From contig NZ_CP047935.1 in the NCBI RefSeq assembly GCF_014279995.1, positions 124,001 through 188,000 on the forward strand: DNA of 64,000 nucleotides, in the 5' to 3' direction. Below are positions 1 through 64,000 of this stretch, piece by piece. The notes below the pieces were generated by a model. The model saw only the letters and a program-made list of their open reading frames with translations. It did no database searches and was not told where the DNA came from. Both the position numbers and the translations under genes were made by a program. Positions within the stretch are counted from its first letter, which is position 1; each line of letters opens with the position of its first letter. This DNA comes from Synechococcus sp. BIOS-E4-1 (GTDB lineage Bacteria; Cyanobacteriota; Cyanobacteriia; PCC-6307; Cyanobiaceae).

Positions 1-1
1 G

Positions 2-1138
2 AACAATCTTGAGTTAGAACCCCAAGTCGTCCATGCGGGCATGGCCCCGTTGCAATATGTGGTTACCGCAGGCCGCTTGCCAAAAATTCCGCTGTTTGTA
101 GAGGGCTTCAGTACTCTTCAGCCCACATCAATGGCGGAAGTTCGCCTGGCTCAGCCTCTGCGTTCTCTTTGCAGCTGTCCCGGTGTGCAGGCAACAGTTC
201 ATATGAATCAAATGCAGTTGCCTTCAAATGCTGGACATGTGAAACGTATTCTGATCTGGCAACGACCAATTTTTCGTTTGCGGCAGTTTGATTTTGACAA
301 TATACAAAAATTACTCAAAAGTGATTATATCTTGGTCATTGATTGGGATGATGATCCAGATCATTGGCCAGTTCTTGCTCAAGATAACTATGTTAGTTTC
401 CAAATGGTGCATGCTGTTCAGGTCTCCAAGCCTGAACTTGCTGAAATGATAAAAAAATGGAATCCCAATGTGGCTGTTTTCCCCAATATGATTGAACGTT
501 TGGCGCCTTTGGCGTCGCCTGGCGTGAAGAGGGCTGGTTCGGGTCTGAGAATGTTTTTTGGAGCCCTTAATCGTGAAAATGATTGGGAGCCGCTCATCGA
601 AGATTTGAATAAAGTTTTGAGTTCAGATCATGATTTTTGGAGCGTTTCTGTTGTTCACGACAGGAAATTCTATGATTCGCTTGAATTGCCCAATTCTCGA
701 AAGTCTTTTGTTCCTATTTGCCCTCATTCCACCTATATAGAAGAGATGTCGCGCTGTGATTTTGTTTTTTTACCCTTGCTCGATAATCGTTTTAATCAGT
801 TTAAATCTGATCTCAAAGCCTTAGAAGCAGCTGCAAATGGCCTGGCGGTCTTGGCAAGCCCTGTCGTCTATCAATCTTCCGTGCGGCCTGGTATTACAGG
901 TGAATTGTTTGATTCACCTAGTCAAATGGTTGCGCATCTTTCAGCTTGGAGACGAAATCCTGATCTCGTCAAAAAAATGGGTTTCAATGGTCGTAGGTGG
1001 GTTGCAGAAGAACGGATGTTTGCCTATCAAGTGGCTGAACGTGAAGCCTGGTACCGCCAGCTTGCCGATCGGCAGCAGCAGCTCAATCAAGAGTTGCTCG
1101 CGAGAGTTCCTCAATTGAAGGCCTCAATATCTTCTTGA
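2..1138 (+). CDS. Glycosyltransferase-like protein, 5' end outside the window
   Basis: The frame is open to the window edge (an in-frame ATG lies at 41), so the true start is probably upstream and this is a C-terminal part of at least 365 residues. The second half resembles the nucleotide-sugar-binding half of GT-B glycosyltransferases: a stretch around residues 255-275 rich in small residues (LKALEAAANGLAVLASPV) is the usual 'E-A-x-x-x-G-x-P-V/L-A-S' donor-binding region, followed by a segment on target selection and a helical tail (MGFNGRRWVAEERM). A likely role is transfer of sugars onto a surface glycan or a protein. The gene's last 56 bases overlap the 3' end of the convergent hydrolase gene. 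Acceptor and donor cannot be read from sequence. Confidence is moderate for the family and low for any specific role. Confidence 0.65.
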   Translation, partial: NNLELEPQVVHAGMAPLQYVVTAGRLPKIPLFVEGFSTLQPTSMAEVRLAQPLRSLCSCPGVQATVHMNQMQLPSNAGHVKRILIWQRPIFRLRQFDFDNIQKLLKSDYILVIDWDDDPDHWPVLAQDNYVSFQMVHAVQVSKPELAEMIKKWNPNVAVFPNMIERLAPLASPGVKRAGSGLRMFFGALNRENDWEPLIEDLNKVLSSDHDFWSVSVVHDRKFYDSLELPNSRKSFVPICPHSTYIEEMSRCDFVFLPLLDNRFNQFKSDLKALEAAANGLAVLASPVVYQSSVRPGITGELFDSPSQMVAHLSAWRRNPDLVKKMGFNGRRWVAEERMFAYQVAEREAWYRQLADRQQQLNQELLARVPQLKASISS

Positions 1139-2090
1139 GGGCAGTATTCACTCGATCTGGTGCTTCATCGTGAGGACAATGACCTGCCCCGTCGATGATC
1201 TTTAATGATTGAACGCAACTAAATGTTTTAGTCCAGCGTTCAGCCTCTGCGAGTGGTTCCCAGGGATCTTTTTCTCCCCAGATCAGATGCACAGGAATAG
1301 GTAGGTTTGTCATGAGCTCGGGTGCTAAGTAGTCATCAAACAGATTGATGAAACCTCGGAAAGCTTCCGCTGCTCCAGAGCGTTGCGTTGGCTGGTACAG
1401 AAGCTCAACGAGCTGATCGTCCACGTTGTCGCCACTGGGGTAAGCCTGTTTCAAAACACTTCTGATCACTCTTGGGCGTGCAGCATTGCGGAATAAGGCT
1501 GTGCTCAGCCAGCGTTGGCTGACCAGTGTCTTCAAGAGCGGCCTGATCCAGGCCATCCAGGCTGGTTGGTTTGCCAGTTGCTTGTCGTCCATCAGCCGTT
1601 GAGCGCAGTCGATCAGCACCACTCCTTTGCATTGCTCTTCAAGCAGTTGCGCGGCGCGTAAGCACACGACTCCGCCAATCGAGTTGCCGACCAAAAGCAC
1701 CGGACCTTGCACCACTGCCTTGCAGAAGTCGGCAACCTGCTTGCCCCAGAGATCGAAGCTATAAACGAGGGCTTGACTGTGATCTGCTTGGTCTAGAGCA
1801 GGTTGTTCGCCTGCCAGCAGTGCCTGAGGCTGGCTGCTGCCGCCAAAGCCAATCAGGTCAAGGGCATAGGAAGGGGTTTGTTGCCCCAGCACAGGCAGAT
1901 TGTGACGCCAGTGATTGCTGCTGGCGCCGAAGCCGTGCACCAGGACGACAGAGGGAACAGTGCTGTTCTGCTTGTGCTCTGAAGTGTCTGCATAGCACTG
2001 CCAGGCCACCTCAAGGCTGCTGCCGTCGGCTTGTTTCCAGGTCCAGATTGATTCAGCTGGCACCAGCGATTGATGCGTCGTCGCTGCCAT
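1083..2090 (-). CDS. Alpha/beta hydrolase
   Basis: This is a 335-residue alpha/beta-hydrolase-fold protein. The oxyanion-hole motif HGFG follows the first core strand (residues 52-55). The nucleophile elbow GNSIG places the catalytic serine near residue 137. A strand ending in WGEKDPWEP supplies the likely acid, and GAGHCPHDEAP near residue 300 supplies the histidine. No signal peptide is evident, so it is probably cytosolic. The start overlaps the 3' end of the upstream RND pump gene by 38 bases on the same strand, which suggests co-transcription. The substrate is unknown; relatives include esterases, haloperoxidase-like and C-C hydrolases. Confidence 0.85.
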   Translation of the reverse strand: MAATTHQSLVPAESIWTWKQADGSSLEVAWQCYADTSEHKQNSTVPSVVLVHGFGASSNHWRHNLPVLGQQTPSYALDLIGFGGSSQPQALLAGEQPALDQADHSQALVYSFDLWGKQVADFCKAVVQGPVLLVGNSIGGVVCLRAAQLLEEQCKGVVLIDCAQRLMDDKQLANQPAWMAWIRPLLKTLVSQRWLSTALFRNAARPRVIRSVLKQAYPSGDNVDDQLVELLYQPTQRSGAAEAFRGFINLFDDYLAPELMTNLPIPVHLIWGEKDPWEPLAEAERWTKTFSCVQSLKIIDGAGHCPHDEAPDRVNTALKKILRPSIEELSRATLD

Positions 2091-5000
2091 CCTGCTGCTT
2101 TTGCTTGAACAACCGTGCCTCCAGACCTTTGATCACAACATAAAAGGGTGGCACCACACCCAGAGACAGCACTGTGGCAACCAATAGGCCACCGAAAATC
2201 ACAGTTCCAAGCGACTGCTGACTGTGAGAGCCGGCTCCATTGGCCACCACCAGTGGAAGAAAACCGGCGAGGGCCGCGATCGCTGTCATCAGGATCGGAC
2301 GAAGACGCGATTCAGCAGATTCGATGACCGCTTCAACAGCAGACTTGCCCTGTTGAAGTCGCTGTTCGGCGACCTCAACGATCAAAATTCCGTTTTTGGC
2401 GGCCAGGCCGATCAGGGTCACAAGCCCAACCTGCGCGTAAATATTGAGATCAATCGAGCGCATACTCAGGAAAGCCAGCGCTCCGAGCATCGCCAGAGGA
2501 ACCGTCGCCAGGATGATCACTGGGGTCACGTAGCTTTCGTACTGGGCTGAAAGCACGAGGTAAACGAACAGCAGGCCGAGTCCAAAGACCACCAGGCTGG
2601 CGTTTCCGGAGGAGAGTTGAAGTGCTGCGAGACCAGTAAAAGCAGAACCGATGTTGGTGAAATTTTCCTGCTTGAAGATCTGCTGCATGGTGTCAAGCGC
2701 CTGACCGCTGCTCTTGCCGGCGGCCTCAGAACCCTGAATCAGAATCGATCGGTATAGGTTGTAGTGATTGATCACAGGTGGGGCGCTGCTGAGATCGATG
2801 CTGGCGAACTGGGAGACCTGCACCAGGTTTCCTTCTCTGTCGTGAACGTAGATATCAAGAATGTCGTCGAAGTTCTTACGCTGATCAGGAGTTCCCTGCA
2901 CATAGATGTTGCGGACTTGTCCGCTTTCGTAGGTGATTCCTGAGTAGTTGCCACCAGTCACAATTGCGATGGTGTTCATTGCCTCCTGGTAGTCGACGTT
3001 GAGTGCACCCATCACATCGCGGTCAATCGACAGACCGACGGCGGGAGAACTGGGATTGAACTGGGTGAAAACGCTGGAGAAATCACCGCTGGCATTGGCT
3101 GTCTTGATCAGCTTTCCTGCCATCTCGGAGAACTCGTTGAAACCGAAGGTGCCATTGCTGAGATCGTTGAACTGGAAATAGAAACCACCCGATGGAGAAA
3201 ATCCAGGAACTGCCGGTGGCGCGATGGCAATGGCAAGACCGCTGCTCAGTTCGATCAACTGCGCATTCAGACGTTCAATAATCGCGTCGGCACTGTCCTT
3301 GGAGTTTCTTCGCTCCGAGATAGGTTTGAAACCATAGAAAAACAGACCTTGATCGGGACTTGAACCGTTGAAGCCAGCCCCGTTGATCACTGATGCGTTT
3401 TCAATGTCATCTTCTTTTCGGAGAATTTCAGCAATCTGAATGCCGACCTTTTGGGTCTCGACCAGGGATGCACCGTTCTGCAACTGGAAAATACCCATCC
3501 CATACCCCTGGTCTTCTTCAGGAATGAATGCACCCGGGATGGCGTTGAAGGCCAGCAGAGTCAGCACCATGCCGGCCACCAGAACTGTCATCACAAGTTT
3601 TCTGGCTTTGATCAACTGTTGAAGAAGATTGGCGTAAGCCTTTTGAAGTCGACCAAATCCGGCATTGAAGCTTTCGAAAATCCGGGATAGATTGGCGCCG
3701 GCGAAGCCACCAATCAGTACTCCGGCGACATAAGTCCAGCTCCCGAAGGAATTGGCACTGAATTTGCCGAAGGCCAGCCCGACGATCACTCCGGCGACGA
3801 TCCAGCCCCAGCCCTTCGGTTGTCTCGGCTGCTCTTTTGGAAGGATCAGACCCGAAAGCATGGGTGAAAAGGTGAGGGCATTGAACGCAGAGATTCCGAT
3901 CGAGAAAGCGATTGTTAAAGCAAATTGTTTATAGATGATGCCGATACTGCCTGGATAGAAGGCCACGGGAACGAACACGGCCATCAACACCAGGGCTGTT
4001 GCCACCAATGCACCAAACAGCTCCCCCATGCACTCCATCGCTGCCTGTCGGGGCCGCATTCCCTTTTCGATGTTGCTTGAGACCGCTTCGATGACAACGA
4101 TGGCGTCGTCCACGACCAAACCGGTGGCAAGCACTAGGCCGAGCAGAGTCAACTGATTGATTGAAAAGCCGAAGGCCTTCAGAAAGCCAAAAGCGCCCAC
4201 CAGTGAAATCGGGATGGCGAGGCTGGGAACGATGGTTGCCCTCCAGTTTTGAAGGAAAAGAAACAGAATCACCAGCACCAGGATGATGGCCAGGCCAAGC
4301 GCATCGATCACACCTTCAACGGAGGCTTCAATGAACTGGCCGATGTCGTAGATCTGATCGACCCTCACGCCCGGAGGAACAGTTGCAGCGAATTTGTTCA
4401 TCTGTTCAACGACAGCCTTGGAGACGTCCAGGGCATTGCTGGTTGGCGTCTGAAACACGGCCACGGTGAGAGCTGGTTGGCTTTTTTTGTCGGTGGCCTG
4501 AATGGTGTAAGTGTTGGTCCCGTAGCGCACCTCTCCGACATCACGGAGCTTGAGAAGATTTCCGGTTTCTGTACGGCTAATGATCAGATTCTCGAACTGT
4601 TCAATCGTGATCAGATTGCCGTTGTCCTCAACCAGGATTGGATAGGTGAATGTCTGATCGCCGGAGGCTGGCGGTCCTCCGATGAGTCCGCCGATCGCCA
4701 CACTGTTTTGTGCCTTCACCGCCGAAATCACATCCTCGGAAGTCAGCCCGTTGGCGGTCAATTTGTCTGGATCCACAAACAGCCAGAAGGCAGGAGTGGC
4801 TCCGCCGTAGACGGTCACCGTCGCCACGCCTTCGACTCTGGAAAGGGGGTAATAAAGCTGCTCGTAGATCAGGCCATTGAGATAACTGATATCGAACTGG
4901 CCTTCGGTCGAACCCACCTGGTAAGCCAAAAGAATGGAGGGGGTGCTCTGCTTCACAGAGACACCTGTGTCAGACACCTGTTTCGGTAGCTGGGGCAGCG

Positions 5001-5346
5001 CCAGGCTCACCCTGTTCTGAACATTGACTTGGTCGATATCGATATCTGTTGTTTCATCGAAATAGACACTGATCGAGCTGTTTCCCTCCATGTCGCTGTT
5101 GGAGGTGATGTAACTGACCCCGGGCGTGCCGTTGATTTGTTGCTCCAGTGGATTGGTGACTGCCTGCTCGGTCACCTCCGCATTGGCACCGCTGTATCCA
5201 GAGCTGACCTGGATCACTGGGTTGGCAATGTTCGGCAGGCTGGCGATCGGAAGCGTAGGGATGCTGATCACACCCACCAGCACGATCAGAATGCTGCAGA
5301 CCGTTGTCAGAACCGGCCGTTTAATGAACTTGTCTGAGAAGGACAT
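2053..5346 (-). CDS. RND-family efflux transporter (HAE1/AcrB type)
   Basis: This 1097-residue inner-membrane proton antiporter of the AcrB/MexB class would export hydrophobic or toxic compounds together with a periplasmic adaptor and an outer-membrane channel. It starts with the family-typical MSFSDKFIKRPVLTTV, has the first long periplasmic loop (SGYSGANAEVTEQAVTNPLEQQ), the transmembrane-4 proton-relay pair in GLVVDDAIVVIEA (near residues 405-415), and the second-half hallmarks ending in GLAAKNGILIVE and ESRLRPILMTA. Length is in the usual range of about 1030-1100, with a hydrophilic insert near residue 500 (QPRQPKGWG). The adaptor gene lies 7 bases upstream, so the two form an operon. No TolC-type gene is present in the window. 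Confidence 0.96.
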   Translation of the reverse strand: MSFSDKFIKRPVLTTVCSILIVLVGVISIPTLPIASLPNIANPVIQVSSGYSGANAEVTEQAVTNPLEQQINGTPGVSYITSNSDMEGNSSISVYFDETTDIDIDQVNVQNRVSLALPQLPKQVSDTGVSVKQSTPSILLAYQVGSTEGQFDISYLNGLIYEQLYYPLSRVEGVATVTVYGGATPAFWLFVDPDKLTANGLTSEDVISAVKAQNSVAIGGLIGGPPASGDQTFTYPILVEDNGNLITIEQFENLIISRTETGNLLKLRDVGEVRYGTNTYTIQATDKKSQPALTVAVFQTPTSNALDVSKAVVEQMNKFAATVPPGVRVDQIYDIGQFIEASVEGVIDALGLAIILVLVILFLFLQNWRATIVPSLAIPISLVGAFGFLKAFGFSINQLTLLGLVLATGLVVDDAIVVIEAVSSNIEKGMRPRQAAMECMGELFGALVATALVLMAVFVPVAFYPGSIGIIYKQFALTIAFSIGISAFNALTFSPMLSGLILPKEQPRQPKGWGWIVAGVIVGLAFGKFSANSFGSWTYVAGVLIGGFAGANLSRIFESFNAGFGRLQKAYANLLQQLIKARKLVMTVLVAGMVLTLLAFNAIPGAFIPEEDQGYGMGIFQLQNGASLVETQKVGIQIAEILRKEDDIENASVINGAGFNGSSPDQGLFFYGFKPISERRNSKDSADAIIERLNAQLIELSSGLAIAIAPPAVPGFSPSGGFYFQFNDLSNGTFGFNEFSEMAGKLIKTANASGDFSSVFTQFNPSSPAVGLSIDRDVMGALNVDYQEAMNTIAIVTGGNYSGITYESGQVRNIYVQGTPDQRKNFDDILDIYVHDREGNLVQVSQFASIDLSSAPPVINHYNLYRSILIQGSEAAGKSSGQALDTMQQIFKQENFTNIGSAFTGLAALQLSSGNASLVVFGLGLLFVYLVLSAQYESYVTPVIILATVPLAMLGALAFLSMRSIDLNIYAQVGLVTLIGLAAKNGILIVEVAEQRLQQGKSAVEAVIESAESRLRPILMTAIAALAGFLPLVVANGAGSHSQQSLGTVIFGGLLVATVLSLGVVPPFYVVIKGLEARLFKQKQQDGSDDASIAGAS

Positions 5347-5353
5347 CGCTGGT

Positions 5354-6595
5354 TCAGTCCTTCGTTGTGGTTGTCGTTGTTGTGGTCGGGGCGCTTTGTT
5401 GCGATGAGCTGGCAGGCGCCACTTTCACTGGCATACCGCTGCGCAGTTGACTGGTATTGCTGACTGCCACTCTGTCCGCTCGGTTCAGCCCGGATTGCAC
5501 GGGGTAGAAATTGTTTTGAAGTTGACCCAGCTTCACCTTGGTCTGCATCACGATTGGTGTTGCGGGGGGCAGCTTTTCCAGTGTTTTCTTAGTTGCTTCT
5601 GGAACATTCGCTGAGGCTTTGATCCCCGGCAGGGCTCTGCTCAGCGGGATCAACTTGTAAACGAAAGGTTGTTCCGCTTGCATCATCACCGCCTGAACAG
5701 GCACAGCGAGAGTTTGCTTGCTTCCAGTGATGATTGCGCTTTTCACGAATTGTCCGGTCTTCAGCTGTTCGGTCAGATTGGGGAACTCCGCTTTCACGAG
5801 CACGGTGTTGGGTGCACTGGAACTACTGCTCGTCCCGAAGTAGGGGGAGATGAACACCACTGAACCCTCTCCTTGCACAGGGGGATCTCCCTGTGAGACC
5901 ACCTTCACGCTCTGGCCGATCGCCACGTCTCCTGCATGAGTGGCTGGTATCTCCATCAAGGTCCAAAGGTTTGAGTTATTCACGATGCCGGTGATGTCCT
6001 GCCCGGTCTCGATGTAATCGCCGAGCTTCACCCTGTCGAGATTGCCGATGACGCCGTCGATCGGTGAACGCACAAATTTGTATCCGAGGTTTGCTGCAGC
6101 GGTGCGTGCCTGATCGCGAGAGGTGATCGCCTGGGTGGCGTACTGGTCTCGCAGTTCGGCTGAGGTCGCTCCGTTCTGGAAGAGGAATTCGTACCGTTCG
6201 GCATTGAGCCTGTCGGTCAGGGCTTGTGCCTTGGCGGCATCCAATGCAGCGCTTTCCTGCACGTTGTCGAGTACAAGAATCGGCTGACCGGCTTTGACTT
6301 GCTGACCCTCCTTAGCCAGCACCTGGACCACACGACCCTCCGTCTCAGGTTTCAGAGCCACAGTGGTGGTGGACTCCAGCATGCTGATGGCCTGGATGTT
6401 GGGTTCAAAGGTGGCGTCGCTGATCGTTGCCGTCTGCACTGTCAGCATCGATCGCGCAGCTTGCTTGGGCTTGCCGCAGCCTGTGACCAGTGCCACGGCG
6501 GCAAGAGTGCACAACACGGTTCGCCGCACAGAAACCCACTCAGATAGGCCGGACCTTACCGGTTTTTGCTCAGTCCGCAGCGCATCAGAGGGCAT
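5354..6595 (-). CDS. RND periplasmic adaptor (membrane fusion protein)
   Basis: This is a 413-residue HlyD/AcrA-type adaptor that bridges the RND pump encoded 7 bases downstream to an outer-membrane channel. The N-terminus holds a lipoprotein signal (LAAVALVTGC, lipidated Cys near residue 40). Then come the biotinyl-lipoyl-like halves (VALKPETEGRVVQVLAKEG and FVRSPIDGVIGNLDRV), a short alpha-hairpin between them, a beta-barrel and a threonine-rich tail. The leader upstream of the signal peptide is long; a GTG or TTG around residues 20-23 may be the real start. It is probably transcribed with the pump and perhaps the hydrolase. Confidence 0.93.
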   Translation of the reverse strand: MPSDALRTEQKPVRSGLSEWVSVRRTVLCTLAAVALVTGCGKPKQAARSMLTVQTATISDATFEPNIQAISMLESTTTVALKPETEGRVVQVLAKEGQQVKAGQPILVLDNVQESAALDAAKAQALTDRLNAERYEFLFQNGATSAELRDQYATQAITSRDQARTAAANLGYKFVRSPIDGVIGNLDRVKLGDYIETGQDITGIVNNSNLWTLMEIPATHAGDVAIGQSVKVVSQGDPPVQGEGSVVFISPYFGTSSSSSAPNTVLVKAEFPNLTEQLKTGQFVKSAIITGSKQTLAVPVQAVMMQAEQPFVYKLIPLSRALPGIKASANVPEATKKTLEKLPPATPIVMQTKVKLGQLQNNFYPVQSGLNRADRVAVSNTSQLRSGMPVKVAPASSSQQSAPTTTTTTTTKD

Positions 6596-7928
6596 GCCTG
6601 CACATTTCTGCTGGCCGGTGATCGGGCAGGAAGCAATGGATGATTCCGTTGATCCGATTGAGATGGTGGATCAGCAGACCTGAGCAAGAGATTGTTGTCG
6701 GGTTGATCAGACTGTTTTGCACAGTTTTTCCACAGGACTGCAGCAGCAGATCTCAGCTGCGGGACTGGCTTTTGGTTGAGGCAGGGGAAAAGTCCTTTCC
6801 TCGCTTGCTGACAGCTGCGCCAGTCGTTTCTGCTTGTGAACTGTTGCTTGCGTATTCAGGCAAAAGCCAATGCAGCACATGCTTCTTGCGATCCGTATTT
6901 TTGCTTGAAAAAAAAAGAGCTGTTTTCACAGTTCGTTTGTTGGCGTGGCCTGATGAAGGGGTTGACAGCTCATGGCCTGAGTTGCGCGAGACCCCGGATG
7001 CGATGCCCGTCCTCGTCAGTGTGGAAAATTATTGGGCGTCGGATGGTCGTCACGCCCTGGCGCAGGCTGCCATTGCAGGATGCTTGTTTCAGCAGGGTTG
7101 CAACCGTCGGTGGTGCGTCATGACCTCGGCGTTCTGTTCCGTTGCGAGTTCTGCATGCTTTGAAGGACCGATCCAACAACTAGCGCATGTTGTGTGTTGC
7201 TCTGAAGCGACCCTCCGTAGCCGAGCGGGAGAGTGGAACAGGATGGAGTGCCTTGCTCATCCCCCCTCCTGTGACTTAGGGGTCTTGCTGCGGGTATCGA
7301 AAGCATGAAAGAAGCAGCAATCAGACTGTGATAAGCCTCACTGCCACTCTTTGGCCAAGAGCAGCTTGCACAGCGCGAACTGGTGTAGATCGATCCGAAG
7401 ACCTTCTTGCCATCGTCGAGAACAGCGTGAGGAATCACCTGGAAGCCGGCACAGTTCTCTAAGGACGAGAGCTCCCCTCCGTGGTGATGGCCGCGGCCTG
7501 CAAAGCCTTGGAAGCTCCCATGAACATCGAGGCGAGGGCCCTTGGAGTGGCGGGACTGCTTGAAGATCTTTCTATCCAATAAGGTCTTCCGGGCGAAGGA
7601 TTGAACCGGTATGCCTCATTGATGAACTGATGGGGCGCTGACTCTTCCAATCACAAACGCCAATACCTCTTGTAAACCCCACCTGGAAGACGCCCCCCGT
7701 TGACCGCCAAGGTCAGAGAAGCGCAAATGATGATTCAAGGGTTATCGGTCTGTGGTGAGCCACATCAATAGCGACGGTGAGTCCAAGGAACTGATCTCTT
7801 TATGGCTCCATTGCTTATTGCCGCTGGATCGATCGGAAGTGGGTTCAAGCAAGGCTGGAGAACGCTCCAGAGATGTTCTGCCTCCTTGGAGGACAGCTCT
7901 AAATCACCAGTAAAATCCTGTTAATCCG
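6596..7928. other. Gene-poor interval between the efflux operon and the TPR cluster
   Basis: About 1.3 kb has no reading frame that I accept as an intact gene. Long frames on both strands (for example 6640-7308 plus and 7118-7579 minus) have odd composition rich in Cys, Ser, Arg and Trp and no recognisable fold. One segment near the right end does look like decayed coding sequence and is listed separately. The first about 150 bases must hold the promoter of the minus-strand efflux operon. Confidence 0.5.
7361..7582 (+). pseudogene. Decayed fragment of an unidentified protein, in-frame stop
   Basis: Read from 7361, this frame gives an ordinary helical protein sequence (RSEDLLAIVENSVRNHLEA, then after an in-frame TAA at 7460-7462, SVVMAAACKALEAPMNIEA and GVAGLLEDLSIQ) before a normal stop at 7580-7582. 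Composition on both sides of the TAA is coherent and the frame is kept, which fits a gene inactivated by one point mutation and truncated at its 5' end. I do not recognise the family. The other frames over this stretch are low-quality. A new short gene starting after the stop is an alternative. Confidence 0.4.
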
Positions 7929-10900
7929 ATGATTGACGACATGACAGATTTGATCGTAATCCAAGAGCTTTCAGCGGCTGGTCGTCATCAGGAATGTCTA
8001 CAGGCTTGCCAAAATGCCTTACAGGTTAATCCAGAAGAGGCCTATGCCTATAAATACACAGGTAAGTCCTTACTGGCTTTAGGGCAATTCGAAAAAGCAC
8101 AGCAATGCCTAGTAAAAGCTCATCAACTCGATGGGAGCGATCCAGAAATTGTTAAAGACATTGGCAATATAGCCTTGAAGCTTGGCAACCAGAACGCCGC
8201 ACTTGGATGGTACGAAAAAGCGTTAGAAGTCAATAATAATTATGCTCCTGCTCTCAACAATCTCGCCAATCTCAAACGGCAGTCAGGCAACAATCAAGAA
8301 GCTGTCGATCTATTCAAGCGAGCCATCTGGTCAGACCCAAAATTGATCCAGGCATACATAGGAGCAGCAGCCAGTTTTCTGGCGATAGGTGATATTGATC
8401 AAGCCGAAGCATTCGCAAATCAAACCCTAGCAATCAACGAAAGCACCCCAGGAATCAATGAAATTCTTGGCATTATCTCTCAAAACAGAAGCAAGCCCGA
8501 TCAAGCTATTGAGTGCTATCAGAACGAGTTAAGAATTAATCCCAAATCTAGTAACTCATTGCTCAATTTAGGGCTTCTGCTGCTTCAGAAGGAACAGCCT
8601 TCAGCAGCGGTGGAATCACTCTCAAAGGCATCAGCTCTTGCTCCAAGCGAGCAGTGCTCACTTTATTTGGCGCAGGCCTATCAAAACCTAGGGCAATTCA
8701 AAGAAGCAATTATTGAATATAAGAAAGTAGATATTAACAAATCCAAGAACAAGATGATTCCTTTCAATCTTGGACTCTGCTTGCTCAATATCGGAAATAA
8801 TATCGATGCAATTGAAGCGTTTAAGATTGCCGTTCAGCTTGATGAGTCATTCATTCCCGCCTGGGGAAATATAGGTACTGCTCTTGTAAATGAAGGGAGG
8901 CACCAAGAAGCCCTAACAACAACACAAAAAGTTCTTGATCTAAGTCCTGAAAACCCAGGTGCCTACATGAACCTGGGCGGGATCTACAAAGAACTTGGCC
9001 AGCTCGATCAAGCGCTTGCAGCAACCCTGAAGTCCCTAGAGCTCGAGCCTGAAAACTCCGATGCTTACATTAGCTTGGGTGGGATTTATAAAGAGCTCGG
9101 TCAGCTCGATCAAGCACTTGCGGCAACCCTGAAGTCCTTAGAGCTCAAATCTGATAACCCCACTGCCCAAATGAACCTGGGCACTATCTATCAAAACCTC
9201 GGAAACCTTGACCACGCTCTCACCTCCACTCTCAACTCCCTAGAGCTACAACCAGATAACCCCGCTGTCTACATAAACCTGAGCGGTATCTACATGGATC
9301 TCGGCAATCTTGATCAAGCTCTCACCTCCAATCTCAAATCCTTAGAGCTCAAACCAGATAACCCCGCTGCCCACATGAGCCTGGGCAGCATCCACAAAGC
9401 ACTCGGAAACCTTGATCAGGCGCTTGTCTCAACCCTCAAATCACTTGAACTCAAAGCAGACAACCCCACTGCCCACATGAACCTTGGCAGCATCTATCAA
9501 GACCTTGGCAACACTGATCAAGCTCTCGCCTCTACTCACAAGTCCCTAGAGCTCAATCCTGATAACCCATATGCGCACATGAACCTTGGCAGCATCTATC
9601 AAGACCTCGGCAACACTGATCAAGCTCTTGCCTCCACTCGCAAGTCCCTAGAGCTCAATCCTGATAATCCAGATGCCCACATGAATCTAGGCGGTATCCA
9701 CAAAGAACTCGGCAACCTTGATCAAGCACTCACCTCCACTCGCAAGTCCTTAGAGCTCAATCCTGATAACCCAGATGCCCACATGAACCTGGGGGGTATT
9801 CACAAAGAACTCGGCAACCTTGATCAAGCACTCACCTCCATTCTCAAATCCCTTGAGCTCAAGCCTGATAACCCCACTGCCCACATGAACCTTGGCAGCA
9901 TCCAAAAAGAACTTGGGAACCTTGATCAGGCGCTTGCCTCAACCCTTAAGTCCCTTGAGCTCAAAGCTGATAACCCAAGTGCCTACATGAACCTTGGCAG
10001 CATCTATCAAGACCTCGGCAACACTGATCAAGCTCTTGCCTCTACTCACAAGTCCCTAGAGCTCAATCCTGATAATCCAGATGCCCACATGAACCTAGGC
10101 GGTATCCACAAAGAACTCGGCAACTTTGATCAGGCTCTTAGCTCAACCCTCAAATCACTAGAGCTCAATCCTGATAATCCAGATGCCCACATGAACCTAG
10201 GCGGTATCCACAAAGATCTCGGCAACATTGATCAGGCTCTTGCCTCCACACTTAAGTCCCTAGAACTAAAGCGTGAAAACTCAGCAGCATTATGCAAACT
10301 TGGCCTGATTAAGATGACTTTAGCGCAGACCAAAGAAGCAAGAAAATATCTATTCGAGGCGATTTCACATAACACTCAAGAGTGCGAAGCGTACTTCTCA
10401 CTAAGCCATATGCTGGAGAAAGAAACAGACGCAGAGGCGCTCATTGAATTAATCAAACAAGTCAATACATCTCGCCTCACTCCGAAGACAAGATCATTTA
10501 TCGAATTCGCACTATCAAACTGCTTCCACAAGCTAAAAAGATACGATGAGGCAACAAATCACCTGAAAGCAGCAAATCAAAACAAATTAAAATTACTTCC
10601 TTCGGACTCCGAATTCATCCAAAACGAAATATCGAGAAATCTGACGAACTTCGAGCCTTTAGAAATAACAACCATGGATAAAAATTGCGGGGAAGGAAGG
10701 ATTTTCATTGTTGGCATGCCCAGAAGCGGTTCGACATTACTAGAAACAATATTAAGCATGAGCCCAGAGATCAAAGATCTTGGAGAAAGCAGATCTCTAA
10801 CAAAAGCAATTGCAAAATTCAAGCAACAGAAACGATGCAAATCTGACAATCTAAGTCTCGACAAATTGTACGCACAGATGGAATGCATAAGCAACACAGA

Positions 10901-11393
10901 CTTCAAGTTCACGACCGACAAAAACTTGTACAATTTCATGCACATCGACTGGATTGTCCACCACATGCCTAAGGCCAAAATCATTCACTGCCGAAGAAAT
11001 CCAATGGACAACATCCTTTCAATGTACAGAAGCAATCTTTCCACTGGAAACAATTACACAGCGAACCTAGAAGACGCAGCAACGGTGCTAATTACACAAG
11101 AGAAAGCCATGCAAGACCAAAAAAAGAGACATCCTGAAAAAATATTTACTTTTGATTATGATCAATTCGTCAACGCACCCAAAGCGAATCTAGCTAAGCT
11201 CCTAGAATGGCTAGGATTAAAATTCAATGAAAGCTATCTTCACCCAGAAAAAAGCATTAGAATCGTAAATACAGCCAGTGTTATGCAAGCAAGGAAACCC
11301 ATTAATAATAAATCCGTGGGCGGCTGGAAAAGCTATAAAAACCTGCTCAAGCCAGCAATAATAATTATACAAGAAAGCGGAATTTCAATATAA
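7929..11393 (+). CDS. TPR-repeat protein with C-terminal sulfotransferase domain (TPR gene A)
   Basis: This 1154-residue protein has two parts. Residues 1 to about 780 are tetratricopeptide repeats: divergent repeats first, then from residue 342 thirteen near-uniform 34-residue units of the type AHMNLGSIYQDLG...DQALASTxKSLEL. The C-terminal about 230 residues are a PAPS-dependent sulfotransferase domain: the 5'-phosphosulfate loop FIVGMPRSGSTLLE lies near residue 925, and the 3'-phosphate region AKIIHCRRNPMDNILSMYRSN near residue 1015. A likely job is sulfation of a glycan or protein recognised by the TPR solenoid; the acceptor is unknown. No signal peptide. An in-frame ATG at 7941 is an alternative start. 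Its middle is near-identical in DNA to TPR gene B, and a broken copy of its 3' end lies downstream. Confidence 0.88.
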   Translation: MIDDMTDLIVIQELSAAGRHQECLQACQNALQVNPEEAYAYKYTGKSLLALGQFEKAQQCLVKAHQLDGSDPEIVKDIGNIALKLGNQNAALGWYEKALEVNNNYAPALNNLANLKRQSGNNQEAVDLFKRAIWSDPKLIQAYIGAAASFLAIGDIDQAEAFANQTLAINESTPGINEILGIISQNRSKPDQAIECYQNELRINPKSSNSLLNLGLLLLQKEQPSAAVESLSKASALAPSEQCSLYLAQAYQNLGQFKEAIIEYKKVDINKSKNKMIPFNLGLCLLNIGNNIDAIEAFKIAVQLDESFIPAWGNIGTALVNEGRHQEALTTTQKVLDLSPENPGAYMNLGGIYKELGQLDQALAATLKSLELEPENSDAYISLGGIYKELGQLDQALAATLKSLELKSDNPTAQMNLGTIYQNLGNLDHALTSTLNSLELQPDNPAVYINLSGIYMDLGNLDQALTSNLKSLELKPDNPAAHMSLGSIHKALGNLDQALVSTLKSLELKADNPTAHMNLGSIYQDLGNTDQALASTHKSLELNPDNPYAHMNLGSIYQDLGNTDQALASTRKSLELNPDNPDAHMNLGGIHKELGNLDQALTSTRKSLELNPDNPDAHMNLGGIHKELGNLDQALTSILKSLELKPDNPTAHMNLGSIQKELGNLDQALASTLKSLELKADNPSAYMNLGSIYQDLGNTDQALASTHKSLELNPDNPDAHMNLGGIHKELGNFDQALSSTLKSLELNPDNPDAHMNLGGIHKDLGNIDQALASTLKSLELKRENSAALCKLGLIKMTLAQTKEARKYLFEAISHNTQECEAYFSLSHMLEKETDAEALIELIKQVNTSRLTPKTRSFIEFALSNCFHKLKRYDEATNHLKAANQNKLKLLPSDSEFIQNEISRNLTNFEPLEITTMDKNCGEGRIFIVGMPRSGSTLLETILSMSPEIKDLGESRSLTKAIAKFKQQKRCKSDNLSLDKLYAQMECISNTDFKFTTDKNLYNFMHIDWIVHHMPKAKIIHCRRNPMDNILSMYRSNLSTGNNYTANLEDAATVLITQEKAMQDQKKRHPEKIFTFDYDQFVNAPKANLAKLLEWLGLKFNESYLHPEKSIRIVNTASVMQARKPINNKSVGGWKSYKNLLKPAIIIIQESGISI
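8952..10277 (+). repeat. Thirteen tandem 102-bp units (34-residue TPRs) in TPR gene A
   Basis: Thirteen in-frame units of exactly 102 bases run without interruption; each encodes one TPR beginning N-P/S-x-A and ending L-E-L-x-x-D/E. Neighbouring units differ by few bases in places (for example the units around 9660 and 9762), so the array is prone to slipped-strand and unequal recombination. Codon use is uniform along the array. Confidence 0.95.
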
Positions 11394-11484
11394 TGCAATC
11401 AAGCTACAATTGAAAAAAATAATTGCCATGCGGTTTCCCCATTTGCTATCAAGCACGATGTCAGCCAAATTAAGATAGCACTGA

Positions 11485-12538
11485 GGTAGATCGAAGAAGG
11501 TAAAAAAATTAGTTGAATCTATTAGACATAATACTGAAGAATACACCGCTTATTTCATATTAAGCCAGGCAACAGATATAACAGAAGAGGCACAAGCACT
11601 CCTTGAGTCGACAAAGCAAGTCAACACATCTCGAGCGACACCAAAAGCAAAAACACAAATAGCATTTGCAAAAGCACACTGCTTTCACAAACTCAAGGAT
11701 TTCGAAAAATCAACCAAACAGCTATTATTAGCAAATCAAAACAAATTAATCACATTCACCTCTAACGCTCACAAGCTTCTACAAATGTTAGAGGATAATC
11801 TTACACGTCAAGAATATCTTGACAGCAACCCACTAAATACTAATAGCGGCAAAGGAAGAATATTTATTGTTGGTATGCCGAGAAGCAGTTCTACGCTGCT
11901 AGAAACAATCCTGAGCACCAACCCTGCAATCAAAAATCTAGGAGAAAGCCGATCTCTCGAAAAGGCAATTGTTAATATCGAACAACTTCCAGAACCTGAA
12001 TCCAGCCGACAGAAACTCAATGACCTTGGTTCAAAATTAGAGCCGATCGACAATATCCAATTACATACACAGTAGACATACGATTATATATTTTTTCTAT
12101 ATAAACTGGATCACTAATTACATGCCAGAAGCTAAGATTATCCACTGCCGCAAGAACCCAATGGGCAACATACTTTCCATGCATAGAAGTAATCTTACCC
12201 CCACAAACAACGGGACATCCAACATTGAAGATGCCGCAAATGTGCTTACTGCACAAGAGCAAACAATGCAAATCCACAAGAGAATCCATCCCGATAAAAT
12301 ATTTGCCTTTGGTTACGACGAGTTTGTCAATGCACCCAAGGAAACCCTCACAAAACTTCTGAGATGGTTGGAGCTAGACTTTAGTCAAAGCTATCTTCAT
12401 CCGGAAAAAAGCACAATAAGCGCAATAAGCATAAACACAGCGTGTGTTTTACAAGCAAGAAAACCTATCAGCAATAAATCTGTGGGGAACTGGAAAAACT
12501 ATAAAGACCTACTAAAGCCCGCAAAAAAATTTTTCTAG
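11485..12538 (+). pseudogene. Broken copy of a TPR-linked sulfotransferase 3' end
   Basis: Translation gives a diverged copy of the end of TPR gene A: from 11509 the frame reads LVESIRHNTEE, QVNTSRATPKAK, AHCFHKLKDFEKS and then the PAPS loop FIVGMPRSSSTLLETIL (Gly to Ser inside the loop) up to a stop at 12073-12075. Homology resumes in another frame (INWIT, MPEAKIIHCRKNPMGNILSMHRSN) and runs to a stop at 12538. A stop at 11482-11484 closes the frame upstream. So one frameshift near 12060-12080, loss of the TPR part and a mutated P-loop make it non-functional. It is probably the relic of a fourth gene of this family. Confidence 0.85.
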
Positions 12539-13071
12539 AAAGCGGTCTTCTGAACAATGAAAAGGCAAAGACGAGCTGAATTCAAAACAAATTAACCAAA
12601 GACAATTCGAAAAAATTGCAAATCTATTTTACAGCCAATAATGTTGCTTACTCGCAAGCCAGAACGCTTCGCGCGCGACGGCGTAAATCAATTCTTATCA
12701 ATTAGAAAATCTCAAAGGGAGAGAATAGCAACGGCTATGTTTTTCAACAAAAACTAAATCATACCAATCGATGCATATCTATGCAGATTTCAATCAGATC
12801 AATGGCGTAACACCATAATAATTATGCGTTTGTCAGCAACAAAAAGAATCCTTCGCAAGCTGAGGGGGCAACAGACAGAGTGGAAAGAAGCTGAGAAAGC
12901 CCAAACACAAATTCAGATGCTGAAAAAGTCATGCGTGATATAATTTTGCTCTCGAACTCCCAGCAAAAGTCAACAAAGCGTTCGGCAATCATGAAAGAGC
13001 CCGACACCTTTTCAATGAATCAAGTAGATGCTCATAAACCCAACTCTCTACTAGCAAGCTGAATCACAGGT
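12539..13071. other. Decayed spacer before the B-type duplication
   Basis: There is no intact gene. The last 200 bases (about 12870-13071) are a diverged relative of about 17940-18306: both carry a GAGAAAGCC...CAAA segment, then TTTTGCTCTCG-ACTCC, then ATGAAAGAGCC at the same spacing. So the two B/C upstream regions share ancestry beyond the near-identical block. No protein family is recognised in the remnants. Confidence 0.5.
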
Positions 13072-13135
13072 GATTAGCAAAAATCAGCAGCAGATATTGA
13101 GCTCGAATCCACAGGAGACCTGTAACTGAAGGTGG

Positions 13136-13287
13136 TCAGCATGCATTTTGCAGAAGCTGGATTAAGTAATTTCCATAACCACTCTTTTTCAAAGGTTCAG
13201 CCAAAGCCTTTAGCTGATCAGCAGAAATCCAGCCATGCCTCAAGGCCACCATTTCAGGGCACACCTCACTAATCATATGACAATAAG
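13136..13287 (-). pseudogene. 3' fragment of glucose-1-phosphate thymidylyltransferase (rfbA)
   Basis: The minus strand reads VCPEMVALRHGWISADQLKALA and then KKSGYGNYLIQLL before a stop at 13136-13138. This is the characteristic end of RfbA/RmlA proteins (PEEIAxxxGWIxxxQLxxLAxPLxKxxYGxYL). Only about 50 residues remain and the nucleotidyltransferase core is absent, so it is a relic. Its 5' edge abuts, head to head, a nuclease fragment at about 13285. A second copy lies at 18371-18522. It suggests that dTDP-rhamnose/O-antigen genes once lay here. Confidence 0.8.
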
Positions 13288-13590
13288 CTTCATCACAAGT
13301 TCGCAATGATCGATAGCAAAACAGTCATTACCGGCATTTTTAACTTGTATCAGATGGCCGCTCACACCAACGACGGAACAGTGCTGTTCATTGGCTCACC
13401 CAAGCTCGGTGCTCTCTGCACCCAAGGTATGGATCGCATGTGGCGCGATGCCGAGCTAAGGATCAGGCCATCAACACATCGAAGTTTGGAACGGCAGCGA
13501 GTCAGATGCGGAATTGGACAAATGAGGGACTCAGAGCGGCTTCCGAGGTGTCTTAGCATGCAGCAGAAAAATGGCTCAGACGATGTAAAT
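13282..13590 (+). pseudogene. C-terminal fragment of a phospholipase D-like nuclease
   Basis: From 13291 the frame reads HHKFAMIDSKTVITGIFN, an intact HKD motif (H-x-K-x4-D) followed by the family's T-G-S/I-F-N signature, AAHTNDGTVLFI and the LERQRVRCG tail seen in single-domain PLD/Nuc proteins. The N-terminal half is missing and the tail runs out of frame into the leader of TPR gene B, so it is a fragment. An identical fragment precedes TPR gene C. Confidence 0.72.
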
Positions 13591-13623
13591 TGCTCTTCAA
13601 ATAAGGGGTGGTGGAAGCCGTAA

Positions 13624-16600
13624 ATGAATCTAAAGACTGTTCGAGAGCTTTCATCCACTGGTTGCCATCAGGAGTGCCTAAACGCTTGCCAACAACTTCT
13701 CCAGAGCGAGCCCGAGAATTCTCTAGGATGGAAGTTCGCGGGGAAATCATTGCTCGCTCTAGAGCAATTCGAAAAAGCACAGCAATGCCTGGTTAAAGCT
13801 TATCAACTTGACGGCAGCGATCCAGAAACAGCTAAAGATATTGGTAGCATATTCTTGCGTCTAGGCAATCAGAATACCGCACTTGCATGGTACGAACAAG
13901 CGTTAGAAATAGATAATGACTATGCACCCGCACTTAATAATATCGCTAATATAAAGAGAGATTTAGGCAGCAATCATGAGGCAATTGATATGTACAAAAG
14001 GGCTATAGAGATTGACCCAAAACTAATACAGGCGTACAAAGGAGCAGCGATAAGCTTTGTTGTACTTGGAGATCTAGATCATGCCGCATCATTCGCAAAA
14101 CAAGCCTTGGCAATCAATGCAAGTACCCCAGGAATAAACGAAATCCTGGGCATCGTCTTCCAAAATAAAAGTAATCCCGGTCAAGCCATTGAGTACTATC
14201 AGAAAGAATTAGAAATCAATCCTAAAGCTAGTAACTCACTTCTAAACCTTGGCTTACTGCTCCTACAGCAAGGAAAGGCAGCAATAGCAATTGAACCACT
14301 TTCGAAAGTAGCAGCTATTAATCCCGACGAGCAATGCTCACTTCTACTTGCTCAATCATATCAAAACGTCGGGGAATTTAAAAAAGCAATTACTGAATAC
14401 AAAAAGCTAGATCTAAGCAAATCTCAGAACAAAATAATTCCATTCAACCTTGGGCTCTGTTTACTCAACATTGGCAGCAATATTGATGCCATAGAGGCCT
14501 TTAAGATCGCCATTAAGATTGATGAGTCGTTTATTCCTGCATGGGGGAGTATTGCAACCGCTCTAATCAATGAAGGGAGGCATCAAGAAGCTCTAGCAGC
14601 AACAAAAAAAATTCTTGACCTAGATCCTAATAATCCCACTGCACTCACTAATCTGGGCGGAATCTACAAAAATCTAGGCGACCTTGATCAAGCTCTCACC
14701 TCCACTCTTAAATCTCTAGAGCTCAAGCCTGATAACCCAGACGCCCACGCGAACCTGGGCAGCATCTATCAAGACCTCGGCAACCTTGATCAAGCTCTCA
14801 CCTCCACTCTCAAATCCCTAGAGCTCAAACCAGATAACCCTGCTGCCCACATGAACCTGGGCGGGATCTACAAAGAGCTCGGTCAGCTCGATCAAGCACT
14901 TGCGGCAACCCTGAAGTCCTTAGAGCTCAAATCTGATAACCCCACTGCCCAAATGAACCTGGGCACTATCTATCAAAACCTCGGAAACCTTGACCACGCT
15001 CTCACCTCCACTCTCAACTCCCTAGAGCTACAACCAGATAACCCCGCTGTCTACATAAACCTGAGCGGTATCTACATGGATCTCGGCAATCTTGATCAAG
15101 CTCTCACCTCCAATCTCAAATCCTTAGAGCTCAAACCAGATAACCCCGCTGCCCACATGAGCCTGGGCAGCATCCACAAAGCACTCGGAAACCTTGATCA
15201 GGCGCTTGTCTCAACCCTCAAATCACTTGAACTCAAAGCAGACAACCCCACTGCCCACATGAACCTTGGCAGCATCTATCAAGACCTTGGCAACACTGAT
15301 CAAGCTCTCGCCTCTACTCACAAGTCCCTAGAGCTCAATCCTGATAACCCATATGCGCACATGAACCTTGGCAGCATCTATCAAGACCTCGGCAACACTG
15401 ATCAAGCTCTTGCCTCCACTCGCAAGTCCCTAGAGCTCAATCCTGATAATCCAGATGCCCACATGAACCTAGGCGGTATCCACAAAGAACTCGGCAACTT
15501 TGATCAGGCTCTTAGCTCAACCCTCAAATCACTAGAGCTCGAGGCTGATAACCCCGGCGCTTTGGACAATTTAAAAGGGTTTATAGACCAGCTCACACTC
15601 AACTCAGCTAATGCACAGAATCTTACAAAAGCTTACGAACTACTGATTAATTTAGAGAATATCTCCCACTCCAAACTTTCAACAGTTTTCATTCAAGCCT
15701 TCCTTCCAGCCATTCAAGAGGCTGCAAAATTTGAGCCCATTATCTCAGCGGAGAATAATGCTCTCACCAATCTCGCTGCAGATTGGCGACTAAGAAAGTC
15801 TCTTACAATGCTTATCCCGCCTCATCAAGATATTGAACACTTTTTGACACGCCTTAGAAAAGAACTAGTAGGACTAGCATCTAATCAGAAGAAGATTCCA
15901 GAGAACCTAAAAGGGCTCACGGAAGCATTAGCCACGCAGTGCTTTCTGAATGAATACGTATACGAGCAATCACCAGTAGAAGAAGAACTAGTAAATCAAC
16001 TGCTGCCTGGCTCAGGCTCAAATCAGGAGGAGGCAATCAATCAATTCCTAGCTATTGTCGCCTGCTATATGCCCATCTATCAGCTAAGCTTCAATCAAGG
16101 TTGGATAGAAGATTACCCAACCGCTACATATGAAAGCAAAACGCTCATCGAAAGTCAACTGCAGCAACCTCAAGAAGAGAAGAGGATTAAAGCCACAATC
16201 CAAGATGATTCAGAGATATCCGATGCCGTCTCAAAAAAGGTACAAAACATGTATGAAGAGAACCCATATCCTAGATATCGATATGCAGACTTTACAGATA
16301 AGAAATTAGCAAAGAGCATATCTAAAGCAATTGGAATCGAATCTACTAAGAAGAATCTTCAATTCTCAGAAGCACTCGCTAGCAATCATTCGCTACCAAG
16401 GATACTGATTGCAGGCTGCGGTACTGGCAGCCAAGTTATTTCTTCTAGTCGCTATAAGAATGCACAGATTACAGCTATCGATCTAAGCAGTAGCAGCCTG
16501 GCATACGCTATCAGGAAAGCTAGAGATTACGGGATGGAAAACGTAGACTTCAGAAAAATGGATTTATTAGACGTAGCAGCTCTTGAAGAAGCATTCGATA

Positions 16601-17124
16601 CGATTGAATGCAGTGGTGTTTTACATCACATGGAAGATCCCGCAAAAGGGCTTTCAGCGTTAACAAAACAACTAAAGCCTGGGGGCTATATCAAGCTTGG
16701 ATTATATAGCGATATCGCGAGGAAAGATATTGTGATTGCACGAAAACGAATTAAGCAGCTAGGCCTGAAAAGTACAGCAGACAGCATCAGAAAGTTTCGC
16801 CAAAAAGTCCTAAAGGGAGAATTCAAAGATCTAACTAATCTGCCTAGCTCTGGGGGTGATTTCTATTCACTCTCGACGTGCCGCGACCTCTGCTTTCACG
16901 TTCAAGAACATCGCTATACAACAGAAAAACTCCGAAGCCTTTTAGATTCTCACGGTCTAACTTTCTGTGGCTTTATGGTATCAAGAAACGTCAAGAATCT
17001 CTATCAAGAGCAATATCCAGAAGATAGTGATATGATTTCATTCGCCAATTGGGGGAAATTTGAAGAAAAACATCCCTCAACCTTCGCGGGCATGTATCAG
17101 TTTTGGGCATACAAGCTTTCCTAA
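13624..17124 (+). CDS. TPR-repeat protein with C-terminal SAM-dependent methyltransferase domain (TPR gene B)
   Basis: This is a 1166-residue mosaic protein. Residues 1 to about 195 are identical, apart from one residue, to TPR gene C. Residues 337-642 are nine 34-residue TPR units whose central part is near-identical in DNA to TPR gene A. The C-terminus (from about residue 870) is a class I methyltransferase: motif I ILIAGCGTGSQ near residue 926, an acidic end of strand 2 (AIDLSSSSL), DTIECSGVLHHMEDP and the post-motif LKPGGYIKLGLYS. Between solenoid and catalytic domain is a helical linker with a conserved MYEENPYPRY segment that often precedes such methyltransferases. The acceptor is unknown, likely a surface polymer or protein. 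No signal peptide. Confidence 0.88.
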   Translation: MNLKTVRELSSTGCHQECLNACQQLLQSEPENSLGWKFAGKSLLALEQFEKAQQCLVKAYQLDGSDPETAKDIGSIFLRLGNQNTALAWYEQALEIDNDYAPALNNIANIKRDLGSNHEAIDMYKRAIEIDPKLIQAYKGAAISFVVLGDLDHAASFAKQALAINASTPGINEILGIVFQNKSNPGQAIEYYQKELEINPKASNSLLNLGLLLLQQGKAAIAIEPLSKVAAINPDEQCSLLLAQSYQNVGEFKKAITEYKKLDLSKSQNKIIPFNLGLCLLNIGSNIDAIEAFKIAIKIDESFIPAWGSIATALINEGRHQEALAATKKILDLDPNNPTALTNLGGIYKNLGDLDQALTSTLKSLELKPDNPDAHANLGSIYQDLGNLDQALTSTLKSLELKPDNPAAHMNLGGIYKELGQLDQALAATLKSLELKSDNPTAQMNLGTIYQNLGNLDHALTSTLNSLELQPDNPAVYINLSGIYMDLGNLDQALTSNLKSLELKPDNPAAHMSLGSIHKALGNLDQALVSTLKSLELKADNPTAHMNLGSIYQDLGNTDQALASTHKSLELNPDNPYAHMNLGSIYQDLGNTDQALASTRKSLELNPDNPDAHMNLGGIHKELGNFDQALSSTLKSLELEADNPGALDNLKGFIDQLTLNSANAQNLTKAYELLINLENISHSKLSTVFIQAFLPAIQEAAKFEPIISAENNALTNLAADWRLRKSLTMLIPPHQDIEHFLTRLRKELVGLASNQKKIPENLKGLTEALATQCFLNEYVYEQSPVEEELVNQLLPGSGSNQEEAINQFLAIVACYMPIYQLSFNQGWIEDYPTATYESKTLIESQLQQPQEEKRIKATIQDDSEISDAVSKKVQNMYEENPYPRYRYADFTDKKLAKSISKAIGIESTKKNLQFSEALASNHSLPRILIAGCGTGSQVISSSRYKNAQITAIDLSSSSLAYAIRKARDYGMENVDFRKMDLLDVAALEEAFDTIECSGVLHHMEDPAKGLSALTKQLKPGGYIKLGLYSDIARKDIVIARKRIKQLGLKSTADSIRKFRQKVLKGEFKDLTNLPSSGGDFYSLSTCRDLCFHVQEHRYTTEKLRSLLDSHGLTFCGFMVSRNVKNLYQEQYPEDSDMISFANWGKFEEKHPSTFAGMYQFWAYKLS
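14632..15549 (+). repeat. Nine tandem 102-bp TPR units in TPR gene B
   Basis: Nine uninterrupted in-frame 102-base units. Units 3-8 correspond to units 2-7 of TPR gene A and appear identical over 14873-15467 versus 9091-9685. Unit 9 then follows gene A at 10087 rather than 9679, i.e. exactly 408 bases (four units) are skipped. Confidence 0.93.
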
Positions 17125-18306
17125 ACAAACCACCAGAGCAACACCCTAAGATGTAATTATTAATCAAATATTATCCACAAAGCCAATTATCAATGCTCAT
17201 AAATCGAGCTCATACCGCTTTGACACTACCTTTATCTGTGAATCAACTGCTCACCAGCAGAAGACCCGAACTTGTATGACTGTTACGGTAGGAATTCTGT
17301 CAGCTTCAGGGAGATGTTCTATAGGCGAACGAAATAGTCGATTCGGGAGTGGCAAAATAGCCCAGGAATGCAAGCCATTCAAGTCAATGACATACAGGTA
17401 TCGAAGTGCTGTTCGCTTCACACTCAAATCAATTCCCGGAGCATGGATTAGGCCTGATCGCTGAGCAGCTGGCTGTAGCAAAGCGAAGGATCGGCCTAAC
17501 GCTATAAAATCTGCAGCTCAAACACTGAACAGTGTTCTGGCGAAACGAATGAATACTGTTGTCGATATTCGAATGCTGATGGGATCCAAGCTTCCCAAGG
17601 AGGTACTTTTCGGAAGTAGTGGATCTGCTCGAATTGCGACCACCATGTCGCTATTGAAAACTAAAATGAGCAATCGACTCCTAATATCGTCATCACGAAC
17701 CGTCGGAACTGGCAAGGGGAGACAAGCTGCATCACAAGTCATAGTGATCGACCACAAAATAGCCATCACTGACGGCTTTAAATGGTCGTAGGCTGTAGCA
17801 AACACCAATAATGAAAGCTGCAGAAGTTCACTCAACCAAGTTGACGGTTCACTTGACACGCAAGATGAACCAAATATATGAAGTGCTGAGATGGATAGTT
17901 CAAAAAGGATTCGTAATAAACTTAAGAGGTAACAGGCCAAGTGTAGATGTGGAATAAAAAGAACCTGAGAAAGCCAAAACATAACTCCAAGTTCTGAAAA
18001 GGGCTCGCAGTAAATGGCATGTTTTGCCAAACTTCATCGAAGGCAAAAGATCAAACGCCAAACGAACGCATCAAGAAGTCAAGAAGCAATCAGACAATCA
18101 CTTATTGTTATAGAAAAAGTGAGACTTTAAAAAGCTAAGACTCTGCCACTAGAAAAATGGAAACATTTCAGGCAAATAGTTTTGCTCTCGGACTCCTGGC
18201 AACAATTGAAAAATGTTCAGCGACCATGAAAGAGCCTTACAAATTTTCAAAGAATCAATCATACACTCATGAGCCCAACCCTCTAGAAGCAGATAAAATA
18301 TCAGTG
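17125..18306. other. Decayed interval between TPR genes B and C
   Basis: No intact gene is seen in this 1.2 kb. The first part (to about 17500) holds short frames without recognisable folds. The middle contains a frameshifted PLD-nuclease remnant listed separately. The last about 350 bases are a diverged relative of the sequence at about 12870-13071 in front of TPR gene B. Confidence 0.5.
17700..17830 (+). pseudogene. Frameshifted remnant of a PLD-like nuclease HKD motif
   Basis: CAT-CAC-AAG at 17730-17738 gives His-His-Lys in one frame. After a one-base shift the sequence continues VIVIDHKIAITDGFKWS and stops at once. Together they rebuild the HKD signature HHK-x-x-x-I-D...I-T-G-x-F-x-W-S. 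The remainder is not readable as protein. It is the third PLD-type remnant within 5 kb, and distinct from the two near-identical ones. Confidence 0.55.
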
Positions 18307-18370
18307 GATTAGCAAAAATCAGCAGCAGATATTGAGCTCGAATCCACAGGAGACCTGTAACTGAAGGTGG

Positions 18371-18522
18371 TCAGCATGCATTTTCCAGAAGCTGGATTAA
18401 GTAATTTCCATAACCACTCTTTTTCAAAGGTTCAGCCAAAGCCTTTAGCTGATCAGCAGAAATCCAGCCATGCCTCAAGGCCACCATTTCAGGGCACACC
18501 TCACTAATCATATGACAATAAG
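18371..18522 (-). pseudogene. Second copy of the rfbA 3' fragment
   Basis: This has the same reading as the fragment at 13136-13287 (VALRHGWISADQLKALA, YGNYLIQLL, stop). Preserved in both copies because the block was duplicated recently, not because of selection on the fragment. Confidence 0.78.
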
Positions 18523-18825
18523 CTTCATCACAAGTTCGCAATGATCGATAGCAAAACAGTCATTACCGGCATTTTTAACTTGTATCAGATGGCCGCTCAC
18601 ACCAACGACGGAACAGTGCTGTTCATTGGCTCACCCAAGCTCGGTGCTCTCTGCACCCAAGGTATGGATCGCATGTGGCGCGATGCCGAGCTAAGGATCA
18701 GGCCATCAACACATCGAAGTTTGGAACGGCAGCGAGTCAGATGCGGAATTGGACAAATGAGGGACTCAGAGCGGCTTCCGAGGTGTCTTAGCATGCAGCA
18801 GAAAAATGGCTCAGACGATGTAAAT
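18517..18825 (+). pseudogene. Second copy of the PLD-like nuclease fragment
   Basis: Identical by eye to 13282-13590: the HKD motif HHKFAMID starts at 18526, followed by SKTVITGIFN. It ends just before the start codon of TPR gene C and lacks the N-terminal half of the enzyme. Confidence 0.7.
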
Positions 18826-18858
18826 TGCTCTTCAAATAAGGGGTGGTGGAAGCCGTAA

Positions 18859-21552
18859 ATGAATCTAAAGACTGTTCGAGAGCTTTCATCCACTGGTTGC
18901 CATCAGGAGTGCCTAAACGCTTGCCAACAACTTCTCCAGAGCGAGCCCGAGAATTCTCTAGGATGGAAGTTCGCGGGGAAATCATTGCTCGCTCTAGAGC
19001 AATTCGAAAAAGCACAGCAATGCCTGGTTAAAGCTTATCAACTTGACGGCAGCGATCCAGAAACAGCTAAAGATATTGGTAGCATATTCTTGCGTCTAGG
19101 CAATCAGAATACCGCACTTGCATGGTACGAACAAGCGTTAGAAATAGATAATGACTATGCACCCGCACTTAATAATATCGCTAATATAAAGAGAGATTTA
19201 GGCAGCAATCATGAGGCAATTGATATGTACAAAAGGGCTATAGAGATTGACCCAAAACTAATACAGGCGTACAAAGGAGCAGCGATAAGCTTTGTTGTAC
19301 TTGGAGATCTAGATCATGCCGCATCATTCGCAAAACAAGCCTTGGCAATCAATGCAAGTACCCCAGGAATAAACGAAATCCTGGGCATCGTCTTCCAAAA
19401 TAAAAGTAATCCCGGTCAAGCCTTTGAGTACTATCAGAAAGAATTAGAAATCAATCCCAAAGCTAGTAACTCACTTCTCAATTTAGGAGCTTTATTACTA
19501 CAAAAAGGTCAGTTTGCAGCAGCGGTGGAATCGCTCTCAAAAGCATCAACCCTTGCGCCAAGTGAGCACTGTTTTCTTCTTTTAGCGCAGGCATATCAAA
19601 ACCTAGGAAAATTCAAAGAAGCAATTGCAGAATATAAAAAACTAGATATCGGCCGAGCTAAGAACAAGATGATTCCATTCAATCTTGGACTCTGCTTGCT
19701 CAAGACTGGCAACAACATTGATGCCATAGAAGTATTCCAAATTGCAGTTCAGCTAGATAAGTCATTTACTCCCGCTTGGGGAAATATAGGGACTGCGCTT
19801 ATGAATGAAGGGAGGCATCAAGAAGCCCTAACAACAATACAAAAAGTTCTCGATCTAGACCCTGGTGATCCAACGGTCCACATGATTCTGGGCGGGATCT
19901 GCAAAGAGCTCGGTCAACTCGATCAAGCGCTTGCAGCAACGCTGAAGTCCCTCGAGCTCAAGCCTGATAACTCCGATGCACTTATGAACCTGGGCGGTAT
20001 CTACAAAGAGTTCGGTCAACTCGATCAAGCGCTTACAGCAACGCTGAAGTCCCTCGAGCTCCAGGCTGATAACCCCGATGCCCTCATGACCCTGGGTGGG
20101 ATCTACAAAGAGCTCGGTCAGCTCGATCAAGCGCTTGCAGCAACGCTGAAGTCCCTCGTGCTCAAGCCTGATAACCCCACGGTCTACATGAACCTAGGCG
20201 GAATCTATAAAGAGTTCGGCCAGCTCGATCAAGCCCTTGCAGCAACGCTGAAGTCCCTCGAGCTCAAGCCTGATATCCCCGATGCTCTCATGAACTTGGG
20301 CGGGATCTATAAAGAACTTGGTAATTTCAAAGAGGCCAATAAAGCAATCGGGCGAAGTTTTGACTCCAAAAAGCTAACATTGTCCCTAGCAATTCAAGGC
20401 TTTGAATATTACGACTCAAGCAATCAGACAGAAAAACTTAAGCAAGCGATAGAAAACGCCAACAAATTGTTTGGGAGCCACAACACTGCATCCGCTATTT
20501 ACAATGCTAGATTATTGTTTCATGATAAAGAGTACAAAGCTAGCCTAGAAGCTCTTGAGGCAATTGACGTGACAAGCCTCGTTAGCGCTTACTCGTCAAT
20601 TAGATATTATTTTTTTAGAGGCTTGACAGAGGAAAAGCTTGGTTTACATGAACAAGCTTTCAATCATTTTATACTTGCACAAAAAGACGAAAGATACAGA
20701 AATATAACTCCTACAAGTTCATGGGACAGCATTAAGTCTTACAAAACCTTGGCAGTAAAAATAAAACCAATCTTGGCAGCCTGCCCTTATCCGATCAACA
20801 GTCCAGTCTTTTTAATAGGCTTCCCACGATCAGGAACTACGCTTTTGGATACAGTGCTTAGGAGTCACCCCTCAGTAGAAGTTGTAGAAGAGAAAGACCA
20901 GCTTGCTATTGCTGAAAAGATGGCAATAAGAGAGTTCGGGAAGAAAATAGAGGACTTTGCTGATCTAGAGAAAGCACAACTAGAGAGACTTAGGCGCGAA
21001 TACTTGAAACGGCTGCATTCACAAGTCAAAGATCCAGTAAAAACAATCATTGACAAGCTTCCTCTAAATATCGTGAAGACTCCCCTAGTTAAGATTTTAT
21101 TTCCAAATGCAAAGATGATTCTTGCAATTAGACATCCTTGCGACTCAGTATTGTCTTGCTTTCAACAAACATTTGAACCTAACCCTTCAATGGCGAATTT
21201 CAATTCCTTGGAGGGATCGATTATTTTTTATAGCAAAGTCATGACAGCATGGAACAAATATTGCAATAGTTTTCCCATTGATCACCACATAATAAGGTAC
21301 GAAGACTTAGTAGAAGATTTCAATGGATCAATGACCAAAGTATTAGATTATTTGGACATTGAATGGAATGATTCAATCAAAGACTATAGAAGAACAGCGT
21401 TGAAAAGGGGAAGTTTTAACACGCCGTCAGCCACACAAGTAGCACAGCCACTTTATAGGACTTCAATAGGGAAGTGGAGAAATTATCGAGGACATTTCGA
21501 AGAGTATTTTCCATTGCTAAATCCATGGATCAAGCAATGGCGATATACCTAA
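18859..21552 (+). CDS. TPR-repeat protein with C-terminal sulfotransferase domain (TPR gene C)
   Basis: This is an 897-residue protein. Residues 1 to about 195 are the same TPR head as in TPR gene B. Four clear 34-residue units plus one degenerate one follow (residues 337-506, type GGIYKELGQLDQALAATLKSLEL). Its sulfotransferase domain differs from that of gene A: the PAPS loop VFLIGFPRSGTTLLDTVLRSHP is near residue 650 and the 3'-phosphate region KMILAIRHPCDSVLSCF near residue 755; it ends in the family-typical TSIGKWRNYRGHFEEYFPLL. This resembles Sulfotransfer_3-type TPR proteins. The acceptor is unknown. No signal peptide. The next gene is more than 200 bases away. Confidence 0.9.
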   Translation: MNLKTVRELSSTGCHQECLNACQQLLQSEPENSLGWKFAGKSLLALEQFEKAQQCLVKAYQLDGSDPETAKDIGSIFLRLGNQNTALAWYEQALEIDNDYAPALNNIANIKRDLGSNHEAIDMYKRAIEIDPKLIQAYKGAAISFVVLGDLDHAASFAKQALAINASTPGINEILGIVFQNKSNPGQAFEYYQKELEINPKASNSLLNLGALLLQKGQFAAAVESLSKASTLAPSEHCFLLLAQAYQNLGKFKEAIAEYKKLDIGRAKNKMIPFNLGLCLLKTGNNIDAIEVFQIAVQLDKSFTPAWGNIGTALMNEGRHQEALTTIQKVLDLDPGDPTVHMILGGICKELGQLDQALAATLKSLELKPDNSDALMNLGGIYKEFGQLDQALTATLKSLELQADNPDALMTLGGIYKELGQLDQALAATLKSLVLKPDNPTVYMNLGGIYKEFGQLDQALAATLKSLELKPDIPDALMNLGGIYKELGNFKEANKAIGRSFDSKKLTLSLAIQGFEYYDSSNQTEKLKQAIENANKLFGSHNTASAIYNARLLFHDKEYKASLEALEAIDVTSLVSAYSSIRYYFFRGLTEEKLGLHEQAFNHFILAQKDERYRNITPTSSWDSIKSYKTLAVKIKPILAACPYPINSPVFLIGFPRSGTTLLDTVLRSHPSVEVVEEKDQLAIAEKMAIREFGKKIEDFADLEKAQLERLRREYLKRLHSQVKDPVKTIIDKLPLNIVKTPLVKILFPNAKMILAIRHPCDSVLSCFQQTFEPNPSMANFNSLEGSIIFYSKVMTAWNKYCNSFPIDHHIIRYEDLVEDFNGSMTKVLDYLDIEWNDSIKDYRRTALKRGSFNTPSATQVAQPLYRTSIGKWRNYRGHFEEYFPLLNPWIKQWRYT
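19867..20376 (+). repeat. Five tandem 102-bp TPR units in TPR gene C
   Basis: Four uniform units of 102 bases and a fifth that keeps the length but decays towards the sulfotransferase linker (KELGNFKEANKAIGRSF). They are of the 'KELGQLDQALAATLKSLEL' subtype, which also forms the first two units of TPR gene A. Confidence 0.9.
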
Positions 21553-21786
21553 AGTAGTACATAATTGAAATCGTAAGGCTTGCCTCATTCTGATTTTTCG
21601 ATTTTCTAGACATAAGTCGCGCCATAACTTTTTAAATAGCCAGAGATCAGTGACTTTTCGATTGATTGTCGCGCGCACTAAAGAAGTCTTGGCAATGGCC
21701 TAAAGCGTTTGTCTCGGGGGAACCGGCAAGGTGTTGCTGAAAGGGATTCGGAGCCGCAGAAGAAGGCCATTGCTGAGGAGTAGGTT

Positions 21787-21978
21787 TTGCGAAGGGGCCT
21801 TGAGCCATTGGTTCGTGCAGGCTTAAGTTACGGAGCCATGGTTGATGCGCTTGCAGGTGTTGGCAAGCTGAGCAGTACAGGGCGTCCTATCGCGCCGGCG
21901 CAGATGGGTCGGATCCTGCAGCGCTTGGGTTTGTCAGGAAAGTATCTGGGCAGTGACCAGGTTTGGTTTCCTGCCTGA
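21787..21978 (+). CDS. Small conserved-looking protein, possibly a truncated gene
   Basis: 63 residues from a TTG codon (LEPLVRAGLSYGAMVDALA, STGRPIAPAQMGRILQRLGL), ending four bases into mutY (TGATG overlap). It resembles a short helix-turn-helix-like C-terminal segment that I associate with resolvase/recombinase-type or small regulatory proteins, but I cannot name it. Upstream in the same frame, after an in-frame TAG at 21781-21783, the reading VAERDSEPQKKAIAEE is compatible with an original longer protein. So either a short gene starts here or the gene carries a nonsense mutation. Confidence 0.4.
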   Translation: MRRGLEPLVRAGLSYGAMVDALAGVGKLSSTGRPIAPAQMGRILQRLGLSGKYLGSDQVWFPA

Positions 21979-23189
21979 TGAGTCAACGAAGCAGCGCAGA
22001 GAATCGGGACATCTGCGCGCTAGCGCCTGACCTCAGTCAATCCCTTTTGGCCTGGTGGGAGGTTCATGGCCGCAAGGATCCTGCGTTGAAGCCTTGGATG
22101 TTCACCAAGGACGGCAGGTGGCCAGACCCCCATGAACCTCTCAATGTCTTGGAGTGCTGGATCGCCGAGGTGATGCTGCAGCAAACCCAGTTGCAAGTGG
22201 TGCTTCCTTACTGGCAGCGTTGGATGCAGGCTTTCCCCAGGCTTGAGCTGCTTGCCGAGGCGTCGGAACAGCAGGTGTTGCTGCTCTGGCAGGGCCTTGG
22301 CTATTACTCACGGGCCCGTCGTTTGCACGCTGCTTCTCGGTTGCTGCTCGCTGAACTGCGCCGTCATCCAGGGGATGTGAACGATTCCACGCCGTTCAGC
22401 CGTTGGCCTCTCGACCCGGAGACCTGGCTGGCATTGCCCGGCATCGGCCGCAGCACAGCCGCTGGAATCCTGTCCTCGGCTTTCAATAGCCCTATGGCCA
22501 TCCTTGATGGCAATGTTCGTCGGGTGCTGGCCAGGTTGCATGCCTATTCCGAGCCCCCCCAGCGGTCCCAGGGTCAGTTCTGGGCCTGGAGTGAAGGGTT
22601 GATTGATGCCGTTCCAGGCCTGAGCCGCAATCTCAATCAGGCACTGATGGATCTTGGTGCCACGGTCTGTACGCCCCGTCGTCCTGCGTGTGAGCTGTGT
22701 CCCTGGGATGCACAGTGTGCTGCTTACGCTTCCGGTTCTTCTCAGCGCTATCCCGTGAAAGAGGCCCCTCGCGATATTCCTTTCCAGGTCATTGGTGTGG
22801 GTGTGGTCCTGAATGACCTTGGTGAGGTTCTGATTGACCAGCGCCTGAACGAGGGACTGCTTGGCGGTCTATGGGAATTTCCAGGCGGTAAGCAGGAGCC
22901 TGATGAAGCGATAAAAGACACTATTCGCCGCGAGTTGCGCGAAGAGCTGGCCATTGAAGTCAGTGTTGATGACAGGTTGATCACGGTGGATCACGCCTAT
23001 AGCCATAAAAAGCTGCGCTTTGAAGTTCATCTCTGTCGTTGGCTTTCAGGAGATCCCCAACCCCTGGCTAGTCAACAGGTGCGCTGGGTGAAGCCGTCCG
23101 CCCTGGCTGATTACCCCTTCCCGGCTGCCAATGTGCGCATCATCGCTGCACTGCTTGAGCGGCTTGCTGGATCTCTGAAGGGGCCTTGA
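21978..23189 (+). CDS. mutY: A/G-specific adenine DNA glycosylase with C-terminal NUDIX domain
   Basis: This protein removes adenine mispaired with 8-oxoguanine. From ATG 21978 (403 residues) it has the catalytic glutamate in EVMLQQTQ, the helix-hairpin-helix LPGIGRSTAAGI followed by the catalytic aspartate in ILDGNVRRVL, and the [4Fe-4S] cysteines C-x6-C-x2-C-x5-C (CTPRRPACELCPWDAQC). The C-terminal about 130 residues hold a full NUDIX box (GGKQEPDEA...RRELREEL), so the 8-oxoG-recognition domain may keep hydrolase residues. A TTG at 21963 gives a five-residue longer product; the ATG is preferred because it overlaps the upstream stop. Confidence 0.96.
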   Translation: MSQRSSAENRDICALAPDLSQSLLAWWEVHGRKDPALKPWMFTKDGRWPDPHEPLNVLECWIAEVMLQQTQLQVVLPYWQRWMQAFPRLELLAEASEQQVLLLWQGLGYYSRARRLHAASRLLLAELRRHPGDVNDSTPFSRWPLDPETWLALPGIGRSTAAGILSSAFNSPMAILDGNVRRVLARLHAYSEPPQRSQGQFWAWSEGLIDAVPGLSRNLNQALMDLGATVCTPRRPACELCPWDAQCAAYASGSSQRYPVKEAPRDIPFQVIGVGVVLNDLGEVLIDQRLNEGLLGGLWEFPGGKQEPDEAIKDTIRRELREELAIEVSVDDRLITVDHAYSHKKLRFEVHLCRWLSGDPQPLASQQVRWVKPSALADYPFPAANVRIIAALLERLAGSLKGP

Positions 23190-23262
23190 CGCAGAACAGC
23201 GATTGCGCTGCCTGACGTTGGTCGAATTTCTGGCCACGCTGCTGGTAGCCGCTGCAGATCTG

Positions 23263-24297
23263 ATGTCTGATTCCGCTCCGCAGGTGCTGTGTCTTGGAGA
23301 GGCCCTTGTGGATCGGCTCGGACCACTGGGGTGTGACCCTTCCTTGGCTGCGCCACGGGATTGTGACGACCGTCTTGGTGGCGCTCCTGCCAACGTGGCT
23401 TGCGCGTTGGCCCGTCTTGGCACACCGGTCGCCTTCATCGGTCGACTGGGTGCCGATGTCATCGGCAATAACTTTCAGGAGATGTTGGGCAACCGCGGAG
23501 TTGATCTGCGCGGTCTTCAGATTGACCCTCAACGGCCCAGTCGGGTGGTGTTGGTGCGCCGTGATTCCACTGGTGAACGGGTCTTTCAGGGATTTGCTGG
23601 CGACCGCGGCGAAGGCTTTGCCGATCAGTCCTTGAATCAGAGCAGTCTTGATCCGATCTGGTGTGCTCTGGCAGCGGAAGCTCGCTGGCTTTTGATCGGC
23701 ACCATTCCTCTGGCCACAGAGGCCTCTGCGGCAACCTTGAGCTCTGCGGTCAGTCAAGCCGAGCGGGATGGTGTGCGGATTGCCCTTGATGTGAACTGGC
23801 GCCCAACGTTCTGGGATCCGTCTGCGGACCCGGTTGCAGGTCCTTCCCCGCAGGCGCTGGCTCTGATGCAACCTTTTCTCGAGAAAGCCGGATTGATCAA
23901 ACTGGCCAGGGAAGAAGCCGAGTGGCTGTTCAGGAGTAGTGACCCAGCAGAGATCAGTGCTTCCTTGTCGCAGCAGCCCGATGTTCTGGTTACCGATGGC
24001 GGTCATCCGGTGCGTTGGTGTATGGCCGGCCATCGCGGCTCGATGCCGGTTCTGGCACCGCCTCAGATTGTTGACACCACGGGAGCTGGAGACGCTTTCA
24101 CGGCAGGACTGCTGCATCAACTGGTGACACTGACCCCTTCAACGGGCCAGCCACTTCGGCTCAGTGCTGCGGTTGTGGAACAGGTTGTGCGCTATGCGGC
24201 CGCCTGTGGTGCACTTGTCTGTGCCGGTGCCGGGGCGATTGATCCGCAGCCTCTGCCAAGCATGGTGATGGAGTTTCTCGATCAACTCGACCCCTGA
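23263..24297 (+). CDS. PfkB-family carbohydrate kinase (fructokinase-like)
   Basis: A 344-residue sugar kinase, probably cytosolic, phosphorylating a hexose such as fructose. N-terminal VLCLGEALVDRLGP and GGAPANVACALARLG form the substrate-binding glycine-rich region (PfkB signature 1); the C-terminal DTTGAGDAFTAGLL is the anion hole and catalytic aspartate motif (signature 2). I choose ATG 23263 over an upstream GTG/TTG because the protein then starts directly before the first core strand. It follows mutY by 73 bases on the same strand. Confidence 0.92.
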   Translation: MSDSAPQVLCLGEALVDRLGPLGCDPSLAAPRDCDDRLGGAPANVACALARLGTPVAFIGRLGADVIGNNFQEMLGNRGVDLRGLQIDPQRPSRVVLVRRDSTGERVFQGFAGDRGEGFADQSLNQSSLDPIWCALAAEARWLLIGTIPLATEASAATLSSAVSQAERDGVRIALDVNWRPTFWDPSADPVAGPSPQALALMQPFLEKAGLIKLAREEAEWLFRSSDPAEISASLSQQPDVLVTDGGHPVRWCMAGHRGSMPVLAPPQIVDTTGAGDAFTAGLLHQLVTLTPSTGQPLRLSAAVVEQVVRYAAACGALVCAGAGAIDPQPLPSMVMEFLDQLDP

Positions 24298-24338
24298 TTG
24301 TTCAGGGCCCTGATCTGACCCTTCGTTCATCAGGCTGC

Positions 24339-24842
24339 TCAGACATCAGCTGACGGATCGCATTTGTTCAGAGTTGCCAGCCTGCCTCCCTCACTCCGGT
24401 GAGACAGCTTCAGCCGCCAGGCATCCGGAAGGTCCAGGCTGAGTCGTTCCGACCATTCCACAACCAGGATGGCGCCCATCTCCACAGCTTCTTCCTCTTC
24501 CTGAAGGAACAGGTCATCGGCTGCTGCTGGCAACTCCAGCCGGTAGAGATCCAGATGAACAAGTGGTGGTTTGCCCTGGGGGTAGTGCTGAGCAAGGGCA
24601 AAGGTTGGGCTGGTGATCGGTTCGTCGATGCCCACAGCCGAGGCCATGCCTTGCACCAGTGAGGTTTTGCCCGCACCGAGCGTGCCCTCAAGCAGCAGCA
24701 GTGATGGACGTTCAGCTTGTTGCACGAGATACCTACCCAGAGCACGAGTGGCCTCCAGGTCCTTCAGGATCCAGCTCCAATCGGTAGATTGCTTAATCAG
24801 CGAGCCCGAAGCCTCGGCGTCTCCGCAGATATTCAACTCCAC
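24339..24842 (-). CDS. tsaE: tRNA threonylcarbamoyladenosine biosynthesis ATPase TsaE
   Basis: A 167-residue P-loop ATPase that works with TsaB/TsaD in forming t6A37 on ANN-decoding tRNAs. It has the Walker A motif [13 protein letters not shown] near residue 55, followed by the family signature [12 protein letters not shown] and HLDLYRL, and [15 protein letters not shown] near the end. Convergent with the sugar kinase and divergent from ahcY; the start codon is 25 bases from the ahcY start, so their promoters overlap each other's leader. Confidence 0.94.
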
Positions 24843-24866
24843 ATTCTTTTAGGGAGCACCCAAACC

Positions 24867-26297
24867 ATGGTGGCAGCGCCCACGTCCGCGGCTGAGCTGA
24901 AGCTTGGCGTCGATTGCGTTATTGCCGATATCAACCAGGCTGATTTCGGCCGCAAGGAACTCGATATCGCCGAGACCGAGATGCCTGGCTTGATGGCATT
25001 GCGCAAGAAATACGGCAGCGAAAAGCCTTTGAAGGGCGCCCGCATCGCCGGTTCACTGCATATGACCATTCAAACTGCGGTTCTGATTGAAACTCTGGTC
25101 GAGCTTGGTGCTGACGTGCGGTGGGCGTCCTGCAATATTTTCTCGACGCAGGACCACGCTGCAGCTGCGATTGCAGCCAAGGGAATCCCAGTGTTCGCGG
25201 TGAAGGGCGAAACTCTTGAGGAATACTGGGAATACACCCACCGCATCCTCGAGTGGGGTGATGGTGGTTCACCCAACATGATTCTCGACGACGGTGGCGA
25301 TGCCACCGGTCTGGTGATGTTGGGAAGCAAGGCTGAGCAGGACATCACCGTTCTCGATAACCCTTCGAATGAGGAAGAGACCTACCTCTTCGCTTCGATC
25401 AAAAAGAAGCTTGCACAGGATTCCAGCTTCTACAGCCGCACCAAAGCCCAGATTCAGGGTGTCACTGAGGAGACCACCACTGGTGTGGCTCGTCTTTACA
25501 AGATGCAGAAAAGCGGTGAGCTCCCGTTCCCCGCGATCAACGTCAACGACTCGGTCACCAAGAGCAAATTCGACAACCTCTACGGATGTCGTGAATCGCT
25601 TGTTGACAGCATCAAGCGCGCCACCGATGTGATGGTGGCAGGCAAGCAGGCGCTTGTGATTGGCTATGGCGACGTGGGAAAGGGTTCGGCCCAGTCCCTG
25701 CGTGGACTGGGTGCCACCGTCTGCATCGCGGAGGTGGATCCCATTTGTGCCCTTCAGGCTGCCATGGAGGGATATCGCGTCGTCCGTCTGGAGGATGTCG
25801 TCGGAGAGATGGACATCTTCGTGACGGCCACCGGCAATTACCAGGTGATCCGCAATGAGCACCTGGTGAAGATGAAGGATGAGGCGATTGTCTGCAACAT
25901 CGGTCATTTTGATAATGAAATCGATGTGGCTTCACTCAAAAATTATGAGTGGGAAAACATCAAGCCCCAGGTCGATCACATCACCCTGCCCAGCGGCAAC
26001 AAGATCATCCTTCTTGCAGAAGGACGTCTGGTGAACCTGGGTTGCGCCACGGGCCACCCCAGCTTCGTGATGAGTAACTCCTTCACCAACCAGGTGCTGG
26101 CTCAGATTGAGATCTTCACCAAGGGCAAAGAGTACGGAAAAGAGGTTTACGTTCTTCCGAAACATCTCGACGAGATGGTAGCTCGCCTGCACTTGGGTCG
26201 CATCGGTGCCCAGCTCACCGAGCTCAGCAAGGATCAGGCCGACTACATCAATGTGCCGGTTGAAGGTCCTTACAAACCCGATCACTATCGTTACTGA
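24867..26297 (+). CDS. ahcY: S-adenosylhomocysteine hydrolase
   Basis: This NAD-dependent enzyme splits S-adenosylhomocysteine into homocysteine and adenosine in the methyl cycle. The 476-residue product from ATG 24867 ([14 protein letters not shown]) has [16 protein letters not shown], the NAD-binding loop [29 protein letters not shown] and the conserved C-terminus KPDHYRY. A longer reading frame extends 50 codons upstream but overlaps tsaE and lacks homology. A good intrinsic terminator follows 38 bases downstream. Confidence 0.98.
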
Positions 26298-26334
26298 TCA
26301 GCTGTTGACCAGCACTGCTGTGTCTTTCATTTCA

Positions 26335-26364
26335 GCCAGGATGCTTGCGCGTCCTGGCTTTTTT
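26335..26364 (+). terminator. ahcY: Intrinsic terminator of ahcY
   Basis: The inverted repeat GCCAGGA...TCCTGGC (7-bp stem, 10-base loop) is directly followed by six T residues, 38 bases after the ahcY stop codon. Confidence 0.85.
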
Positions 26365-26383
26365 CATGTTCATTGTCTGAGCA

Positions 26384-26530
26384 ATGGCACAACAATGATT
26401 GTTTGATCATTGGTCTAGACTTCTCCAGGAGCCTGCACTGCAGCGTTAGTGGTCGGCTGCCTTTGTGGTGGGGGCATGATGCTCTTCCCGATGTTGATCA
26501 AGGTTTTGGGCTATACATGAGGCAATGGAC
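26384..26530 (+). pseudogene. 5' stub of a GtrII-type glucosyltransferase gene
   Basis: From ATG 26384 the translation copies the start of the gene at 28551 (MAQQ, stop, LFDHW, LLQEPALQR, stop) with two nonsense codons and later frameshifts, then dissolves into AT-rich sequence. It is the remnant of a second gene copy left when the intervening DNA arrived or when a tandem copy decayed. Confidence 0.75.
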
Positions 26531-26793
26531 TTGATTGCTTAGTGATTCCAGTATTTCTTGATCACAGCCTGAATGGTTATTCAGTTGACTCTGCAACGCT
26601 GATCCCGCTTTGCTGAGCATAGTGCTTAATTTTCCAATTGAGTCAATTAATTTTGTATTACATCAATTCAACTATAGAAAAGTATTGTTTTCGCATCGAA
26701 AAACTGTCTAACAAATTTGTTTTGCTTTAATCTATTAGTTTTGAATTTTAAAGCATATTGGAATCATGCTAAGATGTTTTACTTCTTTAAGCT

Positions 26794-28377
26794 TTGATTT
26801 TGCGTTTATACCAGCGGCATTTCATTGTTTGTTTAAGTCTAGTACTGGTCAGTTTCATCACATTTTTGGCGATCTGTTCAACGTTGCCTTTGCTTACACT
26901 TCCTTATGGAGATACCTGGGATACACCAGTTAGGTGGGTTCTTGCCTTTAAAGCCCAGCCAACAGCCAATCCTTTGGGAGAATCGCTATCTCAACAATTT
27001 TCTGAATTTGTAGCTACCGTTTTTAGTCAACACAATGAGAGTCGTAAAGTAACTCTTAAGGTGCTTGCATTGTCAGTCGATTCAATAATGCCCGTGTTTG
27101 GGCCTGCCTGGCACTTGTTTTCGTTTTTAATACGTGCGTTCACGATACTAATCATGGCTTTTCCACTGTTTGGGACTTTGAGAAAATCCAGCAGTGACTC
27201 GGTTTTCAAGAATAAATCCCATTTCTTATTTTACTTGATTGTTGGCTACGGTTTATTTGTTTATGCGTGCGGGCCTGCAAATCTATGGAATGGATTATGG
27301 GAGGTTCAGACGAGTTTCTTTTTAGGCATTTTATTTGCCATGCTTGCTATTAGCTTTTTTGCCAGTATGGTTTTTAGGTTTTCTTCTCCTAATGCTATTA
27401 ATGGACAATCTGATGATGGCTCATTTCAGGGATCAGTCGAATTTTGGTCTAGTAATTATGCACTTTCAATGTATTCCGTAGTATTTTCGTGGCTCTCAAT
27501 ATTCTCTTTTTCTGGAAATATTGCTCTCTCGGTTGTTTGCACTGTTTTGCTATTCTGTGGAATAGTGTTTAATTTTAAGCAGAAAGCAAATATTAGTTTT
27601 CTCTTGCGTAGCCCTTCTTTTCTTTGGTCAGTCAGTAGCTTATTTTTAATTTATTTGTCTGTTTTGTTCTTTTTTGTCGGTTGGGTCAGTCCCCCTCATC
27701 ATGATTCTTTGAGAGGCGGATTGAGTCTCGAGTATGTGGCATTGTTTCTTGGGAATTTTTATCAAACAATAACTAACTCGTCTCTTTTTTCTTATTTTAT
27801 TGCATTTTCCCCCCCTGTCTTGATTCTGTTGGCAGGCATTTACTTTGTAAAAAGATTTAACTGCTGTCCTAAGGTTTTTCTGATTTACAGTGCTCAACTA
27901 ATCTTTTTACTGGGCTTGGCATGCGCTAGTTCAATTGGCAGGAGCGGAGCAGGTGTGGACTATGCCTTGGAGACAAGATATAATTCAATGTCGATTTTGT
28001 ATGGCTGTATCACTCTATTTTTGCTTTTTTATCTTGTATCAGCTCCTGGCTTGTCTAATTCTTTCCGAGTTTTCTTCTCGGCTTTGTCTGCCTTGACTTT
28101 AGTTGCTGGAACCGCTGCAAATATTGAATGGTATGACATCATTTATTCCAAAAGAGTGCGCTTGCAGCGTGCAGAAAAATGTTTCAAAGATTCTTATTTG
28201 AGTCCATCTATTTTCAAGAATATGCCTGATTCTGAACGACGCTATTTTTGTAGTAGAGGCTTTTATCCTAATTACGAATCGCTTGGTGCATGGATAAAAG
28301 TTCATGCGTGTTCAGATGATGTGTTGTCCCAATCCAGAACAGCCGAAAAAATATGTGAACAGCTTAATGAGCTTTGA
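26794..28377 (+). CDS. Multi-pass membrane protein of unknown function
   Basis: 527 residues from a TTG codon (MILRLYQRHFIVCLS). At least ten hydrophobic segments span the protein, with a large extracytoplasmic-looking loop after the first one (TLPYGDTWDTPVRWV). The overall plan, N-terminal TM, acidic/aromatic first loop, many TMs, short C-terminal Cys-containing soluble tail (CFKDSYLSPSIFKNMP, RRYFCSRGFYPNYESLGAW), resembles membrane glycosyltransferase/O-antigen-modifying proteins but no motif proves this. The gene is strikingly AT-rich compared with ahcY and sits between copies of a GtrII locus, which suggests acquisition by transfer into a surface-glycan-modification site. The start codon is uncertain. 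Confidence 0.75.
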   Translation: MILRLYQRHFIVCLSLVLVSFITFLAICSTLPLLTLPYGDTWDTPVRWVLAFKAQPTANPLGESLSQQFSEFVATVFSQHNESRKVTLKVLALSVDSIMPVFGPAWHLFSFLIRAFTILIMAFPLFGTLRKSSSDSVFKNKSHFLFYLIVGYGLFVYACGPANLWNGLWEVQTSFFLGILFAMLAISFFASMVFRFSSPNAINGQSDDGSFQGSVEFWSSNYALSMYSVVFSWLSIFSFSGNIALSVVCTVLLFCGIVFNFKQKANISFLLRSPSFLWSVSSLFLIYLSVLFFFVGWVSPPHHDSLRGGLSLEYVALFLGNFYQTITNSSLFSYFIAFSPPVLILLAGIYFVKRFNCCPKVFLIYSAQLIFLLGLACASSIGRSGAGVDYALETRYNSMSILYGCITLFLLFYLVSAPGLSNSFRVFFSALSALTLVAGTAANIEWYDIIYSKRVRLQRAEKCFKDSYLSPSIFKNMPDSERRYFCSRGFYPNYESLGAWIKVHACSDDVLSQSRTAEKICEQLNEL

Positions 28378-28446
28378 TTGATTCTGTCTCGTGTTGTTTT
28401 GTAGTTCATTGATTGTCAATGTGCTGGTTTAAGGTGCTTATAAGCC

Positions 28447-28705
28447 AGATCAATATCTTTACTGATCTGCTCTTGACCAGCACTGCTGTGTCATTCCTTT
28501 CTGCCAGGGTGCTTGCGCGGCAAGCTTTTTTTATGTTCATTGTCTGAGCAATGGCGCAACAAAGATTTTTTGATCATTGGTTTGGACTTCTCCAGGAGCC
28601 TGCACTGCAGCGTCAGTGCTCGGCTGCTTTTATGGCGGGATTGATAACGCTATTGCCGTTGATTCTTAGGGTCGATCTTTATTTCGATGACCTCGAGCGG
28701 GCCAT
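28447..28705. repeat. Right copy of the diverged direct repeat
   Basis: Partner of 26277-26530. It even keeps a diverged copy of the last ahcY codons (TATCTTTACTGATCTGC versus TATCGTTACTGATCAGC), so the duplicated unit began inside ahcY. Confidence 0.85.
28511..28532 (+). terminator. Intrinsic terminator upstream of the GtrII pseudogene
   Basis: GCTTGC-GCG-GCAAGC followed by seven T residues. It is the diverged counterpart of the ahcY terminator: the pairing bases have changed but a hairpin plus T-run is still formed. Confidence 0.7.
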
Positions 28706-30099
28706 GGATGGGCGTCTTTCGTGGGTGCATGTAGGCCGCCCTGGCGCTGATATCTTGGTGGAGTGGCTCAATTTCGCTCGTCCTGCCACGGCAGTTTCTC
28801 CTCTTTACACACTGCTGACCATCGCTGTGTTGTCCGATGTTGGAGTTGTTTGCGCCGGCGCTTATGGCGTTCGCTCTCCGCTCTGGACGGCTCTTGCCAG
28901 CCTGCCGTTGATGGCGCAGCCCTATGCGTTGCAAGCGCTGTCGTATGGCTTCGATTCCTTGTTCATGGCGGTGTCTCTGGCCTGTGCAGTAACAGCTGTA
29001 TTGCTTGTGAATCTGAACTGCAATTGGCGCGTCGTGGGCGGAGCTTGGATCTTGCAGCTGTAGTCGTTCAATCTTTATCAACCAGGAGCCAATGGATTTC
29101 TGGTGATGACCGGTTGTCTCTGTGTTGCTTCTGCGCTGGATACCTTGAATCGGCCACGGCAGGCGCTTTCGCTGCCTCGACGTCTTTGGATGAGTGCACT
29201 GGTTGATGCGGTGGATATGGCACTTATCGCTTTCTGATTGCGCTGTTTTTTGAGCACAGGCTCAATGGGTATGCCATCAGTTCGGCTGAATTGAAGCCGT
29301 TGGATGCTTCCTTACCGCTGGAAGTATTCAAGTCCGCCATTGAGCCATTGCAGCAGTTGCTGAGAAATTTTGGCCATTGACCCCTCGTGCTGCCTTTTCT
29401 GCTGCTTGGCTTTGTCTATGTGGCTTGAGTGATCCAGTGGAGATCTTGGAAGGTGGCTCTCAGCGCTGTGACCGCGTTTTTGGTGGCTCTTGTTGCGCCT
29501 GGAGGGATGCTGCTGTTAAGCGAATCGTTTGTGCGACATCCGCGTGTTTTGCTCTATTTCGGTCTGTGCTCAACAGCGTGATTCTCCAGTTGCTGGCGCT
29601 GTCGCGACTGGTGCAACGTCCTCTTTGGAGACTTGGAGTAATCCCGATGATCTGGCTGATGGTGGTTGTGTCATATGCCTACGGCCATGCTTTTGCTGCT
29701 CAGGGTCGTTTTGAGCAGAGTCGTCTATCGCGGATCGTCGGCGCAGCCTCCGTGCTTCAAGCTCGTGCACCTGAGAAACACCTGCGCGCCGTGGCGGTGG
29801 AAGGCACAATGCCCCGCTCCACAGTTTTGCAAAATCCGGCGAAGAAATTCCACCTGATTGATCGATTGATTCCGCCTTTGTTGGATGGCAATACCATATT
29901 TTCGATGACTCAGCTGCGGCTACATGGTTTGCAGTTTGAGCAACGCAGGCAAAGTCAATTGAAAACCTCAGGTTCAGATAAATGTGAACTGTCTATTGAT
30001 GCGATTTGCACAAGTGAATTTTCGCTGCAACGCATTGGAGATCGCGATTTGCTGCTGCAGCTCAACCCGAAACTCGCTTCGAAACGCCCTCGCACTTGA
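28551..30099 (+). pseudogene. GtrII-type glucosyltransferase gene, broken by stops and frameshifts
   Basis: The first frame (28551-29063, 170 residues) shows the GtrII family start: RVDLYFDDLERAMDGRLSW, HVGRPGADIL, a first set of membrane helices, then a TAG. Homology continues in changing frames (MTGCLCVASALDTLNRPRQALSL; LPFLLLGFVYVA; ALVAPGGMLLLSESF) and ends in the frame of 29377-30099 with MVVVSYAYGHAFAAQGRFEQ, SVLQARAPEKHLRAVAVEG and a soluble tail. The intact protein would have about 500 residues and transfer glucose to O-antigen from a lipid carrier. At least three disruptions make function unlikely. The 240-residue frame at 29377 is only its distal part. Confidence 0.8.
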
Positions 30100-30563
30100 C
30101 CAGGCACTGATTGGTTTCATGAGATCAGGATTATCCCGATGACTTCATAAATAATGAATTTCCCAAATTTTTCTAACTTCTGAGAGCCTTTTCAGTGTAC
30201 AAAGTATCTCCATCGACTTTGCTCAGTTGCTGTTGCTGGCTTGATCGCTTTAAGTAATGAAGCTTTTGTTTGTCCAGTTTGCTGAAGCAGAGCTTTTATT
30301 TCGGCTTTTGGTCGAACGCAGTGTCAGCTCTTTCGTGTGAATCGCGCCAGCGTGCTCATGACAGCGATTGCCAATTAAAAATTCACGACGTCAAAAATCA
30401 TCTGTCAAGCATTCTCGGTGAACTTGTTTCTTTTGCTGCCTGAGTTTTGAGCCGACAGTTGGCGACAAAAGCCGCTTTGCTCGTTGACGAGCAGTGTTTC
30501 TGTGCTCAAACGACGTCGGATGCACCACTTCATGGAAGACTTGCCTCGACTTCAGCGCGGTCC
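30100..30563. other. Intergenic region upstream of the DedA gene
   Basis: About 460 bases with no gene that I can support. The frame of the DedA gene is open back to 30447, but the extra 39 residues have no signal-like or conserved features, so I treat this as leader. It must contain the promoter of the DedA gene. Confidence 0.5.
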
Positions 30564-31223
30564 ATGGGGCTCACCGAATTTGTTTCACAGCTGCCTGAGT
30601 GGATTGGCCAGGCAGTGGAGTCCAATCCCTGGGCGGGATACGCCGCAATCTTTGCGGCCATGTTTCTGGAGAACCTGTTCCCTCCGATTCCCTCAGAGCT
30701 GATCATGCCTCTGGGAGGTTTTTATGTTCAGCAAGGCCAGCTGCAGTTGCTCCCTGTTGTGATCGCGGGTTTGCTGGGCACCGTCCTGGGCGCTCTGCCC
30801 TGGTATGGCATTGGCCGTCTGATCAATGAAGAACGCATCGAGCAGTGGCTCAGTCGCCATGGTCGCTGGATCGGGATCAGTCCTGAGGAGTTGTCTCGCA
30901 GTCGCCGTTGGTTCAGCCGTTATGGAACGGCTCTGGTGTTCTGGGGGCGCCTCGTGCCAGGCATTCGCACTCTGATCTCGGTGCCTGCTGGTATTGAGTT
31001 GATGCCGATCACTCCGTTCCTGATCTGGACGACTGCCGGCAGTCTGATCTGGACCTTGTTGCTGACTGTTGCCGGCATGGTGCTTGGTGAGGGCTACAGC
31101 AATGTGGAGGCCTGGATTGATCCGGTCAGCAAGGTGATCAAGGTGCTGCTGGTGGTCGCTGTGCTGGCAGGGGCTATCTGGGTGGGACTGCGAATTTGGA
31201 GGCGTCGTCAGTCCGCCGATTGA
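30564..31223 (+). CDS. DedA-family membrane protein
   Basis: 219 residues from ATG 30564. It has the family hallmarks: FLENLFPPIPSELIMPLGG in the re-entrant region near residue 35, the second signature FWGRLVPGIRTLISVPAG near residue 130, and hydrophobic helices after it. DedA/SNARE-associated proteins are membrane phospholipid flippases or transporters needed for envelope integrity; the lipid handled here is unknown. Convergent with ssb, and the stop lies within a strong hairpin shared between both genes. Confidence 0.93.
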   Translation: MGLTEFVSQLPEWIGQAVESNPWAGYAAIFAAMFLENLFPPIPSELIMPLGGFYVQQGQLQLLPVVIAGLLGTVLGALPWYGIGRLINEERIEQWLSRHGRWIGISPEELSRSRRWFSRYGTALVFWGRLVPGIRTLISVPAGIELMPITPFLIWTTAGSLIWTLLLTVAGMVLGEGYSNVEAWIDPVSKVIKVLLVVAVLAGAIWVGLRIWRRRQSAD

Positions 31224-31235
31224 CGGCGGACTGAC
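31207..31235. terminator. Hairpin between convergent dedA-like gene and ssb
   Basis: A perfect 11-bp inverted repeat GTCAGTCCGCC / GGCGGACTGAC with a 7-base loop; the first arm overlaps the last DedA codons. No T-run follows on either strand, so it may be a transcript-end stabiliser or factor-assisted terminator serving both genes. Confidence 0.6.
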
Positions 31236-31250
31236 CTGATCAGACCAACA

Positions 31251-31631
31251 TCAGAAGGGCACTTCCTCTTCGCTGGGGCTGCCGCCTCCAAAACTGCCGC
31301 CAGCTTCCTGGTTGTCTCGCTTCGAGCCCAGAAGTTCAAGCCGATCAACCCGAACCACGGGTTTGCTGCGCTCTTCTCCACTGTTGCGGTCGTTCCAGCG
31401 ATCCAGTTTGAAGCTGCCGATGATGCCGAGCAGGGATCCCTTTTTCACATAGTCCGCTGCCACCTGAGCCTGTTTTCCCCAGATTTCGAGATTGAACCAG
31501 TCCGGCTCGTCATCGCGACTGCGGCGGTTCACGGCGATGGTGAGATTGGCCACCATGCTTCCCGATTCGAAATACCTGACTTCTGGATCTCGGCCGGCAC
31601 GGCCAACCAAAGTCACGGAGTTGACACCCAT
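31251..31631 (-). CDS. ssb: Single-stranded DNA-binding protein
   Basis: A 126-residue OB-fold protein: MGVNSVTLVGRAGRDPEVRYF, DWFNLEIWGKQAQVAADYVKKG and a Gly-rich linker ending in the acidic tip EEEVPF, which in SSB binds partner proteins. It is short compared with E. coli SSB (178), as is common in picocyanobacteria. Divergent from mreB. Confidence 0.95.
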   Translation of the reverse strand: MGVNSVTLVGRAGRDPEVRYFESGSMVANLTIAVNRRSRDDEPDWFNLEIWGKQAQVAADYVKKGSLLGIIGSFKLDRWNDRNSGEERSKPVVRVDRLELLGSKRDNQEAGGSFGGGSPSEEEVPF

Positions 31632-31756
31632 TGAATCTCTCCTGTTTGTGGGTCAATGATGCGCCACGGCTGTCAAAACTGACGGTTGTCGTGGCTGCCT
31701 TCTAGAAGTTCCACCGTCAAACGAATCTGTAACAGATGGGGCCTGAGACTGCCCCT

Positions 31757-32836
31757 ATGATTCGCCGAAATGTGTTCTCGCCAGTGCTGTTCCGCCGTTT
31801 CCAGCTGTCCCGCGATATCGGCATCGACCTGGGTACTGCCAACACCCTGATTTACGTCTCGGGCAAGGGGATCGTTCTGCAGGAACCCTCCGTTGTGGCG
31901 CTTGATCTCGAACGCGGCGTGACCATGGCCGTTGGCGACGAAGCCAAGCTGATGCTGGGCCGCACCCCTGGAAATATCCGTGCTGTTCGCCCCCTCCGCG
32001 ATGGTGTGATCGCCGATTTCGATGCGGCTGAGCAGATGCTCAAAACCTTCATCCAGAAAGGCAATGAAGGCCGCGGGATTGTGGCTCCTCGCCTTGTTGT
32101 TGGGATTCCCAGTGGGGTCACCGGTGTGGAGCGCCGTGCCGTGCGTGAGGCCGGTCTTGCTGGAGCACGTGAAGTTCACCTGATTGATGAGCCTGTCGCT
32201 GCTGCGATCGGTGCCGGTCTGCCGGTCACGGAGCCTGTCGGCACGATGATTGTGGATATCGGCGGCGGCACCACCGAGGTGGCGGTGCTCAGTCTCGGTG
32301 GAACAGTACTCAGTGAATCTGTGCGGGTTGCTGGAGATGAAATCAGCGACTCCATCGGCGTTTACCTCAAGAAAGTGCACAACCTCGTGGTTGGCGAGCG
32401 CACCGCTGAGGAGATCAAAATCCGTATCGGTTCGGCGTTCCCCGACGATGAGTTCGATCAGTCGGTGATGGATGTGCGTGGCCTTCACCTGCTCTCTGGG
32501 CTGCCGCGCACCATTCAGTTGCAGGCAGGGGATTTGCGTGAGGCCATCGCTGAGCCTCTGAACGTGATTGTGGAGGCTGTGAAGCGCACCCTCGAGCGCA
32601 CTCCGCCAGAACTGGCCGCCGATATCGTTGACCGAGGAATCATGCTGGCCGGTGGTGGAGCATTGGTCCGTGGCATCAGTGATCTGATCAGCCATGAGAC
32701 AGGGATCTTCACCCATATCGCCGAAGAGCCACTCCTTTGTGTAGTCAAGGGTTGTGGTCAGGTGCTTGAGGATTACAAGCGCTTGCAGAGGGTGCTCGAC
32801 ACTCCTGAGTTTGTTCGATCCGCTGCTGCTCTCTGA
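31757..32836 (+). CDS. mreB: Rod-shape actin homolog MreB
   Basis: 359 residues from ATG 31757 (an ATG at 31736 would add seven). Actin-fold motifs: phosphate-1 DIGIDLGTANTLIYV, phosphate-2 VDIGGGTTEVAVLSL, and the C-terminal adenosine motif GIMLAGGGALVRGISD. It forms membrane filaments guiding lateral peptidoglycan synthesis. First gene of an mreB-mreC-mreD operon (5- and 3-base gaps). Confidence 0.97.
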   Translation: MIRRNVFSPVLFRRFQLSRDIGIDLGTANTLIYVSGKGIVLQEPSVVALDLERGVTMAVGDEAKLMLGRTPGNIRAVRPLRDGVIADFDAAEQMLKTFIQKGNEGRGIVAPRLVVGIPSGVTGVERRAVREAGLAGAREVHLIDEPVAAAIGAGLPVTEPVGTMIVDIGGGTTEVAVLSLGGTVLSESVRVAGDEISDSIGVYLKKVHNLVVGERTAEEIKIRIGSAFPDDEFDQSVMDVRGLHLLSGLPRTIQLQAGDLREAIAEPLNVIVEAVKRTLERTPPELAADIVDRGIMLAGGGALVRGISDLISHETGIFTHIAEEPLLCVVKGCGQVLEDYKRLQRVLDTPEFVRSAAAL

Positions 32837-32841
32837 TCGCC

Positions 32842-33585
32842 ATGGGCTCCTCCCAGAGGCCCCAGGGCGCAAGGCTGCGTTCCATCCAGCAGCTGTGGCC
32901 GTGGTTGCTGTTGTTGCTGGCTCTTGGCTTGGTGCGACTGAGTAAAGGGGCTGGATTTGCTGATGCCTTCGCCTTGTTGAGCAGGCCTTTCTGGCCAGGC
33001 TCTGCTCAGAGCGAATGGATTGAGACTGCCAAACAGCAGGAGCAGCTCTCCCGTCTGGAGCTTTTGAAGCAGGACAATGCACGCCTGAGAGGGCTTCTGG
33101 CGCTGGATCAACAGTCATCCGGTGACTGGCTTCAGGCTGCCGTGATCTCACGCACAGCATCGGGCTGGTGGCAGCAGTTGCTGCTGGGCAAAGGCTCCGT
33201 TGAAGGTGTGGCGAAGGATGATGCTGTGATCGGTCCCGGAGGGTTGGTCGGCAGGGTCCAGAGCGTGACACCCACCACCAGCAACGTCCGACTGCTCACG
33301 GCTCCTGGCAGTCGTATCGGCGTCTGGCTGCCGCGCACCCAGCAGCATGGGCTGCTGGTGGGCCTTGGAACAGCCCGGCCACAGTTGCAGTTTCTCGACA
33401 AGGACATCCAGGTCCGTCCAGGTGATCTGGTCAGTACTTCTCCGGCCAGCACTTTGTTGCCCCCCAATCTGCCCGTGGCAGTGGTGCAGTCGCTCAATTC
33501 CAGATCAGTCCCCGCGCCAACCGCTGTTGTGCAGCTGATCGCCCCGCCGGATGCCATCGATTGGGTCCAGGTGAAGGTGCGCTGA
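32842..33585 (+). CDS. mreC: Rod-shape-determining protein MreC
   Basis: 247 residues with one N-terminal transmembrane helix (LWPWLLLLLALGLVRLS), a coiled-coil segment (KQQEQLSRLELLKQDNARLRG is part of it) and a beta-rich periplasmic domain (GPGGLVGRVQSVTPTTSNVRLLT). It links MreB filaments to the cell-wall machinery. Starts 5 bases after mreB. Confidence 0.94.
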   Translation: MGSSQRPQGARLRSIQQLWPWLLLLLALGLVRLSKGAGFADAFALLSRPFWPGSAQSEWIETAKQQEQLSRLELLKQDNARLRGLLALDQQSSGDWLQAAVISRTASGWWQQLLLGKGSVEGVAKDDAVIGPGGLVGRVQSVTPTTSNVRLLTAPGSRIGVWLPRTQQHGLLVGLGTARPQLQFLDKDIQVRPGDLVSTSPASTLLPPNLPVAVVQSLNSRSVPAPTAVVQLIAPPDAIDWVQVKVR

Positions 33586-33588
33586 CGG

Positions 33589-34092
33589 ATGATGCGCCTG
33601 CACCGACAACCAATCTGTGTGGCATCCGCCCTTCTGGTGCCGATGTTGCAGATGGCAGCACCCTCCTGGATCAATCTGGATGGGGTTCCGCCCAGCTGGG
33701 CGATTCTCTGGTTGCTTCCCTGGTCCCTGGTGGATGGTCCGCTTGCCGGTGCGGTTGCAGGAGCTGCGCTTGGGCTTGTTCTAGATGGTCTTAGCCTTGG
33801 GGATGTCAGTCAGGTCCCGGCTCTGGTCTTGATGGGTTGGTGGTGGGGGCGTATGGGACGCCGCGGTCCGCCGATCCAGCGCAGCCTCAATCTGGGACTG
33901 CTTGCCTGGATCGGCTCGCTTGTACTGGGTCTGTCTTTGTGGCTCCAGTGGCTGGTGCTGGGACCATCCGCTGGACTGATCCAGTCATGGGCGCTGCACA
34001 CCACCCTCGCCCAGGCTTTGATCACTGGACTGCTGGCACCGTTGGTCGGATCCTGGCAGTTGCTTTTGTGGCGTCGTCGAGCACCAGCATGA
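33589..34092 (+). CDS. mreD: Rod-shape-determining protein MreD
   Basis: A 167-residue inner-membrane protein with five to six hydrophobic segments (LDGVPPSWAILWLLPWSL, GAVAGAALGLVLDGLSLGD). Sequence conservation in MreD is weak, so the call rests on hydrophobicity, length and position directly after mreC. Its stop overlaps the next start (ATGA). Confidence 0.85.
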   Translation: MMRLHRQPICVASALLVPMLQMAAPSWINLDGVPPSWAILWLLPWSLVDGPLAGAVAGAALGLVLDGLSLGDVSQVPALVLMGWWWGRMGRRGPPIQRSLNLGLLAWIGSLVLGLSLWLQWLVLGPSAGLIQSWALHTTLAQALITGLLAPLVGSWQLLLWRRRAPA

Positions 34093-35396
34093 TTGTTTCT
34101 TTGCGTCGGCGCCGGTTTCTTGCCGGCCTGGCTCTCTCCGGACTGTCGGTGTTCATCTGGGGCTGTCGACCCAGTTCGGCTCCCGAGGGGACTCTCCAGC
34201 TCTGGACGTTGCAGCTTGCTCCAAAGTTCAATCCGTACATGGACGACGTGCTCGGGGCCTGGGACACCCTCCATCCAGAGGCGCCGGTGCGATGGACAGA
34301 CCTTCCCTGGGGATCGGTGGAGCGCAAGCTGCTGGCGGCAGTGTTTGCACGCACCGCTCCTGATGTGGTGAACCTCAATCCCCCTTTTGCGGCCAATCTG
34401 GCCAGCAAGGGAGGCCTGACCGATCTCACACCCCTACTGCCGCCTGATGCACAGCAGAGCTATTTGCCATCGGTCTGGGAGGCAGCCAGGGATTCTGAGG
34501 CGGGTCAGATCGCCATCCCCTGGTATCTGACCGTCCGTTTAAGCCTGGTCAACAATGACCTGCTGCGTCAGGCCGGCATCGCCAGGGCTCCGCGTCGATG
34601 GGAGGAGGTGCCTGACTATGCCCGCAGTATTCGAGAGCGCACCGGTCGTTACGGTCTCTTTGTCACCGTTGTTCCCGACGATTCCGCAGAGCTTCTGGAG
34701 TCGTTCGTGCAGATGGGTGTGAGCCTTCTTGACGCCCGTCAGAGAGCCGCGTTCAACACGCCGGTCGGTCGCAAGGCCTTTGCTTTCTGGACGGATCTGT
34801 ATCGCGACGGCTTGTTGCCTCGGGAAGTGGTGAGTCAGGGCCAACGGCGCGCCGTCGAGCTGTACCAGAGCGGTGAACTTGCATTGCTCGCCAGTGGTGC
34901 GGAGTTTCTGCGCAGCATTCAGACCAATGCCCCTGGTGTGGCAGCTGTGACCTCGCCTCAGCCCCCTCTGACCGGCTCGGACGGTACGGCCAATGTGGCC
35001 TTGATGACCCTGGCCGTGCCTCGTCAGAGTCAGCATGCCGATGCTGCTGTTGAACTGGCCCTGTTTCTGACCAACGGAACCAATCAGGCTCGTTTCGCCC
35101 GCGAGGCAAGAGTGCTGCCGTCTTCTCTGGAGGCATTGGCGGTTGTTCGTGCGGAGCTTGAGGCGGAGCAGCCATCCGATGCGGCCGAAGCGCAAATCCG
35201 TGATGCGCGTTTGTTGTCGGCTGAGACCTTGAACAGTGCCCGGGTGCTTGTGCCTGCGACCCCTGGGGTGAAGCGTCTGCAGAGCATCATCTACACCCAG
35301 TTGCAGCGGGCCATGTTGGGCCAGATCAGCAGTGATCAGGCCGTGCTTGAAGCTGAGCAGCAATGGAACCGTTACGCCAGTGCCCGTTGGCCCTGA
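34089..35396 (+). CDS. Extracellular sugar-type solute-binding protein
   Basis: 435 residues of the MalE/UgpB-like family 1 binding proteins. From ATG 34089: basic RRRRFLAG start, hydrophobic core, then GC at residue about 26 (FIWGC, an imperfect lipobox with Trp at -2), followed by LQLWTLQLAPKFNPYM and the typical NLNPPFAANLASKGGLTDLTPLL and LALFLTNGTNQARFAR. It would bind a sugar or oligosaccharide in the periplasm, but no permease or ATPase gene is near. It overlaps mreD by ATGA, so it is translated with the mre operon, which is unusual. Confidence 0.85.
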   Translation: MIVSLRRRRFLAGLALSGLSVFIWGCRPSSAPEGTLQLWTLQLAPKFNPYMDDVLGAWDTLHPEAPVRWTDLPWGSVERKLLAAVFARTAPDVVNLNPPFAANLASKGGLTDLTPLLPPDAQQSYLPSVWEAARDSEAGQIAIPWYLTVRLSLVNNDLLRQAGIARAPRRWEEVPDYARSIRERTGRYGLFVTVVPDDSAELLESFVQMGVSLLDARQRAAFNTPVGRKAFAFWTDLYRDGLLPREVVSQGQRRAVELYQSGELALLASGAEFLRSIQTNAPGVAAVTSPQPPLTGSDGTANVALMTLAVPRQSQHADAAVELALFLTNGTNQARFAREARVLPSSLEALAVVRAELEAEQPSDAAEAQIRDARLLSAETLNSARVLVPATPGVKRLQSIIYTQLQRAMLGQISSDQAVLEAEQQWNRYASARWP

Positions 35397-35509
35397 AATC
35401 AAGGGTTGGCCACTGCTTCAATTCTTAAAAGAAGCGAAAACCTCTTCCCGGTTTGGATCCCAGAGCTCGATCGGTTCCCGTCGAACGGTAGGGTTGCAAT
35501 TCTTACCCG

Positions 35510-36328
35510 ATGGAGTGTATGCCCGAAGCCCCATCCCACCAATTTGATGGCGATGGGTCTCTCAAGGGAGCTCCAGAGTCTGTCAAAGCCACTTTGCTCG
35601 TTGTGGATGACGAGCCAGCTGTTCGTCGTGTCCTGGTGATGCGACTTCAGTTAGCCGGATATCGCGTTGTCTGTGCAGAGGATGGTGAGGAGGCACTGGA
35701 GGTCTTCCATCGCGAATCGCCTGACCTCGTCGTTCTCGACGTGATGTTGCCGAAACTGGATGGTTTCGCGGTTTGTCGACGTCTTCGGGCTGAGTCCTGT
35801 GTGCCGATCATTTTCCTGTCGGCACTTGAAGCCATCTCCGAGCGAGTGGCTGGTCTTGACCTCGGTGCAGATGACTACCTGCCGAAACCTTTCAGCCCCA
35901 AGGAACTGGAAGCCAGGATTGCCACGATTCTCCGTCGCGTGGGCCGAGGTTCAGCTGCAGCTGAACCTCGGGAACTGCCCACAGGTCAGGGCGTTGTTCG
36001 CGTCGGTGACCTTGTGGTGGACACCAATCGACGTCAGGTGACTCGTGGCAGTGAGCGCATTTCACTCACTTACACCGAATTCAGTCTTCTGGAGCTTTTG
36101 TTCAGGGAACCAGGGCGGGTTGTTCCTCGTGCCGAAATTCTTGAGCAGCTCTGGGGTTACCCGCCGCGTCGTGCTGCGGACCTGCGAGTGGTTGACGTTT
36201 ATGTTGCGCGCCTGCGCGGCAAGCTTGAACCGGATCCTCGCAACCCTGAACTGATTCTCACCGTGCGCGGCATCGGTTACTCCTCTCAGAGAATGGGCGA
36301 TAACGCTCCTGCTGCCATAGCCAGTTGA
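35510..36328 (+). CDS. OmpR-type response regulator, RpaB-like
   Basis: 272 residues: receiver domain (ILLVVDDE-like start at about residue 29, phospho-acceptor aspartate in LVVLDVMLPKLDG, lysine in YLPKPFSPKELEAR) and winged-helix DNA-binding domain (YTEFSLLELLF, RVVDVYVARLRGKLEPDP). It belongs to the RpaB/Ycf27 branch of cyanobacterial regulators but diverges in several usually invariant positions, so it may be an RpaB paralog rather than RpaB. A 29-residue N-terminal extension precedes the receiver. lysS follows by about 85 bases. Confidence 0.9.
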   Translation: MECMPEAPSHQFDGDGSLKGAPESVKATLLVVDDEPAVRRVLVMRLQLAGYRVVCAEDGEEALEVFHRESPDLVVLDVMLPKLDGFAVCRRLRAESCVPIIFLSALEAISERVAGLDLGADDYLPKPFSPKELEARIATILRRVGRGSAAAEPRELPTGQGVVRVGDLVVDTNRRQVTRGSERISLTYTEFSLLELLFREPGRVVPRAEILEQLWGYPPRRAADLRVVDVYVARLRGKLEPDPRNPELILTVRGIGYSSQRMGDNAPAAIAS

Positions 36329-36414
36329 GATCCTCCTGTTGATGTTCTGACGCCGATTGCTCGCTTGTCGGCACCATCGAGCGGCAGGATGGCGCCCAAG
36401 TGAGGTTCTGTGCC

Positions 36415-37884
36415 GTGTCTGAACTGCGAGAGACCCGTTTGGAGAAGGCGCATGCCCTCAGAGAACAGGGTATGGAGCCCTATGCCCTCCATTTCGATCC
36501 AACCGATCGAATGGCTCAGTTGCAGGATGCCCATGCTGACCTACCCAAGGGGGAAGAGCGGGATCTCAAGGTGGCCGTTGCGGGTCGGGTGATGACTCGA
36601 CGGGTGATGGGCAAACTGGCTTTCTTCACCCTGTCTGATGAGACCGGCACGATCCAGCTGTTTCTGGAGAAGTCGACTCTGGGTGAGTCATTTGCACAGA
36701 TCACGGCGCTTGTGGATGCAGGCGATCTGATCGGTGTGCGTGGCATCCTGCGCCGAACCGATCGCGGTGAGCTTTCGGTGAAAGTGGCCGAGTGGACCAT
36801 GCTCACCAAATCGCTGCAGCCTTTGCCTGATAAGTGGCATGGCCTTGCCGATGTGGAAAAGCGCTACAGGCAACGCTATCTCGACCTGATCGTGACCCCT
36901 CAGGCGCGGGAAACGTTCCGGCGGCGTGCGTTAACAGTGAGCGCCATCAGACGCTGGTTGGATGATCGCGACTTCCTGGAGATTGAGACACCCGTTCTCC
37001 AGAGCCAGCCTGGTGGGGCTGATGCGCGGCCCTTTGAAACGCATCACAACGCTCTGGACCTGCCACTGACGTTGCGAATCGCCACTGAACTGCACCTCAA
37101 GAGGCTGGTGGTGGGGGGCTTTGAGCGTGTGTACGAGCTCGGCAGGATCTTCCGCAACGAGGGCATCAGCACTCGACACAACCCTGAATTCACCACAGTT
37201 GAGGTGTACCAGGCTTACTCCGATTACCTGGGGATGATGGAGCTCACGGAGCAGATGATCAGTGCTGTCTGCCAGGAGGTTTGCGCTTGTCAGACCATCA
37301 CCTATCAGGGCACCGAGATTGATCTGACCCCTCCCTGGAGGCGGGCAACCATGCATGAGTTGGTGCAGGACGCCACCGGCCTTGATTTCCATGGCTTCAG
37401 CACTCGGGAGCAAGCCGCAGCGGCTATGGAGACCAAGGGTCTGCATGTTCCTGCGTTGGCCGATTCGGTGGGACGCCTTCTGAATGAGGCGTTTGAACAG
37501 GCGGTGGAGCCCACCTTGATCCAGCCCACGTTCGTGATGGATTATCCCCTGGAGATTTCGCCTCTGGCTCGTCCGCATCGCAGCAAGCCTGGGTTGGTTG
37601 AACGTTTTGAACTGTTCATCGTCGGCAGAGAGCATGCCAATGCTTTCAGTGAGCTCACTGATCCTGTCGATCAGCGTCAGCGCCTGGAAATACAGCAGCA
37701 GCGCAAAGCTGCTGGCGATCTGGAAGCGCAGGGTTTGGATGAGGATTTCGTCAATGCTCTGGAGGTGGGTATGCCTCCTACGGGTGGCCTTGGCATCGGC
37801 ATCGATCGATTGGTGATGCTGCTCACGGACAGCCCCTCCATCCGCGATGTGATTGCCTTCCCGCTGCTCCGCCCCGAGATTTGA
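36415..37884 (+). CDS. lysS: Lysyl-tRNA synthetase (class II)
   Basis: 489 residues from GTG 36415 ([18 protein letters not shown]); a GTG at 36400 would add five. OB-fold anticodon-binding domain ([21 protein letters not shown]), then class II motifs: motif 2 [18 protein letters not shown] and motif 3 [15 protein letters not shown]. Charges tRNA-Lys. Confidence 0.97.
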
Positions 37885-37952
37885 ATGTGAGGGGGAGGTT
37901 GCCTTGTGCCCTCAGGGTGGATAATGGAACACAGTGGCATGGTCCCTTTCCA

Positions 37953-38216
37953 ATGAGTGGTGAGCGCGTAGGTTTCCGCTTCAAGCACGCCGATGCGGTG
38001 GTCAAGCGCAATCCCCAGGGGCGCTCCCGACGCGGCTGGGTGATGGAGCCCGTTGAGCAGACCACCAGCCGAGGCACAAAGATGCCCGCCTATCGCATTC
38101 GCTGGCGTGACAGCGAGCGTCCTGAGATCGTTCTTCAGCACATGCTGATTGCTGATCCTGATCCGACTCCACCGCCCGAGAACGTCAGTCTTGAGCCGCC
38201 GGCTCCCAAGGCCTGA
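37953..38216 (+). CDS. Small conserved cyanobacterial protein
   Basis: 87 residues from ATG 37953: a basic core with FKHADAVVKRNPQGRSRRGW and YRIRWRDSERPEIVLQHML, then a proline-rich tail. The sequence has the look of a small beta-rich conserved protein. It might be one of the small proteins that accompany egtD in cyanobacteria, but this is a guess. 69 bases downstream of lysS; convergent with the next gene. Confidence 0.7.
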   Translation: MSGERVGFRFKHADAVVKRNPQGRSRRGWVMEPVEQTTSRGTKMPAYRIRWRDSERPEIVLQHMLIADPDPTPPPENVSLEPPAPKA

Positions 38217-38228
38217 TTGCACTCTGGA

Positions 38229-38714
38229 TCAGCTGAGTCCCTGGCGACGTCTCAGGTCCTCCAATTCCTGGTGGGCTTCAAACAAGGCCCAGTCTTCATC
38301 CAGGCTGCGACGTCCGCGTTGCTGTGAAGCCTTCTGATTGAGATTGGAAATCTGTTGATCGAGGTCTCGGAAATTCCGACCCAGCTCATCCAGCTCGTTC
38401 CAGAGATCCCTGCCCTGATCCATCAGGTTGTTCACATGCTTTTCAGCGCGCAATGTCAGGTCATCAGCTCCGGCGTTGCGAGCCTTCTTGGTGCGCTCTC
38501 CCCAGGCCTGAACCTGTTCTGCCAGTGAAAGCAGCTGGCGTCGTAGGTCTTTCGCCTGGATCTGCATCTGATCGCGTCGACTGTTCAGATCGCGCTGTCG
38601 ATCCTGCAGATGTTGCTCCCGCACGAGGCGGTCCTGGTTGGGATTGGAGCGCAGAAATGCATCCAACCGCTCTTCCAGGTTCCGTTCAAGCTGATCCAGC
38701 CATGTAAGCGACAT
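38229..38714 (-). CDS. Coiled-coil protein associated with the ergothioneine genes
   Basis: 161 residues, almost wholly helical with heptad-like charged repeats (LEERLDAFLRSNPNQD; LRAEKHVNNLMDQGRDLW; FRDLDQQISNLNQKA). I recall a cyanobacterial family of this build annotated as a hercynine metabolism protein because of its gene neighbourhood; position just downstream of egtD on the same strand fits. Molecular function unknown. Confidence 0.7.
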   Translation of the reverse strand: MSLTWLDQLERNLEERLDAFLRSNPNQDRLVREQHLQDRQRDLNSRRDQMQIQAKDLRRQLLSLAEQVQAWGERTKKARNAGADDLTLRAEKHVNNLMDQGRDLWNELDELGRNFRDLDQQISNLNQKASQQRGRRSLDEDWALFEAHQELEDLRRRQGLS

Positions 38715-38812
38715 CAGAGATCCCTGCCTGCTCTGAAGTCGCCATGCGTGCCCGCGGAAGGCGAGTGGTTGCTCACGTTCATGCTGCTGATCAGGGCTTG
38801 ACGGGTCTCTGC

Positions 38813-39784
38813 TCAGTCTGCAGCTTCCAGCCAGTGCAGGGAGAGGTCATCGGCAGGATCGTGCCAGCGGTGGCGCCAGTGCCAGCTTGCGTCTTTGGCC
38901 AGTTCACGGGCCATCTCTGCTGAGTATTTGACGCTGTATTCGGTCACAAGGGGCTGTCCCGGGCTGAAGGTCCATGGTTCACCACCCACCGAGACCGTTT
39001 GATTGACTTCGCTGATCAGGGCCATGCGCACACGGCTCTCTGTCTCCTGCCAGACAGCCTCGTAAAGGAAATTGTCTGGATTGAAGTCGGCGCCTAAATC
39101 ATTGTTCAGTCTCTGCAGCAGGTTGTGGGCGAAGGCGGCGGAGATCCCTGCTGCATCGTTGTAGGCGGCCTCCAGCCTGGACCTTGATTTGGGCTGATCA
39201 AGTCCCAGCAACAGCGGTCCCCCATCGAGCAGTCGCCTGAATCTGCGCAGCAGCGCAATGGCCTCGTCGCGAGTGAAGTTGCCGAGGGAACTACCAGGAA
39301 AGAACCCCACTCGCCTTTCCCCACGGATCAATGGATGGTCTGGAAGAGCATCGAGCTGACTGTGATCGCAGCAGATTCCCAGCATTGGCATGCTGGGATG
39401 TTGGGCCTGAAGTGACGCCATCGACTGGCGCAGGTGGTCCGCGCTGATGTCGAGAGCCACATAGGCGGAAGGTTGCATCGCTTCCAGCAGTGGTCCCACC
39501 TTGCGGGCGCTGCCTGCTCCGAATTCAACGATCGCCCCTGATCCAATGGCACGGGCGATGTCTGCTGCTGATGACTCCAGCAGGCTGATTTCTGTTCGGG
39601 TGAGGCTGTACTCCGGTTGCTCGCAGATCTGGTCAAACAGTCGCGATCCCACGTTGTCGTACAGAAACCATGCTGGTAGCTGGCGGGGTTCGCGTTGTAG
39701 ACCGTTATGCACAAGCCGTTGCATATCTGCATTGGGTGGATGCAGGTCGATCAGTTGAGGACGCGCAGGCGTTTGTGTTGTCAT
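38813..39784 (-). CDS. egtD: L-histidine N-alpha-methyltransferase EgtD
   Basis: 323 residues. It trimethylates histidine to hercynine using SAM, the first step of ergothioneine synthesis. Features: LPAWFLYDNVGSRLFDQIC and PEYSLTRTEISLL at the N-terminus, SAM loop IVEFGAGSARKV near residue 85, RRVGFFPGSSLGNFTRDEA in the middle, and a C-terminal YSVKYSAEM. Its start codon sits inside a repeat of the egtB 3' end, showing that egtD once overlapped egtB by ATGA; the AT-rich island now separates them, so egtD needs a promoter within the island edge. Confidence 0.95.
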   Translation of the reverse strand: MTTQTPARPQLIDLHPPNADMQRLVHNGLQREPRQLPAWFLYDNVGSRLFDQICEQPEYSLTRTEISLLESSAADIARAIGSGAIVEFGAGSARKVGPLLEAMQPSAYVALDISADHLRQSMASLQAQHPSMPMLGICCDHSQLDALPDHPLIRGERRVGFFPGSSLGNFTRDEAIALLRRFRRLLDGGPLLLGLDQPKSRSRLEAAYNDAAGISAAFAHNLLQRLNNDLGADFNPDNFLYEAVWQETESRVRMALISEVNQTVSVGGEPWTFSPGQPLVTEYSVKYSAEMARELAKDASWHWRHRWHDPADDLSLHWLEAAD

Positions 39785-39822
39785 TGGGCCAGGCGTAGAA
39801 CACCCGCCAGCTACCAGCTGGC
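39781..39822. repeat. Left boundary repeat of the island (remnant of egtB 3' end)
   Basis: These 42 bases match 55611-55652 at 35 positions without gaps; the first 18 (to 39798) are identical. On the minus strand they read ASW, stop, LAGVLRLAQ, stop, a decayed version of the EgtB C-terminus ASRWMAAGLRLAQ. So the island is flanked by a duplicated egtB tail. Confidence 0.9.
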
Positions 39823-40312
39823 AGAAGTTAACTAGTTTCGCTGATTATCGCGGGATTGCCTGCGGTGTATGAATTGAAAAGTTTGCTTGTAAGTCGTTTC
39901 AATTAGTTCCTATGGTAATATGTTTTTAATTGCTGCAAAAGAGCTGTTGCTTGTAAGCATTCACTTTGCTCATGACACTGCTCTCATCAGGGTTTTCAAA
40001 TGAATTAACCAACGACATGGATTGCTTGGATCAGTCGAAATACCGCTCGAGTGGTCATAATGTTAAATGGTTAAATTATGCGTTAAAATGAGGGCTAGCG
40101 CGAAATGTACATAAAAGCTAAAAATATTTTACCTTGAAAATTTTTCGGAATGATTTAAATTTCATCCATAAGGTATACGCTAGTTCGTCATTGAGGTTAT
40201 TAATAGTCAGTTTTCCCATTGAGTTCGTTCATGGAGGCAAGTCATCTCTGTAGCAATAGCTACAGCGTTTAAGATTTCTGGATTGAATGATTGAATTGAA
40301 CTTATATCGACA
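39823..40312. other. AT-rich leader between egtD and the importer operon
   Basis: 490 bases with no gene. It must hold the new egtD promoter (minus strand) and the promoter of the importer operon (plus strand). A regulatory palindrome near its right end is listed separately. A potential -10 element TAAGAT lies at 40270-40275. Confidence 0.6.
40249..40264 (+). promoter_or_regulatory. NtcA-type palindrome upstream of the importer operon
   Basis: TGTAGCAATAGCTACA is a perfect dyad and fits the cyanobacterial NtcA consensus GTA-N8-TAC (GTA 40250-40252, TAC 40261-40263), 48 bases before the start codon at 40313. A TAAGAT box starts 6 bases further on, closer than the about 22-base spacing of class II NtcA-activated promoters, so the operator might instead overlap -35 and act in another way or serve another CRP-family protein. 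The adjacent LysR regulator usually binds T-N11-A dyads, which this is not. Confidence 0.5.
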
Positions 40313-41806
40313 ATGATTCACAGATCTTCTTCCGCTACCAGCAAAACTTTCCTCAAGGGTTTTGGCCGCTTGGCTTCTCTTGGATTGGTAGGTTCCACAT
40401 TGATTAGCTGTGCTGGAACTGATAATTCTTCAGTTTCTAAAGATACGTCTGACGCATCAATGTGTGAAAACATCCATATTGGTACACAAGACCAAGTTAT
40501 TAATACAGCGGTTGGTGGCGCTACAGTTCGAGAATTAAAATTCTTTGAGGATAAGCTGCCTAAAGATGGAAAATACAAAGATCTAGATTATAATATTGAA
40601 TGGTCGAGTTATACATCAGGTCCTCCAATTACAAACAAAATGATGGCTGGACAAATTCAAATTGGCCTGATGGGGGATTTCCCTGCTGTCATTAATCTCA
40701 TTAAAGGCAGGGAAGGATCAGGCGATACTAAAACTGTCTATATCGGCACTCTGGCATATAGTCCTAATGGTGCAGGCAATGCTGTAGTAGTCCCAGTCGA
40801 TAGCAAAGCAACAAGCTTGAAGGATTTAAAGGGTGGAACTGTTTCTGTGCCTTTCGGCTCAGCAGCTCATGGAATGGTTCTGAAAGCTTTAAAAGATGAA
40901 GGTATTGATACTGAAAAAGATCTCACCCTCATAAGCCAAGCTCCAGCTGTTGGGGGTTCTGCTCTCCAAAAAAATCAAATTGAAGCGCATGGGGACTTCG
41001 TTCCTTTTGGCGAGCTTTTCCCTTACCGGGGTTTTGCAAAAAAAATATTTGATGGAGCTCAGACGGGTGTTCCAACCCTTCACGGCATAACTGTACGTGA
41101 AGATTTTGCAAAAGCTTGTCCTGAAGTAGTTACAGCTTTTATGGAGTCAGTTCTTGTGGCAAATAATAAATTTTTTGATAGTCCTGAAATAATTTCGGCG
41201 CAGATTGAGGAATGGTCTGGCATTGATAAGGAAGTCGTCTATATGTTTTTGGGACCATCTGGGCTGCAATATCTTTCTCCAGAAATAGAAGAAGTCCAGC
41301 TTCAAGCACTTGAAAACAGTATTGCAACTTTAAAAAGCTTGGGCAAAATTGAAAACGAAAACATTCAACCATCAGATGTACGTGGTTGGATTGATAACAC
41401 TTATTTAGAAAATGCAGCAGCAAAACTAAATTCTTCTGTTGATGCGCAGATTGAAAAAGGTAAGAATTATCAGATATCAGGTTCTGATGCTTTTGATAAT
41501 ACTCCAATAACTAATCCAAAGAATGCTGGTCAAATTTGGATTGAGGGTGAAGAAAAAGTTCAGAACTATTCAAGCCCTGTCAGCATGGTGAAGGCTCTAA
41601 AGGAATTTGAGAAAAATGGTAAGACCCCAAGTGTTGTTTTTGTTCATGACATGAATAAAGGTTGGAAACTATTTGCAAACACAGCGTTTTTTGTTGAAAA
41701 CGATGGCGAGGTTACTGCATTTTTGTTGAAGGATGATGCTGATGCATATGCCCAGAAATCTGGAGGGAAGGTAATCGATTTCGCTCAGCTTCAATCACTT
41801 GGATGA
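40313..41806 (+). CDS. NitT/TauT-type substrate-binding lipoprotein with C-terminal NosL-like domain
   Basis: 497 residues. Lipoprotein signal (LGLVGSTLISCAG, Cys near residue 33). Residues about 50-350 form an NMT1/SsuA-like binding protein: YIGTLAYSPNGAGNAVVV, VSVPFGSAAHGMVLKAL, MGDFPAVINLIKG, EEWSGIDKEVVYMFLG. Residues about 400-497 resemble NosL, the copper-binding accessory lipoprotein: VVFVHDMNKGWKLFANTAFFV and DADAYAQKSGGKVIDFAQL match the NosL pattern (V-x-D...W-x-x-A-x-x-A-x-x-V...A-x-x-F-A-x-x-x-G-G-x-V-x-x-F). This fusion is unusual. It binds the imported compound in the periplasm. First gene of a four-gene operon; the identity of the ligand is not readable. Confidence 0.88.
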   Translation: MIHRSSSATSKTFLKGFGRLASLGLVGSTLISCAGTDNSSVSKDTSDASMCENIHIGTQDQVINTAVGGATVRELKFFEDKLPKDGKYKDLDYNIEWSSYTSGPPITNKMMAGQIQIGLMGDFPAVINLIKGREGSGDTKTVYIGTLAYSPNGAGNAVVVPVDSKATSLKDLKGGTVSVPFGSAAHGMVLKALKDEGIDTEKDLTLISQAPAVGGSALQKNQIEAHGDFVPFGELFPYRGFAKKIFDGAQTGVPTLHGITVREDFAKACPEVVTAFMESVLVANNKFFDSPEIISAQIEEWSGIDKEVVYMFLGPSGLQYLSPEIEEVQLQALENSIATLKSLGKIENENIQPSDVRGWIDNTYLENAAAKLNSSVDAQIEKGKNYQISGSDAFDNTPITNPKNAGQIWIEGEEKVQNYSSPVSMVKALKEFEKNGKTPSVVFVHDMNKGWKLFANTAFFVENDGEVTAFLLKDDADAYAQKSGGKVIDFAQLQSLG

Positions 41807-41858
41807 GTATAGGAGGAAATAGTTTAGAGCTTCACTAACAAATCTTCGATTAAATTTC

Positions 41859-42728
41859 ATGGCAGTCACCGCGTCTTCAGGTACTTCCCACGAACCTTCA
41901 ACAGTCACTGTCAGGAAGCGAGGAAAATCATTTCGTCGCTTCCTGACAAACCACGGTGGTTCACTGAGCCGTCGAACCTTGTCATTAGTTTTCTTTCTTT
42001 GTTTATGGCAAATCTTAAGTGTTTTGAAAATTAATTTCATCATTAACTTTCAATTCGTGCCAGCACCTACGGAAGTTGTTTCTGCATTTGTTTCCTTTGT
42101 ACAAGCCAACCCTTGGATACATTTAAGATCAAGCATCTTCAGAGTTATTTGTGGTTTTACTGCAGGTTCAATATTAGGCATTGCAATTGGTTTGCTGATT
42201 GGTTCATCCCATTTAGTTGAGGAACTAGTGGCAACTCCTTTAGAGCTCTTACGTCCAATTCCTGCTGTTGCTTGGATACCTCTAGCTATTCTAATGTTTC
42301 CAAATGCAGAAATAGGGATGTTTTACATTACTTTTGTTGGAGCATTTTATCCTATTCTTGTCAGCACTCAAAAATCAGTAGAGTCATCGCTGTCTGATTT
42401 ATTAATGATTAGAGTAGGACAATGTTTAGGTGCATCGTATTATCAGCTTTTTAGAGATATCATTATCCCATCATCGCTCCCCGGTATAAGTGCTGGTCTT
42501 GTAATTGGTATGGGAAATGCTTGGTTTTGCCTTGTAACCGCAGAAATTATTGCCGGTAAATATGGCATAGGTTACAAAACTTGGGAATCTTATGTCATTT
42601 CTGAATATCCTCCCATTGTCATGGGAATGATTTTAATTGGACTATTAGGAGCATTTTCTTCTCAATTGATTCAATACTTTACTAATCAAATGATGCCTTG
42701 GCGTCAAATTACAAAAGGTACCCTCTGA
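41859..42728 (+). CDS. ABC transporter permease, SsuC/TauC/NrtB family
   Basis: 289 residues. A basic Ser/Arg-rich N-terminus, then six membrane segments; the cytoplasmic EAA-type loop is near residues 190-215 (CLGASYYQLFRDIIIPSSLPGI). AWIPLAILMFPNAEIGMFYI is typical for this permease family. Works with the preceding binding protein and following ATPase (10-base gap). Known members import nitrate, cyanate, taurine, aliphatic sulfonates, bicarbonate or pyrimidine precursors. Confidence 0.94.
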   Translation: MAVTASSGTSHEPSTVTVRKRGKSFRRFLTNHGGSLSRRTLSLVFFLCLWQILSVLKINFIINFQFVPAPTEVVSAFVSFVQANPWIHLRSSIFRVICGFTAGSILGIAIGLLIGSSHLVEELVATPLELLRPIPAVAWIPLAILMFPNAEIGMFYITFVGAFYPILVSTQKSVESSLSDLLMIRVGQCLGASYYQLFRDIIIPSSLPGISAGLVIGMGNAWFCLVTAEIIAGKYGIGYKTWESYVISEYPPIVMGMILIGLLGAFSSQLIQYFTNQMMPWRQITKGTL

Positions 42729-42738
42729 TTTTCTTCCA

Positions 42739-43521
42739 ATGTCTAATCTTCTTGAAATCACGCAGCTAAGTAAGTTCTTTGGAGATAAAAACTCACGGCG
42801 CTGCGTTCTTTCGAATATTAATCTGCGCATTCAACCAGGTGAATTTGTCTGTTTATTAGGACCTTCTGGATGCGGAAAATCTACGTTGCTAAATGCAATT
42901 GCGGGATTTAATAGGCCAGAATGCGGTATTATTACTGTTAACGACAAACCTGTTTCAAAACCTGGTCCTGACCGCGGCTTTGTTTTTCAAAAGAATTCAC
43001 TGTTGCCCTGGATGACATTAGATCAGAATGTTGGTTATGGGTTGAAAATACAGGGATTATCAAAGGAACAAATTAACATCAAAGTAGAACATTTTTTAGA
43101 CTTAGTAGGCCTTATAGGTTATAAAAAGAATTTTCCACACGAACTCTCAGGTGGTATGCAACAGCGTGGCAGCATTGTTCGAGCTTTAATTACAAATCCA
43201 AAAGTCTTATTGATGGACGAACCATTTGGAGCTGTAGATGCTCAAACAAGGATAATACTTCAAGAGATGTTATTGAGTATATGGGCGAAAGTAGGTATAA
43301 CTATTATATTCGTTACTCATGACATTGATGAGGCTGTTTTGTTGGCCGACAGAATTGTTGTTATGGGAGTTAATCCTGGCCATATTAAGGAAATATTTGA
43401 TGTTTCGCTAAAGAGGCCGCGCTCGGCTGATTCAACTTTTTTAGATGAGTTTAGAGATATTAAGCTCAGAATTCTTCGTACGATACGCGAGGAGACTGAC
43501 AAATTAATGATCGCGGCGTAA
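42739..43521 (+). CDS. ABC transporter ATPase, SsuB/TauB/NrtD family
   Basis: 260 residues. Walker A LLGPSGCGKSTLL, Q-loop FQKNSLLPWMTL, signature LSGGMQQRGSIVRAL, Walker B VLLMDEPFGAVD and switch histidine in IIFVTHDIDEAVLLADR. It energises the importer. It has none of the C-terminal sensor domains found in NrtC. 9 bases before the YeiH-family gene. Confidence 0.95.
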   Translation: MSNLLEITQLSKFFGDKNSRRCVLSNINLRIQPGEFVCLLGPSGCGKSTLLNAIAGFNRPECGIITVNDKPVSKPGPDRGFVFQKNSLLPWMTLDQNVGYGLKIQGLSKEQINIKVEHFLDLVGLIGYKKNFPHELSGGMQQRGSIVRALITNPKVLLMDEPFGAVDAQTRIILQEMLLSIWAKVGITIIFVTHDIDEAVLLADRIVVMGVNPGHIKEIFDVSLKRPRSADSTFLDEFRDIKLRILRTIREETDKLMIAA

Positions 43522-43530
43522 TCAATTATA

Positions 43531-44586
43531 ATGTATTTTTTAGTTGTAGGGATTGTCTTTAATCTTTTTGTCTTCATTTTTTTGCCAGATCCATCTATTA
43601 AAAAATCTCTATTATCATCAATTTTTTTGCAACCAATCCTTCTGTCTTTGGTAGCAGGTTTTTTATTTCGTAATTCGCTTGATGGCCGTTCAACCTGGAT
43701 TGGTCAGTCAGATTGGTTATCTTCACGAGCGCTTTCTTTTGCATTATCCCTGATGGGCGCTCAATTTGTCTTATCTGATTTATTAGCTATTTCATGGCAT
43801 ACAATTGTATCTCTTTTGTTTTGCATTTTTCTCACATGTGTCGTTGGAACTGTTGTTAACCGATTCCTTAAACTTGACAACTCCTTCATGTTATGGCTTT
43901 TAGCAGGTAATTGTATATGTGGACCAGCTGCTATATCATTTGCGTCTCAGATCTTTAATGGTGAAAAAAAAGATATTGCCAAAGCAATATGGATTAACAC
44001 ATTAATTGGTTTTATATTGATGATTCTATTGCCATTCTTTGCAGATTTGCTTAATCTCTCTTCAGAAGCTTTTGGAGTCTGGGCAGGTTCATCCTTACAA
44101 TCTACAGCACAAGTAGTTGCAAGTGCTTCTATTTTTTCGACTGAATCAACCGACATTGCATTAATGATAAAATCTATACGAATTATAATGTTATTGCCAG
44201 TAATGTTTTTATTGAAAATTTTATCATCTCCAAATTCCATAGAATATTCTGATTCCAAAAAAGCTAGAAAATATCAATTTTCTCTAAACTCTTTTCTTAG
44301 AACTTTCCCCAGATTTTTGATCGTATTTTTGATGCTTTCTTTCATTTCTCTAATGATTGATTTAAGTGGTATTCTTTACGGTCCTGAATTTTCTCTATAT
44401 ACCGTATTTTCTCAATTGAGACCATTGTTAGGTCAAGTTTCCAAATTCTCTTTGTCCTTGGCTATGTTTGCAATTGGATATTTATGTAATTTTGATCTCA
44501 GTCGAAGTGATTGCCGGGCTATTATATTCGCTATTTTTACGGCATTGCAATTAGTATTTACCTCATATTTTATAATTAGAATTTAG
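43531..44586 (+). CDS. YeiH-family membrane protein (putative anion/sulfate exporter)
   Basis: 351 residues, about ten hydrophobic helices. Family features (UPF0324/Cons_hypoth698): ALSLMGAQFVLSDLLAI, a glycine-rich NCICGPAAISFAS, and SSLQSTAQVVASASIFS. Members have been linked to export of sulfate or other oxyanions in sulfonate degraders, though direct proof is limited. Fourth gene of the importer operon, so uptake and release are co-expressed: the converted product may be expelled here. Its last 11 bases overlap the convergent regulator gene. Confidence 0.88.
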   Translation: MYFLVVGIVFNLFVFIFLPDPSIKKSLLSSIFLQPILLSLVAGFLFRNSLDGRSTWIGQSDWLSSRALSFALSLMGAQFVLSDLLAISWHTIVSLLFCIFLTCVVGTVVNRFLKLDNSFMLWLLAGNCICGPAAISFASQIFNGEKKDIAKAIWINTLIGFILMILLPFFADLLNLSSEAFGVWAGSSLQSTAQVVASASIFSTESTDIALMIKSIRIIMLLPVMFLLKILSSPNSIEYSDSKKARKYQFSLNSFLRTFPRFLIVFLMLSFISLMIDLSGILYGPEFSLYTVFSQLRPLLGQVSKFSLSLAMFAIGYLCNFDLSRSDCRAIIFAIFTALQLVFTSYFIIRI

Positions 44587-46516
44587 TCATGCCTAGATCA
44601 CGCATTGCTGAATCAAGGTATTCTGTCTGAACTATACTACTTCTTTTAGATACTGTTGATTTATTGCGTTGGTTTTCTATAAATATTTTTTCGGTGTACT
44701 CTTCAATCCAATCTTCTCTAATCTTCATGTCAGGTTGATAATGTCCGTCTTTCCCATGACGCTCCCCTAAGATGTAATTAATATGGAACATATCTACACC
44801 AGTCCATCGGCTAAGATGTTGAATCGATGAAGTTGTGTTTTTAAACCAATAATTTGAACATAGCATTGATTTGAGAAATGCAATAACTATATCAGGTTGT
44901 TGAACAGCAAATTGTCGTCTTGCAACAACGCCATAAAATGCAAATGGTGTTGATACTTCATCTTCTACTTTTTGGTAGTGATGTTCCGCTGAGATGATAT
45001 GATCGAATGGTGTAAAACATGCCACTGCTCCAGCATCCATAGAATTATCAAAAGGAGTTTTCTGGTTCTCAAGACTTATATTTATTAATCTTGCTGAACT
45101 GAGTATATTATTCTGATTTAAATTGTAAAGAAGACTTCCATGAGCCGTAGACAAAAAAGGCACAGCAATTATATTATTTTTAAGGTTTTTTAATTCGGTT
45201 TCTTTAATATCCTTGCGAATAAGCAAACTCGATCCACTTCCGTAAGGATTGATGCTCACAAAGCTTATAAGTATCGGCCCGTTCTCATCGTTATATGATT
45301 GATTTGTAGCCATATGACTAATCGCGTAATCTCCTATGATTGCAATATCTAACTCTGATTCCTTGAGACCTTTAAGCATTGGAGCTGCTGATTTGTAATC
45401 TATCCATTTTGTTGAGAACTGGTTTTGAGAGCTGTCGCTAATTTCCGCAATAAAAGAGTCAAGAAGCCCAAGCTTTTGAATGGCTCTTCCCGAAACCACC
45501 GTTTGAATAGTTCTATTTTGAATTCCAATTTTTAAGACCTTATTTTCTGAATGTTTGACAGTAATTGGTGAATTACTTTGTTTTTGAGAAGCCTTACTAA
45601 GCCTTGGCAGAATCGGTGGGTAATTATCTTCGAATTGATAGTTCAGATCTGCACTGAATACGAGATCATTACTATTTGGCTGTTCACCTTGTTTCCCTTT
45701 ATGAGCGAGTAAAAATAGTCCATATGGCGTTGACAGTTCATTAACTCTAATGCGTTTGCAATTGCTCGGTACTTTTGTATTGCATAGCTTGATGCCTATT
45801 CCGCCAGCATCCCTAATTAGTTCTTCCATCAGTTTTTCCGAGACGTGGGAACGTTTTGTGAAATCAGTAATATCGAGTCCAAATGGTCTAATTCTTGTTT
45901 CGAGCAAATGCAAGCTTTCAGAATGCAGTTCCGGAAGAAATACTCTCTTCGAAAGCAACTCGCATAGATCAATAGATTCTTTGTTGCTTAAATCATCATC
46001 TGAATATACAAGCATAAACTCTTCATCGGTTATCAAGCGAGATTTAATTTCATTGGAATCGGTTTTGTATCTCGAGAGTCCAAAGGCATTGGTGTCTTTT
46101 TTTAATAGATCAATAATTTCCTGTTCGCTATTGCATTGAAATGTGTGAGTTGTTATTTCTTCGCCAAGTGTTGACTCTATATGTAATATGACCTGTTTAA
46201 GAGCGCTCATGCTAACGTCAGATTCGTGATATATAGTGTAATTAAGTTTATTTTGTTTTTCTTGGTTGTCAAAGTAATGCTCTAACTCCTCAATTTGTTT
46301 GACGACATGCTCCAGCTTCTCTTGTGCATAACGACCAGACTCTGAGAGGTGAATTTTATTATTTTCGCGATGAATTAGTGTTGTTTTTAAGTGTTTCTCG
46401 AGTGCTATGACCTTCAGGCTTATTGAGGGTTGACTCAGGTGTAAAAATTTTGCAGCTTTTGTGAAGCTACCAAATTCGGAAACAGCTAAAAATGCCTTGA
46501 TTTGAGAGAGGTCCAT
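44576..46516 (-). CDS. LysR-type regulator fused to a substrate-binding-protein domain
   Basis: 646 residues from ATG 46516 (MDLSQIKAFLAVSEFG); an upstream in-frame start at 46579 would add 21. Residues 1-60 are the LysR winged helix (FTKAAKFLHLSQPSISLKVIALEKHL). Residues about 90-290 are the usual LysR sensor domain. Residues about 325-600 are an NMT1-like binding protein homologous to the transporter's own: VLKIGIQNRTIQTVVSGRA, IAIIGDYAISHMATNQ, IAVPFLSTAHGSLLYNL, LSRWTGVDMFHINYILGERHG align with its motifs. It lacks a signal peptide, so it is cytosolic. The extra domain may sense the imported compound. LysR regulators are about 300 residues, so the protein is twice the usual length. Confidence 0.9.
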   Translation of the reverse strand: MDLSQIKAFLAVSEFGSFTKAAKFLHLSQPSISLKVIALEKHLKTTLIHRENNKIHLSESGRYAQEKLEHVVKQIEELEHYFDNQEKQNKLNYTIYHESDVSMSALKQVILHIESTLGEEITTHTFQCNSEQEIIDLLKKDTNAFGLSRYKTDSNEIKSRLITDEEFMLVYSDDDLSNKESIDLCELLSKRVFLPELHSESLHLLETRIRPFGLDITDFTKRSHVSEKLMEELIRDAGGIGIKLCNTKVPSNCKRIRVNELSTPYGLFLLAHKGKQGEQPNSNDLVFSADLNYQFEDNYPPILPRLSKASQKQSNSPITVKHSENKVLKIGIQNRTIQTVVSGRAIQKLGLLDSFIAEISDSSQNQFSTKWIDYKSAAPMLKGLKESELDIAIIGDYAISHMATNQSYNDENGPILISFVSINPYGSGSSLLIRKDIKETELKNLKNNIIAVPFLSTAHGSLLYNLNQNNILSSARLINISLENQKTPFDNSMDAGAVACFTPFDHIISAEHHYQKVEDEVSTPFAFYGVVARRQFAVQQPDIVIAFLKSMLCSNYWFKNTTSSIQHLSRWTGVDMFHINYILGERHGKDGHYQPDMKIREDWIEEYTEKIFIENQRNKSTVSKRSSIVQTEYLDSAMRDLGMTKF

Positions 46517-46879
46517 CGTCAAACCATTTTTACTAATATATGTAACTACGATCACTGTTTGGGTGTCGAATGATACCAATCATGATTTGACGCGCAGGGA
46601 TTAGGAAAGCCAATTCAGGTTTGAATTACTTCGTAAGTACTCTGATGTTAAGGTTAAAATTGATTGAACTCCTTTTTGAGCAGTTGCAGGTTGCCAGCTG
46701 AGTTATCTTTTGAGATATTTAATAAGTTTTGAGAATTAGTTTATTGTTCATTTGGCTCGCGTAGGGTTTGTGTTTAGGGTTGCAGTCTGTAATTTGAGAG
46801 CCTTAATTACTTGTCTTCTTAGGTATTTCAACAATTGTTTATGGTTTGTATGATTGGTTTGCACTTGATTGATTTTTTT
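46517..46879. other. AT-rich intergenic region between regulator and porin
   Basis: 363 bases, no gene seen. It must contain the promoter of the minus-strand LysR-SBP gene. Strongly AT-rich (many TTTGA/GTTTA words). Confidence 0.5.
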
Positions 46880-46909
46880 GCAATAATAAAGGCCCCATCG
46901 AAGAGGCCT
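46880..46909 (-). terminator. Intrinsic terminator of the porin gene
   Basis: On the minus strand AGGCC-TCTTCGATGG-GGCCT is followed by TTATTATTGC and then a run rich in A on that strand; 14 bases after the porin stop. Stem of 5 GC-rich pairs, T-rich tail. Confidence 0.65.
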
Positions 46910-46922
46910 AATTGGTGATTGT

Positions 46923-48596
46923 TCAGAATTTAAAAGTTGTCTGTATTAAACCTCCAAACACGTTAAATCGTCCGTCATAGCCAGCTCCATTGTCAATTAG
47001 ATTTTGTGTGTTTTGCCCCATTGGCCTTGATAGATAAAAAAGAGCTGGTGCTACAGCTATATTATCCGTGACTTGAAAATTATAGTAGAGTTCGAAGATA
47101 TAGTTACCATCGAATGCTGTATCACTGCCTTCGAGAGCTGTGGCAAAGGTCGGCTGGCCAACAGCAATGCCAAGGGCGTTACCGTCCATAAGCGCATCTT
47201 CCCACTTCAGGCCTGTGAACCAGCTCTGTGAGTTGGTGTATGTTCCATCAACAATTCTTTTGCCATTGACTGTGTTTATCGACCAACCTATTGAAATGGA
47301 TGGAATTAATCCACTTTTCTCTGGCTGCCAATAAGCGTTTAACGCATAACTGTTGGAGGAACGCGTTGTGCGCTCTCCATTCTCAGTCGTGCACTTAAGA
47401 TTGTATTTCTCGTTCTGTACGAAAGAAGTGCCTTTTCTAAAATTTGAATCACACTGGCCATATCGATACGCACCTGCTATGCCATAATTTCCATTTCCCC
47501 AACCTACCTGAGCTGTAAGATTTGCTGCTGAATTTTCAGTCATAAATCCTCCTTCTCCAGGGTTTGAATTAGACCCTGCTTTATTACCAGTCACATAGTT
47601 GATGCTGACATTTAAATTAGGCTCACCTTTATCAACTTTTTGCTGCCAGTAACCTCCAATTAATTGTCCTGTTGCTTTGTTATAAACTCCTGGCACACCG
47701 GCAACAGCAGTATAGTCAAGGATAGTGGCCCCCCCTTTTGTATATACAGATGGCCACATTGCTAATACTTCAGTATTTCTCGCTTTTGCACCCGCGATGA
47801 ATGTGAAGCTTTCCCCAATTGGAAACTTGTAAAAGAGTCGATCAACTTTGACATTATCTTCGCTTGCAAACGCGATGTTTAGTCCTGTTAGGTTAACTCC
47901 TCTTCCACCGAAAGCTGATTGCCCGAAGTTGCCAGCGCGTAACTTTGTTCGTAGTAAATCCTTTCCGGTAAAGCTCGTATCGAGAAATAAATCAAGATTG
48001 TAATTAAATGTTAGTGCGCCAAATTCTTCGTTATATGCATCTGCTCCACCGGTTCCAACTTGATCGAAAGATATGCCATTTTGACTGTCACCATTAGCAT
48101 TGACCCCACCAATGACGAAAGTTGTTTTACCTTTCAGCTTGGTCGTGGTGGAGAACTGGGTTGCTTCCAGTTCGCCAACGCGAGCTTCCAGACCGTCAAC
48201 ACGGCCCTTGACGATGGCGAGTTCCTTTTCGAACTCCTTCATCAGACGCTTGAGCTCGTCGGTCACTTCGGTGACGCGGTCGAGACAGGCATTCAGCAGT
48301 GCGGCCGCCTCAAAGCGGGTCATGGCACGGTTGCCGCGGTAGGTGCCGTTGGGATAACCGGCGACACAGCCGTAGCGCTCAATCAGGTTGCTGAGAGCCT
48401 GATAGGCCCAGTCGGTCGGGTAGACATCAGAGAACTGGGTGATGCTGGTGACCTGCTCGACCGACACCGCATCTTTTGATAAGGGAACATAAGATGAGAT
48501 GCGATCAATACTCAGTTCTGTAGCGTTTGTTGCAGAAGTCTGTGCTAAAAGCGCTACTACCGCTTGGCAGGCAAGGAATTGATGAGCTAGTTTCAT
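46923..48596 (-). CDS. SLH-domain OprB-type outer-membrane porin
   Basis: 557 residues from ATG 48596 (MKLAHQFLACQAVVALLA, signal peptide), preferred over an upstream frame start at 48632 because AGG lies at suitable spacing. The mature protein has an S-layer-homology domain (FSDVYPTDWAYQALSNLIERYGC, AMTRFEAAALLNACLDRV) that binds peptidoglycan-linked polymer, a coiled coil (ELKRLMKEFEKELAIVKGRVD and on), then a beta-barrel ending in phenylalanine (GLIQTTFKF). It would let substrate cross the outer membrane. The SLH-coiled-coil part (about 48130-48475) is much more GC-rich than the rest, so the gene is mosaic. Confidence 0.93.
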   Translation of the reverse strand: MKLAHQFLACQAVVALLAQTSATNATELSIDRISSYVPLSKDAVSVEQVTSITQFSDVYPTDWAYQALSNLIERYGCVAGYPNGTYRGNRAMTRFEAAALLNACLDRVTEVTDELKRLMKEFEKELAIVKGRVDGLEARVGELEATQFSTTTKLKGKTTFVIGGVNANGDSQNGISFDQVGTGGADAYNEEFGALTFNYNLDLFLDTSFTGKDLLRTKLRAGNFGQSAFGGRGVNLTGLNIAFASEDNVKVDRLFYKFPIGESFTFIAGAKARNTEVLAMWPSVYTKGGATILDYTAVAGVPGVYNKATGQLIGGYWQQKVDKGEPNLNVSINYVTGNKAGSNSNPGEGGFMTENSAANLTAQVGWGNGNYGIAGAYRYGQCDSNFRKGTSFVQNEKYNLKCTTENGERTTRSSNSYALNAYWQPEKSGLIPSISIGWSINTVNGKRIVDGTYTNSQSWFTGLKWEDALMDGNALGIAVGQPTFATALEGSDTAFDGNYIFELYYNFQVTDNIAVAPALFYLSRPMGQNTQNLIDNGAGYDGRFNVFGGLIQTTFKF

Positions 48597-48782
48597 TGAT
48601 GATGGCCTCACACTGTGTAATTGAGCTGGCAAAACAACTCGACATAAATTTATTCTTGATAGCGAAAAAATATTGAACTTTATTATTGATATTTTTAATA
48701 GCCTTATTCGTTATTTCAATCTATATGGACCTGTAATTAGGACAGATTCGTATATAGTTATTGGTGTCAATATAAATCTTTC
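48597..48782. promoter_or_regulatory. Divergent promoter region between porin and flavoprotein operon
   Basis: 186 bases shared by two divergent operons. AT-rich. A possible -10 for the plus strand lies around 48753-48758 (TATAGT). I see no GTA-N8-TAC element here, unlike in front of the importer operon. T-N11-A LysR-type dyads are too degenerate to judge by eye in such AT-rich sequence. Confidence 0.45.
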
Positions 48783-50489
48783 ATGGACATCCAACGTCAT
48801 CAAGTTGATTTTTTAGTCGTAGGTGGTGGTACAGCTGGATGTATGGCAGCTATCAAAGCCAAACAAAGGAATCCTGATGCCAATGTATTGGTTTTAGAAA
48901 AGGCAAATATCCGACGCAGTGGTGCAATTGCAATGGGAATGGATGGTGTTAATACTGCTGTTATTCCTGGTAATTCCACACCTGAACAATATGTCAAGGA
49001 AATCACGATTGCGAATGATGGAATCCTTGATCAAAAGTCTGTGTATAAAACTGGTGAATTGGGTTTCAGTGTTATTCAGGAACTCGAAAGTTGGGGAGTG
49101 AAATTTCAAAAAGATAATGAAGGAAACTACGATCTTAAACAAGTTCATCGCGTTGGTAAATATGTTTTACCAATGCCTGAGGGTAAAGATCTTAAAAAGA
49201 TTCTTTCTCGTCAGGTTAAGCGCCATAAAGTTAAAGTGATTAATCGCGTAATGGCGACTCGTGTTGTTGTACAAAACGATCGTGTAGCCGGCGTTACAGG
49301 TTTGGATGTTCGTTCTGGTGATTTTCATGTTATTCAAGCGAAAGCGGTACTTCTTTGCACTGGGGCTTGCGGTCGTCTTGGATTACCGTCTTCAGGATAT
49401 TTATATGGAACTTACGAAAATCCAACTAATGCTGGTGATGGTTATTCTATGGCCTATCATGCCGGAGCAAAATTATCAAACCTAGAATGTTTTCAAATTA
49501 ATCCTTTAATTAAGGACTACAATGGTCCTGCTTGTGCATATGTGGCAAGTCCGTTCGGAGCTTATACAGCAAATGCTGAAGGTAATCGTTTTATAAGTTG
49601 CGATTACTGGAGTGGTCAGATGATGCTCGAAATGTGGAAAGAACTCAATTCGGGATCCGGACCTGTACATCTAAAAATGTACCATTTGGACGAAGCAACT
49701 ATTTCGGAAATTGAAACTGTTCTTTTCGCTAATGAGCGTCCGAGTCGAGAACGTTTTCATGCTGGACGCAATGAAAATTATAGAACCCACGGAGTTGAAA
49801 TGAGTATATCTGAAATTGGTCTATGTAGCGGACATTCTGCCTCAGGAGTTCAGGTTGATGAAAATATGCAAACTTCAGTAACCGGCCTTTATGCTGCGGG
49901 GGATATGGCTAGTGTTCCTCATAATTATATGATCGGTGCTTTTGTTTCTGGCAGGGTTGCGGCCGAGCATGCGATAGATGCAATACGTGATTTTGAGCAT
50001 CAAGAACCTGATGAATCTTTTTTAATGGAGGAGCAGAAAAGAATTTATGCCCCTATATCTAATCCTGACGGCATCCCTCATACTCAAGTTGAATACAAAC
50101 TCCGTCGTTTTGTTAATGATTACTTACAGCCACCAAAAGCTCCGCACAATATGCAAATAGGGCTTGATAAATTCGTGGCTTACAATTCTGTCTTGGCTGA
50201 GCTTGGTGCACGTGACCCGCATGAGTTAATGCGTTGTATGGAAATTCATTTTATTCGTGACTGTGCTGAAATGGCTGCACGTGCTTCACTTTTCAGGAAG
50301 GAAAGTCGATGGGGTCTCTACCATTATCGTCTTGATTTCCCAGATCGCAATGATGATGAATGGCTTTGTAATTGCATTGTTCAAAAAGCTTCAGATTCAT
50401 CAATGCTCCTCTGCAAGCAACCACTTCAACCTTATATTATTGACGTGAATGTTTCAGAAGAGCAGTATGACGTTGCTGTTCCAGTTTAA
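48783..50489 (+). CDS. AprA/fumarate-reductase-like flavoprotein
   Basis: 568 residues of the FAD-dependent fumarate reductase/succinate dehydrogenase/adenylylsulfate reductase (AprA) superfamily. N-terminal FAD-binding FLVVGGGTAGCMAAIKAK, then SGAIAMGMDGVN (AprA-like), capping domain, second FAD motif VTGLYAAGDMASVPHNYM and the helical C-terminal domain. The EIGLCSGHSASGVQVDE segment is reminiscent of the AprA active-site region. No signal peptide: cytoplasmic. The ferredoxin gene 14 bases downstream gives an AprAB-like pair. It may oxidise or reduce a sulfur or carbon-nitrogen compound delivered by the importer. Exact reaction unknown. Confidence 0.88.
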   Translation: MDIQRHQVDFLVVGGGTAGCMAAIKAKQRNPDANVLVLEKANIRRSGAIAMGMDGVNTAVIPGNSTPEQYVKEITIANDGILDQKSVYKTGELGFSVIQELESWGVKFQKDNEGNYDLKQVHRVGKYVLPMPEGKDLKKILSRQVKRHKVKVINRVMATRVVVQNDRVAGVTGLDVRSGDFHVIQAKAVLLCTGACGRLGLPSSGYLYGTYENPTNAGDGYSMAYHAGAKLSNLECFQINPLIKDYNGPACAYVASPFGAYTANAEGNRFISCDYWSGQMMLEMWKELNSGSGPVHLKMYHLDEATISEIETVLFANERPSRERFHAGRNENYRTHGVEMSISEIGLCSGHSASGVQVDENMQTSVTGLYAAGDMASVPHNYMIGAFVSGRVAAEHAIDAIRDFEHQEPDESFLMEEQKRIYAPISNPDGIPHTQVEYKLRRFVNDYLQPPKAPHNMQIGLDKFVAYNSVLAELGARDPHELMRCMEIHFIRDCAEMAARASLFRKESRWGLYHYRLDFPDRNDDEWLCNCIVQKASDSSMLLCKQPLQPYIIDVNVSEEQYDVAVPV

Positions 50490-50503
50490 TCCCTCTTATT
50501 ATC

Positions 50504-50731
50504 ATGTCTCTTGCTTTCAACCGTTCTGACGTTCCCGTCATTGTTGACGAATCCAAATGTCTCGAAAAATGTAATGCTTGTATTGAGGTATGTCCTCTTG
50601 ATGTATTAGCTAAAAATCCTGATACTGGAAAGGCATACATGAAGTATGACGAGTGCTGGTTCTGCTTACCTTGTGAGAAAGAATGCCCAACCGGTGCTGT
50701 TAGTGTTCAAATTCCATTTTTGCTTCGTTAA
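50504..50731 (+). CDS. 2x[4Fe-4S] ferredoxin (AprB-like)
   Basis: 75 residues with two cluster motifs: CLEKCNACIEVCP (C-x3-C-x2-C-x3-CP) and CWFCLPCEKECP (C-x2-C-x2-C-x3-CP). The x3 spacing in the first cluster, and the Trp-rich second, resemble the AprB iron-sulfur subunit, but the C-terminal tail that wraps AprA is missing (AprB is about 150 residues). It is the likely electron donor/acceptor of the flavoprotein. Two-base gap to the HEAT-repeat gene. Confidence 0.9.
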   Translation: MSLAFNRSDVPVIVDESKCLEKCNACIEVCPLDVLAKNPDTGKAYMKYDECWFCLPCEKECPTGAVSVQIPFLLR

Positions 50732-50733
50732 GT

Positions 50734-51717
50734 ATGCAAATGATTCCCAACACTTTTTCTCTGGCTTTTGAGGCTTTAGATGATGAACTAAAAGGGCCAG
50801 CTGAGATGGTTTTTTCCGAATCTGATGAAGACCGTCTTGTTGCTGTTGTTTCTTTGCAACATCTTTGTGACGAAGACTCCGTTCCATTCTTAATTCATGC
50901 TCTTAGCGACACCTCTGACGATGTTGTCTTTACTGCGGTTACCTCTTTGTGGGAGATTGCTAGTCAAGAAGCTGTGATTCCCCTTATAGATTGCTTGCGT
51001 GATTCGAAAGCAGAGCGCATTCGACAAGAAGCATTGAATGCACTTAAGGAATTAGTCAATCAAGATCATCTTATGAAATTGCTTGACTATCTTGATGAAA
51101 GCGACATAAAATTACAGGCATCAATATTAGTGCTCCTCCGCAAGATCCATGATGTTCAGGCATTACCATCTGTAGCAATCTTTTTAGAATCAGACCATGA
51201 AGTATTGCGTAAGGAATCTGTAATGACGCTCCGCTATCTTAATCAGCTAACACATTTTCCACCAGCACTTAAACTTGCGAGTGATTCTAGCGTAAATGTT
51301 CGAAAGGAAACTATGTTGACCTTGGCTCATCTAGATCAGCCTGATGTTATAGATATTCTTGAGTCATCATTGCTTAATGACGATTCATGGGAGGTAAGAC
51401 GTAACGCCGCTCAAGCACTTGAACGTAAATCTAACCCTTCGACCTCTACATCATTGGCAGTCGCCATTCAGGATAAGCATTGGCAAGTAAGAAAATTTGC
51501 GCTTAGAGCGCTTCAACCTCACGTTTTGGATGAATTTTCTCCCACAATCATTTCACTTCTTTGCGACGAGTATTCTGATGTTCGTAAAGAAGCTGCACTC
51601 GCTCTAGGGGGAATTGATTCTGAACAGGCCAAGGCTGCACTATCGCAATCTCTCAATGACACGGATATTGAGGTCAGAATTGCTTCTGAAAAATCTCTAG
51701 CTCGCTTGCAAGCATAG
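50734..51717 (+). CDS. HEAT-repeat protein
   Basis: 327 residues composed of about ten PBS-lyase-type HEAT repeats (for example VVSLQHLCDEDSVPFLIHAL; RKEAALALGGIDSEQAKAAL). It has no catalytic motif; these solenoids typically act as chaperones or scaffolds, in cyanobacteria also as lyases for bilins. Strictly wedged between ferredoxin and Mrp-like genes, it is probably an assembly factor of the flavoprotein-ferredoxin complex. Overlap with the ferredoxin end is avoided by 2 bases. Confidence 0.9.
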   Translation: MQMIPNTFSLAFEALDDELKGPAEMVFSESDEDRLVAVVSLQHLCDEDSVPFLIHALSDTSDDVVFTAVTSLWEIASQEAVIPLIDCLRDSKAERIRQEALNALKELVNQDHLMKLLDYLDESDIKLQASILVLLRKIHDVQALPSVAIFLESDHEVLRKESVMTLRYLNQLTHFPPALKLASDSSVNVRKETMLTLAHLDQPDVIDILESSLLNDDSWEVRRNAAQALERKSNPSTSTSLAVAIQDKHWQVRKFALRALQPHVLDEFSPTIISLLCDEYSDVRKEAALALGGIDSEQAKAALSQSLNDTDIEVRIASEKSLARLQA

Positions 51718-51749
51718 ATTGTTTTGTGTAAGTTTGGAGGACTCTGTTT

Positions 51750-52766
51750 GTGGATTTAAATTGTTTGACTCAGGAAGAATTTCGTCTCAAAGAAGTACGG
51801 GATTGCCTGGATTGTGTGAAGCTACCTGGCTCTCAACTATCTATTATCAAGGCGGCTTTGGCCCGCAATATTAGAGTTATTCAAGATGATATCTATGTTC
51901 GTCTTTTTCATGGCTCCGATCAGATCGAACTTGTTTTAAACACGCAAAATGCTTTATCAGCATTAGCCTGGTCAAATCGAATTATTGTTGATCCAAGATC
52001 TATTCCAGGTGTTAAACGAACTATTGCTATTGGCAGCGGTAAAGGAGGGGTTGGGAAAACGACAGTTACTGTAGGACTTGCTAATTCTTTAAGTAAAAGT
52101 GGTTATAACGTTGGAATACTTGATGCTGACATTTATGGTCCAAATGTATCTACACTTTTAGGCGTCGATTCTATTGAAGTAGACACTTTCGTAAGTAATA
52201 ATAGAACTCGCTTTATCCCAGCCACCATTCGAGACCTAAAAGTTATGTCAGTTGGTATGCTGGCCGACGCTTCTCAGTCCCTTGCATGGCGTGGTCCAAT
52301 TCTGACTAAATTGTTGAAGCAATTTCTCTTTGATGTTGAATGGGGAGAGCTTGACTTTTTGCTTATTGATCTCCCGCCAGGAACAGGAGATGCTCAAATA
52401 ACAATACTTCAGGAATGTCCACTTGCAGGAGTTCTACTCGTTGGGGTACCTGGAACTTCTTCCCAAGCAGACTTGGTACGTACAATTGCAATGTATAAAC
52501 AGTTTGATTTAACTATACTCGGTTATGTTGAAAATTTTTCTTCTATTGAATGCCCTAATTGCGGAAATGTCTTTCCATTTCTTTTAGACTATCTTCCTGA
52601 AGATCAAGCCATGGCTGACATAAAAGACCTTGAAGTTTTAGTGCATCTTCCTGTTCAACCTGACGTCTTGACGAAAAGTTGTCAAAATGTTGAACACACA
52701 CTTGGCAATATATATCCCGAATCTTTTTTAAAAGTAGCCAATAAATGCAAGGAACTACTTGTATAA
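51750..52766 (+). CDS. Mrp/ApbC-family P-loop ATPase (Fe-S cluster carrier)
   Basis: 338 residues from GTG 51750, preceded by GGAGGA. An N-terminal MIP18/DUF59-like domain (about residues 1-80) is followed by the deviant Walker A GSGKGGVGKTTVTVGLA, LDADIYGPNVSTLLG, and LIDLPPGTGDAQITIL. Near residue 265 CPNCG supplies the CxxC that coordinates a bridging [4Fe-4S] cluster. Known members carry Fe-S clusters to target proteins. Last gene of the flavoprotein operon; I infer a dedicated supplier of clusters for the ferredoxin. A second copy of a housekeeping Mrp would normally be elsewhere in the genome. Confidence 0.93.
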   Translation: MDLNCLTQEEFRLKEVRDCLDCVKLPGSQLSIIKAALARNIRVIQDDIYVRLFHGSDQIELVLNTQNALSALAWSNRIIVDPRSIPGVKRTIAIGSGKGGVGKTTVTVGLANSLSKSGYNVGILDADIYGPNVSTLLGVDSIEVDTFVSNNRTRFIPATIRDLKVMSVGMLADASQSLAWRGPILTKLLKQFLFDVEWGELDFLLIDLPPGTGDAQITILQECPLAGVLLVGVPGTSSQADLVRTIAMYKQFDLTILGYVENFSSIECPNCGNVFPFLLDYLPEDQAMADIKDLEVLVHLPVQPDVLTKSCQNVEHTLGNIYPESFLKVANKCKELLV

Positions 52767-52785
52767 ATGCTATAAAAATTTGGCT

Positions 52786-53034
52786 TCACTCTTTGAACAT
52801 AGAGGATCGTATCTTTTGGATAATTCTATTTCTGTCTGTGCTTCGCAGACTATTTTTAGTCATGTACCTTGAATTCAAGTTTTCACGCCCTTGATGCTTG
52901 TAGACAAGTTTCTTGAGTTCTCTACGAGGACTTGGTGAAAACTCCTGCTCTCCGTAAAGTGCGTCAGAATCAGCAATCCAATCAATATCGCAAACTTTGA
53001 TAAGTTTGCTAAGAAAAATTTTTCGAATGTCCAT
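52786..53034 (-). CDS. Hypothetical small basic protein
   Basis: 82 residues, charged (LYGEQEFSPSPRRELKKLV; STDRNRIIQKIRSSMFKE), no recognised domain. Convergent with the Mrp-like gene. An overlapping plus-strand frame (52997-53239) with a hydrophobic N-terminus is an alternative. Low certainty that either is expressed. Confidence 0.3.
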   Translation of the reverse strand: MDIRKIFLSKLIKVCDIDWIADSDALYGEQEFSPSPRRELKKLVYKHQGRENLNSRYMTKNSLRSTDRNRIIQKIRSSMFKE

Positions 53035-53916
53035 AGCGGTCTTTCTTTTGTCAACTATAGCACAATTTGGTATTGGATGCTACTTAATGTTGCCTGGCCT
53101 TTTAGCGCTGAAGTACTTTCCACCAAAAAGAGCTGAACTCTATGTTGTATCTGGTTTTAAGTTAACTCACTTGAGTGTCCGCTCTTATCTTATGGGCTCT
53201 ATCAGCCCCTGTGCATTAATTCCTCCACGTTATTTGTAGTGCTCTGCTCTTTTGCTCCACGCTGTAGTTGCCTTGAGGGGGCTGTTTAGGCCTCGTAAGT
53301 CAGACGCAAAAAAACTCGTAATAATATTCGTGACGTATGAATTTGGAAAATATTTGATTTTGTTTTTTTGGTATTTTCAAGTGGTAGTACTTTCTTCAAA
53401 TTTTAGCTTGCTTGATATTTAGTTTACTCTTTCAGAGATGTATCAATCAATCTTGCTATGACTGAGTCGAGCCTGCAGCCTTAAGAACCTCATCTAGACA
53501 TATGATAATCAAGCTGCGTGCATTTGGCGATTTTTTGTTATTTAAGATTAATTCCGGTTAGAGTTCAATTAATGCGTCCCAGCTCTGAGAGGACTATGGG
53601 TTTATGTTTCTTGCTTTAATGTAATATATTTCCTGAAAAACTTATAATGTAATATTGTTAATCGATATTTGTTTGCACTATTTTTAAGTGTTAAAGCCCA
53701 AGTATTACTGCTGGTTCATTCAGTTTTTTCTGCTCAATCCAATATATTGATGACTTCTGCACTCTTGCCTACGCTGCAGTGCAGGCTCCCTTGAGCTGGG
53801 AAGATTGTTTAATCTGGGCTTTGAGTATAATTAATCACTGGGCATCGCTTCTTTCTAGCGCAAATGTGTCATAACCTCCGTTACCATAGGGAAAGCGTTT
53901 ATTCAAAAAAATTATC

Positions 53917-54102
53917 ATGAATACAAGCTTATCCAAGTATTATTACTATAAAGCGTTGTCTCAACAAGTTGATGATCAGCAGCTTAAAAAATCTTTAATA
54001 CTATCAGCTAACGAGTTCCTGAATAATGAATATTTGGCTTTAAAAAAGCAAGTTTTATTTACTAGTAATTTTATTAAACAAGTAAATAATAGGATTTTAT
54101 AG
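53917..54102 (+). CDS. Possible small protein of unknown function
   Basis: 61 residues (MNTSLSKYYYYKALSQQVDD..., helical, Gln/Lys/Leu-rich; ends in FIKQVNNRIL). ATG preceded by AAATTATC with no clear ribosome-binding site. It has the most protein-like composition in the 2.8-kb right end, but could be chance. Confidence 0.3.
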   Translation: MNTSLSKYYYYKALSQQVDDQQLKKSLILSANEFLNNEYLALKKQVLFTSNFIKQVNNRIL

Positions 54103-55610
54103 CTTGCCTTTCTAAATTTTAATCAGTTTTTGAATTGAATGTTAATATTCGCGATGTTGTCAGTCTTTTTCTTTTTGTGAGGTTGGTATTTACAATTATT
54201 GAATTTGTTTCAGGTGATTTTCCGTCAAGTTCTGACGAAAAATTACTATTAGTACATAGCTGGAGAATGAGAACTACTGAATAACCCAGCAAACTTAGGT
54301 GAGTGATTTTTGATATTAATAATTTTTTCAGGATATGCATATTTCTAATCGCGGATACCTTTCTACTATTTGAGCAGTTTTATTCGAAATTTGAATTCTT
54401 GGGAGTAATTGAATCATATGAACAGTGTTAAAAGTTGTCGAAATAATTATGCGTCTTTCTATATAATTAAACTGTATAGCAACTAGTTTGTTTAATGCAA
54501 TTGATTTGAAGGAATTATTTATTGGTACATAAAGACAAAATCTAAAAATTAATATTTGGTACATTTAGGTAGGATTGATGAAACATTTTCGATTGATGGA
54601 TGATTTTTCATGAAAAAGCAGTTAGATATAAAATACATAGTCCTAAAGAAATATGTTTGTAGATTTAGTTTCACTAGCGTAAAAACAGCCATGATTCAAG
54701 GAGCTTCTTAATAAATGTCCCTTGCTCAAGGGGACTTTGTGGAACTTTTTCTCTGTGTGGTACTTGGAACCGATTGGAGCCCTATAAAAATAGCACAATC
54801 ACTTGATCATTTTTGTTTAGCATTGCTTTGTAGTTATTAATTTTTTTAATTGCCCTATAGGGATCTTGTTTATGGCTTGAACTTCGTTGGCTTCGGCTCA
54901 TAAGAAGCAATCTTCTTGTCAATTTGTTCATGCAGCTAAATCGTGTTTGATGTGGTTTTATTACTATATTTAAAATATCACTCCCCTTGAAATCAGTTGA
55001 TTAATCGTTGGTTTTGGGAATTTTTTAGGTTATTTGCGATTACCTTTTGACGCAACATAGGTCGTGTCATGGGTTGATTAATTGGTTTTCAAAGAAGATG
55101 ATATTGAGTCTCTGCGGTAATCGTCCTATCCACCTAATTTTATTATTTATTGTCTTTGGTTTATTGCGACCTGTTGGAGGATTGATTGTTTTATCAAATT
55201 ATTTTGGATGTCAATGACGGGGGGTAAGTTATTCTTCAACACCTTTTATGTATTCTTTGATTATTGCCTCTTTGCAATGTATTATGCGGTTGTGGATCAT
55301 TCTGCATGTTCTCGTCTGAACGTGTTGTTGTGTTTGAGTTGATTCGATTGAATGATTTGATGCATTATGGTCGTGCCGCGTGAAGGCTTTTGAAAGTCGT
55401 AGGATTGTTTGTGTTTTTCGATTGCATTTACTTGTGCACTGTTTTTTTATTTGACTGCAAGCGCAATTTTCTGTCTAAAATATTAATTATTTTGCGCTTA
55501 TAATCTGGCTTTGCTGGCTATACTAATGTAGTATATGTATTGTTTGTAGATGCAATGTTGTGATCGTTTTGCGCCGATCATTTCGCTGAGATAACGCAGA
55601 ATTTTTGACG

Positions 55611-55652
55611 TCATTGGGCCAGGCGTAGACCTGCCGCCATCCAGCGGCTGGC
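55611..55652. repeat. Right boundary repeat of the island (3' end of egtB)
   Basis: Partner of 39781-39822: the first 18 bases (TCATTGGGCCAGGCGTAG) are identical, 35 of 42 match overall. This copy is part of the functional egtB gene (last 13 codons and stop). Confidence 0.9.
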
Positions 55653-56831
55653 CGGGGTGAAAAAGTTCCGGTAAGTGTCGCGGGAATGCCCTTTGGGTGT
55701 GAGCCGGCTGCTGCCCCGCAGTACGAACTGGGAGGTCATGAATTTGCCGTTGTATTCGCCAACCGCACCTGCGGCAGGTTGAAAGCCCGGGTAGGGGCGA
55801 TAGGGGCTTGAGGTCCACTGCCAGAGATGGCCATGGCTCTGTTGAAGTAATTCGCCATGATCAGAACTGGCCAGCTCCCATTCCGCTTCGCTGGGTAGGC
55901 GGGCGCCGGCCCAGCGTGCATAGGCATCCGCTTCGAACCAGCTGAGGTGACGCACCGGCAGGTGGTCTTCCAGTGGGCAACGGCCAGCCAGGGTGAACTC
56001 CCAGCGCCAGGGACCTTGGCCATCGGGGTCTCGTCGCCAGTAGCGGGGTGCTTCCCAGTTGCGCTGACTGCGCTCAGCCCAGCCCTCACTCATCCAGAGC
56101 TCAGGACGCTGGTAACCGTCATCGTCGATGAAGCATCGGTAATCAGCATTGTTCACCAGTCGAGCCGCGATGCTGAAGGGTTCCAGCCAGGTTCGATGTC
56201 GCGGTCCTTCGTTGTCGAAGTGGAAGGAATCACCGTTGTGGCCCACCTCCACCAGGCCTCCGCGGCACTTGAGCCAGGATCCCTGCATCGGTAAGTCTGT
56301 TGGTCTGCAACTGGTGATGGGCTGGTCATCACACTGTTCACGCCAGTCGCTGCGATAGGCCGGTTCGAGTGGCTGACGGCTGAATCCATCCAGCAGGTCC
56401 ATCAGCATCAGTTCCTGATGCTGTTGCTCATGGTGAAGGCCCAGTTCCACCAGGTCCAGCCACGGTGCTTCGCTGTGGTGCTCCAAAAGCTCTTCCAGAG
56501 CAAGGTTCACCCGCTTGCGCCAGGCTGAGACTTCCTCCATTGGTGGTCGGCTGAGCAGTCCTCGCTGTGGCCGTGGCTGTCGCGGGCCAACAGCTTCGTA
56601 ATAGGAGTTGAACAGATAACTCCAGCGAGGGTCAGCAGGCACATAGCGCGGATGGTTGGGCTTCAGCACGAAGGTTTCGAAAAACCAGGTGGTGTGAGCC
56701 AGGTGCCATTTGGGTGGACTGGCATCGGCCATGCCCTGCAGGTTGAGGTCTTCGGTATTGAGGGGCTCAATCAGCGCCTCACTGGTACGACGCACCTCCA
56801 TCAATCGGTTCAGCAGTGAGCCGGAGGCCAT
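55611..56831 (-). CDS. egtB: Ergothioneine biosynthesis sulfoxide synthase EgtB
   Basis: 406 residues. EgtB joins hercynine with a thiol donor (gamma-glutamylcysteine or cysteine) and oxygen on a non-haem iron. N-terminal DinB-like helical domain with iron ligands: His in KWHLAHTTWFFE and H-x3-H-x-E in LHHEQQHQELMLMDLL. C-terminal formylglycine-generating-enzyme-like domain (EVGHNGDSFHFDNEGPRH, VRHLSWFEADAYARW, RLPSEAEWELA, GSSRLTPKGHSRDTYRNFF). The start at 56831 is back to back with the kinase-like gene. The distance to egtD is now 15.8 kb. Confidence 0.95.
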   Translation of the reverse strand: MASGSLLNRLMEVRRTSEALIEPLNTEDLNLQGMADASPPKWHLAHTTWFFETFVLKPNHPRYVPADPRWSYLFNSYYEAVGPRQPRPQRGLLSRPPMEEVSAWRKRVNLALEELLEHHSEAPWLDLVELGLHHEQQHQELMLMDLLDGFSRQPLEPAYRSDWREQCDDQPITSCRPTDLPMQGSWLKCRGGLVEVGHNGDSFHFDNEGPRHRTWLEPFSIAARLVNNADYRCFIDDDGYQRPELWMSEGWAERSQRNWEAPRYWRRDPDGQGPWRWEFTLAGRCPLEDHLPVRHLSWFEADAYARWAGARLPSEAEWELASSDHGELLQQSHGHLWQWTSSPYRPYPGFQPAAGAVGEYNGKFMTSQFVLRGSSRLTPKGHSRDTYRNFFTPASRWMAAGLRLAQ

Positions 56832-58992
56832 GGAGGGGAATCATGCTGGCGGTGACGTTAGTGGGATCCCGCTCGGGTGTCAGCGCTGGACTGCCCCTAC
56901 CATCGGCCCACATCGCAACTCCTTTGTGATCGGCACGTTGCTGGCCGACAGGTATCGCCTGGACTGTTGTCTGTCCTCTGATCCGGACCATCCCCAGGGG
57001 ACTCTCTGGCGTGCCGCAGATCAGATGGCGGCTAATGCACCCGTTGCGTTGCGGCAACTCAACGATCAGGCGACTCAGGATCGCTTTCGCAGTCTTTGGC
57101 CGGCGATGCAGTCCCTTCTGCATCCGCAGATCCCGCGCTTTGGAGGGTTGCTTGAAGAGCAGGGCAGTCTCTGGCTGGTGCGGGAGTGGCAGGAGGGCTC
57201 AAGTCTGAGCCAGATCCAGAATCAACGCCTGCAGCGTCAGTTGGTGTTTGGTTCCGGAGAGGTCCTTCTGCTGATGAGGCAGCTGCTGCCACCCCTCGCA
57301 GTGCTGCACGGTCAGGAGCTGGTCCATGGCGATATCAATCCCCGCAATCTGCTGCGGCGCGATCAGGATTGTTTGCCTGTGCTGTTGGATTTTGGCTTGC
57401 TGCAGCGCTGCGGTCAGCAGCCGCTGACGGCAGCGTCACCGGTCTTTGCGCCTCGCTCCCAGGTGCGGCAGGACCCTGCAGCGGCCTGGATGGATCTGCA
57501 TGGTCTCGGAGTGTCGGCTCTGACCCTGCTCACCGGCCGTCCTCCCGCGCAGCTGTTGCAGGCTGATGCAAAGGATTGGCTGCTGCCCAACGATCTTGAT
57601 CTGGATTCCTCCTATCGGGAGGTGTTGGAGCGCTTGCTGTCTGAACAGCCTGGACAACGCTTTGAGCTCGCTGCGGATGCCCTCCAGGCTCTGCAGGCTG
57701 TGTCGATGCCTGAAACAACAGGCCCCCAGGCGCGGGCTGACCGCACTCTGGTACTGGCTCCAGCGGTGTCGGATGACTCCCCGCCCGCAGCGAGTGGGTC
57801 TCCGGATCTGCCAAGGATCGCCAACCCGTCTCGGCAGGAAGCCCGGCGTCGGCCTTCGGCGGAGCAGCGCCAGCTTGCGGCGGAAGGCCGCTTATGGCCT
57901 GTGGTCGGTGCCTTGTTGGTCTCGGCTCTTGTGGGCACAGCCATCGGTTGGTTTCTGCTGACTCGTGGTAATCCCCCCGCTGGCGCCCCTTCCACGGATC
58001 GTGATGTGATCGGGCGTTCCCCTTCCGCGAGCCTTCCACCTGCGGAGGTTGATCAACGTCAGCAGCTGCTCAGTCGTCTGCGAGCTCTGCAGGTCGATCG
58101 CAGTTGGTTTCTGCAGTTGGTGGATGCAAGCCTGATGGCCCGTTTCCCGGAGCGTGGCGGTCGCCTGCCCAGCGACTCTCTTGAAGACGCGCCTTTGAGA
58201 ATTGTCTGGAATGAACTCGCTGAGGAGTGGCTGGCCAGGGTGGAGCAACTGCCGCCGGCGCTGCGCAGTCGCCTGGGACAGCTCAAGCCCGGCGATTGGC
58301 AGACGCAACGCCAGGCCCTTGTGTCGCAGGGCGTGAACAACAAGGTGGTGGAGCAGTTGGTCAGCGCTTCGGCACAGGCGTTGCTGCCCGGTGTGCCGGC
58401 AGGGGTGAAGCCGCCTGAGCCCTTCCGTCAGCTGTGGATCGCAGCTGCATTACGCAGCCTTGAGGACGTGCGAATTGAACAGGTCAAAGCTCGTGTGCAG
58501 GAGCCCACGGTTCTGTCCAGTCGTGTGTCCGCTGGTGGTGCTCGCCTGATCTCGATCTCGGTTCCAGCTGGGCGCCGCCTGGTGTTGGGCATCAACGGCA
58601 CGCCATTGATGCAGATGACTGTCTATGGCTCCGATGGGGAGGTGGCTGCCGATCGCGGACCGCTGCGCGTTGTGACCCTGCCTGTGGAGGCAGGATCGCC
58701 AGTGCAGGTGCTGGTCACCAACGACGGCGTGTCCTCCGGTTTGTTGACGCTCTCCTGCCGTGCCGATGCGCCGGCACCGAAGCCCTTGCCGGAGGTTGAT
58801 CTCAACCCGATCCCCGATCCGGCCACAGGGGCTGATGGCCCTGTCGAGGAGCTTCCGGAACCCCCCGGTCCCCGTCCCGCAGGTGCTCAAGATCCTCCTG
58901 GTGAAGAGGCCGACGCAGCCATTGCACCGACTGGTGAATCAACCCCTGAATTCACCGCACCTTCTCGGCAGGACAGCAATCAGGCTCCTTGA
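56830..58992 (+). CDS. Membrane-anchored Ser/Thr kinase-like protein with degenerate N-lobe
   Basis: 720 residues from ATG 56830 (GTG near 56926, just before IGTLLADRYRL, is an alternative start and would avoid overlap with egtB). Kinase domain about residues 35-290: the glycine-rich loop is not recognisable and the catalytic lysine position reads VALRQL (Arg for Lys), but the catalytic loop HGDINPRN and the metal motif LLDFG are intact. One transmembrane helix follows (WPVVGALLVSALVGTAIGWFLL, near residues 355-375), then a periplasmic region with a beta-sandwich-like part (LVLGINGTPLMQMTVYGSDG) and Pro-rich tail. It could be a pseudokinase sensor. Convergent with smpB. Confidence 0.82.
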   Translation: MEGNHAGGDVSGIPLGCQRWTAPTIGPHRNSFVIGTLLADRYRLDCCLSSDPDHPQGTLWRAADQMAANAPVALRQLNDQATQDRFRSLWPAMQSLLHPQIPRFGGLLEEQGSLWLVREWQEGSSLSQIQNQRLQRQLVFGSGEVLLLMRQLLPPLAVLHGQELVHGDINPRNLLRRDQDCLPVLLDFGLLQRCGQQPLTAASPVFAPRSQVRQDPAAAWMDLHGLGVSALTLLTGRPPAQLLQADAKDWLLPNDLDLDSSYREVLERLLSEQPGQRFELAADALQALQAVSMPETTGPQARADRTLVLAPAVSDDSPPAASGSPDLPRIANPSRQEARRRPSAEQRQLAAEGRLWPVVGALLVSALVGTAIGWFLLTRGNPPAGAPSTDRDVIGRSPSASLPPAEVDQRQQLLSRLRALQVDRSWFLQLVDASLMARFPERGGRLPSDSLEDAPLRIVWNELAEEWLARVEQLPPALRSRLGQLKPGDWQTQRQALVSQGVNNKVVEQLVSASAQALLPGVPAGVKPPEPFRQLWIAAALRSLEDVRIEQVKARVQEPTVLSSRVSAGGARLISISVPAGRRLVLGINGTPLMQMTVYGSDGEVAADRGPLRVVTLPVEAGSPVQVLVTNDGVSSGLLTLSCRADAPAPKPLPEVDLNPIPDPATGADGPVEELPEPPGPRPAGAQDPPGEEADAAIAPTGESTPEFTAPSRQDSNQAP

Positions 58993-59019
58993 AGAGGTCA
59001 TGATTAAGGCGGTGCTGAC

Positions 59020-59514
59020 TCAGTAGCGGGCGATGGCAGCACGTGTCTCTTTCTTGATCTGCTTGTCCTTTTCGGCAGCGCGCTTGTCATGCAACTTGCG
59101 GCCTTTGCCGAGACCGATGGTGAGCTTGATCCAGGACCCCTGCAGATGCATGTTGAGCGGGATCAGCGTCAGTCCTTTCTGATCAAGTTGCCCGCGCAGT
59201 TTGTCGATCTCGCGTCGGTGGGCCAGCAACCTGCGCACGCGCAGGGGGTCATGGTTGTAGTAGCCGCTTGCATGGGTGTGCGGTGAGATGTGCACGTTGT
59301 GCAGCTGCATTTCGCCGTTGCGGATCAGGCAGAAACCATCTCGGAGATTGGCCTGGCCGGCTCGGATTGATTTCACTTCAGTCCCCACCAGTTCAATGCC
59401 GGTTTCCAGAGTTTCCAGGATGTCGTATTGATGCCTGGCCAGCCTGTTGTCGGCCAGTAAGCGCTTGGCCGCCGCGCGAGCTGCCGCGTTTTTCTTGGCT
59501 CCACCTTTGGCCAT
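59020..59514 (-). CDS. smpB: SsrA-binding protein SmpB
   Basis: 164 residues from ATG 59514. SmpB carries tmRNA into stalled ribosomes. Motifs: [20 protein letters not shown], the central [29 protein letters not shown], and the basic C-terminal tail [18 protein letters not shown] longer frame reaching 59721 overlaps ruvB and lacks conserved sequence, so the shorter start is chosen. The start region overlaps nothing; ruvB starts 65 bases away in the opposite direction. Confidence 0.97.
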
Positions 59515-59578
59515 TGCCTGTTTGGCCTTTCGGCCGCTTGATGCTCCGACCCTATCCAGGTCTCGGTACTCTTCCCAC

Positions 59579-60643
59579 ATGGCCATTGTTTCCTCAAGCG
59601 CAGGATCCCCTCGTCCACGCAAGGAGCGTGAGCCCAATCGGGTGATCGACGCAGCCCGGCAGCCAGGAGACGATCTCGATCCTGCGGCGATGGCCTCTCG
59701 CGACGACGGCTTAAGGCCCAAGTGTCTGCAGGACTACATCGGTCAGCGTGAGCTCAAGCAGGTGCTCGGAATTGCGGTACAGGCCGCCCTTGGCCGCGGT
59801 GATGCTCTCGATCATGTGCTGCTCTACGGCCCGCCGGGTCTGGGCAAAACGACCATGGCCATGGTGCTGGCGCAGGAGTTGGGGGTGAAATGCCGCATCA
59901 CCAGTGCCCCGGCTCTGGAGCGCCCCCGCGACATCGTTGGTCTGTTGGTGAATCTGCAGCCAAGGGAGCTGCTGTTCATTGATGAAATCCATCGCCTCAG
60001 TCGCGTGGCCGAGGAGCTGCTCTATCCCGCCATGGAGGATCGTCGACTCGACCTCACCGTGGGGAAGGGAAGTACCGCCCGAACCCGCGCACTGGAATTA
60101 CCGCCATTCACACTGGTTGGCGCCACAACCCGTGCAGGTGCACTGAGTTCTCCGCTGCGTGATCGCTTTGGCTTGATTCAGCGGCTTGAGTTCTACGGCT
60201 TGGATGACTTGAAGTCGATTGTGGAGCGGGCCGCAGGTTTGCTTGACCTCGATCTCACGGCGGATGCGTGCGCTGAGATTGCACTCCGCTGCAGGGGGAC
60301 GCCTCGCATTGCCAACCGACTGTTGCGCCGGGTGCGAGATGTGGCCTGTGTGCGTGACTGCTCCGGACCGATCGATCGGATGTTGGTTGATGAGGCCCTC
60401 ACCTTGCATCGGGTGGACGGCCGTGGACTAGACGCCAGTGATCGCCGGCTGCTGGAGCTGCTGCTTCAGTCCCATGGAGGCGGTCCCGCTGGACTGGATA
60501 CCCTTGCCGCGGCCCTTGGAGAAGATCCCACCACCTTGGAGTCAGTGGTTGAACCGTATCTGCTTCAGCTCGGCTTCCTGCAGCGCACACCGCGTGGTCG
60601 GGTCGTGACGGCTGCGGGCCGTGACCATCTCGCTGCTGCTTGA
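59579..60643 (+). CDS. ruvB: Holliday junction DNA helicase RuvB
   Basis: 354 residues from ATG 59579. AAA+ motor for branch migration with RuvA. Walker [16 protein letters not shown], Walker [17 protein letters not shown], sensor 1 [18 protein letters not shown], arginine finger region nearby, and the C-terminal winged helix ([17 protein letters not shown]). A 44-codon upstream extension in the same frame overlaps smpB and is rejected. Confidence 0.98.
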
Positions 60644-60736
60644 TCGCTTCTGTCCATTCCCGCAGACCGACCTGGCCGATCAGGGATGACGTTTGGATTG
60701 CTCCCTGACGGACCGCTGAACAACCCCATCTGCATC

Positions 60737-62872
60737 TCAATCCAGGTCAAAAACCTCGCGCTCCAGTCCAGGAGATCCGAGCTTGCCCTGGCATCCGATC
60801 GTTCCGTCCTCAATCAACACAATTGTGTTGGCGATCTCTAATTCACTCTCATGGCTTGCCACCAGCACAGTTGTGCATCCTTGCTTTTGGATCAGAGTGA
60901 GCAGATCAGCATGCGCTTCCTCGGGAATTCCCACCAGAAATTCATCCAGCAGGAGAGCTGATGGCTGCCTCAGAAGAGCTCTGGCAAGTGCCAGCAGCTT
61001 GCATTCCGCGCTGTTGAGGGGTTCTTCCTCGCCATCGAGCTGGGTATCCAGTTGTTGAGGTAGAGCTCGGATTCGCTCTTGGAGGCCCACTTCTTGGAGC
61101 ATCGCCCAGAGCACGTCATCGCTGTCATCGCGATGTTCACGCAGTAAGTCTCTGAGGCATAGGGTCTCAAGCACGATCTCCTGAGGCAGATAGCCGACCT
61201 GCCGCCGTAATCCTCGGATCGATATTTTGCTGATGGGAGTGGAGTCGATCAGCACCTCTCCCAGGTCGGGAGTAGTCATACCGATCATGGTTTTCAGCAG
61301 CAATGATTTTCCGGAGGCTCTCTGCCCAGCGATCACAAGAATCTTGCCGATGTCCACTGTCAGGCTGATTTTGTTGAGCAGTGGTGATCGCAGTCCTGAT
61401 GGTTGGATTCGAATGTCTCTGAGACTGATTTCGCCTTCAAAGACATGGTTGATGGCGTCAACTCGCCAGCCCTGCTCGATCGGCTCATCCAGGATCGTTC
61501 TGGCTTTTTTCCAGAGAACCGAAACCGTGGCAAACACCGTGGTGAGGTTAGAAGCGGCTCCTGCGACTGATCCTGTGAAGGCGGTGAAGGCCGAGTAAAA
61601 GGCGATGAAACTGCCGACAAGTTTTGGGTCGCCGGTGGACTGCGGTGCATTGAGCACCTGTACGACTGCCACCGCGAACAGAACAACGGAACCCAGTGGA
61701 GACAGGAAGATCAGGATGACATCGATGGCCTGCTCCAAGCCATTCAGCTTGAGCGAGATGTTGGCCATCGTCGTGTAGCGCTGCATCCAGCGCCGCAGCA
61801 TCGGAATCTCCGATGACATTGACCGGATGGCAAAGGCGTTAGAGCTGATCTCATTGCTCATGGTGTTGAGTTCCGCCTTGAGTTCAAACACCTCCTCATT
61901 GAGCTCAATGGATTGTCTGGCGATTTGGAACACCACCACCAGCGCCACCATGACGACAAGAACCATCCAGACGGCAAGGCCTGGGCTGTACTTGATCATC
62001 AGCGCCAGGAAGGCGAAGGAAAACAACGCGGAGAGTGCCGAGGTCAGCGCGCCAGCTCCGATGTAGCTGCGGATTTTGGAGATGGCGCTGAGCCCGACGT
62101 AGATCTCACCTTTGCTGTGATCAGCTGTAAATCCTGATGGAAGCTTGAGGAAATGCTCCCAGACCCCGATCTGTAGGCGTTGGTTGCCAATGGTTTCCAG
62201 CCGCAGGATCATCAGCCCTTGCAGGTACTGGCTGGTGATTGAAGCCACCACGACCATGGCGACGACCAGGAGACTTTCAGCCAGCCACCAGAGATCGCTT
62301 TGCGGGAGCACCGAGGAGACCAGTGTGTTCGTGAGGATGGGAATGGAAAGGCTGAACATCAGCACGATCAGGGAGATCAGCAGAAGCAGCCCTATGGCAC
62401 CCAATTCCGGCTGGTAAGCGAGACGGGCAATCTCAGTGACCCCGTCAATCTGATCGCGAAAGCTGCGATGCAGTTCCTGTGCGGTATCAGCGAAGACGGG
62501 CCATGGCGCCTTCGTGATTCGAATGGTGCGACCGTTACGGATGGTGATCAGGCTGTTCTTCTGTCCATCCCTGTAAAGCAAGTAAGGCTGGCGATCGTCA
62601 GCTTTATGAATGACTAAAAGGGGGTATTCGCCCTTTTCAAGATCCCCCGGTAGGGACACTGTTCTGTAGTAAATATTGTTGAAATCGAGGCAGGTGAGGA
62701 TGTCGCCTTCCACTCGATCCAGTCGTTTGTTAGGCATATTGAGCAGGCGCAGCGCAGCGCTGATCAACATCACTGAATCACCGGCTGTGCGCGAAACATC
62801 TGTTTGTCTTGGGCGCAGAGAATAAATCTGTCGGTCAAGTCGGTTGAGATAGCCTCCGTCGCTTTTACTCAT
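60737..62872 (-). CDS. ABC exporter with C39-like N-terminal domain
   Basis: 711 residues. N-terminal about 140 residues resemble the degenerate peptidase-like domain of type I secretion transporters (catalytic Cys/His not evident), then a six-helix membrane domain (about 165-440) and an ATPase domain: Walker A VIAGQRASGKSLLLK, degenerate signature LNSAECKLLALARAL in place of LSGGQ, Walker B SALLLDEFLVG with its catalytic glutamate, switch His in LVASHESELE. It probably exports a peptide or protein, pairing with the upstream half-transporter, which it overlaps by ATGA. Cargo unknown. Confidence 0.85.
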   Translation of the reverse strand: MSKSDGGYLNRLDRQIYSLRPRQTDVSRTAGDSVMLISAALRLLNMPNKRLDRVEGDILTCLDFNNIYYRTVSLPGDLEKGEYPLLVIHKADDRQPYLLYRDGQKNSLITIRNGRTIRITKAPWPVFADTAQELHRSFRDQIDGVTEIARLAYQPELGAIGLLLLISLIVLMFSLSIPILTNTLVSSVLPQSDLWWLAESLLVVAMVVVASITSQYLQGLMILRLETIGNQRLQIGVWEHFLKLPSGFTADHSKGEIYVGLSAISKIRSYIGAGALTSALSALFSFAFLALMIKYSPGLAVWMVLVVMVALVVVFQIARQSIELNEEVFELKAELNTMSNEISSNAFAIRSMSSEIPMLRRWMQRYTTMANISLKLNGLEQAIDVILIFLSPLGSVVLFAVAVVQVLNAPQSTGDPKLVGSFIAFYSAFTAFTGSVAGAASNLTTVFATVSVLWKKARTILDEPIEQGWRVDAINHVFEGEISLRDIRIQPSGLRSPLLNKISLTVDIGKILVIAGQRASGKSLLLKTMIGMTTPDLGEVLIDSTPISKISIRGLRRQVGYLPQEIVLETLCLRDLLREHRDDSDDVLWAMLQEVGLQERIRALPQQLDTQLDGEEEPLNSAECKLLALARALLRQPSALLLDEFLVGIPEEAHADLLTLIQKQGCTTVLVASHESELEIANTIVLIEDGTIGCQGKLGSPGLEREVFDLD

Positions 62873-64000
62873 GTCAGGGCTCTTCGCTCAAGCGTCATCA
62901 CGCGGTCGTAGCCCTTGGCCATGCCTCGTTCCGAAAGGCTCACAAGAGTGATGCCTTCCTCTCGGCAATAAGCGTGAATCCGTTGCTCATCCTGCTTGCG
63001 AAGTTTGCTGGTGTCGACATCCAGCAGTAGGACCCGTGGATGCCCACATAGCGCCCTTGCAATCGAGAATTGAATTTTCTGGCTGCTGCAGAGGATCTGT
63101 TCAGCATTTTCGAGATGATGCTCGAAACCTGCTTCAAAGCGTTCGATCCAATCTGTTAAGCCAACAATATCTGCAGCACGTGTTGCATCGCTGCGATGAC
63201 AATCCATCCGCCACGCGGTGATGTTCTCAAGTAGATTTCCTGAAAACAAGCTTGGATTTTCGTCGACATAACTAACTTTGCTGTGCCACTGCCTGCTGTC
63301 GATTGACGTGATGGGCTTGCCATTCACAAGGAGCTCTCCTTCAGTATGTTCAAGCAGTCCGCTGATGATTCTCAGTAACACTGTTTTTCCTGAGCCACTT
63401 TCGCCACACAGCAAGATCTGTTCACCTTGACTGATGTGATCGCTGAAATCTTTGAGGACGGGATCATCGAACTGACTGAAACGGCAGCCAAGATCATTCA
63501 TTCTGATGTCCAGGCTGTTCATGTCGTCGGATGACTCTTTGCTCGTGTTGTCATCGTCAGCACGATCGAGGGCGCGATGCCAGGAATCTTGTTCCCCCTG
63601 GCAAAGGTCGTCGTAGAGCAACAGCAAGCCCTGAAGTGATTGCCAGCCATTGCTGATGGCTGGAATCGATTGCAGAGAGTCGCTGATCTGTCCTTGGATA
63701 AAGACGAAGGCAAGCAGGCTGCCGAGAGAAACGCTGCCCTGGATGATCAGCAGGCCGCCAACTCCGAGAAGCAAGACTTGTGTGGCGAAGATTGTTCCAT
63801 TGATGGTCACATTGCGTTTGACCTTCTGCTCGCCAATGATCTGATTCTCGTAAACTCCTTCTGCAAAAAAACTTTGCCACTTCTGCAGCATGCTGAATTC
63901 AGTGCCGCTGCCTTTGAAGGAGTAAAGATTATTGATCAGTTGAAATGCTGTTGCATAGCGTGAATTGTTGGCTTTTTGACGGATCGTCAGATTGTCAGAA
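62869..64000 (-). CDS. ABC exporter half-transporter, 5' end outside the window
   Basis: The frame is open to the window edge: 376 residues of the C-terminal part are visible (an internal ATG lies at 63891). Last membrane helices (TQVLLLGVGGLLIIQGSVSLGS is one), then an ATPase domain: Walker A LCGESGSGKTVLLRI, signature replaced by LCSSQKIQFSIARAL, Walker B VLLLDVD in which the catalytic Glu is missing. It is thus the degenerate half of a heterodimeric exporter, like other paired bacteriocin/NHLM-type ABC proteins. The gene for 60737-62872 follows with ATGA overlap. Confidence 0.85.
   Translation of the reverse strand, partial: SDNLTIRQKANNSRYATAFQLINNLYSFKGSGTEFSMLQKWQSFFAEGVYENQIIGEQKVKRNVTINGTIFATQVLLLGVGGLLIIQGSVSLGSLLAFVFIQGQISDSLQSIPAISNGWQSLQGLLLLYDDLCQGEQDSWHRALDRADDDNTSKESSDDMNSLDIRMNDLGCRFSQFDDPVLKDFSDHISQGEQILLCGESGSGKTVLLRIISGLLEHTEGELLVNGKPITSIDSRQWHSKVSYVDENPSLFSGNLLENITAWRMDCHRSDATRAADIVGLTDWIERFEAGFEHHLENAEQILCSSQKIQFSIARALCGHPRVLLLDVDTSKLRKQDEQRIHAYCREEGITLVSLSERGMAKGYDRVMTLERRALT

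Follow-up and report, generated by a model that had tools for sequence, protein, structure and literature searches.

A cyanobacterial LysR-type regulator with a C-terminal domain from the receptor family of a neighbouring ABC transporter

Why should a transcriptional regulator of the LysR type, a family whose members already hold a type II periplasmic-binding fold, carry a further domain that resembles the receptor of the transporter encoded beside it? The question is raised by a gene within a stretch of 64,000 nucleotides of the Synechococcus sp. BIOS-E4-1 genome (NZ_CP047935.1, positions 124,001 to 188,000; hereafter the window), where it stands between an ABC transporter operon and a putative catabolic operon (Table 1). 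Since the LysR effector domain is itself a fold of this type, the fusion chain has two such sensor domains. A preliminary description of the locus had proposed a normal LysR regulator followed by about 300 residues that evolved from the binding protein of the adjacent operon and measure the same ligand inside the cell, and the open reading frame, its coordinates and both pairs of matching motifs are as it gave them. The ATG at 46516 is the LysR start, with a longer TTG-started frame extending up to 46579, and the 3' end of the gene overlaps that of the YeiH/UPF0324 gene by 11 bp.

Table 1. Features of the window at and around the fusion regulator (SBP, solute-binding protein)
Feature	Coordinates	Strand	Basis or remark
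SsuA-like SBP with C-terminal NosL domain	40313..41806	+	TIGR01728 E 3.6e-29 (below curated cut-off); PF05573 E 4.5e-8
C-terminal NosL domain, SBP residues 402-494	41516..41794	+	Pfam; lacking in the regulator
ABC permease	41859..42728	+	PF00528
ABC ATPase	42739..43521	+	PF00005; best NCBIfam match SaoA, below cut-off
YeiH/UPF0324 putative sulfate exporter	43531..44586	+	PF03601 E 1e-43; TIGR00698 below cut-off
LysR-SBP fusion regulator, 646 aa	44576..46516	-	Open reading frame, domain matches
SBP-like domain, residues ~326-610	44687..45541	-	NosL-SBP profile, alignments
LysR effector-binding domain, strongly diverged, residues ~91-280	45677..46246	-	PF03466 18.1 bits
LysR winged-helix DNA-binding domain, residues 1-62	46331..46516	-	PF00126 E 1.4e-16
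Weak candidate tandem operator, ~80 bp upstream of the flavoprotein gene	48684..48721		Ranks second over the 20 kb covered; without significance by itself
AprA/fumarate-reductase-like flavoprotein (PRK08275), first gene of putative catabolic operon	48783..50489	+	NF006131 965 bits, cut-off 587
Ferredoxin, 75 aa	50504..50731	+	87% identity to annotated Leptolyngbya BL0902 ferredoxin
HEAT-repeat protein, putative catabolic operon	50734..51717	+	Domain and locus comparison
Mrp/NBP35 iron-sulfur carrier ATPase, putative catabolic operon	51750..52766	+	Domain and locus comparison

The epithet 'normal' fits the amino-terminal part of the protein, as the HTH_1 match (PF00126, 60.6 bits against a cut-off of 26.6) places it among LysR-type regulators, but less well the effector domain, whose LysR_substrate match of 18.1 bits lies under the Pfam cut-off of 28. 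The two relatives that were scanned, L067 from a plasmid of Leptolyngbya sp. BL0902 and L076, reach 96 and 106 bits with the same model. Between the window protein and its homologue in L034 the effector domains share 23% identity and the SBP-like domains 45%; among the regulators in general the mean is 45% for the SBP-like domain as against 32% for the LysR effector domain, and 35 of 301 columns are invariant in the former as against 5 of 198 in the latter. The effector domain has drifted fast in the lineage of the window, and ligand binding there may have been lost. The NosL domain (PF05573) was absent from the window regulator, L067 and L076 in the Pfam scan, the regulators stopping at about the point where the NosL domain of the SBPs would start, and the window regulator likewise has no Pfam match to ABC_tran. 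With the SBP-like domain placed behind a LysR HTH in one chain, the protein reads as one that is not exported to the periplasm.

The C-terminal region is akin to the receptor of the transporter. Regulator residues 325-646 align with SBP residues 50-372 at a Smith-Waterman score of 257, with 67 of 251 aligned residues identical, while 300 shuffles gave a mean of 33.9 (sd 5.3) and a maximum of 57. The LysR effector domain scores 27 against the same SBP, which is no better than its shuffles (31.9). The motifs VPFLSTAHGSLLYNL at residue 452 and SRWTGVDMFHINYILG at residue 569 of the regulator find their counterparts in VPFGSAAHGMVLKAL at residue 179 and EEWSGIDKEVVYMFLG at residue 299 of the SBP. 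A hidden Markov model built from 25 NosL-type SBPs matches regulator residues 313-643 (E 2e-44), and the profile alignment that the preliminary description had called for, here between 13 regulator domains and the 25 SBPs, scores 464 over 322 columns (E 7e-66). On the NosL-SBP profile the window domain reaches 142.7 bits and 11 other SBPs at most 98.4, and in the tree the regulator domain falls within the superclade of NosL-type SBPs (support 100/99) against these 11; the domain is thus closer to this family than to unrelated NMT1 or SsuA proteins, as had been supposed. (Three further SBPs were kept out of the tree, namely a 587-residue one in L018, a CmpA-like one and a second one in L069, and L021 was unused.)

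The recent common ancestor that had been envisaged for the domain and the SBP of the window did not emerge from this tree, in which the 13 regulator domains form a single clade (100/99) outside the cyanobacterial SBPs. An SBP of Variovorax even gives a higher alignment score with the window domain (306) than does the SBP encoded in the window (257). The SBP-like domain is an old sister lineage of the NosL-type SBPs and no recent copy of the SBP in the window. Forcing the regulator domains inside the cyanobacterial SBPs gives a borderline AU p of 0.036, or 0.060 when the fast picocyanobacterial rows are removed (five regulators; the Q type and two long outgroup rows were omitted from this run as well), and the position of the regulator clade among the deep branches of the SBP family has supports of only about 60. 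Because of the borderline values for a placement inside the cyanobacterial SBPs, the claim is limited to that of a sister lineage.

Two predicted structures, from alignments whose two rows were the window protein and its homologue in L012, have mean pLDDT values of 30.4 and 33.4, and owing to this low confidence the ligand pocket was read from the alignment alone. The comparison is based on the taurine-holding residues of TauA as given in PMC6906117. Of the residues printed there, Gln30, Ser60, Gly61, Gly79, Glu106, Thr132, Trp176, Leu204 and Asp205 fit the numbering of the E. coli sequence. In that sequence Trp, Ala and Val stand at the places printed as Asn55, Asp84 and Ser109, and these three were not used, nor were Ser10 and Ser32. 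The set compared consists of 47 distinct regulators, fewer than the 61 of the class sample; nine were dropped as identical to another in residues 61-300, among them three from class genomes that correspond to the plasmid copies of L067, L068 and L093. As expected if pocket residues are shared with the SBP, the equivalents of Gln59, Gly121 and Phe229, among seven TauA ligand-contact positions, are unchanged in all 47 regulators, and so are the pocket neighbours Asp122, Ser183 and Pro231. The equivalent of Asn156, whose assignment is unsure as TauA Glu106 falls two residues further in a pairwise alignment, is kept in 42 and is Ser in the other five, and at the equivalent of His257 there is His in 22 regulators and Tyr in 24. 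All five picocyanobacterial regulators have both Asn156 to Ser and His257 to Tyr, and Gly103 is lost in them too. At the TauA contact positions of the window regulator, Q333, G395 and F501 are the same as in the window SBP and A377, T457, S429 and Y528 differ from it, and at neighbouring pocket positions D396, S456 and H459 are kept. One substitution marks the family as a whole, in that a Trp found in all 11 other SBPs is Phe in all 25 NosL-type SBPs and in all regulators compared.

The fusion is not peculiar to the window. In full length it occurs in 61 of 388 genomes of the Cyanobacteriia, with open frames of 648-733 residues, and in 5 of 400 genomes of the family and 6 of 386 of the phylum, these three samples overlapping; in the family and phylum samples the fusion and the matching SBP occupy identical sets of genomes, and in the class sample the SBP is present in 53 of the 61. 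For two of the remaining eight genomes a contig ends at the expected place, which leaves six (in one case the assembly has a completeness of 91%) in which no SBP match was found. Among 556 matched plasmid records, three cover at least 80% of the regulator (95-98%), all of them cyanobacterial, and a scan of genome contigs for the regulator returned one locus, L012. A second type of LysR-SBP fusion is found in three other cyanobacterial genomes (L079-L081), where it reaches 141-150 bits on the NosL-SBP profile and where the LysR HTH has a Pfam match in L079 and L080; in these two it adjoins genes that we take to encode LLM-type monooxygenases. No window-type SBP or permease lies within the 18-kb stretches of L079-L081, nor is there a NosL-type SBP match in these genomes, and joining the two fusion types as one clade gives an AU p of 0.27. 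No LysR-SBP fusion was met with in the open-licence literature at the level of titles and the opening lines of abstracts.

The regulator adjoins the flavoprotein operon in 21 of 22 loci with enough sequence (a count that excludes the short flanks of L104-L133), including five with the SBP elsewhere in the genome; in the window a porin gene lies between the two. The combination of transporter and AprA-like flavoprotein extends from cyanobacteria to proteobacteria and one actinobacterium. In L138 the genes beside the regulator are those of another SsuA-type SBP with its permease and ATPase; a gene about 6 kb away presumably encodes an FMN monooxygenase. As a separate observation, the best NCBIfam matches of the ATPase and permease in the window are SaoA and SaoP, both below cut-off, raising a possible tie to the selenium-dependent SAO system; a review yielded nothing on the SBP of the window.

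The promoter regions offer a further line of evidence. At the promoter between regulator and flavoprotein, all 17 non-picocyanobacterial loci have paired LysR boxes (T-N11-A) 21 bp apart, a predicted tandem site of 38 bp, so that the operator type characteristic of divergent LysR promoters is present throughout this set. In scans of 9.8-25 kb per locus (L036, L135, L136 and L141 left out), with a matrix from which the locus's own site was withheld, this intergenic region was the top-scoring place in 17 of 17 loci, and in 8 of 8 the next non-overlapping place lay in front of the SBP gene. For SBP operons at a distance from the regulator, the highest score over 9.7-12 kb likewise fell in front of the SBP gene in 8 of 9 stretches, the SBP promoters of all nine having been kept out of matrix training. 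It is only the 21-bp pair that is distinctive, single sites upstream of the SBP being for the most part on a level with shuffled sequence (p 0.04-0.74), and the pair is weak in L075 (p 0.10) and in G756. No convincing pair was seen in the four picocyanobacterial loci (the window, L033, L034 and L035), bar the one weak place listed in Table 1; no pair is outstanding in the five picocyanobacterial SBP upstream regions or at the regulator of L138, and no conserved block is readable in the two to three picocyanobacterial upstream regions compared.

Taken with the neighbouring genes, these observations lead us to favour, with somewhat better than even confidence, a LysR regulator of an organosulfur uptake-and-breakdown module that reads the imported substrate by means of a domain related to the module's receptor but placed in the cytosol. 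The SBP-like domain would be the inducer sensor, closing on substrate brought in by the ABC transporter; the LysR part, seated on two T-N11-A boxes 21 bp apart, would then turn on two operons, that for SBP, permease and ATPase and that for flavoprotein, ferredoxin, HEAT-repeat protein and Mrp. In most cyanobacteria a second signal, such as sulfur status, might come through the LysR effector domain, which has an eroded look in the lineage of the window. This mechanism, with a shared ligand, may also hold in the organism of the window, where the Asn156 and His257 equivalents differ from those of the SBP and no convincing operator was seen. Against the reading as a whole stands the age of the domain, an old sister of these SBPs that has had time for its ligand preference to change. 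A wider proposition, that this is a widespread cyanobacterial LysR class which adopted a transporter-type receptor, so that sister receptors read one substrate on both sides of the membrane while the native LysR sensor keeps a second metabolic signal that is being lost in picocyanobacteria, is put forward tentatively, at just under an even chance.

The readings that compete with substrate sensing differ greatly in their plausibility. Instead of the imported substrate, the domain might sense what its breakdown yields or some related sulfur anion (sulfite or another sulfonate, for example): the half of the pocket expected to hold the anion (the Gln59 and Gly121 equivalents and their neighbours) is kept and the half reading the tail is changed, with Tyr for His257 in 24 of 47 regulators and Ser for Asn156 in five. 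The six SBP-less genomes unexplained by contig ends and the different SsuA-type transporter beside the regulator of L138 point the same way, but Asn156 and His257 are both as in the SBP in 22 of 47 regulators, and regulator and SBP go together in most genomes, so that we regard this reading as rather unlikely. A domain without any ligand, serving as a structural, dimerisation or protein-docking part (compare the proposed regulatory domain of NrtC/CmpC), would accord with the loss of about half of the 75 positions that are fixed in the SBPs (on average 51% are kept) and of most of the GPSGLQ motif, the last one, and the QAPAVGG loop. Yet the 11 other SBPs, which are of a kind known for ligand binding, keep on average just 36% of these positions, and three of seven TauA contacts with three neighbours are constant in every regulator compared; this explanation appears improbable.

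Two other accounts of how the fusion came about have very little in their favour. That a copy of the window's SBP was recently duplicated in tandem and fused to the neighbouring LysR gene is suggested by adjacency and by a search of the window genome with the SBP (E 1e-10, three of four candidates scored), which finds only the SBP itself and the regulator. The common clade of the regulator domains speaks against it, and a grouping of the five picocyanobacterial regulators and the SBPs that accompany them is rejected at an AU p of 1e-57, which makes such an event highly improbable; of the origin first proposed, descent from the family of the transporter's receptor thus stands and descent from this particular SBP falls. 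For a sequencing or assembly error joining two genes no supporting sign was found, and the open frames in 61 genomes together with the coverage on three cyanobacterial plasmids rule it out for practical purposes.

The fusion described here is a variant of a principle already known from regulators such as Btr and SgrR of other bacteria. Btr senses bacillibactin in the cytosol. Like the window regulator, Btr (YbbB) of Bacillus joins a DNA-binding part to a domain resembling a transporter receptor (FeuA) and is encoded beside the transporter, and this combination of receptor-like domain and HTH in one chain next to a transporter is what the window shows; the two differ in that Btr has an AraC-type HTH and a siderophore receptor fold, and the window regulator a LysR HTH_1 and a probably sulfonate-like ligand class. 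PMC3896406 names btr among the regulators of feuA and presents ybbB, upstream of feuA, as an AraC regulator with a putative FeuA-like substrate-binding domain. SgrR and DsvR (HTH with SBP_bac5) are likewise cytosolic with the SBP domain at the C-terminus, although their HTH and SBP families are other than those of the window regulator. Neither is known to us to be coupled to a transporter whose receptor belongs to its own SBP family. For DsvR, an SgrR homologue, the C-terminal solute-binding-protein domain is predicted (PMC13060122), and in cyanobacterial NrtC and CmpC a cytosolic homologue of the transporter's receptor has been proposed as a solute-binding regulatory domain (PMC11349869). There the homologue forms one chain with the ATPase of the transporter, and its presumed effect is on transport, not on gene expression. 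LysR-type regulators of sulfur genes of the ordinary kind, such as CysB, Cbl and YeiE, share the HTH_1 with the window regulator, the LysR effector domain with L067 and L076 (that of the window scoring below cut-off) and T-N11-A type boxes with the non-picocyanobacterial loci; we know of no second C-terminal binding-protein domain in these three.

Should the wider proposition above be true, two periplasmic-binding-type sensors would divide the labour within one LysR regulator. The fusion offers a system for studying the conversion of a membrane receptor into a transcriptional sensor, and a suitable one because the two domains are sisters whose pocket can be followed from one to the other and there are predicted operators for both targets, also in trans. 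The pair of receptor and sensor could moreover reveal the substrate of the module of transporter and AprA-like flavoprotein, since a domain of the cytosol can be expected to be soluble and simple to screen.

The regulator joins a LysR-type HTH and a diverged effector domain to a region resembling a solute-binding protein (SBP), and it faces an operon whose SsuA-like receptor ends in NosL, a copper chaperone that resembles the organomercurial lyase MerB. Its C-terminal tail is weakly conserved when regulators are compared domain by domain. The window's genome is a single contig of 3.31 Mb, and the regulator of Synechococcus sp. AG-679-C18 is 73% identical to the window's. A porin gene separates the regulator from the flavoprotein operon; a porin also adjoins the regulator at the homologous locus L033, with no such neighbour in L034 or L035, two relatives with small genomes. 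The entire module is flanked on both sides by presumed ergothioneine-synthesis genes, as though it had been inserted between them.

Features of the window and of homologous loci (loci marked L)
Feature	Position	Strand	Remarks
LysR-SBP fusion regulator	44576-46516	-	open frame, 646 residues
Regulator HTH			LysR type, PF00126
Regulator effector domain	residues about 91-280		diverged; 18.1 bits, under Pfam cut-off
Regulator SBP-like domain	residues about 326 to 610		HMM match 313-643
Operon faced by regulator	40313-44586		SsuA-like SBP with C-terminal NosL, permease, ATPase, YeiH-type exporter
NosL domain	41516-41794		C-terminal end of binding protein
SLH/OprB porin	46923-48632		
Flavoprotein-ferredoxin-HEAT-Mrp operon	48783-52766		past the porin gene
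Presumed EgtD- and EgtB-like genes	38813-39784, 55611-56831		
Three very long repeat proteins in a row	7929-21552		897-1166 aa, near-identical repeat blocks, TPR-like by eye
Stretch with first-kind regulator, L138	218-6487		beside different SsuA-type SBP, permease, ATPase
Second ABC transporter, L034	36-5578		SBP, permease, ATPase; ahead of module, also in L035
Stretch with second-type fusion, L079	5267-10101		
Stretch with second-type fusion, L080	5375-10307		
Second-type fusion, L081	8012-10078		

The preliminary description took the extra region for a cytosolic copy of the operon's own binding protein, and the resemblance itself is borne out: regulator residues 325-646 align with SBP residues 50-372 at a score of 257, against 33.9 (sd 5.3) for shuffles. 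Scored with an HMM of 25 NosL-type SBPs, the 13 regulator domains attain 111-264 bits (the window's 142.7); none of the 11 other SBPs in the tree exceeds 98.4 bits, and three SBPs outside it score less. Profile-profile scores of the regulators, only roughly comparable because the target profiles are unequal in diversity, are 464 against NosL-type SBPs (322 columns), 203 against other SBPs (248 columns) and 173 against E. coli TauA and SsuA (233 columns). The domain is thus nearer to NosL-type SBPs than to other SBPs.

That it was copied from this very binding protein does not hold. A 53-domain tree places all 13 regulator domains in a single clade (100/99) that groups with the NosL-type SBPs, separate from the 11 other SBPs (100/99), and falls outside the cyanobacterial SBP clade. 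A topology that unites the picocyanobacterial regulators with their own SBPs is worse by 91 log units (AU p 1e-57), and the alignment score of the window's domain is slightly higher against a Variovorax SBP (306) than against its own partner. Grouping the regulators with the cyanobacterial SBPs gives a borderline result (AU p 0.036, or 0.060 when a second set lacking the fast rows is used). On the tree placement and AU tests, the simplest history is that an SBP of the NosL-type family was fused once, long ago, rather than that the present SBP was copied.

The domain is a long-diverged sister of the transporter's receptor and retains part of the receptor's pocket. In TauA, according to PMC6906117, Gln30, Gly61, Gly79 and Thr132 contact the sulfonate, Glu106, Thr132 and Asp205 the amine, and Trp176 is close to a larger ligand. 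A multiple alignment equates the sulfonate contacts with SBP Gln59, Gly103, Gly121 and Ala184, and Glu106, Asp205 and Trp176 with Asn156, His257 and Phe229; the Asn156 equivalence is less sure because pairwise alignment places Glu106 at Val158. Among the SBPs themselves, position 121 is Gly in 16/25 and position 184 is variable. Equivalents of Gln59, Gly121 and Phe229, and of neighbouring Asp122, Ser183 and Pro231, occur in all 47 distinct regulators compared, so that the Trp-to-Phe change of the NosL-type SBP family is common to them all. Gly103 and Asn156 are each matched in 42, with Ala and Ser, respectively, in five picocyanobacterial regulators; position 257 is His in 22, Tyr in 24 and Ser in 1, and position 184 is Ser in 28, Ala in 13, Thr in 5 and Leu in 1. 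Other family-specific pocket positions are kept in many regulators but not in the window's lineage. By these counts the anion site is, as far as alignment can tell, largely kept. Across the 75 positions that are fixed in the SBPs, retention averages 51% among the 13 regulators and 36% among the 11 other SBPs; with 30 retained, the window's regulator does not exceed some of those other SBPs.

Mean identity among the 13 regulators is 63% in the HTH, 32% in the effector domain and 45% in the SBP-like domain (53%, 23% and 45% between the window and L034), and invariant columns number 5/198 in the effector domain and 35/301 in the SBP-like domain. This contrast suggests that in picocyanobacteria the main sensor is the SBP-like domain.

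The regulator occurs in 5/400 family, 6/386 phylum and 61/388 class genomes (E below 1e-200), in overlapping samples, with a fragment in one more class genome (G960). The NosL-type SBP is found in the same five family genomes (in six others matched by the SBP search, identity does not exceed 32%) and the same six phylum genomes. Among the 61 class genomes it is present in 52, is cut by a contig end in one more (G964), and has no match in eight; in two of these (G922, G962) the contig stops at the permease gene, leaving G815, G869, G887, G818, G874 (91% complete) and G867 without a contig-end explanation. One genome, G959, whose assembly comprises about 1,840 contigs, has the SBP with no regulator match. 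Nine of the 52 have SBP and regulator on separate contigs or more than 20 kb from each other (far apart on one contig in G756, G910, G954 and G854). Where there is enough sequence to judge, the regulator adjoins the flavoprotein operon at 21 of 22 loci, the window with its porin included; L033, L036, L136 and L141 end too early to count. At the sole exception, L138, which has a different SsuA-type transporter, no flavoprotein was found in the 11 kb covered; the partner transporter may have changed.

Proteobacterial and actinobacterial plasmids also encode SBPs that align over at least 80% of the window SBP's length. In ten annotated plasmid stretches (two further records are unannotated) the flavoprotein is present in nine and the fused regulator is annotated in none; a GntR-type gene is nearby in five (one named solely by its UTRA domain), a Crp/Fnr gene in four, one of them with a LysR gene as well, and one has no regulator gene close by. 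Transporter, AprA-like flavoprotein, ferredoxin and HEAT-repeat genes form a module conserved in three phyla, with Mrp in cyanobacteria; our literature search found no paper on it. The second ABC transporter of L034 and L035 is accompanied by what we take to be amidase and M20 peptidase genes.

Outside the picocyanobacteria, the regulator's predicted sites mark both the transporter operon and the flavoprotein operon. A LysR-type T-N11-A palindrome recurs in 20 regulator/flavoprotein intergenic regions, with a score inflated by related sequences and shuffles that preserve single-base content only. Taken singly, matches upstream of the SBP mostly do not stand out (p 0.04-0.74); what is distinctive is a pair at a spacing of exactly 21 bp, the best of 58 spacings both in the intergenic set that built the matrix and in 13 SBP upstreams outside it. 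The pair reaches p <=0.005 upstream of the SBP in 7/8 non-picocyanobacteria and 0/5 picocyanobacteria. When loci were scanned with their own site excluded from the matrix (L068 and L093 being near relatives), the best pair lay in the regulator/flavoprotein intergenic region in 17/17 non-picocyanobacterial loci, and in 8/8 the next non-overlapping place fell 103-135 bp ahead of the SBP gene. L147, which has the SBP but lacks the regulator, scores highest upstream of the SBP; in L138 the region upstream of the regulator is not among the best-scoring places. Nine stretches of 9.7-12 kb hold an SBP operon that lies away from the regulator, with SBP promoters outside the training set. Eight of them have their top-scoring place upstream of the SBP (21-bp spacing ranked 1 to 5 of 58); G756, the ninth, has a weak pair there as its second-best place (spacing ranked 18). 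No pair stands out in the picocyanobacterial SBP upstreams and loci scanned, where the site may differ because the HTH has diverged.

A second kind of LysR-SBP fusion, of 687-695 aa, occurs in three other cyanobacterial genomes, with porins also present at its loci; its neighbours in L079 and L080 are presumably LLM-type, SfnG/SsuD-like monooxygenases. In principle, regulators that carry a receptor-like domain are already known from Btr (PMC3896406) and from SgrR/DsvR (PMC13060122), and NrtC/CmpC (PMC11349869) offer a precedent for a cytosolic receptor copy. Titles and abstract openings in the open-licence literature brought up no LysR protein that carries a second sensor of the transporter type.

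The imported compound is probably sulfonate-like, given the SsuA/TauA kinship and the anion site, the YeiH-/TauE-type exporters in many loci, and the AprA-like flavoprotein at the head of the putative catabolic operon. The SBP-like domain would bind this compound in the cytosol and, once occupied, would license induction.
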